From IMG/VR virus record IMGVR_UViG_3300037261_000038, positions 1 to 26,557 of that record: 26,557 bases of DNA. One strand, 5' to 3'. Within the stretch, counting starts at the first letter, position 1, and every line of letters begins with the position of its first letter. Below, piece by piece: positions 1 through 26,557 of this stretch. The notes beneath the pieces are model-generated. The model worked only from the letters and a program-made list of their open reading frames with translations. It was not told the DNA's origin and searched no databases. Made by a program: the position numbers and the translations under genes. This stretch comes from a virus.

Positions 1-255
1 TACAAGCATCCATCCGACCTAGTCATCTGCGAACACTGCAAGCGTGAAGGCAAGTGGGATCCCGCACGCGGCGACCCATATGACCAATGCGCTGAATGTG
101 ACTGCGGCGGACCGATCGTCTTCAAGTATGACGAAGGCGACAAGTGTCCCAACTGCGATGCGCTCGGACACTACGAGCGGGTTCTCAACCATTGCTGCTC
201 GCGTGCCTGCATGCTGCAAGCCGAGTGGGCAACCACCCTAGCGGCACGACGATAG
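1..255 (+). CDS. Cysteine-rich zinc-binding-like protein (5' partial)
   Basis: The frame is open from the first base of the window and stops with TAG at 253-255, so the true start lies upstream. The visible 84 residues contain repeated cysteine pairs (CEHC, CAEC, CDCGG, CPNC, then CCSRAC), a spacing typical of zinc-ribbon or treble-clef folds. No family is recognised and no catalytic residue can be named. It lies in a run of small cysteine-rich phage proteins upstream of the terminase genes. A Shine-Dalgarno-like AGGAGG overlaps its stop region and could serve the downstream start. Role unknown; DNA or protein binding is the only inference the cysteine pattern allows. Confidence 0.6.
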   Translation, partial: YKHPSDLVICEHCKREGKWDPARGDPYDQCAECDCGGPIVFKYDEGDKCPNCDALGHYERVLNHCCSRACMLQAEWATTLAARR

Positions 256-293
256 GAGGGAACCATGAGCGGCGATAGCGCAGGAGGCTGACC

Positions 294-488
294 ATGGGCC
301 TATGGAGCATCCTAGATGGTCACCAGTGCTGCTACAAGCACTGCAACCAACCAGCCACCTGTGTGATGGTCGAAGCCGCATGGAACCGAGGACGCACCTT
401 CGCAAACGGCGCAGGGCTCTGCTGTCTACCACACGCCAATGAGTCAGAGCGAGACGGATGCCTCACCGTATGGCAAGAAGGTAGGTAG
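294..488 (+). CDS. Small cysteine-rich hypothetical protein
   Basis: A 64-residue ORF preceded by a good ribosome-binding site (CAGGAGG, about 7 bases before ATG 294). It carries the cysteines CC-x3-C-x5-C near the N-terminus and CC-x2-H (CCLPH) in the second half, with an AxxV-type spacing seen in many phage micro-proteins that bind zinc. It is not recognised as a named family. A nine-codon ORF (265-291) immediately upstream ends three bases before this start and may couple translation from the previous gene. Function unknown; the cysteine/histidine pattern and the strong RBS are the reasons for calling it real. Confidence 0.55.
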   Translation: MGLWSILDGHQCCYKHCNQPATCVMVEAAWNRGRTFANGAGLCCLPHANESERDGCLTVWQEGR

Positions 489-589
489 GGGGTAGGGTCG
501 GCATCGCGGATGAGTAGGGTGCAGGTAGTTGAGCCGTCAAGTCCACGTCAAAAATCCTCTGTTTTGAGCGCAACCCCCTTGTTGGGGAT

Positions 590-907
590 GTGCAATTGGC
601 TGAGTTCGACTTCGCCCAGGGTGGTGTTTGCTTGGCCGTATTTGAGATTGACGACAACCGCTACCTGCTGCATACCGCTTGGCGTTGGCTCGTCTGCGAA
701 CGGGCAGCTTGGCGTTGCGAACAGTGCGGCTCCGAGGAGACGTTAGAGGCCCACCACAAGAACAATCAAGGCAGCGTGCTCAAGTCGGACGACCGGGATA
801 ATCGCCTGGCTAATGGCCGGTGTCTTTGTCGTCCTTGTCACGGGCAGCTTCGCCGAGGACGACCGTGGACTGATAAGCAGCGGGCGGCGCGGGACTCCTT
901 GGTATAG
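590..907 (+). CDS. HNH endonuclease (terminase-proximal)
   Basis: 105 residues. The C-terminal half has the HNH/zinc arrangement: C43-x2-C46, the double histidine H55-H56 in EAHHKNN, an Asn-rich segment (DDRDNRLANGR) and C80-x2-C83-H84. That is the pattern of the phage HNH nuclease family (C-x2-C ... HH ... N ... C-x2-C-H). The frame has no ATG; GTG 590 is chosen because GGGG at 584-587 lies just upstream and the previous in-frame stop is at 530-532. HNH proteins beside terminase genes are known in cos phages to take part in genome packaging (HK97 gp74 is the precedent), so a packaging role is plausible. A free-standing homing role is the alternative. Confidence 0.82.
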   Translation: MQLAEFDFAQGGVCLAVFEIDDNRYLLHTAWRWLVCERAAWRCEQCGSEETLEAHHKNNQGSVLKSDDRDNRLANGRCLCRPCHGQLRRGRPWTDKQRAARDSLV

Positions 908-926
908 GGGGCGGCTTTGGGGTTGT

Positions 927-960
927 GCGCGCACGTGCGCGCGAGTAGGCGGCTCTTTTT
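927..960 (+). terminator. 16-bp perfect palindrome followed by a T run
   Basis: Positions 927-942 form a perfect 16-base inverted repeat with a CACGTG core, followed 13 bases later by five T residues (956-960). It lies between the HNH gene and the terminase genes. The stem could be a transcription terminator. The gap between stem and T run is longer than in a classic intrinsic terminator. A dyad site for a DNA-binding protein, or a terminase/cos-associated site, is an equally possible reading. Confidence 0.4.
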
Positions 961-1025
961 GCCTTATTAGTGGTTGCTAAGTGGGTGCGATCGGTTGCTT
1001 CTGGGCTGGTTTGAGGAGATATCAC

Positions 1026-1235
1026 ATGGGCTTTCCGATCTTCTATGAGGTGCCTGGTCGCCCAAGGGTGGTCCGGGCCTATTGCGAGGGCTGCGAGACG
1101 TACAGCCGCGTGGTGCGCAAACCCACCAAGGCCGATAAGCAAGCCGTACGGGCACGTTGTGGCGACCTTAACGCTGTCGTATACCCGAGTTCCCCTCTCG
1201 GTTGGGAGAACGGCTGCCCACGGTGTGAACGTTGA
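1026..1235 (+). CDS. Small zinc-ribbon-like protein
   Basis: 69 residues from ATG 1026, chosen over an in-frame ATG at 981 because GAGGAG lies at 1013-1018 directly upstream of 1026. It has a C-x2-C pair (CEGC), a single Cys in the middle and a C-terminal C-x2-C (CPRC), as in a zinc ribbon. No known family is recognised. Its TGA (1233-1235) overlaps the TTG start of the small terminase gene, so the two are probably translationally coupled. It may help packaging by position, but nothing in the sequence shows a specific role. Confidence 0.6.
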   Translation: MGFPIFYEVPGRPRVVRAYCEGCETYSRVVRKPTKADKQAVRARCGDLNAVVYPSSPLGWENGCPRCER

Positions 1236-1609
1236 CTCTCGCTGGCGTTCCTGGTGATCTCGACTCGACCGGCAAGAAGCTATACCGCGACCTGCGTGCA
1301 GCCATGAAAGACAGGCCAGACGGTCCGACCCACTGGGAGGATCCTGACCACCATCTTCTAGCGCAGGCGTGCAGGTACGACCACAGGGCTCGGAGGGCGC
1401 GAGACGCGTTCGCACGCACCGCTGAGGACATGGTGACGCTGGGGGACCGGCGTCAGCGGACGGTGGATCCGCTCGTGAAGATCGCGGAGACTGCGGAGCG
1501 GGCTTTTGTGGACTGTTTGAAGGAGTTGGGCTTTACACCGCGGGCTCGAGCGCAACTCAGCATTGAGAAGCGGTCCGAGAGCGAATCGAAGTTCGGGGGG
1601 TTCGGCTAG
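1232..1609 (+). CDS. terS: Terminase small subunit, P27-like
   Basis: 125 residues, adjacent to and upstream of the large terminase. The sequence follows the P27-family small terminase layout: an N-terminal K-x2-L-Y motif (KKLYRDLRAAM), a helical core with D-x2-LL and an R-rich helix (CRYDHRARRARDAF), a statement of a mature-gene context near DPLVKIAETAE, and the typical ending LGFTPRARAQL close to the C-terminus. Small terminases of this type recognise the phage DNA and load the large subunit. The start is TTG 1232, overlapping the previous stop as TTGA. No other start lies before the conserved N-terminal segment. Confidence 0.82.
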   Translation: MTLAGVPGDLDSTGKKLYRDLRAAMKDRPDGPTHWEDPDHHLLAQACRYDHRARRARDAFARTAEDMVTLGDRRQRTVDPLVKIAETAERAFVDCLKELGFTPRARAQLSIEKRSESESKFGGFG

Positions 1610-1617
1610 GGGAATAT

Positions 1618-3192
1618 ATGGCTACTCGTCGCTGGCGCTGGCGCTATGAGGATTTCTGCGCCTTCTACGAGCTCCTGACGATGCCGGACGGTACGCCGGC
1701 ACGGCTTGAGGGACATCTTCGCCTGATCCTTTGGATGATCTTCACGAGGCCCGGAGACTCGGGCCTCCTGGTCTTGCTGCCGAAGGGAAATGGTAAGACG
1801 GCGCTACTCGGTGCACTCGCGGTATATCACCTGCTTGTCACGCCCAACGCTAACTGTTTCATCGGCGCGGCGAATAAGGAACAGGCTAAGGAGATGTACC
1901 GCTTCGCCTGCCACTTCATCCGCGCCGGCAGTGACTACGAGCTCGAGAAGTACGCCAAAATCCTCGGAGGGACGCTCGAGATTCGCTCCAAGCGGGACGA
2001 GGGATTCATTCTCATCATCGCCTCGGATGATTCCAAGGCGGGCGGCAAGAAGCAGGGCCTCAACGCAACCCTGTTTCTAATTGACGAGCTTCATGCTCAC
2101 GACAACGATTCGCTGTATGTCGATGGTCGCTCTGGGCTGTTCAAGCGTCAGGGCATCATGATCACCATTACGACCGCGGGGTGGGACCAGGAGGGCACGT
2201 TAGGCAAGCTGCGCGCCGGATTCCTTCAGGCGGACCAGCATGGCGGCACGGTTCAGCGGTCCATGACAACTGACGAACTAGGCAGGCTCATCGAGGATGT
2301 TGACCGCGGCCGGCTGACGGTCGCGTGCATCGGGGATAACGTCATGCTCGAGTGGGCGTGCCGACCCGACGACAAGCCCGAAGACTTTGAGGCCGTCAAG
2401 TTTGCAAGCCCCGCGAGCTGGGTGACGGTCAAGAGCATCAAGAACGCTTACGAGGATCCGGGTCTACGGTTGAGCGTCTACCGGCGCTACAGGATGAACC
2501 ACTGGACCTTGGCCTTTGAATCCTGGCTGCCTGAGGGCGCCTGGGAGGCTCTCTACGGGCCTTCGGTGGCCCCGGTGGAGCATCGGCTGTGGAACGGGGC
2601 TACCGCTGCGGAACTGGACGCCTACGTGGCGTCTCTGTATCCGCGAGACGTGCTTGTTGTCGCGGCGATCGATATGGCCCGCTATCGCGACTGCGCGGCA
2701 GTAACGACGGTAGGCCCGGGTCCCAACGGACTTCTGCTGCCTCGTACGATCGTTTGGCGCTCAGGTGGCCCTGATAACCCGATTCCTTACGAGCCGGTGT
2801 ACCGCGTGGCCAGACAGTTGTGTTCCGTCTACGCGGTAGAGGCGCTCGGCCTCGATCCGAAGTACCTGGACGAGATGTACGACACGCTCGAAGGCGAAGG
2901 CATCCCGGTCGAGGGATACCCGCAGGGAAACGAGCGCGTCTGTCCCGCCGACGCGAACTTGCGTCAGGCGATTCTGACCGATAAGGCATTCGAGCATGAC
3001 GGCGATCCGATCTTGGCGGCGCATGTGAATGCGGCCATCGCGCAAGAGGTTGGCGCGGACTCGTTCAAGTTGATCAAGTCGAAGGGTAACGGTCCGCCGA
3101 TCGATGCTGCTCGGGCGCTGTCGATGGCGTATGACCTTGCTGGGCAGGATCTAGAGCCGGTTGTTCCGCTGGTGGACTGGGGAGACGCATGA
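1618..3192 (+). CDS. terL: Terminase large subunit (ATPase and nuclease)
   Basis: 524 residues, the usual length for the family. The N-terminal ATPase domain carries a Walker A-like LLPKGNGKT (residues 53-61) and a Walker B TLFLIDELHA (151-160, D156/E157), followed by the coupling-type segment ITITTAGWD (about 183-190). The C-terminal part has the RNase H-like nuclease core starting at VVAAIDMARYRD (D352), then LGLDPKYL and a late HVNAAIA segment typical of phage terminases of the terminase_1 type. The motor cuts concatemeric DNA and pumps it through the portal. ATG 1618 follows GGGGAA. The stop overlaps the next ATG (ATGA). Confidence 0.95.
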   Translation: MATRRWRWRYEDFCAFYELLTMPDGTPARLEGHLRLILWMIFTRPGDSGLLVLLPKGNGKTALLGALAVYHLLVTPNANCFIGAANKEQAKEMYRFACHFIRAGSDYELEKYAKILGGTLEIRSKRDEGFILIIASDDSKAGGKKQGLNATLFLIDELHAHDNDSLYVDGRSGLFKRQGIMITITTAGWDQEGTLGKLRAGFLQADQHGGTVQRSMTTDELGRLIEDVDRGRLTVACIGDNVMLEWACRPDDKPEDFEAVKFASPASWVTVKSIKNAYEDPGLRLSVYRRYRMNHWTLAFESWLPEGAWEALYGPSVAPVEHRLWNGATAAELDAYVASLYPRDVLVVAAIDMARYRDCAAVTTVGPGPNGLLLPRTIVWRSGGPDNPIPYEPVYRVARQLCSVYAVEALGLDPKYLDEMYDTLEGEGIPVEGYPQGNERVCPADANLRQAILTDKAFEHDGDPILAAHVNAAIAQEVGADSFKLIKSKGNGPPIDAARALSMAYDLAGQDLEPVVPLVDWGDA

Positions 3193-3383
3193 TCCACCTT
3201 CACTGGCACCGCCGAGTTGAGCATCCGTACGGCCGCATGCACTACGGGTCATATCGAGAGTGCCGCTGTGGCAAGCGCTGGGCCTACCCGGCTTCCGGCG
3301 GCCATCAGCCCGTGGATCGCGGCTGGGTTGAAACGGGTCAGTGGACCTCGCGCCATCGACGAAAGCGCCAATCCAACCAATGA
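3189..3383 (+). CDS. Small conserved-type phage protein
   Basis: 64 residues, starting inside the terminase stop codon (ATGA at 3189-3192), so probably translationally coupled. The N-terminus is His-rich (MIHLHWHRR) and the middle contains YRECRCGKRWAY, a short C-x-C-G motif seen in many tiny actinophage proteins between terminase and portal. Too short for a full zinc ribbon, since only two Cys are present. Highly basic C-terminus (RHRRKRQ). No function can be assigned; the tight overlap and motif support it being expressed. Confidence 0.6.
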   Translation: MIHLHWHRRVEHPYGRMHYGSYRECRCGKRWAYPASGGHQPVDRGWVETGQWTSRHRRKRQSNQ

Positions 3384-3393
3384 GAGGCCTCCG

Positions 3394-3534
3394 ATGATCG
3401 CACTTATCGCATTTGCAGCCTCTCTAGCGCTGGTGGTTGCCGGGGTAGCACTGGTTAGCGTCCCGGGTGCTTTCGTGGCGGCTGGCGTGCTCCTGTGCGC
3501 TCTCACGGTGCTACACGAGCGGGGTGCCGAGTGA
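3394..3534 (+). CDS. Small two-helix membrane protein
   Basis: 46 residues from ATG 3394, with GAGAGG about 8 bases upstream. Nearly the whole protein is hydrophobic: one helix at about residues 2-20 and a second at about 24-40, separated by a Pro-Gly turn, with a charged tail (HERGAE). This predicts a membrane hairpin. It sits between terminase and portal genes and its stop overlaps the next GTG (GTGA at 3531-3534). Function unknown; possible roles such as membrane signalling are not supported by any motif. Confidence 0.55.
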   Translation: MIALIAFAASLALVVAGVALVSVPGAFVAAGVLLCALTVLHERGAE

Positions 3535-3740
3535 TCTACACGCGTAGTGAGCCAACGCACACGTTGCTGATCGCGGTCCCGCTGAATATGGACGCTAACC
3601 CCGCGGCCGAGGGTTGGGATACGCAGGCTGCTTTTGTCGAGGCAATCGGGGCAATATTGCCCCTGATCCGCGTTGGAACCCTTGGGCTGCTCTGCGACCA
3701 GATCCAGGTCACGCTGGAAGACGCGGAGCCCACTGTATGA
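3531..3740 (+). CDS. Hypothetical protein preceding portal
   Basis: 69 residues starting at GTG 3531, which overlaps the previous stop, and ending in an ATGA overlap with the portal gene, so it is embedded in a coupled chain. The sequence is soluble-looking with a mixed alpha/beta pattern (THTLLIAVPLNM, then two amphipathic helices around residues 30-55). No motif is recognised. An in-frame ATG at 3495 exists but would overlap the preceding membrane-protein gene by 40 bases. Function unknown. Confidence 0.55.
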   Translation: MIYTRSEPTHTLLIAVPLNMDANPAAEGWDTQAAFVEAIGAILPLIRVGTLGLLCDQIQVTLEDAEPTV

Positions 3741-5290
3741 GTAGCCCTCTAGGTCGCATCCTCAAAGGTGCAGGCGCAGCCCGATCCGGTGACGCGCTCA
3801 GCATGGACCAATGGATGAACTACTTCTCATTCAACGGAAGCAGCTACCCGTTCGGCATGGGATCTGGCAACTACAGCCTCAACCAGAAGGCCGACGAGGT
3901 AGACCACAGCTTCGCAGGATATGCACATGGCCTCTACCGCTCTAATGGCATCGTGTTCGCCTGCATCGGAGCTCGGCACCGCCTGTTCACGGAGGCGCGT
4001 TTCCAGTTTCGTGCTCTCAAGAACGGCCGTCCGGGTGACTTGTTCGGCACGCAAGCACTCACCCCGCTCGAAAAGCCGTGGCTCAACGGCACGACAGGCG
4101 ATTTGCTGGGCCGTGCGATCCAAGATGCCGATATCTGCGGTAACGCCTTCATTCTCAGGCCCGGAAGGATCGCTCAACCGAGCACGGGCGTCATCAAGTT
4201 TCCCGGAGACGAGCGCCTAGCGCGCCTGCGGCCCGACTGGGTGACCGTCGTCGCGGGCGGAGATGATAAGGATCCCGCCGCGGCTGAAGTGCTCGGATAC
4301 ACGTACACGCATGGCGGTATCAAGTCGGGTAACGATCCGATCTTCTATGGCCCTGAGCAGGTCGCACACTGGACGCCGACGCCTGACCCGATGTGCAACT
4401 GGCTGGGTATGTCATGGCTGACGCCGGTTATCACGGAAATCATGGCGGATAGCGCGATGATGACCCACAAGCTCAAGTTTTTCGAACACGGCGCGACGAG
4501 CAACCTCATGGTGACGATGGATCCTGCCATCAAGAAAGAGCAGTTCGACATGTGGGTGTCGAAGTTCAAGCAGGGCAACGAGGGTCTCTGGAACGCTTAC
4601 AAGACACTGTTTCTTGGCGGCGGTGCCGACGCCAAGGTTATCGGCACCGACATGAAGCAGATGGACTTCAAGGTTGTTCAAGGCTCCGGTGAAACCAGAG
4701 TGGCTAGCGCCGCGGGCGTTCCGCCGATCATCGTGGGGCTTTCGGAGGGCCTTCAGGCCGTGAGCTACAACAGCTACGGTCAGGCGCGTCGTGCTTTTGC
4801 CGATATGACCATGCGGCCGTTGTGGCGCGGGTTCTGCTCGTCCATGGGGTCGGTCATTGATGCCCCGCAGGACAAGGGCGCTAGCGAGCTTTGGTACGAC
4901 GATAGGGATATCTCCTTCTTGCAGGAGGATCGCACCGACGCGATCAACATCCAGCAAACGAAGGCGACGACGATCCACACGCTTGTGACGGCTGGGTTCA
5001 CGCCTGACAGCGTTATCGCGGCCGTTGAGTCAGACGATTACTCAACGTTGGAGCATACGGGCATGTTTAGCGTCCAGTTGCTGCCGGCGGGGACTGTGAG
5101 CGAGGGTAAGGGTTCGGTTGTGACGGGTACGGACGAGCCTGCGAAGGGTTCGGCAAAGTCCGACCCGAACGTGGATGACCCTAACTCGAAGTCAAGCAGT
5201 CCGAGCAAACCCGCTGGTAGTGGGACTAACGATACGGGGCGCGTTCTCGCTGCCCTCCTAGCGTCAAAGGAGGCGCACGATGAAACCTAA
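3737..5290 (+). CDS. Portal protein
   Basis: 517 residues from ATG 3737 (the frame is open further upstream, but this ATG overlaps the previous stop as ATGA). It follows the terminase and precedes protease and capsid genes, the standard portal slot. Recognisable HK97-type portal segments are GIVFACIGARHRLFTEARF near residues 72-90 (N-x-V-x-A-C-I class), the wing/stem region with WLGMSWLTPVITEI, the FFEHGATSNLMV segment, and the clip/crown segment GVPPIIVGLSEGLQAVSY followed by QARRAF. The C-terminal 60 residues are low-complexity Ser/Gly/Pro/Lys, as is common in portals. It forms the dodecameric DNA entry ring at one capsid vertex. Confidence 0.92.
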   Translation: MSSPLGRILKGAGAARSGDALSMDQWMNYFSFNGSSYPFGMGSGNYSLNQKADEVDHSFAGYAHGLYRSNGIVFACIGARHRLFTEARFQFRALKNGRPGDLFGTQALTPLEKPWLNGTTGDLLGRAIQDADICGNAFILRPGRIAQPSTGVIKFPGDERLARLRPDWVTVVAGGDDKDPAAAEVLGYTYTHGGIKSGNDPIFYGPEQVAHWTPTPDPMCNWLGMSWLTPVITEIMADSAMMTHKLKFFEHGATSNLMVTMDPAIKKEQFDMWVSKFKQGNEGLWNAYKTLFLGGGADAKVIGTDMKQMDFKVVQGSGETRVASAAGVPPIIVGLSEGLQAVSYNSYGQARRAFADMTMRPLWRGFCSSMGSVIDAPQDKGASELWYDDRDISFLQEDRTDAINIQQTKATTIHTLVTAGFTPDSVIAAVESDDYSTLEHTGMFSVQLLPAGTVSEGKGSVVTGTDEPAKGSAKSDPNVDDPNSKSSSPSKPAGSGTNDTGRVLAALLASKEAHDET

Positions 5291-6317
5291 GAGCAGCCGA
5301 GGCATTCTGCCTCAAGATAACCTGTACCGTGCGGTCTATGCGCTTCCCAGCGCGTCAGAGGACGTAGCAAACGAGCGCGCGGTCACACAGAACGACGATG
5401 GAACCACGCTTGACCTTCAGTGGGCGGTGTTCGATCAGTGGACTGAGATCAACTCGGCGTACGAGGGGCATTTCATGGAGCGCATCGCTCCGGGGGCTTT
5501 CGCCAAGACGATCAAAGAGAACCAGTCGAACATGCGCATCCTCTTGCAGCATGGCCGCGACCCGCAGATTGGCAACAAGCCGATTGCGTCCATCACGGAG
5601 GTTGGCGAGAACAACATTGGCGGATATGGCCGCGGTGAACTGTTCCCGGGTCTTGACCCGCTCGTGGTGGACGGCCTCCGCGCCGGTCAGTACGGTTCGT
5701 CGTTCCGGTTCGGCGTGATCCGCGATGACCTGGTGACCAAGCCTGAGCGTTCCGCCTACAACCCGAAGGGGATCCCTGAGCGGACGATCCGCGAGGCTTC
5801 GGTTATGGAGTTCGGCCCCGTTACCTGGGGAGCATATTCACAGGCTACGGCTGGCGTGCGCTCCATTACTGACGAGATCCACTTTGCGAGCCTGACCAGC
5901 ATCCCCGAGGCTCGCTTGCTCGAGTTGGTCGCGTTCGCGCGTGGCAAGGCCGAGCGCTTGGACTCGCTGGACTTCAGTTGCCTTTCCTCGATGGTTCTCG
6001 CGGGCGGACGCTACATCGCCCAACAGGACGAGGATGACCCCGAGTCCAACACAACCACGATGAACCAGGTGCTCGACCTCCTGGGAACTCTCGTGCAGGT
6101 GGAGATCGCCGAGGCTCCCGAGCCCGATGATACGTCCGCTGAATACCTTTATTCTGCACCCGAGTCCGGCGATACAGCCGACGCTGCCCCGGCAGCGGAT
6201 GACTCGCGCCGCACGGAAGTACCCGAAGCACCCGTCGAGGCGCCGGCCGCAAAGGCCACCCCGACGACGGACAGATACCTGTCCAAGCGCCCACGCCCAG
6301 AAGCGTGGCGCATCTAG
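5280..6317 (+). CDS. HK97-family prohead protease with long C-terminal extension
   Basis: 345 residues; ATG 5280 lies 8 bases after AAAGGAGG and overlaps the portal gene by 11 bases. The protease domain (about residues 45-195) shows the U35-type features: FMERIAPGAF, the catalytic His in LLQHGRDP (H91), and GSSFRFGV containing the likely catalytic Ser (S140 or S141), then TIREASVMEFGPVTWGAY. It cleaves scaffold and capsid delta domains during head maturation. Beyond about residue 250 is an acidic, Pro/Ala-rich tail ending in a basic segment (LSKRPRPEAWRI). That extension is longer than the minimal protease and could be a scaffold-like appendage; this is inference. Confidence 0.9.
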   Translation: MKPKSSRGILPQDNLYRAVYALPSASEDVANERAVTQNDDGTTLDLQWAVFDQWTEINSAYEGHFMERIAPGAFAKTIKENQSNMRILLQHGRDPQIGNKPIASITEVGENNIGGYGRGELFPGLDPLVVDGLRAGQYGSSFRFGVIRDDLVTKPERSAYNPKGIPERTIREASVMEFGPVTWGAYSQATAGVRSITDEIHFASLTSIPEARLLELVAFARGKAERLDSLDFSCLSSMVLAGGRYIAQQDEDDPESNTTTMNQVLDLLGTLVQVEIAEAPEPDDTSAEYLYSAPESGDTADAAPAADDSRRTEVPEAPVEAPAAKATPTTDRYLSKRPRPEAWRI

Positions 6318-6332
6318 ACGTACGAGGAATAT

Positions 6333-7802
6333 ATGACGATTGACGAACTGCGAGTTTCAGTCGCAGACATGATTGTACGCCTCCAGGAGATTGACGCGGC
6401 CGCTGAAGGTCGCCACATGTCTCTCGAGGAGCGTACCGAGTGGAACACACTCAACGACAACCGCGAGGACACCATCAAGCTCATTGACGAGCTCGATGCT
6501 CGCGACGAGCGCCTGCGCGGCTTGACGGCTGAGCCGGATGCTTCCGAGACGATCGGTAATGGTTTCAATACCAAGTCTCCCCGCGCGACCAATAGCGGCG
6601 ACATCTACGACCTGACGACCATTCGGCGTGAGAACGCTGAGAGCATGTGCCGTGACCTTCGCGACCGTGCAATGCGTTCGGTCGAGTCGGCGAAGTTCCC
6701 GCCGCTGGTTGGGCGTTCGGAGGCTCAGACCCATATCGAGAAGCTTATCGATCGGTTTGACAATCCCGAGCGCCAGGATGGCGTTGCGGGCGAGATCAGC
6801 CGTCGAATTCTGACGACCGGCTCCCCCACCTACAAGCGCGCGTTTGCGAAGACGATGGCCTCCAAGGCGGTTACCGCCGACGAGCAGCGTGCTCTTGCGC
6901 TCGGTACCGGAGCCACTGGTGGCTTCGAGATCGTGTACACGCTGGATCCCACCATCATCCCGACAAGCAACCTCTCGGTGAACCCTTACCGCGAGTTCTG
7001 CTCCGTCGAGTCGATTGCGGGAACGAACGAGTGGCGTGGCGTCACTTCGGCCGGTGTTACGGCGGCGTATGTGGCTGAGGCCACTGCGGCGACGGACAAC
7101 AGCCCGACGCTCGCTCAGCCGTCCCTGGTAGTCGCTAAGGCGCACTGCTTCATCCCCGCGTCGATCGAACTGACGCAGGACTGGGGCACCATCGAGCAGG
7201 ATCTTTCGACTCTGATCATGGACGCTAAGGACGACCTCGAGGCCACGCAGTTCACGACCGGTACCTATGGTGCCGCGACGAGCCCGGGTGGGCTCATCAC
7301 AGGCGCTACCAACACCGTCAGTACGGCGGGAACGGCAGCCTTTGTGATTGGGGACCTATACAAGCTGTGGGAGTCGCTCCCGCCCCGCTTCCGGGCCCGT
7401 GCATCATGGCTCGGCAACCTGTTCATCTACGACAAGATCCGTCAGTTCGATACCGCTGGTGGTGCCGGACTGTGGCTCCAGAACCTGACAGTGGCTGCTG
7501 GTGCCGCTGGCGGCGTTCCCGCGCCCGGGGTTGTTGCCCCGTCCAGCCTGATGGGCAAGCCCGCCTACGAGTCCACCGTGATGGCTTCCGCCCTCACGTC
7601 GGCTAACAAGGTCATGGCCGTCGGTGACGGCCGGTACTTCAAGATCATCGATCGAATTGGGATGGACATCGAGGTGATTCCTCATCTTTTCGGAGCTGCC
7701 CAGGGGAACTTGCCAACAGGCCAGCGCGGCTTCTACGCATATTGGCGCAACACTGCCAAGGTCCTGGATCCCGCCGGTTTCAGAGTTTTGGTCACAAGTT
7801 GA
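6333..7802 (+). CDS. Major capsid protein, HK97 fold
   Basis: 489 residues, starting at ATG 6333 after GAGGAAT. The first about 65 residues form a charged coiled coil (LRVSVADMIVRLQEIDAA through DELDARDERLRGL), matching the delta scaffolding domain removed by the prohead protease. The mature HK97 fold follows from roughly residue 180: GATGGFEIVYTLDPTIIPT, a central WRGVTSAGVTAAYVAE strand region, the E-loop/P-domain part with SIELTQDWGTIEQDL, then FRARASWLGNLFIYDKIRQ and the closing FYAYWRNTAKVLDPAGFRVL. Its position after portal and protease is canonical. Expected product is the hexamer/pentamer shell subunit. Confidence 0.95.
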   Translation: MTIDELRVSVADMIVRLQEIDAAAEGRHMSLEERTEWNTLNDNREDTIKLIDELDARDERLRGLTAEPDASETIGNGFNTKSPRATNSGDIYDLTTIRRENAESMCRDLRDRAMRSVESAKFPPLVGRSEAQTHIEKLIDRFDNPERQDGVAGEISRRILTTGSPTYKRAFAKTMASKAVTADEQRALALGTGATGGFEIVYTLDPTIIPTSNLSVNPYREFCSVESIAGTNEWRGVTSAGVTAAYVAEATAATDNSPTLAQPSLVVAKAHCFIPASIELTQDWGTIEQDLSTLIMDAKDDLEATQFTTGTYGAATSPGGLITGATNTVSTAGTAAFVIGDLYKLWESLPPRFRARASWLGNLFIYDKIRQFDTAGGAGLWLQNLTVAAGAAGGVPAPGVVAPSSLMGKPAYESTVMASALTSANKVMAVGDGRYFKIIDRIGMDIEVIPHLFGAAQGNLPTGQRGFYAYWRNTAKVLDPAGFRVLVTS

Positions 7803-7817
7803 TCTAGTAACGGCTAA

Positions 7818-7868
7818 TGTGACGCGGCGCGAAGTTGGCGCGATGTTGGGGTCGAACCCAGCGTCACA
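7818..7868 (+). other. Three-way-junction-like structured RNA element
   Basis: An 8-bp perfect outer stem (TGTGACGC 7818-7825 with GCGTCACA 7861-7868) encloses two small hairpins: CGCG/CGCG (7828-7831 with 7839-7842) and TGGG/CCCA (7847-7850 with 7857-7860, loop GTCGAA). The second hairpin abuts the 3' arm of the outer stem, as a T-arm does in a tRNA, and its loop resembles a T-loop. There is no room for an anticodon arm, so it is not a tRNA. It lies 16 bases after the capsid stop and could be a processing, terminator or stability element. Confidence 0.4.
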
Positions 7869-7880
7869 GTGTGGTATGCT
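7865..7880 (+). promoter_or_regulatory. Promoter candidate for LAGLIDADG endonuclease gene
   Basis: CACAG (7865-7869) is followed by TGTGG and TATGCT (7875-7880). TGG directly before TATGCT gives an extended -10 (TGn). The block closely matches the -10 region of the minus-strand lipoprotein promoter (CACAG, GTGTGA, TATACC). No good -35 hexamer is visible at 17 bases. The predicted transcript start near 7887 would give a leader of about 63 bases. Confidence 0.45.
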
Positions 7881-7897
7881 TGTAAGTGAACTAAGTA

Positions 7898-7926
7898 GCG
7901 CCCGCGTGACTGGAATCACCGGGCGC
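7898..7926 (+). other. Strong hairpin in endonuclease leader
   Basis: GCGCCCG (7898-7904) pairs with CGGGCGC (7920-7926). After a bulged C, GTGA (7906-7909) pairs with TCAC (7916-7919) around the loop CTGGAA. No T run follows. It lies in the predicted 5' leader of the endonuclease gene, and could block read-through from the capsid gene or stabilise the leader. Confidence 0.5.
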
Positions 7927-7934
7927 CCGACAAC

Positions 7935-7948
7935 CGAGAGGTACCTCG
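7935..7948 (+). promoter_or_regulatory. Shine-Dalgarno hairpin before endonuclease start
   Basis: CGAG (7935-7938) pairs with CTCG (7945-7948) around the loop AGGTAC, which holds the Shine-Dalgarno bases; the stem ends one base before TTG 7950. The same arrangement, with CGAA/TTCG in the stem, occurs at 19228-19243 before the second HNH gene. The pairing would partly hide the ribosome-binding site. Confidence 0.5.
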
Positions 7949-7949
7949 A

Positions 7950-8474
7950 TTGCACGAAGATCGTAGCATGGAAATAGCTTGGGCGGCGGGACTATTTGAA
8001 GGCGAGGGGTGCTTTCACACGTCAAGTCGCAATTGCGGCCGAACCGCGGTTCAGGTTCGGCTAGGGATGACCGACAGGGATGTTGTAGAACGATTCGTCG
8101 CAATCGTCGGCGTTGGTAAGGTGAATCCGCCGCGTCAGATCAGGCCGACAGACAAGCCATTCCATGAATGGGCGGTCCAAAATGCCCCTGACGTTCGTGC
8201 CGTAATCGCCCTGCTGCTCCCATACCTTGGGCAGCGCCGTCGAGCTATGGCGCTTGAGGTTGACGCGGCGGCTGCAACGATAGGGCCGCACAAGGGGCAG
8301 CGGACCCACTGCCCGAAGGGACATCCTTACTCAGGCGACAACCTTGTAACGGAGCCGATCAAGCGGGGCGATGCTGAGTATGTCGCTCGCCGCTGCAAAA
8401 TGTGCCGCAACGAGCAGGCGCGCAATCGAAAGCGCGTCGAGCTCGGCATCACGCCTGATCGCTTTCGGAAGTAA
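7950..8474 (+). CDS. LAGLIDADG homing endonuclease with C-terminal zinc module
   Basis: 174 residues. A single LAGLIDADG motif (IAWAAGLFEGEGCF, residues 9-22) with the acidic residue in FEGEG predicts a homodimeric homing nuclease core (to about residue 115). The C-terminus adds a zinc-type module: C121-x3-H125 (HCPKGHPYSGDNL), then C149-x2-C152 and a basic helix (NEQARNRKR), resembling DNA-binding tails of phage endonucleases. TTG 7950 is preferred because GAGAGG lies about 9 bases upstream; ATG 7968 is an alternative that keeps the whole motif. It is a free-standing insertion between the capsid gene and a tRNA. No intron boundaries were found. Confidence 0.82.
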   Translation: MHEDRSMEIAWAAGLFEGEGCFHTSSRNCGRTAVQVRLGMTDRDVVERFVAIVGVGKVNPPRQIRPTDKPFHEWAVQNAPDVRAVIALLLPYLGQRRRAMALEVDAAAATIGPHKGQRTHCPKGHPYSGDNLVTEPIKRGDAEYVARRCKMCRNEQARNRKRVELGITPDRFRK

Positions 8475-8479
8475 CGACT

Positions 8480-8519
8480 TTCTCCTCGAGAGGGAGAATC
8501 AGGGTCGGGCTTGCCCGAC
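8480..8519 (+). other. Two hairpins downstream of endonuclease gene
   Basis: TTCTCC (8480-8485) pairs with GGAGAA (8493-8498), and GTCGGGC (8504-8510) pairs with GCCCGAC (8513-8519). No T run follows either. They may end or stabilise the endonuclease transcript; position right after the stop is the main support. Confidence 0.4.
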
Positions 8520-8520
8520 A

Positions 8521-8583
8521 GGGGACGCAGCATCGAGGGATGCGCTCGCAAGAGAGGGGGTGGCTCGTAGCCGCCCGTCCCCA
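8521..8583 (+). other. tRNA-like cloverleaf lacking a normal anticodon arm
   Basis: A 7-bp perfect outer stem (GGGGACG 8521-8527 with CGTCCCC 8576-8582) is followed by a single A, as in an acceptor stem plus discriminator. Inside are GCATC/GATGC with a GAGG loop (8530-8543), a tiny CTC/GAG stem with a GCAA tetraloop (8545-8554), and a 5-bp arm with a 7-base loop, GGTGG/CCGCC (8559-8575), abutting the 3' strand exactly as a T-arm does. Length is 63 bases and no anticodon loop is present. It could be a decayed tRNA or another cloverleaf RNA. It lies two bases before the true tRNA. Confidence 0.45.
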
Positions 8584-8585
8584 AT

Positions 8586-8657
8586 CGCAGGGTGGAGAAA
8601 CGGTATCTCGCCAGGCCCATAACCTGGAGACAGCGGGTTCAACTCCTGCCCCTGCTA
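8586..8657 (+). tRNA. tRNA with CAT anticodon (Met type)
   Basis: A complete cloverleaf of 72 bases can be drawn. The acceptor has six pairs (GCAGGG/CCCTGC) plus a C1-T72 mismatch. The D-arm is GAGA/TCTC with loop AACGGTA. The anticodon arm is CCAGG/CCTGG with loop CCCATAA, giving CAT at 8618-8620. The variable loop is AGACA, and the T-arm is GCGGG/CCTGC with loop TTCAACT. CCA is not encoded. The unpaired first acceptor position and the A11-T24 pair are features of bacterial initiator tRNA, but the three GC pairs of the initiator anticodon stem are not complete (A29-T41), and position 33 is C rather than the near-universal T. It could be initiator-like, elongator Met or a lysidine-modified Ile tRNA. 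Confidence 0.85.
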
Positions 8658-8669
8658 TTCGTAACGTGT

Positions 8670-8708
8670 CATATCTGGGGGATAAAGCTAGATAAGCCCC
8701 CATATCTG
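8670..8708 (+). repeat. 8-base direct repeat flanking a G5/C5 hairpin
   Basis: CATATCTG occurs at 8670-8677 and again at 8701-8708. Between and overlapping them, TGGGGG (8676-8681) pairs with CCCCCA (8697-8702) around a 15-base loop. It lies between the tRNA and the glycosyltransferase gene. It may be a terminator-like stem or an operator; no T run follows. Confidence 0.4.
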
Positions 8709-8735
8709 TCGCCATAGGCTCACGGGAGATATCGC

Positions 8736-9443
8736 ATGCGCGTATGGGCACTCCTGAGTTGGTACGCCGAACGGCCAGACTGGCTCGCCGACATGGTCGA
8801 ATCCGTAGCGCCGCTAGTGGATGGCGTCATAGCAGTCGACGGGCCATATCCTCTTGCACCACACGACAGCATGACGAGCCACGCGGATCAGTATGTCGCG
8901 TTACGCCACGCCTGTTGGCAGCACAGACTAGAGCTCTACATCCACGCTCCCGGAGCGCTGGCGGAAGTTGACAAGCGCGCCTTCATGTTCAGGGCGGCAC
9001 TGGCGGTTGCTGAGCCGATGGAGGACTGGTTCCTCGTCATGGACGCCGACATGTACATGAGCGGCATATCGTGGCCTGAGCGGGCCCGCTGGTACCTCGA
9101 AGGCACGGAGCACCATGCCGCGGAGATCACCTTCCACAATCTGGACCCTGAGATCGACAGTAATCCGAAGGTGCGGCAGTTCCGGTCCCTGTTCCGCGCG
9201 ATTCCGGGCTTGACGGTTGAAGGGCTGCATTCCATCTACACGGTGCCGGACCTAAACGGGGAACGCCTGATGATGTGGCAGGCGTTGGGCGAGAGAAGGC
9301 CCGTTGAGGCGCTTGACCTTACGAAGCACATTCATCTTTACCACCGGCCGCACGAACGCGAGCAGGAGCGGCAGGCGTTACGTGCTGCCTATTACGACCG
9401 TCGTGCGACGGCAAATATCGAAGCAGCACCCATCTATGACTAG
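8736..9443 (+). CDS. Glycosyltransferase, GT-A type (paralogue of 17923 gene)
   Basis: 235 residues; ATG 8736 follows GGGAG. The N-terminus (MRVWALLSWYAERPDWL, then VIAVDGPY near residues 31-38) matches a GT-A nucleotide-binding half, and DWFLVMDADM places a DxD-type motif at D103-A-D105, where metal and nucleotide sugar bind. The rest contains RSLFRAIPGLTVEG and IYTVPDLNGER. The same order of segments occurs in the protein at 17923-18669, so the two are diverged paralogues. No transmembrane segment; cytosolic. The sugar donor and acceptor cannot be read from the sequence. The location directly after the capsid gene suggests action on virion proteins, which is inference. Confidence 0.8.
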   Translation: MRVWALLSWYAERPDWLADMVESVAPLVDGVIAVDGPYPLAPHDSMTSHADQYVALRHACWQHRLELYIHAPGALAEVDKRAFMFRAALAVAEPMEDWFLVMDADMYMSGISWPERARWYLEGTEHHAAEITFHNLDPEIDSNPKVRQFRSLFRAIPGLTVEGLHSIYTVPDLNGERLMMWQALGERRPVEALDLTKHIHLYHRPHEREQERQALRAAYYDRRATANIEAAPIYD

Positions 9444-9451
9444 GAGCGGGC

Positions 9452-9637
9452 ATGGATCACTTCTGCAAAGAAGCACTATGGCGACTCGGTAGGTCGATCG
9501 AGTCAAGCGGTGAGATTATCGGGACCGTCTCACGCTGGCCCGCCAATGCCGACTTCGCCAAGCAGCAGCACATCAACGGCGCGCTGGCGAACGCCGAGCG
9601 GGTGGTTGTGGCCGCAAAGATTGTTGCCGCGATCTAA
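9452..9637 (+). CDS. Hypothetical protein
   Basis: 61 residues from ATG 9452, with AGGAGCGG ending about 4 bases upstream and only 8 bases after the previous stop. The sequence is largely helical (ALWRLGRSIESSG, then ALANAERVVVAAKIVAAI) with no cysteine pairs or membrane segment. No family is recognised. Good RBS and tight spacing argue that it is translated as part of the operon. Confidence 0.5.
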   Translation: MDHFCKEALWRLGRSIESSGEIIGTVSRWPANADFAKQQHINGALANAERVVVAAKIVAAI

Positions 9638-9701
9638 GCATGACCACGCCCTTACTACCTACCTCGCAGCATCCGAACACTAACTAGGAGCAGGAGCAGA
9701 T

Positions 9702-10061
9702 ATGGCTAGACAGAAAAGCGCCCCGAGCATCTACGTTGCGACGGAATCCGGGTCCGCTGAGGTTGACGGCGAGAACATGACGTTCGTGAAGGGCGTAACT
9801 CGCGTTCGCGCGGGCCATCGTCTACTTGAGCAGCTCCCGGCGTTCTTTGAGCCGGCTGACGAGGACCTGTCGTATGACGTGGAGGATGCGGCTGCTGGTC
9901 CTGATGTGAAGCGTGACGCTGTGGTTGTGGGTACGCCCGCTCCGGTTGCCGCCGTCGCCCCTGCTGCTCCCGTCGCTCCCGTCGAGAAGCTCGCTGCTCC
10001 GGTTGAGGCGGTTGTGCCGGCGTTTGCATCGGGCGGCGTAGTTCCCGCTGACAAGAAGTAG
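9702..10061 (+). CDS. Small head-region protein with Pro/Ala/Val tail
   Basis: 119 residues; ATG 9702 follows AGGAGCAGGAGCAG. Residues 1-65 form a compact part with GVTRVRAGHRLLEQLPAFFEP, a motif shape common in small phage proteins encoded just after the capsid gene (V-R-x-GH-x-L ... P-x-x-F-x-P). Residues 70-119 are low-complexity Ala/Pro/Val repeats (APVAAVAPAAPVAPVEK) ending in KK. The 19800 gene has a similar layout with a shorter Pro-rich tail. Possible head or connector accessory protein; function not established. Confidence 0.6.
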   Translation: MARQKSAPSIYVATESGSAEVDGENMTFVKGVTRVRAGHRLLEQLPAFFEPADEDLSYDVEDAAAGPDVKRDAVVVGTPAPVAAVAPAAPVAPVEKLAAPVEAVVPAFASGGVVPADKK

Positions 10062-10067
10062 GCACAT

Positions 10068-10718
10068 ATGACCGTAGACCCGCGAGATCTATGCCAAGTA
10101 GCGGACTGCAAAGCCCTTATGCAAAAGAGCGGGGCTAACGCTGGCGCTCAGGACGCGTTGATTCAACAGCTCATCACACGGGCGTCCATCAAGATCATGC
10201 GGGACTACGGTCGCGAGTTCGTTCCCGGTGGCACCGAAAGCCTTACGGCCATTGCAGCGCCGCGGACGTTCGAGTACCAGCGGGCTGACCAGTTGTACAC
10301 AGGCGAAGTGTTCGTGGACCTACACCCGTACGACCTTCAACTGTCGCCGGTACCTACGGTGGCGGTGGATACGGACCTGGCGAGCTCGATTACCCTGACG
10401 ACAGACGATTATCGCCTGTGGCCGCGGCCGGCTTCGCAGGGCGTGTACATGGCTATCAGGATCAGCTCGCTGAGCGTTCGTGGCCCGTGGTCGCGGTTCA
10501 ATAGTCGACAGTTGACGATCACGGGCAATTGGGGTTTCCCGACCGTGCCGTTTGAGGTTGAGCAGGCGTGCGCGGAGACGGTGATTCATTGGTTGACAGC
10601 GTACCCGGCAGCTAACCGGCCGCAGCAGCCGGACTCTATTATGCCTCCGATTCAGCCTCGGTCGTATCCGATGGCGGCGATTGATCTGCTGTGCACGTTC
10701 AAGAGGATGATTGGGTGA
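10068..10718 (+). CDS. Head-tail connector (adaptor) protein
   Basis: 216 residues. An N-terminal helix-rich part (DALIQQLITRASIKIMRDYGREF) leads into beta-rich sequence with LTTDDYRLWPRPASQGVYMAIRI, QLTITGNWGFPTVPFEVEQAC and a final helix. This is the usual pattern of gp6-like/phage adaptor connectors: short helices, then an inserted beta domain with a G-x-W-G-F/Y-x-x-V-P segment. The connector bridges portal and tail. Position after capsid and accessory genes fits. The stop overlaps the next GTG. Confidence 0.75.
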   Translation: MTVDPRDLCQVADCKALMQKSGANAGAQDALIQQLITRASIKIMRDYGREFVPGGTESLTAIAAPRTFEYQRADQLYTGEVFVDLHPYDLQLSPVPTVAVDTDLASSITLTTDDYRLWPRPASQGVYMAIRISSLSVRGPWSRFNSRQLTITGNWGFPTVPFEVEQACAETVIHWLTAYPAANRPQQPDSIMPPIQPRSYPMAAIDLLCTFKRMIG

Positions 10719-10900
10719 GCTCCAAGTGTTGGTGTGACGATAAGTCGCAGGAGCCATGTTCCTGGCCCTGTGATCTTATGCGGGACCACACGCGGCTGCG
10801 AGAGGCTGCACAAGAAGCGTCCGAGGCCGAGTTCACGAGCGAGCGGCTAGCGGCCATGGATCGCCTGCGCGCCGTTTTGGCGCTGGAGGAGTCTCCTTGA
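10715..10900 (+). CDS. Small cysteine-rich protein
   Basis: 61 residues from GTG 10715 (GTGA overlap with the connector stop); an upstream in-frame ATG at 10691 would overlap further. The first 20 residues have four Cys (C-x-C ... C-x3-C: CWCDDKSQEPCSWPC), a possible zinc knuckle, and the remainder is a single long amphipathic helix (HTRLREAAQEASEAEF...). Not a known family. Its stop overlaps the TTG of the broken gene that follows. Confidence 0.5.
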   Translation: MSSKCWCDDKSQEPCSWPCDLMRDHTRLREAAQEASEAEFTSERLAAMDRLRAVLALEESP

Positions 10901-10959
10901 CCACGGCTTACTACTGGCGCGGCGTCCCTAACTTCGGAGAACGACTGGTGGTCACATGA
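10897..10959 (+). pseudogene. Remnant of a pyruvyltransferase gene 5' end
   Basis: A 20-codon ORF (TTG 10897 to TGA 10957-10959) encodes TTAYYWRGVPNFGE, almost the same as the start of the complete gene at 11138 (ITAYYWRGVPNFGD), then diverges and stops. Within 39 aligned bases (10902-10940 against 11149-11187) four differences are visible, all at codon third positions and synonymous. So this is a decayed or replaced copy rather than a fresh duplication. The remnant overlaps both neighbours (TTGA at its start, ATGA at its end), so it may still act as a translational relay. Confidence 0.7.
10902..10940 (+). repeat. Partial direct repeat, upstream copy
   Basis: 39 bases matching 11149-11187 with four synonymous third-position differences. 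It encodes the HGLLLAR-less start of the pyruvyltransferase-like protein (TAYYWRGVPNFG). Distance between copies is 247 bases. Confidence 0.8.
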
Positions 10960-11141
10960 CGCCGACAAGGGACTGGGGATGGAAGGTTACGGTCCACGCC
11001 TACGGTACGGGACCGATCCCGGGTAGCGAGGCCATGATCGACGCTGCTAACCAGGTCGCTGAACAGATTGGGGCCGATGACTTCGTGGGCGTTGAGTTCA
11101 AGCGCGTCAAGAAGGCTCCGCACGATCAGGTGGCAACGTGA
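10956..11141 (+). CDS. Hypothetical protein inside the duplicated segment
   Basis: 61 residues; ATG 10956 overlaps the stop of the remnant (ATGA), and its own stop overlaps the GTG of the next gene (GTGA). It contains a beta-helix-beta pattern (WKVTVHAYGTG, SEAMIDAANQVAEQIG, FVGVEFKRVKK). No family is recognised. It lies between the broken and the intact copy of the pyruvyltransferase-like gene, so it may have arrived in the same rearrangement. Confidence 0.5.
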   Translation: MTPTRDWGWKVTVHAYGTGPIPGSEAMIDAANQVAEQIGADDFVGVEFKRVKKAPHDQVAT

Positions 11142-11842
11142 GTCCGATCACGGCTTACTACTGGCGTGGCGTCCCCAACTTTGGGGACCTGCTCTCCCCG
11201 CTCCTGCTCAAACACTTCTGCGGTATCGACGCGGAGTGGGCACAGGCAGAGGAAGCCGACATCGCTTGTACGGGTTCCATCGTGGAGCACCTAGGTCAAT
11301 TTCAGGGAACGGTTATCGGCTCGGGCAGGATGTACGGGGATGCGAAGCGGGCACTACGGAACGCCACCGTGCTCGCCCTGCGCGGCCCTCTGACCGCCAA
11401 AGGCATCTCGACGGACTGCGCCCTAGGCGATCCGGGTTTGCTCGCAGACGAGCTCGTGATGGTCGAGACACGGAAGCACGCTTTGGGCATCGTTCCGCAC
11501 TGGTCAGACCGGACGCTTGCGACGGACGCAAGGTTCATGAGATATCACCCGTTGGTCATCGACCCTCGAGCTGATCCGCTCGAAGTGGTGCGCCAGATTG
11601 GCTCGTGCCGGAAGATCGTCACGTCGAGCCTGCACGGCATGATCGTGGCCGACGCCTTCGGCATCCCCAGACGGTTTGAGTACACCCCGCAGTTTGATCG
11701 AGAGGGCGGCATGTTCAAATTCCTCGATCATTCAGCCGCGGTGAATACACCGCTTGAAGTGGGTGTGACGATGGTGGCTAACCGTTTTGCGGTGCATGAT
11801 CGCAAGTCTGAGTTGGCTGACGCCTTCCGCGAGCTGTGTTAG
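11138..11842 (+). CDS. Polysaccharide pyruvyl transferase-like protein
   Basis: 234 residues. The N-terminal YYWRGVPNFGDLLSPLLLK carries the N-x-GD motif typical of the family, and the C-terminal half has IVTSSLHGMIVADAFGIP, the family's SLHG signature. In bacteria these enzymes transfer pyruvate from phosphoenolpyruvate to sugars as a ketal, or resemble GT-B transferases. The length is below that of larger bacterial members. No membrane segment. GTG 11138 overlaps the previous stop; no strong Shine-Dalgarno is visible, so coupling is likely. Substrate unknown. Its company suggests a modification of a glycan built by the neighbouring glycosyltransferases. Confidence 0.8.
   Translation: MSPITAYYWRGVPNFGDLLSPLLLKHFCGIDAEWAQAEEADIACTGSIVEHLGQFQGTVIGSGRMYGDAKRALRNATVLALRGPLTAKGISTDCALGDPGLLADELVMVETRKHALGIVPHWSDRTLATDARFMRYHPLVIDPRADPLEVVRQIGSCRKIVTSSLHGMIVADAFGIPRRFEYTPQFDREGGMFKFLDHSAAVNTPLEVGVTMVANRFAVHDRKSELADAFRELC
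11149..11187 (+). repeat. Partial direct repeat, downstream copy
   Basis: The copy inside the intact pyruvyltransferase-like gene, matching 10902-10940 in 35 of 39 bases. Homologous recombination between the two copies would delete the small gene at 10956-11141. Confidence 0.8.
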
Positions 11843-12771
11843 CGCTCGGGCTCGGGCTAGCGCTTCTCTCCATGTCCTCCTTTTATCTACTGCACCGGCG
11901 ACGTGCTCGCCGGCAGAGGAATGCCACCCCCTTGATTTCAATCCTCGTACCCTTCCAGGCAGACCGCGGCTCTGACCGTAAACGAATCTGGAAGTGGACG
12001 AAGCGGTACTGGAAGCACGCACTACCGGGATGCGAGATTGTCGTCGGGCAGGACGGTGGACGGCCGTTCTCCAAGACTTCTGCGGTGAATAACGCCGCGA
12101 GCCGTGCCAGAGGAGATATCTATGTGATCTTGGACGCCGACTGTCTCATGGCTGCCGACGTGATTGAGGATTGCGCGCGCCGGATTCGTGAGGCGGCTGA
12201 GCGCGGGCAGCATCTGTGGTTTGTGCCGTATCGGCGCATGTTTCGTCTGTCGCCTGCGGTGACGGACGGGATCCTTGAGTCGAACCCGAGACGGTGGCCG
12301 TTCTGGGCATTCGAGCTGCCGCAGGATCCGGGCGATGTTGTGAACGCTGACCCGCCTTCGTACGGCCATCACTTCGGCGCGCTCGTTCAGGTGATGCCGG
12401 CGGAAGCCTTCTGGCATGTCGGAGGTATGGACGGAAGGTTCAGGGCATGGGGTGGCGAGGACGTGTCCTTCCTGTTCGCGCTGGACACGCTGTGGGGTCC
12501 GCATCGCTCCATGGACAACGAGGCGCTGCACTTGTGGCACGAGACGATTGGTGCTACGTGGCAGGATCGCATGTGGGAGGGGCAGGATCGTCCGATGCCG
12601 ATGCACGCGTTGGCGTCTCGGTATTCGGCGGCTCGTGGGGATCGTGCGCGGATGCGTGCGCTGGTGAAGGAGCATTGCGGACGGGCGCGCACGAAATCGT
12701 GGCGTGAGGTTCGTGAGCAGCGGCGTCTGATGGATCTGGGGAACGAGGGCTTCGATGGCGCTAACTCCTGA
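11836..12771 (+). CDS. Membrane-anchored family 2-like glycosyltransferase
   Basis: 311 residues; GTG 11836 overlaps the previous stop by seven bases. Residues 1-20 are hydrophobic (ALGLGLALLSMSSFYLL) and followed by RRRARRQR, a single N-terminal membrane anchor with positive charges after it. The GT-A domain starts at LISILVPFQADRG (33-45), with VGQDGG and the DxD in YVILDADC (D100-A-D102). GGMDGRFRAWGGEDVSFLF in the second half is the GG-x-D/E ... GGED motif common to galactosyl/N-acetylgalactosaminyl transferases (GT2/GT7-like). An internal Met13 start would remove half the anchor. Donor and acceptor unknown. Probably acts at the membrane. Confidence 0.82.
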   Translation: MLALGLGLALLSMSSFYLLHRRRARRQRNATPLISILVPFQADRGSDRKRIWKWTKRYWKHALPGCEIVVGQDGGRPFSKTSAVNNAASRARGDIYVILDADCLMAADVIEDCARRIREAAERGQHLWFVPYRRMFRLSPAVTDGILESNPRRWPFWAFELPQDPGDVVNADPPSYGHHFGALVQVMPAEAFWHVGGMDGRFRAWGGEDVSFLFALDTLWGPHRSMDNEALHLWHETIGATWQDRMWEGQDRPMPMHALASRYSAARGDRARMRALVKEHCGRARTKSWREVREQRRLMDLGNEGFDGANS

Positions 12772-12955
12772 ACAGAACGCCGAGTGTGGTTGCGCGTTTG
12801 TATTACAGAAGATGACCAAGAGGTTGCGGCCGGCGGTGAATCGAGCATACGACGCGCCGGACCACGAGTCGCGCTTGAAGTACGTCTCCGAGGCGATTCT
12901 TGACGCAAGGGCAGTCTTGGCTGTTCTCGAAAGCCTAGTGCCTGATGGCAGCTAG
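12755..12955 (+). CDS. Hypothetical helical protein
   Basis: 66 residues from ATG 12755, overlapping the glycosyltransferase end by 17 bases and followed by an 11-base overlap with the next gene. Predicted all-helical (LQKMTKRLRPAVNRAY, SRLKYVSEAILDARAVLAVLESL). Two cysteines (CGC) near the N-terminus. No family recognised. The overlaps imply translation as part of the chain. Confidence 0.5.
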   Translation: MALTPEQNAECGCAFVLQKMTKRLRPAVNRAYDAPDHESRLKYVSEAILDARAVLAVLESLVPDGS

Positions 12956-13178
12956 CTCGATCAAGCTTCCATTGCGTGCCATCTCGTCGAAGGATGCGAC
13001 CCTGGTTGGGCTTGCCGAGTCGCCGCACCTGACGGTATGTCTGTCTGAGGATGAGCTGAGGCAAGCGCGCGCCGTTGAGGAAGCTGCGTTGCGCCCTGGC
13101 GAAGTGATCTGGTTCGACACCATCGTGGGCAAGGTTTACGTAGCCCCGAGCATGTGGTGGGTTTCGCATGGCTGCTAG
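12945..13178 (+). CDS. Hypothetical protein
   Basis: 77 residues from ATG 12945; it overlaps both neighbours by 11 bases. The sequence includes LTVCLSEDELRQARAVEEAALRPGEVIWF and ends with a beta hairpin-like stretch (KVYVAPSMWWV). Not recognised. Location directly before the tail-terminator-like gene suggests a head-completion or connector accessory, but no motif supports it. Confidence 0.5.
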   Translation: MAASSIKLPLRAISSKDATLVGLAESPHLTVCLSEDELRQARAVEEAALRPGEVIWFDTIVGKVYVAPSMWWVSHGC

Positions 13179-13617
13179 TACCGCACCATCCGTCAAAGCA
13201 GCGCTCCTAACCCTCCTCAGAGCCGACGTAAGCCTATCCGGCGTACAGATCGAGTATGCGGACCCCGGCGCCGAAATTCAGCAGGAGAGCGTCTTCTACG
13301 GCCGTACCATCGAGACGGAAAAACCCGACTCTCTTGGGCAGCGGAAGCAGCGCGAGTCATACGACCTTGAGATCTACGTCTACACGGCGCAGGACGGCAA
13401 CGATCCGCAGACGTGTGAGGAACGCGGCTGGGCTCTTGTGGCTCGGCTCGAGACTGTCGTGCGGGCGAACAACGGGAACAACGGGGCGCTATCCGCGGCA
13501 TTGACGAACGCCGCGGGCTGGGTTGTGATGGGCAGCGTTGAGATGACGCCGTTCACGCATAGCGGCCAGCGGGTCTGTGAAGCGCTGTGCCGGGTCCATG
13601 TTGAGGCCGTGAAGTGA
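13168..13617 (+). CDS. Tail terminator-like (tail completion) protein
   Basis: 149 residues. Pattern: an N-terminal helix (SVKAALLTLLRADVSLSGVQIEYADPG), beta strands (ESYDLEIYVYTAQ), a central helix (CEERGWALVARLETVVRAN) and closing strands (GWVVMGSVEMTPF...CRVHVEAVK). This is the usual order in phage tail-terminator proteins, which cap the tail tube and join it to the head. Size and slot (after the connector, before the tail tube) agree. Assignment rests on fold-like pattern and position rather than a diagnostic residue. Confidence 0.62.
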   Translation: MAASTAPSVKAALLTLLRADVSLSGVQIEYADPGAEIQQESVFYGRTIETEKPDSLGQRKQRESYDLEIYVYTAQDGNDPQTCEERGWALVARLETVVRANNGNNGALSAALTNAAGWVVMGSVEMTPFTHSGQRVCEALCRVHVEAVK

Positions 13618-13781
13618 TGTCAGACACGCGCATCTGGCGGCTCGACAACGGCTACTGGGGCGTGAGCCTGACCCTGCCGGGATTCGCTCCGAAGTTGCGT
13701 ACCGACTTTGAGAGTAAACAGGACGCAGAGAGTTGGGTGTTGGACATGGTTGAGATGAGCAAGGAGCTAGACCGATGTTGA
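13617..13781 (+). CDS. Small hypothetical protein
   Basis: 54 residues, ATG 13617 sharing its first base with the previous TGA and ending in an overlap with the next ATG. The sequence (IWRLDNGYWGVSLTLPGFAP, then FESKQDAESWVLDMVEM) looks like a two- or three-strand sheet plus one helix. No named family. The frame is well formed, with GAAGTG upstream being only a weak ribosome-binding site, so coupling to the preceding gene is the likely mode of expression. Confidence 0.5.
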   Translation: MSDTRIWRLDNGYWGVSLTLPGFAPKLRTDFESKQDAESWVLDMVEMSKELDRC

Positions 13782-14131
13782 CACCCGCCGAGCAGGACAT
13801 CACCGCGTACTCGACTGGGATATTTGATCCCGTCTTCACGCTCTACGCGGATAGCGCTCGCACCGCGCCGTTTGACCTGACGGGCTACACGGTAGAGGTT
13901 GATATCGCCACACCCACGCCCCTTGTCCTGGCGGTCGGTAGCGGTCTCACAATCCCCACGCCGACGAACGGAGTGGTCAACGTGAAGCTCACCCCCACGC
14001 AGACGGCTGCTGTCCCGCACCCCGATCCGCAGGGAACGCAGGCGCACTATTTCATGAAGCTGACGTTGATTGCGGATACGACGAATGTGACCTTTCCGCT
14101 TCACGGCACGATCTCGTTTGTGAGTCCCTGA
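13775..14131 (+). CDS. Beta-sandwich fibre or baseplate-associated protein
   Basis: 118 residues, overlapping both neighbours. The sequence reads as an Ig-like/BppU-N-type sandwich: FDPVFTLYADSARTAPFDLTGYTVEVDIATP, followed by NGVVNVKLTPTQTAAVP and YFMKLTLIADTTNVTFPLHGTISF. Short proteins of this pattern are commonly encoded just before phage fibre genes and serve as an attachment domain. Here it precedes the collagen-like and LamG proteins, which fits. The exact partner is not known. Confidence 0.6.
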   Translation: MLTPAEQDITAYSTGIFDPVFTLYADSARTAPFDLTGYTVEVDIATPTPLVLAVGSGLTIPTPTNGVVNVKLTPTQTAAVPHPDPQGTQAHYFMKLTLIADTTNVTFPLHGTISFVSP

Positions 14132-14583
14132 TGACCGATGTTGTCGCCGTTACGGTAAGCCTGAACCCTCCCGTTGAGGTTGAACTTCTAGCTACCGGTC
14201 CCGAAGGTCCCGCTGGTCCCGCTGGAGGAGCCGGCCTCATCGGACCTACGGGCATCCTCGCGACAATCCGTGGAATTTGGGCGTCTGGGACCACCTACAC
14301 AGCGGGACCACCGCCGGACGCGGTGCTCGGGTCAGACGGCCATTGGTATGTCTCTCTAGTGAGCGGGAACGTTGGGCACGATCCCGTCCCTGATGCTGGC
14401 GTGCATTGGGCGGACCAACTGCCGGCTTCGGCGTCGAAGGGTATTCAGTCGCTTGTCTACTCAAGTGGCTCATACCCGGCAAGGCCGGCGGGTCTTCCGG
14501 CGGGCCGCGTACAGTATCAGGGACCGTCCACCGCTACGCCTAGTGATGCACTGTCCGGCGATCTCTGGCTAAAGACGAGCTGA
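14131..14583 (+). CDS. Collagen-like fibre protein
   Basis: 150 residues. After a short N-terminal beta domain, residues 23-42 are a Gly-x-Y run (GPEGPAGPAGGAGLIGPTG) that could form a short trimeric collagen helix, followed by SDGHWYVSLVSGN, a carbohydrate-binding-like or fibre-tip segment, and a C-terminal DALSGDLWLKTS motif resembling the ends of phage fibre modules. The stop lies two bases before the next ATG. A virion-surface fibre subunit is the best call. Confidence 0.65.
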   Translation: MTDVVAVTVSLNPPVEVELLATGPEGPAGPAGGAGLIGPTGILATIRGIWASGTTYTAGPPPDAVLGSDGHWYVSLVSGNVGHDPVPDAGVHWADQLPASASKGIQSLVYSSGSYPARPAGLPAGRVQYQGPSTATPSDALSGDLWLKTS

Positions 14584-14584
14584 T

Positions 14585-17419
14585 ATGGCGTTCAATCTCG
14601 CGACGTTCTCCGGTACGCCGTCCTATGTCGCCGGGAGCGCGAAGTTCGGATCGTTTGGGTTGGCAACCGGCAGCGTTCTCGAGAACCAGACCGTTGTCAA
14701 CTTCCTTTCTTCGTCCCCGACGACAGGCACCATTGAAGCTTGGGCGCGCGTTCCTAACGGGACTGTGACGACCAGCATTATCGCCGGCCTCAATGGCGCG
14801 GGCGGTTACTGGATCGGACTGAACGCAACAGGCGCGGCGCGGTTCTCCAACGGCAACGGTACCAACCTGTTTGGAACGCCGATCAACGATGGCAACTGGC
14901 ATCACATCGTCGGGCTGTGGAACGCCGGGATAGCGATCCTCTACGTTGATGGCGTGTTCTGTGCCGCCGCGACAGTCTCGTTCACGGCAATGAACCCGAT
15001 CATCACGAATCAGTTCGGCGTCGGCGGCTGGGCGATCACAGGCCAGACCGCGTTCAACTGGCTCGGTGACATTGACGAGGTCCGGATCAGTAGCACGGTC
15101 CGCTATACCGGCTTGAACTACGTTGTGCCAACCGCAGCCTTCGCCGACGACGGCAACACCGTCGCGCTCTATCACCTTGAGAACAGCCCGAACGATTCTG
15201 CGGCTGCTGCTGCGACCTATCCGGCTACGACGGTTGAGCCGGTCGTCTCGGGTACCTACGCCACGGGTAACACCCTCACGACGACTAACGGCACTTGGAC
15301 CAACACTCCGACCGGCTACACGTATCAATGGCTGCGTAACGGGGTAGCGATCAGCGGCCAGACGGCTAGCACGTACACGGTCGTCCAGTCCGACATCGGC
15401 ACGTCGGTTACCTGCCAGGTCACCGCGACCAACGCGGCAGGGAGCACGGCTGCGGTCAGCAACGCTCTGAGCGGCCCTCCCGGGTCCCCATACCCGTTGG
15501 TCACCTACTACGGCACGCCGACCTATGGCGCGGGGAAGTTCGGGTCCGGTGGCCTGTCGGGCGGCGCGATCAGCAACCTTTGGGCGCCGATTCTCTTGGG
15601 TGGTACCGGTACGGTCGAGTGTTGGGCGACGGTTCCGAATGGCACGACCGGCGCGAACTATGTTGCGGTCGGCGAGGGGCAGTCCCCCGGCTATTTCATG
15701 GGGATGGGCGCCAGGGGTGGCCTAGCGATTCTGAGCTACGGTGCGGTCCCGGTATCCAATCTCTACGGCCCCGCGATCAACGACGGCAACTACCACCACT
15801 TGGCGATGGTCGTTGCTGGTGGTGTCGTGTTCTTCTATGTCGACGGGGTCCTCGCGAGCGCCGGTAAGACAGCCCTCGCCGCTCCGGGGCAGCCGGTGAA
15901 CGCTCACCCGTGGGGCGTCGCCGGCTATCCGGCCGCCGGGAGCGCGTTCAACTGGCCCGGCACTGTGGATGAGGTCCGCGTTAGCAACATCGTCCGCTAC
16001 GCAGGCTCGGCGTTCACCGTCCCCAGCGCATCGTTCACGGACGATGCGAACACGGTGGCGCTGTATCACCTGGAAGCGGACGGCACCGACTCCCACACCA
16101 CGAAGACCAGTCCTGCGCTCACCGTCGCGCCGGTCGCCTCGGGGACGGTCGCCTCGGGAAATACGCTCTCGGTCACGAACGGGACGTGGACGCTTTCCCC
16201 GACGTTCGCATACCAATGGTATCGGGCTGGCGTGATTATCAGCGGAGCAACCAGCGCGACCTATAGCGCTGTCTCAGCGGACGTGGGCCCTGCTATTACC
16301 TGCCAGGTCACCGCGACCAATGGCGGTGGGTCGACGGGCGCGACGAGCAACGCGATCAGTTCGGGCATCCTCCCGAACGATCCGAATCTGGTCTACAGCC
16401 CCTACAACTGGGATGTCACCAGCGTCCGGGCGAAGTCGATCAACCCTGGCGCGTACTTTCGGGCGCAGATCACTGGGGGCCTCAACTCGCTGACGCTGAA
16501 GTTCAACATCTCAGACGATGCTGGCACCCTCCCGCAAATTGAATACAAGCTGGACGACGGGCCGTGGACGACAGCGACCGTCGCAGCTACCGTTGCCGTC
16601 TCTGTCCCTGCGACGAACGTGTGGCAGACGCACTCGTTGACGGTGATCTTCAAGGCGATGAGCGAGCTTCAGAACCGTTGGAGCCCGACCGCTACCGACG
16701 TGCAGCTCACTGGGATCACCACGAACCCCGCGATCTGCACCACCGTTGCGCAGTCAGCGAAGGCGCTGAACATCTTGCAGTACGGCGACTCGATCACCGA
16801 AGGCATCTTCGCGCTGACCACTACCGACGTGTCGGGCTACAGCAGCCGTCAGGCGGCCTCGTACCAGATTGCTGACACGCTCGGCGCGGAGGTTGGGATC
16901 GTCGGGTTCGGTGGCACTGGAGTCCTCGTCTCAGGCGTTGAAGGTGTCCCGGCGTGGCCGACCACTTACAACGTCCTATGGAGTGGCGGCCCGTCCCGGT
17001 CGTTCACAAGCCCCGTCCCGGATGTGATCGTGGTCAACCACGGCACGAACGACTCGCTGCAATCCCAGTCTTCGAGCGCGTTCACCGCCACGTACATCAC
17101 TGTTCTCAACGCGCTGTTGGCTGCGACGCCACAGAGCACGGTTATTCTGCTGCTCCGACCCTACGGCGGTTATTTCGCCTCTGCGGTTCAGGCGGCAGCC
17201 GCCGGGTGCAGCACCCCAAGCCGCGCTTTCTACGTCGACACGACCGGCTGGTGGAATCAGGCCGACAGCGCCGATGGTCTGCACCCGTATGGGTACGCCA
17301 GCATCGGACAGCTTGCCCCCAACCTCGCAGCCGCAATCAGAAGCTCGTTGGCGGCGCGCGGTCCGCTGTTGTCGTACAACGGCAGCTCGTGGGTATCGGC
17401 TAGCCCATACAAGCTCTGA
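14585..17419 (+). CDS. Modular surface fibre with LamG, Ig-like and SGNH esterase domains
   Basis: 944 residues. Two tandem modules are visible: each has a LamG/concanavalin-like domain (about 1-215 and 305-505; INDGNWHHIVGLWN and INDGNYHHLAMVV; NWLGDIDEVRIS and NWPGTVDEVRVS), followed by an Ig-like domain with the YQWLRNGVAISG / YQWYRAGVIISG and CQVTATN motifs. A jelly-roll-like part follows (about 600-725), then an SGNH hydrolase: GDSITEG (S736), GFGGTG, NHGTND (N822) and DGLHPYG (D897, H900). The last two parts resemble carbohydrate esterase family 2. Likely binds and deacylates surface glycans. It sits before the tail tube gene, not after the tape measure gene. Confidence 0.82.
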   Translation: MAFNLATFSGTPSYVAGSAKFGSFGLATGSVLENQTVVNFLSSSPTTGTIEAWARVPNGTVTTSIIAGLNGAGGYWIGLNATGAARFSNGNGTNLFGTPINDGNWHHIVGLWNAGIAILYVDGVFCAAATVSFTAMNPIITNQFGVGGWAITGQTAFNWLGDIDEVRISSTVRYTGLNYVVPTAAFADDGNTVALYHLENSPNDSAAAAATYPATTVEPVVSGTYATGNTLTTTNGTWTNTPTGYTYQWLRNGVAISGQTASTYTVVQSDIGTSVTCQVTATNAAGSTAAVSNALSGPPGSPYPLVTYYGTPTYGAGKFGSGGLSGGAISNLWAPILLGGTGTVECWATVPNGTTGANYVAVGEGQSPGYFMGMGARGGLAILSYGAVPVSNLYGPAINDGNYHHLAMVVAGGVVFFYVDGVLASAGKTALAAPGQPVNAHPWGVAGYPAAGSAFNWPGTVDEVRVSNIVRYAGSAFTVPSASFTDDANTVALYHLEADGTDSHTTKTSPALTVAPVASGTVASGNTLSVTNGTWTLSPTFAYQWYRAGVIISGATSATYSAVSADVGPAITCQVTATNGGGSTGATSNAISSGILPNDPNLVYSPYNWDVTSVRAKSINPGAYFRAQITGGLNSLTLKFNISDDAGTLPQIEYKLDDGPWTTATVAATVAVSVPATNVWQTHSLTVIFKAMSELQNRWSPTATDVQLTGITTNPAICTTVAQSAKALNILQYGDSITEGIFALTTTDVSGYSSRQAASYQIADTLGAEVGIVGFGGTGVLVSGVEGVPAWPTTYNVLWSGGPSRSFTSPVPDVIVVNHGTNDSLQSQSSSAFTATYITVLNALLAATPQSTVILLLRPYGGYFASAVQAAAAGCSTPSRAFYVDTTGWWNQADSADGLHPYGYASIGQLAPNLAAAIRSSLAARGPLLSYNGSSWVSASPYKL

Positions 17420-17428
17420 GGAGGGCCC

Positions 17429-17926
17429 ATGGTTACCAACACTTGCGGCGGCGGCATTGACCAGACCGCCGTGATAGGGCACGCTCCGGAAAGTAGGGAG
17501 TGGGCTCCCGGAGACCCCTCATTCGCCCCTGAGATTGACAAGACAGCGCGCATAGAGGCGTACGTCACGATCGACGGCGGCCTCTGGGCGGCTACGAAGA
17601 TCGGTGCGCGTAGCTGGGCGATGAAGGGCTGCCACGTCGGACACGATGCCCAGATCGGGGATGACGTGGAGCTCGCGCCGCATTGCTCGGTAGGCGGCCA
17701 CGTCGTCATAGAAGACGGCGTGAGAGTCGGCCAGGGAGCGCTGTTCCGGCCGTTCGTCAACGTCGGCAAGGGCGCTCGGGTCGGCATGGGCGCGGTGGTG
17801 GTCTGCGATATCCCCGCGGGTGAGACGTGGTGTGGAAATCCTGCGAGGCAGTTGAAGCCGCGTGATGTGTCTCCGAGCTCGGTGGATTGCCGCCAGTTTG
17901 GGTGGATGCCCGACTACGAAGGATGA
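17429..17926 (+). CDS. Left-handed beta-helix acyltransferase-like protein
   Basis: 165 residues; ATG 17429 follows GAGGAGGG. The middle (about residues 40-130) consists of hexapeptide repeats ([LIV]-G-x-x-x-x; e.g. IGARSWAMKGCHVGHDAQIGDDVELAPHCSVG split across repeats, and VIEDGVRVGQGALF, VNVGKGARVGMGAVV). A His in CHVGHDA is placed like the catalytic His of hexapeptide acyltransferases. The ending VVCDIPAGETWCGNPARQLK is the standard cap of sugar O-acetyl/N-acyltransferases (GNPAR). The family transfers acetyl or related groups to sugars. Directly followed, with overlap, by a glycosyltransferase gene. Confidence 0.85.
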   Translation: MVTNTCGGGIDQTAVIGHAPESREWAPGDPSFAPEIDKTARIEAYVTIDGGLWAATKIGARSWAMKGCHVGHDAQIGDDVELAPHCSVGGHVVIEDGVRVGQGALFRPFVNVGKGARVGMGAVVVCDIPAGETWCGNPARQLKPRDVSPSSVDCRQFGWMPDYEG

Positions 17927-18669
17927 ACGTCTACGCGCTTTTGAGCTATTACGACGAGCGGGTGGAGCACCTAGAACGTTGCGTCAGGTCGCTCAAGGGT
18001 TTCGCGGACACGCTCATAGCGGTTGACGGAGCCTACAAGACCTTTAGCGGCGATAGCCCAGACAGCAGTATCGCTGAGCGCTTCGCTGTAGTCGACGCCG
18101 GCCGCGCCGCTGGACTCAAGCGCTGCGTCTACAACGTCAGGGAGCGTTGGGATAGCGAGGTGCAGAAGCGCGCCACCATGTTCGAGTTCGCCAGACAGTG
18201 CGGGGCGACGCCCGACGATTGGTTTCTGATTATTGACGCGGACATGGCGCTCGCGGAGTTCACGGCCGATGCACGGGACAAGCTGGCAGCGTCGGACTTG
18301 GACGTTGCGGAGGTTCGATTCCAGGACATGCAGATTAACGGGGTGGCGTCCAGCACGATGACGTTCCGCTCAATGTTCCGGGCGCTGCCGGGTTTGACGG
18401 TGGAGCGGACCCATTACCTGTACACGGTCCCCTGCGCCAGTTGCGGAGGCAGCGACAGGTACTGCATCGCTTGCAACGGCACTCGGCGGCGGTTCCTGTG
18501 GCATGAGCCGAATGGCCAGCTATCCAGAGAGCCAATCCTATACCTGTTCGATGACGTGACGCTGCACCATTTCAGCTCGCAGCGGGATCCGGAACGACGG
18601 ATGCGGGCGATGGACTATTACAAGGATCGGGACGCTTGGACGTTAGAGAGCGCGGGGGACTGGCGATGA
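17923..18669 (+). CDS. Glycosyltransferase with CxxCxG zinc insertion
   Basis: 248 residues from ATG 17923, overlapping the previous stop (ATGA). Shares the architecture of the 8736 protein: MNVYALLSYYDERVEHLE, LIAVDGAY, the DxD motif WFLIIDADM (D105-A-D107), FRSMFRALPGLTVER, YLYTVP. Unlike its paralogue it has CASCGG...CIACNG (C171, C174, C181, C184) inserted between YTVP and RRRFLWH, a DnaJ-like pair of C-x2-C-x-G motifs that should bind one zinc. The closing HHFSSQRDPERRMRAMDYYKDRDAW parallels the paralogue's RPHEREQERQALRAAYYDRRAT. Cytosolic; donor unknown. Confidence 0.8.
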   Translation: MNVYALLSYYDERVEHLERCVRSLKGFADTLIAVDGAYKTFSGDSPDSSIAERFAVVDAGRAAGLKRCVYNVRERWDSEVQKRATMFEFARQCGATPDDWFLIIDADMALAEFTADARDKLAASDLDVAEVRFQDMQINGVASSTMTFRSMFRALPGLTVERTHYLYTVPCASCGGSDRYCIACNGTRRRFLWHEPNGQLSREPILYLFDDVTLHHFSSQRDPERRMRAMDYYKDRDAWTLESAGDWR

Positions 18670-18944
18670 CCGACGAGCCTCGCGGCGTGGCAATTCACGG
18701 CATGTTTTCCGACAGCGAGGGCTGCCGCGGAACCTTTTACGATGCCGGTCGGATTGACTGTCCCCGCTGTGAGGAACTGGGCGGATGGGACGGCAAGGAT
18801 TCGGGGCTTCATTGCCCATACGGATGTGGCGTGCGGGTGATTTCGGTCCAAGCCGAAGCGACCGAGCGTTACAACGCCGAGTCTCGCGTGCGCGAGCAGA
18901 TCCGTCGAGACGTACGGATGCTACGTAAGGCTCAGAAGGCATGA
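18666..18944 (+). CDS. Small zinc-ribbon-like protein
   Basis: 92 residues from ATG 18666 (ATGA overlap), chosen over an in-frame ATG at 18636 inside the glycosyltransferase gene. It contains C-x2-C (CPRC) and C-x3-C (CPYGCG), the spacing of a zinc ribbon, and a long charged helix at the end (ATERYNAESRVREQIRRDVRMLRKAQ). No named family. The next start overlaps its stop. Could bind DNA, RNA or protein; not determinable. Confidence 0.55.
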   Translation: MTDEPRGVAIHGMFSDSEGCRGTFYDAGRIDCPRCEELGGWDGKDSGLHCPYGCGVRVISVQAEATERYNAESRVREQIRRDVRMLRKAQKA

Positions 18945-19123
18945 GATATCTCAGACGCACCCTTGATGCTGCGCTACTCCTCGTAGCCGCTAGCAACCTA
19001 CACCATCTTCTCAGCGTGGCAGCACGACTGCACAACTCACGACGCGGACTCCGTGACGTGAGCGTAGACGCTGACACCATCTCGGCTCTCTTGCGGGAGC
19101 GCGGGAACACACACGGCCTCTAG
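18941..19123 (+). CDS. Small hypothetical protein
   Basis: 60 residues from ATG 18941, overlapping the preceding stop. N-terminal helix with moderately hydrophobic stretch (LRRTLDAALLLVAASNLHHLLSVAARL) that is too short and broken for a confident membrane segment, then a polar tail. No motif recognised. Supported mainly by the overlap and codon continuity; followed by a 120-base non-coding leader of the HNH gene. Confidence 0.42.
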   Translation: MRYLRRTLDAALLLVAASNLHHLLSVAARLHNSRRGLRDVSVDADTISALLRERGNTHGL

Positions 19124-19140
19124 GCTAAGCGGCTAGCGGG

Positions 19141-19169
19141 TTGCGCTTACTGCACAGACCTGCTAGCAT
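19141..19169 (+). promoter_or_regulatory. Promoter candidate for HNH endonuclease gene
   Basis: TTGCGC (19141-19146), a 17-base spacer and TAGCAT (19164-19169). The spacer contains GCACAG five bases after the -35, at the same place as in the lipoprotein promoter on the other strand (TTGCGT ... GCACAG ... TATACC). Predicted transcript start near 19176, giving a leader of about 68 bases. Confidence 0.5.
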
Positions 19170-19227
19170 TGTTCGGTTGATCATAAAAGCGGCCCCGCGG
19201 CGTTGGTAGCGCCCAGAGCCATGACAC

Positions 19228-19243
19228 CGAAGAGGTAACTTCG
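19228..19243 (+). promoter_or_regulatory. Shine-Dalgarno hairpin before HNH start
   Basis: CGAA (19228-19231) pairs with TTCG (19240-19243) around the loop GAGGTAAC, which carries the Shine-Dalgarno; the stem touches ATG 19244. At 7935-7948 the equivalent stem is CGAG/CTCG. The last pair changes from A-T to G-C while staying paired, which supports a real RNA structure. Confidence 0.55.
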
Positions 19244-19789
19244 ATGCAACTAGAACTTATCACGCCTTACGGCTTCTGCCAATGCGGATGCGGCGGCAAG
19301 ACCACTATCGCAACCCAAGCGTGGGCTCGGTACGGATGGGTGAAGGGCGAACCCAAGCGATATATCTACGGTCATGCGCAAAGGGCCAAGGGGCCCGAAT
19401 ATTTGGTCGAGGACCGCGGCTACGAGACGCCGTGCTGGGTGTGGCAGAGATACACCACGCGACTTGGCTACGGGGCGCGGGGTATCAACGGTCGCGTTAT
19501 CCATGCGCACCGTCATGCCTACCAGCAGGCCCGCGGAGTTGAACTGCCGATCGGCACCGAGGTTCACCATCTCTGCCGTGTGAGGGCTTGCGTAAATCCG
19601 GACCATCTTGTCGCGCTTGGCGTAGTTGAGCACAGGCGCGAAGACTCGAAACTCAGCCTAGAGATAGCGCGCGAGATTCGGAGGCGGCATGTGCCGCGTG
19701 TTGTAACGCGAAAGATGCTCGCTGCCGAATTCGGGGTGGGCGAATGCACCGTGAAGAAGATTCTCGCGGGCCAAATCTGGTGTGAATAG
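19244..19789 (+). CDS. HNH homing endonuclease with N-terminal zinc and C-terminal HTH
   Basis: 181 residues. N-terminal C-x-C-x-C (FCQCGCGGKT) and RYIYGH form a typical treble-clef-like lead domain. The HNH core is at residues 86-122: HRHAYQQARG, EVHHLCRVRACVNPDHL (H108-H109, C111, C116, N118, H121), the HNH_3-type pattern. The end (IAREIRRRHVPR, then RKMLAAEFGVGECTVKKILAGQIW) looks like a helix-turn-helix DNA-recognition tail. Free-standing homing endonuclease that would cut an endonuclease-free allele. It has its own promoter and leader candidates (19141-19243) and sits just before the tail tube region. Confidence 0.9.
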   Translation: MQLELITPYGFCQCGCGGKTTIATQAWARYGWVKGEPKRYIYGHAQRAKGPEYLVEDRGYETPCWVWQRYTTRLGYGARGINGRVIHAHRHAYQQARGVELPIGTEVHHLCRVRACVNPDHLVALGVVEHRREDSKLSLEIAREIRRRHVPRVVTRKMLAAEFGVGECTVKKILAGQIWCE

Positions 19790-19799
19790 GAGAAAGCAT

Positions 19800-20069
19800 A
19801 TGCAGTTGATTTATTCTGGCGCCCACCCTGAGGTTGTTGTCGATGAACTCGACTCCGATCAGGTGATTGTTCGCGGCGAGGCCGTGGACGTTCCCGATCC
19901 CCTCGCGGTGCGTCTACTCGAGCAGGACACATGGGCACGAGCAGTGGCTGTGAAGCCCCCTGTCACGCCCCCAGCGCCGTCACAGGTCACGCTGCCGCCG
20001 CTGCCGGTCCCAGTCAACACCTCGACGGCCGACAACGCCGCTGACACCGCGACGAAGGGGAGTAACTGA
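19800..20069 (+). CDS. Small protein preceding tail tube
   Basis: 89 residues; ATG 19800 follows AGGAGAAAG. An N-terminal beta-rich domain (MQLIYSGAHPEVVVDELDS... VIVRGEAVDVPDPLAVRLLEQDTW) is followed by a Pro/Ala/Thr-rich tail. The beginning resembles small decoration-type phage proteins with V-P-x-x-x-A-x-x-LL-x-Q segments. Its stop overlaps the tail tube ATG. Layout is reminiscent of the 9702 protein. Function unknown; a structural accessory is plausible. Confidence 0.58.
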   Translation: MQLIYSGAHPEVVVDELDSDQVIVRGEAVDVPDPLAVRLLEQDTWARAVAVKPPVTPPAPSQVTLPPLPVPVNTSTADNAADTATKGSN

Positions 20070-21061
20070 TGGGACAAGCGGGAGGACTAGCATCACAGTT
20101 CGGGATGGTGGATGAGGCAACTTTCGGCACGCCGCCGACCATGAGCCGATTCTTGGAGTTCAACTCCGAGACGGTGCAGCTTACGAAAGAACGCATCAAC
20201 TCGTCCGGCCTCCGCGCCGGCCGAAAGGTGCTCAAGACCTCGCAGTGGGTTGTCGGCAAGTCGAACGTCTCAGGCACCGTGGACATGGAGTTCCAGCAGC
20301 AGGGGATGGGGCTCTGGCTGAAACACATGATGGGCGCCATTGCCACTACGCAGCCGAACGTCGGATCAAATCCGACCGTGTACGAGCACAAGGCGACGGT
20401 CGGTCAGCTCGACGGCAAGTCGTACGCCTTCCAGATCGGTATCGCGGGTGCCGATGGTGTGCAGCGCGCCCGGACGTACGCGGGTGGCAAGGTCGCTAAG
20501 TGGGACCTGTCCGTCGCGGTTGACGGGCTCCTGATGTTGCAGATCACGCCGGACGCTATCTCGGAGTCCACGGCGGTTGCTCTGGCTACCGCGTCGTATG
20601 CGACGAACTCGTTTCCGCTGGTGTGGACGGGCGGCACGATCACGCTGCCCGGTGGCGCTGTGGGAAATATCAGTAAATTCGACCTGAACGGGGATAACTC
20701 GCAGGCGCTGGCTCGCTACTTCATGGGTGCCACGCCTGGCACGAAGAAGGAGCAGCTCGAGGAGGGCCTACGCCCGTACGCCGGCTCGGTCGATATCGAG
20801 TTTGCGGACCTGTCGGCGTACACCCTGTACACCAGCGGGACGGTTGGGGCGCTGACGGCGTTCTTTGAGGGCCCGGTCATTTCGGGCTCCTACAACTACG
20901 CGCTGGAAATCACGCTTCCGGCTGTGCGGTTTGACGGTCAGACGCCGAACGTTCCGGGGCCGAGCCTGATCACGTCGAGCATGCCGTTCATCTGTCTGGA
21001 CGATAGTTCGTCGGACGGTCCGGTGGTACTGAAGTACCGTACGGTTGACGCGACCCCCTAG
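20069..21061 (+). CDS. Major tail (tail tube) protein
   Basis: 330 residues; ATG 20069 shares its A with the preceding TGA. N-terminal FGMVDEATFGTPPTMSRFLEF and the following KERINSSGLRAGRKVLKTSQ are typical of phage tail tube proteins of the TIGR02XX-like large-tail class, as is GTVDMEFQQQGMGLWLKHMMGA. The rest is beta-rich with repeated domain-like segments (FDLNGDNSQALARYFM, ITLPAVRFDGQTPNVPGP). Its position just before the tail chaperones and tape measure gene is decisive. It polymerises into the tube of a flexible tail. Confidence 0.85.
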   Translation: MGQAGGLASQFGMVDEATFGTPPTMSRFLEFNSETVQLTKERINSSGLRAGRKVLKTSQWVVGKSNVSGTVDMEFQQQGMGLWLKHMMGAIATTQPNVGSNPTVYEHKATVGQLDGKSYAFQIGIAGADGVQRARTYAGGKVAKWDLSVAVDGLLMLQITPDAISESTAVALATASYATNSFPLVWTGGTITLPGGAVGNISKFDLNGDNSQALARYFMGATPGTKKEQLEEGLRPYAGSVDIEFADLSAYTLYTSGTVGALTAFFEGPVISGSYNYALEITLPAVRFDGQTPNVPGPSLITSSMPFICLDDSSSDGPVVLKYRTVDATP

Positions 21062-21078
21062 GGTTCTCTAGGTTGGGT

Positions 21079-21109
21079 GCGCCCGGTCGCTTAGACGGCG
21101 GCTGGGCGC
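21079..21109. terminator. Hairpin between tail tube and lipoprotein genes
   Basis: GCGCCC (21079-21084) pairs with GGGCGC (21104-21109); inside, GTCGC can pair with GCGGC. It lies between the convergent stops of the tail tube (+) and lipoprotein (-) genes, where a bidirectional terminator is expected. No T run, so it may act as a stem-only terminator. Confidence 0.45.
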
Positions 21110-21137
21110 GTCTCAGGGGGTGTCCTACTGGGTCAGC

Positions 21138-21461
21138 TCAGAACGCGCAGCTAATCTGGCGAGCGCCCTTCCACTCGGGCGGGGCGGTATCACCGCTCGC
21201 GCGGTTTGGCCCGCTGAACTTGCCTTCGTTCCAGGCAGCGACGTCCACGGCGAGGTACGCCGTCCCGAGCGACTGCGTGCGACCGGGCATGGGCAGCTGT
21301 CCCTTTCCCATCTCCCTGCCGTACGTTACGGCGTCGGCCCTCATCTCGGTGCAGACCTGGGCAGTTGACGGGTGCTGTGGTGCCGATGAGCCGCCGCAGC
21401 CAGCGATTCCGATTGCTACGGCGAGCGGTGCGATTAGTCGCGATGCGAGATGTCGTTTCAT
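21138..21461 (-). CDS. Small secreted lipoprotein (candidate superinfection-exclusion gene)
   Basis: 107 residues on the minus strand, the only clear minus-strand gene here. Positive N-terminus (MKRHLASR), hydrophobic core, and the lipobox IAGC at residues 19-22 (C22 lipidated), followed by GGSSAP. The mature part has C37 and C105, which could form a disulphide. The protein would sit on the outer face of the membrane. No named family is recognised. Lipoproteins encoded by phages can block superinfection (for example Ltp of TP-J34, Llp of T5), so this role is inferred. The gene reads against the late operon from its own promoter. Confidence 0.82.
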   Translation of the reverse strand: MKRHLASRLIAPLAVAIGIAGCGGSSAPQHPSTAQVCTEMRADAVTYGREMGKGQLPMPGRTQSLGTAYLAVDVAAWNEGKFSGPNRASGDTAPPEWKGARQISCAF

Positions 21462-21467
21462 GCGGCA

Positions 21468-21496
21468 GGTATATCACACCTGTGCGGGGAACGCAA
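21468..21496 (-). promoter_or_regulatory. Promoter for lipoprotein gene, leaderless transcript predicted
   Basis: On the minus strand TTGCGT (21491-21496) is followed by a 17-base spacer and TATACC (21468-21473), with TGA before it as an extended -10 (TGn). Only six bases separate -10 from ATG 21461, so transcription should start at or next to the ATG, i.e. without a 5' leader. No Shine-Dalgarno is visible. The spacer carries GCACAG as in the HNH promoter. Confidence 0.6.
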
Positions 21497-21512
21497 GGCG
21501 GGAGGCGCAAAA

Positions 21513-21971
21513 TTGCCTAGCTACCAGTCGGGCAGATTCGGGCGGGCGGCCGAGAACAACGCCATCACGGTCCAAGGGCTCACCGAACTCAATCGTGCGC
21601 TTCAACTAACCGCGGATGGTGTAGGCGCAGAAGTTCAGAGCCGCATCATGCTCATCGGCGAGTACGTCAAGCAAGCGGCCATCTCGAACGTCCAGCACAA
21701 AACGGGCCGGCGTGGGAACCCCACCATCGAAGAGGCGATGGGGATTAGCGTCATTCTCCGCGGCGCGTCGATCTACACGACGGCGGTACAGGGCGGCGTG
21801 CAGAACGTCGGCGGTGGCCCTCATGCCGGCTGGGCGGCTCGTGGTCCCCATGTGAAGCGCGCATCTGCGTCTCACTACATGGACAAGGCCGTGATGGGCT
21901 CGGTTGCCTACGTGCAACAGCAGACCGAGGCCATATTGGACTGGATAGAGACAACTTTTCAGGGGGCCTAA
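21513..21971 (+). CDS. HK97 gp10-like head-tail joining or tail protein
   Basis: 152 residues from TTG 21513, supported by GGGAGG about 7 bases upstream; an in-frame ATG at 21450 would overlap the divergent lipoprotein gene. Sequence begins ITVQGLTELNRALQ, the V-x-GL-x-EL-x-x-AL motif of the HK97 gp10 family, then a helix, RGASIYTTAVQGG, GGPHAGWAARGPHVK and a final helix. The family sits at the head-tail junction or tail completion stage. Its place after the tail tube gene, not before the terminator-like gene, is unusual. Confidence 0.6.
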   Translation: MPSYQSGRFGRAAENNAITVQGLTELNRALQLTADGVGAEVQSRIMLIGEYVKQAAISNVQHKTGRRGNPTIEEAMGISVILRGASIYTTAVQGGVQNVGGGPHAGWAARGPHVKRASASHYMDKAVMGSVAYVQQQTEAILDWIETTFQGA

Positions 21972-22066
21972 TGGCCGAGGCGATGGCTGCGCTAAACGCG
22001 GCTTTGGAAGCTGGCAACCAAATCATGCTGGCGCTCGTCGCCGCGTTAGGAGAAGTGAATGGCTGA
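21971..22066 (+). CDS. Micro-ORF linking gp10-like and tail chaperone genes
   Basis: 31 codons (ATG 21971, sharing A with the previous TAA, to TGA 22064-22066) coding for a helical Ala-rich peptide (MAEAMAALNAALEAGNQ). It overlaps the next gene's ATG by 8 bases. Could be a real micro-protein or just a translational coupler; too short to decide. Confidence 0.3.
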   Translation: MAEAMAALNAALEAGNQIMLALVAALGEVNG

Positions 22067-22487
22067 CACCGCATTTACCGTCAAGGTCGATGACAAGATG
22101 TTTGTGCTGGACCGCATTACGCTCGGCGATTGGCGCATGTTCAAGACGGAGTTCGGTCTGAGCGCATCAGATATCACCACATCGTTCAAGAACGACACGG
22201 GCGAGACGGTCGAGATGTTGAACCTCGACAATCCGAATGTGCTGGTGGGCCTGATGGTGGCGGCTCTACACCACGAGCGTCCATATGCGGATATCTCGAC
22301 GCTTATCGCCGAGGTTGAAGCGCTAGGCATGGAGGGACTCTCGTTCCCCGACTTGCAGAGCGCCAGCGGTGAGCCTGAGGGTGACGACGCCCCTTTGGAC
22401 GAGGACGACGACAACGAGGCAACCGCAAGCCCCGCCAAGAGTGGGAAGTCGGCCAAGCCCCGGAAGACTGCTGGCACCCCGCGTTAG
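22059..22487 (+). CDS. Tail assembly chaperone, first frame
   Basis: 142 residues from ATG 22059, preceded by AGGAGAAGTG. A compact N-terminal domain (FTVKVDDKMFVLDRITLGDWRMF, then NPNVLVGLMVAALHHERP) matches the small tail chaperones encoded between tail tube and tape measure. The last 45 residues are an acidic then Lys/Ser/Pro-rich linker, the usual place for a programmed frameshift. It binds the tape measure protein during tail assembly. Stop TAG 22485-22487. Confidence 0.82.
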   Translation: MADTAFTVKVDDKMFVLDRITLGDWRMFKTEFGLSASDITTSFKNDTGETVEMLNLDNPNVLVGLMVAALHHERPYADISTLIAEVEALGMEGLSFPDLQSASGEPEGDDAPLDEDDDNEATASPAKSGKSAKPRKTAGTPR

Positions 22488-22612
22488 CAGAGGTCTTCGG
22501 GATACAAGAGTGGGATATGAGCCGTCTTTCTAACGAGGGGCGGTTGAGGTGCGAGGCGTACCTGGCGGAACGTCAGGCGATGCAGCAGCGACCACAGCAG
22601 CAAGGGCGGTGA
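22442..22612 (+). CDS. Tail assembly chaperone frameshift extension
   Basis: The -1 frame continues through the first chaperone's stop and ends at TGA 22610-22612. It encodes CWHPALAEVFGIQEWDMSRLSNEG followed in frame by a helical, Gln-rich end; W-x2-x-LAxVFG is the usual start of the second chaperone domain in siphophages. No canonical slippery heptamer was found; GGGAAG at 22443-22448 and ACCCCG near 22476-22481 were considered. An internal ATG (22517) is the alternative but would drop the conserved W and FG part. The start of this entry is nominal. Confidence 0.6.
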   Translation, partial: WEVGQAPEDCWHPALAEVFGIQEWDMSRLSNEGRLRCEAYLAERQAMQQRPQQQGR

Positions 22613-22615
22613 GAT

Positions 22616-25600
22616 ATGGCAGTCAGGAAAGCTGAAACCGTCTATCTCGGAGATGCAACGTCTGTCGTCAAGGCAGCAGGCGTAGCCGTCAAGGCGAACG
22701 CGGATTATGCGGCTAAGGCCAAGATGTCCGCAGAGCAGATCATTGCGGCGCAAGACAGTATTGCTGCTGCCGGTGACAAGGCGGCAAAGGCTGCGGTGGT
22801 GGCTGGTAAGACGCAGTCTGAGGCTGCTGTGGCTGCTGGTCGCGCCGCGATGGATGAAGCCAAGGCTGTCGACGTATCTACCGCCCAGCAGGTAGCTTCC
22901 TATCGCAAGGCTGCCGCGGCGGCGCAGGCGGGCGCAGGTGAGCAGGTAGCGGCTGGCAAGAAAAGCGCTGTGTCTATTGCGGGCGTTGGCTCCGCAATGA
23001 GCAAGATGACGCTCCCGATTCTCGCGGTGGCTGGGGCGTCCGCGGTGATGGCGGCGAAATTCCAGGCTTCGACGGAAAGGCTTCGCACTCAGGCGGGTGC
23101 CACACAGGCGCAGGTGGAGAAGCTGCGCCAGGGCATTCTGAACATGGCGGGGTCTGTCGCGATCGGCCCCAACCAGTTGACAGCGGGCATGTATCACGTC
23201 GTCTCCTCGATGAACGCGGTCCTTCCCGCTTCTCAGCGAGTTTCGGGTGAGCTGACAGTTCTCAAGGACGCCGCGAAGCTAACCGCGGTCGGTGGCTCCG
23301 ATCTCGAGCAAACCACGTATGCGCTGGCGTCTGCGATGAATGCGTTGCACGCGCCGATCTCGCAGGCTGGAAAGATCACCGGTCAGCTAAACGCCATCGT
23401 CGGCGCTGGCGATATGACCATGACGGATCTGATCGACTCGTTCCAGTCGGGGCTGGTACCGGCCGCTAAGCAGGTGGGATTGTCGCTTCAGTCGCTCGGT
23501 GCTCCGCTGGCCGTGATGGGCGATATGGGTATGCGTGGGGCGCTGGCGGGTACTCGACTGCGCATGTCGATCGCATTGCTGTCGGCACCGTCCAAGGCGG
23601 CCGCGACGGTGCTCGACACGTTGGGCATGTCGTCTAAGCAGGCGGTGAGTACGAGCGACGCGATGTCTGCCGCTCTTGAGAAGGCGGGGCTGCGTACCAC
23701 CACGCTGTCAGCGGACTTGAAGAAGCCCGACGGCTTCATGGTCGCCTTGCAGGACTTGAACACCCATTTGCGCGAGTCGGGGCTAACGGCTACCGGTGCG
23801 GCCGCGGTGATGGGCAAGGCTTTCGGTGGCGGCAAGATGGGCGCCACCATCACACTGCTGGCCGAGAACACTGGTCGCCTTCAAACTAAGTTTCAGCAGA
23901 TCGGCCAGACCACGGGCCAGTTCGGCGCTGCTTTCGCGGCGACGACACAGACGGCTTCGTTCAAGTGGCATGCTCTGCTTGCCACAGTGGAGTCCGATGG
24001 CATTCGGCTCGGGAACGTTGTGCTGCCGGTTCTGTTGGGTGTCGGTAAGGAAATAGTGGGCGTTGTCACGACGGTATCTCGGGCATTCCAGTCGTTGCCG
24101 TCTGGTGTGCAGAAGGCGATCATTACGGGCGGGCTGATGGTCGCTGCCATTGGACCAGCGCTGACGATCCTCGGCGTGTTCACTTCGGGGATCGCGAAGA
24201 TGGTCCAGGTTGCGAAGCTGGTGACAGGCGCTCGGGTGATTGGCGCGTCCACGGGTGCGGCGGGCGCTGGGACGGCTTCTACGGCCGCAGGAGCCAGCGC
24301 AGCGACATCAGGGGGCATCGTAAGCGGGATCAAGAGCGTCGCGTCTAAGGCTGTGGGGGGCCTAGCTATCGCTGGGCTCGGAGTCATGTTGTCCCAAACG
24401 ATTGGCACCGCGATCCATGGCGCCGCTGGGCAAGCTGTCAAAACAATTGGAACTGACACGGCGATTGGTGCCGGACTGGGATCTATCTTCGGGCCTGCGG
24501 GTATGGCTGGCGGTGCGATCATCGGCGGGCTCGTGGGGAGCATCACTGCCTTCACAAACAAGCACGCCAACGATGAGGGCAACGCGTGGGGCAAGGAGTT
24601 CACCAAGGGTATGGGCCCGCTGTTGCCGAGCACGGTGGGCACACAACGCGCGGCCGCCAAGTCGCAGAAGGTAGTCCAAGGCGCGAAGTCGGACCTGTCG
24701 GCAGCGCAGTTGGCACCGGGGAGCTTGGCACAGCCCGGGCAACAGTCCCCGGCGCAGATCAAGAAGGACGCCATCGCGGCCGCAAAGCTGTGGAATGCAG
24801 AGTTTCAGCAGGCGTGGAAAGACGCCAAGCTTGGCGTGGTCTCACTGAAGGCGATCAAGTTCCCGAATGCAGCAGGATTTGCTGCCCAGATCAACCAGAC
24901 GATGATGAACATTGCTACAAGCAATGTTTTGGATCCCGCCCAGAAGAAGATGGGCGAGAGCATGGCAGAGACGCAGATGGTCAACTACGCCGCCACTCTG
25001 GTGCGCGAGAAGAAGCTACCTCTATCCGCGTTGGGGGAGCTTATCTCCCAGATTCAGCAGGAGTGGGGTCCGCTGAGCAAGAACGCCTCAACGGACGGGG
25101 CGGCAATAGCTAAGAACCTCGTCAATACGCAAGCGTTCAATCGCCAGCGCAGTTCGCTGAAGGGTGTCCTGAACGGCCTTCAGGGTGACTTCGGTGGGTT
25201 TGCGAAAAAGGTGAACGCCAACGGATCCAACATCATGCAGGTCTTCTCTGGTGATATCAAGGAGCTACAGACCCGGGCTGACGGTTCGTCGGGCGCGATG
25301 CGTCAGCGGTTCCTTGACGAGATTCAGACGATGCACGATAAGGGCGGATCATTGCTCGCCGCGATGGCAAAGCAGGCCCAGTCGAAGATGGCGGTACTGT
25401 CGCAGGCGATCGCTGGCGGCTCAGCATCGGCTACTAATGCCGCCACGGGTTCTTTCAAGGCACTGGCGTCCAATGTCGCTATCGCCATGTCGTCCGGCAC
25501 GGTCAGCGCTGCTAAGGGCACACAGATGATCATGCAGGCGCTCAAGGCGGAGCTCAATGCGCTGGGCGCGGCACCGATCCCCGAAGTGGCTCTGAAGAGT

Positions 25601-26557
25601 CTGTCAGCGAAGCAGTTGATGGGCGAGCAGAACTTCATCACGGGGGGAGGCTCGAGCAACGCCGGCCCTGGACATAACGCAGGCGGCGGTATCGTCCAGT
25701 TTGGCGAGGCCGGCGCAAAGGGCCACGACAACATTCCCGTCAACTTCGGCGGGCAGCATATTGCCGTTGGTTCGGGCGAGGTTGGCATGGTCGCCAACGG
25801 CCCTCAGCAGGCCTTCCTGAACGCCCGTACGGCCGATGTGGGCGGCCTGCGAGGCGTCTTCCAGAAGATGCGCAAGCCGCACTACATGGCGTCCGGCGGC
25901 GTGGCTAGCGGATGGCAGAACGTCATCGCCTCCGCCGAGAGCCTGGGCGGGGACGGCTACAAGGGCAACCCGATCCAGGCTGACGGATATTCCGAGCTGG
26001 GCGTACCTCCCACGGCCGCGAACGTCGGTACCGCAATGGGTCGTCTGCCATATCAGACACACATGCGCATCCGCTCCGGGTCGCACCAAGTAGTCGCGTC
26101 GAAGCAGGACATCGGTACGGGTTCAAGCTTCAACCCGGTGATGGGCCTGTATCCCGGGACGGTCCGGGAGCTCGGACTGTCGGGCGGCCAGTTCCGCGTG
26201 TCGATCGAACGCGCGGATGGCGTGCCGTTGACGGTCGGGAGTGGTGGAGGTGGCGGCACGGGCGGCGTTGCTCCGACGATCAACGCTCCTAGCGTGAAGG
26301 GCACGGGAGCTATCGCTGGCATCGTCAAGGCTGGAATCGGCAAGGCAACGGCTGCCGCCAACAAGTACCTGCAAGCTCACGCGCCCGCACCGAGCTCTAG
26401 TGGTGGTGGCGGTGGATCTGGGCCGGTGTTCCCGGTCGCTCCTGGCAAGGTTCCCACTCCGGTCCAATGGGCTCTGTCAGCCGCACAGGCGATCGCTGCT
26501 AAGAACCTGCCGTACGGCCACATGGGCGCTGGTTGGGATCTCCCCGCCTACGACTGC
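22616..26557 (+). CDS. Tape measure protein with C-terminal RlpA-like and NlpC/P60 modules (3' partial)
   Basis: 1,314 codons to the window edge, no stop. ATG 22616 is four bases after the chaperone extension stop, with AGGGCGG upstream. Long Ala-rich helices (about residues 1-150), hydrophobic segments near 120-145, 480-530 and 575-640, and the phage minor-tail/tape-measure signature (GMYHVVSSMNAV, LDTLGMSSKQAV, PLAVMGDMGMRGALAGTRLRM) identify it. Toward the end, ADGYSELG...GTAMGRLPYQTHMRI...KQDIGTG...TVRELGLSGGQF (about 1120-1195) resembles an RlpA-like double-psi barrel. The last residues LPYGHMGAGWDLPAYDC resemble an NlpC/P60 core whose catalytic Cys is the final codon. It sets tail length and probably opens the cell wall during DNA entry. 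Confidence 0.87.
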   Translation, partial: MAVRKAETVYLGDATSVVKAAGVAVKANADYAAKAKMSAEQIIAAQDSIAAAGDKAAKAAVVAGKTQSEAAVAAGRAAMDEAKAVDVSTAQQVASYRKAAAAAQAGAGEQVAAGKKSAVSIAGVGSAMSKMTLPILAVAGASAVMAAKFQASTERLRTQAGATQAQVEKLRQGILNMAGSVAIGPNQLTAGMYHVVSSMNAVLPASQRVSGELTVLKDAAKLTAVGGSDLEQTTYALASAMNALHAPISQAGKITGQLNAIVGAGDMTMTDLIDSFQSGLVPAAKQVGLSLQSLGAPLAVMGDMGMRGALAGTRLRMSIALLSAPSKAAATVLDTLGMSSKQAVSTSDAMSAALEKAGLRTTTLSADLKKPDGFMVALQDLNTHLRESGLTATGAAAVMGKAFGGGKMGATITLLAENTGRLQTKFQQIGQTTGQFGAAFAATTQTASFKWHALLATVESDGIRLGNVVLPVLLGVGKEIVGVVTTVSRAFQSLPSGVQKAIITGGLMVAAIGPALTILGVFTSGIAKMVQVAKLVTGARVIGASTGAAGAGTASTAAGASAATSGGIVSGIKSVASKAVGGLAIAGLGVMLSQTIGTAIHGAAGQAVKTIGTDTAIGAGLGSIFGPAGMAGGAIIGGLVGSITAFTNKHANDEGNAWGKEFTKGMGPLLPSTVGTQRAAAKSQKVVQGAKSDLSAAQLAPGSLAQPGQQSPAQIKKDAIAAAKLWNAEFQQAWKDAKLGVVSLKAIKFPNAAGFAAQINQTMMNIATSNVLDPAQKKMGESMAETQMVNYAATLVREKKLPLSALGELISQIQQEWGPLSKNASTDGAAIAKNLVNTQAFNRQRSSLKGVLNGLQGDFGGFAKKVNANGSNIMQVFSGDIKELQTRADGSSGAMRQRFLDEIQTMHDKGGSLLAAMAKQAQSKMAVLSQAIAGGSASATNAATGSFKALASNVAIAMSSGTVSAAKGTQMIMQALKAELNALGAAPIPEVALKSLSAKQLMGEQNFITGGGSSNAGPGHNAGGGIVQFGEAGAKGHDNIPVNFGGQHIAVGSGEVGMVANGPQQAFLNARTADVGGLRGVFQKMRKPHYMASGGVASGWQNVIASAESLGGDGYKGNPIQADGYSELGVPPTAANVGTAMGRLPYQTHMRIRSGSHQVVASKQDIGTGSSFNPVMGLYPGTVRELGLSGGQFRVSIERADGVPLTVGSGGGGGTGGVAPTINAPSVKGTGAIAGIVKAGIGKATAAANKYLQAHAPAPSSSGGGGGSGPVFPVAPGKVPTPVQWALSAAQAIAAKNLPYGHMGAGWDLPAYDC

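What the first reader, a model, noticed from the sequence alone, without database searches (positions are those of the whole stretch)
8736..18669. Glycan-decoration cassette spread through the structural operon
Five glycan-active genes are interleaved with connector, terminator and fibre genes: two paralogous GT-A glycosyltransferases (8736, 17923), a membrane-anchored GT2-like enzyme (11836), a pyruvyl-transferase-like protein (11138) and a beta-helix acyltransferase (17429). An SGNH/CE2-like esterase fibre (14585) lies among them. Building, pyruvylating and acylating a sugar chain needs just these classes of enzyme. The simplest reading is decoration of virion proteins, or of the host surface to exclude other phages. 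Phage glycosyltransferases near capsid genes have been linked to virion glycosylation, but pyruvylation of a phage particle would be new to me.
Basis: partly seen in the sequence, partly recalled or inferred. Interest (0 to 1): 0.78.

Follow-up and report, generated by a model that had tools for sequence, protein, structure and literature searches.

The report
Sugar-enzyme genes inside phage structural operon
A tailed-phage fragment from a metagenome carries five intact sugar-building or sugar-capping enzyme genes among the genes for its own particle; two of the enzyme types nearly always live there in related phages, so the phage probably coats its particle proteins with sugars, but the five genes come from separate units and are not one conserved cassette.

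Summary
They are not one cassette but at least two mobile units lodged in the late operon. Unit 1: a GT-A family (phrog_7009; genes 8736 and 17923), often accompanied by a hexapeptide acyltransferase (17429). In 77 of 80 relatives it lies beside morphogenesis genes, in varying slots; its predicted fold is closest to peptide S-glycosyltransferases (ThuS, SunS). Unit 2: a translationally coupled pyruvyltransferase-GT2 pair (11138/11836), co-inherited across about 40 phages (Mantel r 0.82) but usually outside the structural genes. The GT2 is a remote relative of Che8 gp109, from a phage reported to glycosylate its virion. Units 1 and 2 co-occur only in this window (0 of 44 and 0 of 47 other records). 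The closest comparable relative keeps only the acyltransferase-GT pair. Best reading: virion protein glycosylation with acyl and pyruvyl capping. Virion glycosylation is known in mycobacteriophages; I found no description of a pyruvyltransferase in a structural operon. The acceptor is not shown; host-surface modification is not excluded, least of all for unit 2.

The parts
8736..9443 (+). GT-A glycosyltransferase, phrog_7009 family, copy 1, in the MCP-connector slot
   Evidence: phrog_7009 4.7e-28; 36% to Baka gp20, which lies directly before the head-tail connector; DxD invariant
11138..11842 (+). polysaccharide pyruvyltransferase-like protein (PF04230)
   Evidence: PF04230 3e-10, 40 of 40 relatives; NFGD, RGP, GDP, SLHG motifs invariant or nearly so; 50% to Tunturi_5 gp300; model m440333a13cce pLDDT 96.3
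11836..12771 (+). GT2 / galactosyltransferase-like enzyme with probable N-terminal membrane anchor, translationally coupled to the pyruvyltransferase
   Evidence: PF00535 6e-6, phrog_1721 8.5e-19; 42% to Tunturi_5 gp301; remote homologue of Che8 gp109; GTG start overlaps upstream stop
17429..17926 (+). left-handed beta-helix (hexapeptide) sugar acyltransferase
   Evidence: Hexapep 8e-16, NeuD/PglB/VioB subfamily 1.6e-25, below that model's cut-off; 50% to the syntenic gene in L005
17923..18669 (+). GT-A glycosyltransferase, phrog_7009 family, copy 2, 4-bp overlap with the acyltransferase
   Evidence: phrog_7009 2.7e-24; 39% to the syntenic L005 gene; model m4253955fb704 nearest ThuS Z 16.2 and SunS Z 14.8
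14585..17419 (+). fibre-like protein: two LamG-like domains, Ig-like repeats, C-terminal SGNH/GDSL hydrolase; probable host-glycan binding and esterase part, not part of the decoration set
   Evidence: Laminin_G_3 1.1e-24, Lipase_GDSL_2 1.1e-10; phrog_7918 3.8e-23
1618..3192 (+). terminase large subunit (context)
   Evidence: phrog_9 1.4e-47
3740..5290 (+). portal (context)
   Evidence: phrog_12 1.3e-31
5280..6317 (+). head maturation protease (context)
   Evidence: phrog_80 8.9e-21
6333..7802 (+). HK97-type major capsid protein; candidate glycan acceptor
   Evidence: TIGR01554 1.1e-39
10068..10718 (+). head-tail adaptor (context)
   Evidence: phrog_442 1.2e-8
13168..13617 (+). tail-terminator-like protein (context)
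   Evidence: phrog_22863; 39% to L005 7110-7544 at the syntenic position; function inferred from position only
20069..21061 (+). tail tube / major tail protein; candidate glycan acceptor
   Evidence: phrog_290 1.8e-35, a tail family named minor tail protein; 55% to L005 9033-10028; tail-tube role inferred from position and size

Best explanation
The window holds two independently acquired, still intact sugar-modification units in the late operon, and together they most likely glycosylate the phage's own virion proteins (inferred). Step 1 (inferred): one or both phrog_7009 GT-A enzymes transfer a first sugar from a nucleotide-sugar to a side chain on capsid or tail protein. Step 2 (inferred): the sugar is acylated, before or after transfer, by the beta-helix acyltransferase that overlaps GT copy 2. 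Step 3 (inferred): the membrane-anchored GT2 adds a hexose, probably galactose-like, and its coupled partner caps it with a pyruvyl ketal from phosphoenolpyruvate, giving an anionic end group. Shown here: gene identities, catalytic motifs, gene overlap, residence of the GT-A family in morphogenesis modules, and co-inheritance of the pyruvyltransferase-GT2 pair.
For: GT-A family: 77 of 80 loci carry structural genes nearby and 60 of 80 are flanked by them on both sides, in many different slots. In records over 40 kb, 10 of 11 non-redundant lineages have it inside the TerL-to-tail span, seen as 13-35% of the record. The acyltransferase lies within about 0.7 kb of such a GT, in the same module, in 10 of 17 loci of the A3 scan, and beside a different GT-like ORF in L169 and L183. 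Fold of GT copy 2: best VIA-align Z are ThuS 16.2 and SunS 14.8, peptide S-glycosyltransferases; the only sequence-profile hit in PDB is GmaR, a flagellin O-GlcNAc transferase by general knowledge (E 0.0011). Cluster J phages (Baka, Ariel) carry such a GT, further GTs, a kinase and a methyltransferase between MCP and connector; Baka gp16 is 70% identical to Che8 gp109, and the window GT2 is a remote homologue of both. Che8, Corndog and Myrna virions are reported glycosylated by phage GTs on capsid and tail tube (Freeman 2023, as cited in PMC12363180, PMC11256854, PMC12619734). The pyruvyltransferase-GT2 pair is adjacent in about 53 of 74 loci, usually overlapping by 4 bp, with co-inheritance r 0.82, 0 of 2000 permutations. 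At least ten loci have it beside head or packaging genes: L139 between MCP and connector, L113 after TerL, L152 before TerL, L112 and L150 upstream of TerL, and six next to a T4-type head protease.
Against: No acceptor is shown. Location in a late operon is also expected of late-expressed genes acting elsewhere. The pyruvyltransferase-GT2 pair is mostly not in structural modules, and its share beside them (about 10 of 43) is about what random placement would give. Che8 gp110, the GT named as essential for Che8 capsid glycosylation, shows no significant relation to the GT-A family. The window GT copies are on long branches, so function may have drifted.
Confidence: 0.58

Rival explanations
1. 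The enzymes remodel the infected host's surface polysaccharide late in infection, to block superinfection or stop progeny binding debris; the SGNH fibre reads or trims the same polymer.
For: Pyruvyltransferases and hexapeptide acyltransferases are classic cell-surface polysaccharide enzymes (general knowledge); the GT2 has a plausible membrane anchor; the fibre has an esterase domain; most pyruvyltransferase-GT2 pairs lie outside structural modules.
Against: No flippase, GtrA/GtrB or polyprenyl-phosphate GT was noticed among the window genes examined (not searched for systematically; the record is a fragment); the GT-A family stays in morphogenesis modules across many phages; the pyruvyltransferase clade is not found at phage-like score in 396 actinobacterial genomes (best 160 bits against 318).
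Confidence: 0.2
2. The two units have different targets: the GT-A plus acyltransferase unit glycosylates virion proteins, while the pyruvyltransferase-GT2 pair is an inserted moron that modifies the host envelope or another substrate.
For: No co-occurrence in other records (with positive controls); different genomic habitats of the two units.
Against: In L139 the pair sits between MCP and connector with one further GT-like gene and in six loci next to head protease genes; the GT2 is a remote homologue of Che8 gp109, in a virion-glycosylating phage.
Confidence: 0.17
3. The glycosyltransferases hypermodify phage DNA.
For: Phage GTs do this in other systems (as cited in PMC12619734).
Against: No base hydroxymethylase or similar gene was noticed in the window, which is a fragment; a Tet_JBP search of 22 GT-A records was empty but lacked a working positive control, so it is inconclusive.
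Confidence: 0.05

Closest known systems
Cluster J (Omegavirus) mycobacteriophage GT clusters, e.g. Baka gp11-gp20
   Same: Same gene family (gp20, 36% to copy 1) directly before the connector; several GTs and modifying enzymes between MCP and connector
   Different: No pyruvyltransferase and no hexapeptide acyltransferase; other GT families and a kinase and methyltransferase instead
Che8 gp108-gp110 glycosyltransferase genes (virion glycosylation reported for Che8)
   Same: gp109 is a remote homologue of the window GT2 (24%, hhalign probability 100%)
   Different: Located at the right end of the genome, no pyruvyltransferase; gp110 shows no detectable relation to the window GT-A genes
Tunturiibacter jumbo phage Tunturi_5 gp300-gp301
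   Same: Same ordered pair, 50% and 42% identical
   Different: Not beside structural genes; both genes are annotated there as galactosyl transferases (PMC11924767)
Pontimonas phage phiPsal1
   Same: GT, methyltransferase and GT2 between MCP and neck gene
   Different: Different GT families, no pyruvyltransferase or acyltransferase annotated there
Cellular polysaccharide pyruvyltransferases (PF04230; Pvg1p, CsaB, ExoV, GumL, WcaK by general knowledge)
   Same: Pfam family and fold; signature motifs kept
   Different: Short (234 aa) virus clade, coupled to a GT2, not in a polysaccharide locus

Membership tests
Polysaccharide pyruvyltransferase (PF04230) | profile match above the gathering score | tested here: met
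   40.9 bits against 25.3; 40 of 40 relatives match
Polysaccharide pyruvyltransferase (PF04230) | GT-B-like fold resembling a solved pyruvyltransferase | tested here: met
   Pvg1p first in Foldseek (E 3.7e-4, TM 0.44) and Z 10.2, rmsd 4.6 over 199; other GT-B proteins score equally, so the fold does not single out the activity
Polysaccharide pyruvyltransferase (PF04230) | pyruvyl transfer from PEP to a sugar | not testable with these tools
   needs enzyme assay
GT-A glycosyltransferase (phrog_7009) | GT-A fold and invariant DxD | tested here: met
   D105 and D107 invariant in 46 sequences; model and fold matches
Peptide/protein glycosyltransferase (SunS/ThuS type) | transfer of sugar to a polypeptide side chain | not testable with these tools
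   only fold similarity, Z 14.8-16.2; teichoic-acid GT TarS at Z 14.3 is close behind
Hexapeptide (LbH) sugar acyltransferase | hexapeptide repeats above the gathering score | tested here: met
   57.4 bits against 27
NeuD/PglB/VioB sugar acetyltransferase subfamily | score above the NCBIfam cut-off | tested here: not met
   89.9 bits against 160.8: related, not filed as a member
Virion glycosylation system | GT genes resident in the morphogenesis module (typical of cluster J, not required: Che8's are elsewhere) | tested here: met
   for the GT-A family
Virion glycosylation system | glycan on virion proteins | not testable with these tools
   needs mass spectrometry
Single conserved five-gene cassette | co-occurrence of the genes in relatives | tested here: not met
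   0 of 44 and 0 of 47 records (positive controls); relative G001 has two of the five. Many records are fragments

The most novel reading that the evidence does not exclude
Phage virions carry a pyruvyl-ketal-capped, acylated glycan, an acidic sialic-acid-like shield on capsid or tail, installed by a mobile pyruvyltransferase-GT2 pair working with a roaming GT-A plus acyltransferase unit.
Probability: 0.28. Interest if true: 0.75.

Novelty: new variant of a known kind. Interest (0 to 1): 0.55.

Why it matters
Virion glycosylation has been demonstrated in only a few mycobacteriophages that I could find. If the reading is right, it is a widespread, modular trait: a small GT family kept inside morphogenesis modules, with interchangeable capping units. 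Pyruvyl capping would give phage particles a negative, sialic-acid-like surface, which bears on particle stability and adsorption. The pyruvyltransferase-GT2 pair, found here in about 40 distinct phages and annotated in its one isolate (Tunturi_5) as two galactosyltransferases, deserves a proper name and an assay.

Tried and rejected
Single-sequence scans of viral contigs with GT 17923 and the pyruvyltransferase found nothing; alignment queries worked. Relation of the GT-A family to Che8 gp110 was tested by hhalign and rejected. A tree of the GT-A family did not settle whether the two window copies are recent duplicates, because both are on long branches (the L005 copy was left out of that tree by my redundancy filter). 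A Tet_JBP search as a test of DNA hypermodification was empty in the controls too, so it is inconclusive. A TerL search of 396 actinobacterial genomes for a prophage host gave only one 37% partial match, so the host is not assigned. The Freeman 2023 paper is not held; it is used only as cited by others. Corndog NC_004685 is not in the collection. Papers combining phage, polysaccharide pyruvyl transferase and auxiliary metabolic: none found in the held library.

Full report
Observation. The window is a 26,557-base virus record with all main genes on the + strand. Late genes run in the usual order: TerL, portal, protease, HK97-type capsid protein, adaptor, terminator-like gene, tail protein. The five reported sugar genes and the fibre are intact at the stated places.

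GT-A genes at 8736 and 17923. Both belong to phrog_7009 and are 33% identical. A 46-member alignment keeps D105 and D107 invariant. The predicted structure (pLDDT 93.8) is a GT-A fold closest to the peptide S-glycosyltransferases ThuS (Z 16.2) and SunS (Z 14.8), with the teichoic acid GT TarS at 14.3. The only PDB sequence-profile hit is GmaR (E 0.0011). This leans towards a protein-glycosylating enzyme but does not prove it.

Where the family lives. A scan of viral contigs kept 80 of 158 relatives. 77 of the 80 have structural genes in reach and 60 are flanked by them on both sides; slots include capsid-connector, TerL-portal, portal-protease and terminator-tail. In records over 40 kb, 10 of 11 non-redundant lineages have it inside the TerL-to-tail span, which covers 13-35% of the record as seen. 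The visible span is limited by the 10 kb flanks; with a generous 40% my own arithmetic gives about 7e-4 by chance. Named hosts are Streptomyces and Mycolicibacterium and Mycobacterium phages. The host of the window is not known.

Acyltransferase at 17429. It is a hexapeptide protein near, but below the cut-off of, the NeuD/PglB/VioB subfamily. Of 17 loci in its own scan, 10 have the GT-A gene within about 0.7 kb in the morphogenesis module; two more have another GT-like ORF beside it, and some contigs end there. In the relative L005 (G001, TerL 64%) the acyltransferase-GT pair sits in the same terminator-tail slot; in L171 it sits between capsid and connector. L018 also carries two GT-A copies. 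So this is a unit that changes slot but stays in the structural module.

Pyruvyltransferase-GT2 pair at 11138 and 11836. Both families are secure at the profile level. The pair is adjacent in about 53 of 74 loci (57 by the script's loose rule, four of which have the reverse order), most often with a 4-bp overlap. Distances of the two partners correlate at r 0.82 with 0 of 2000 permutations as high, so they travel together. Most pairs lie outside structural modules; at least ten are beside head or packaging genes, no more than random placement might give. The clade looks viral: 396 actinobacterial genomes gave at most 160 bits against 318 for the window.

One cassette or several. Records with the GT-A family or the acyltransferase have no pyruvyltransferase of this clade (0 of 44) and pyruvyltransferase records have no GT-A gene (0 of 47); the same searches ring in the positive controls. 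Many records are fragments, so absence is not proven for each phage. The five-gene set is so far seen only in this window.

Function. Cluster J phages have a comparable set of GTs and modifiers between capsid and connector, including this GT-A family. One of them, Baka gp16, is 70% identical to Che8 gp109, and the window GT2 is a remote homologue of both. Che8 and others are reported to glycosylate capsid and tail tube proteins with phage GTs (Freeman 2023, not held; cited in PMC12363180, PMC11256854 and PMC12619734). By position and homology the most likely role is virion glycosylation with capping steps. The acceptor, the sugar and the order of steps are inferred. Host-surface modification remains the main rival, mostly for the pyruvyltransferase-GT2 pair.

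Fibre. The 944-residue protein at 14585 has LamG-like, Ig-like and SGNH domains with catalytic-type motifs in the translation. It is more simply a receptor-binding or host-glycan esterase part than a member of the decoration set.

Verdict. Real, intact and interesting; a new combination within a known kind of phage trait rather than a new kind. The cassette interpretation is corrected to two modular units.

Noticed in passing
7950-8474 and 19244-19789: Two HNH-type endonuclease genes inserted in the late operon, the first next to a tRNA-Met(CAT) gene at 8585-8658.
   Followed up: partly
9702-10061: 119-residue protein with an Ala/Pro/Val-rich C-terminal tail between GT copy 1 and the adaptor; no PHROG match; could be a decoration or connector protein.
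   Followed up: no
L057 5139-5930 and L183 11064-12029: ORFs that look like Gfo/Idh-type sugar oxidoreductases beside acyltransferase-GT units; judged by eye, no PHROG match.
   Followed up: partly
L007 1023-1658: DNA methyltransferase-like ORF (DPPY motif) between TerL and portal in a close relative (TerL 75%).
   Followed up: no
L008 11980-13718: Tunturi_5 gp300 is annotated galactosyl transferase but belongs to the pyruvyltransferase clade.
   Followed up: yes
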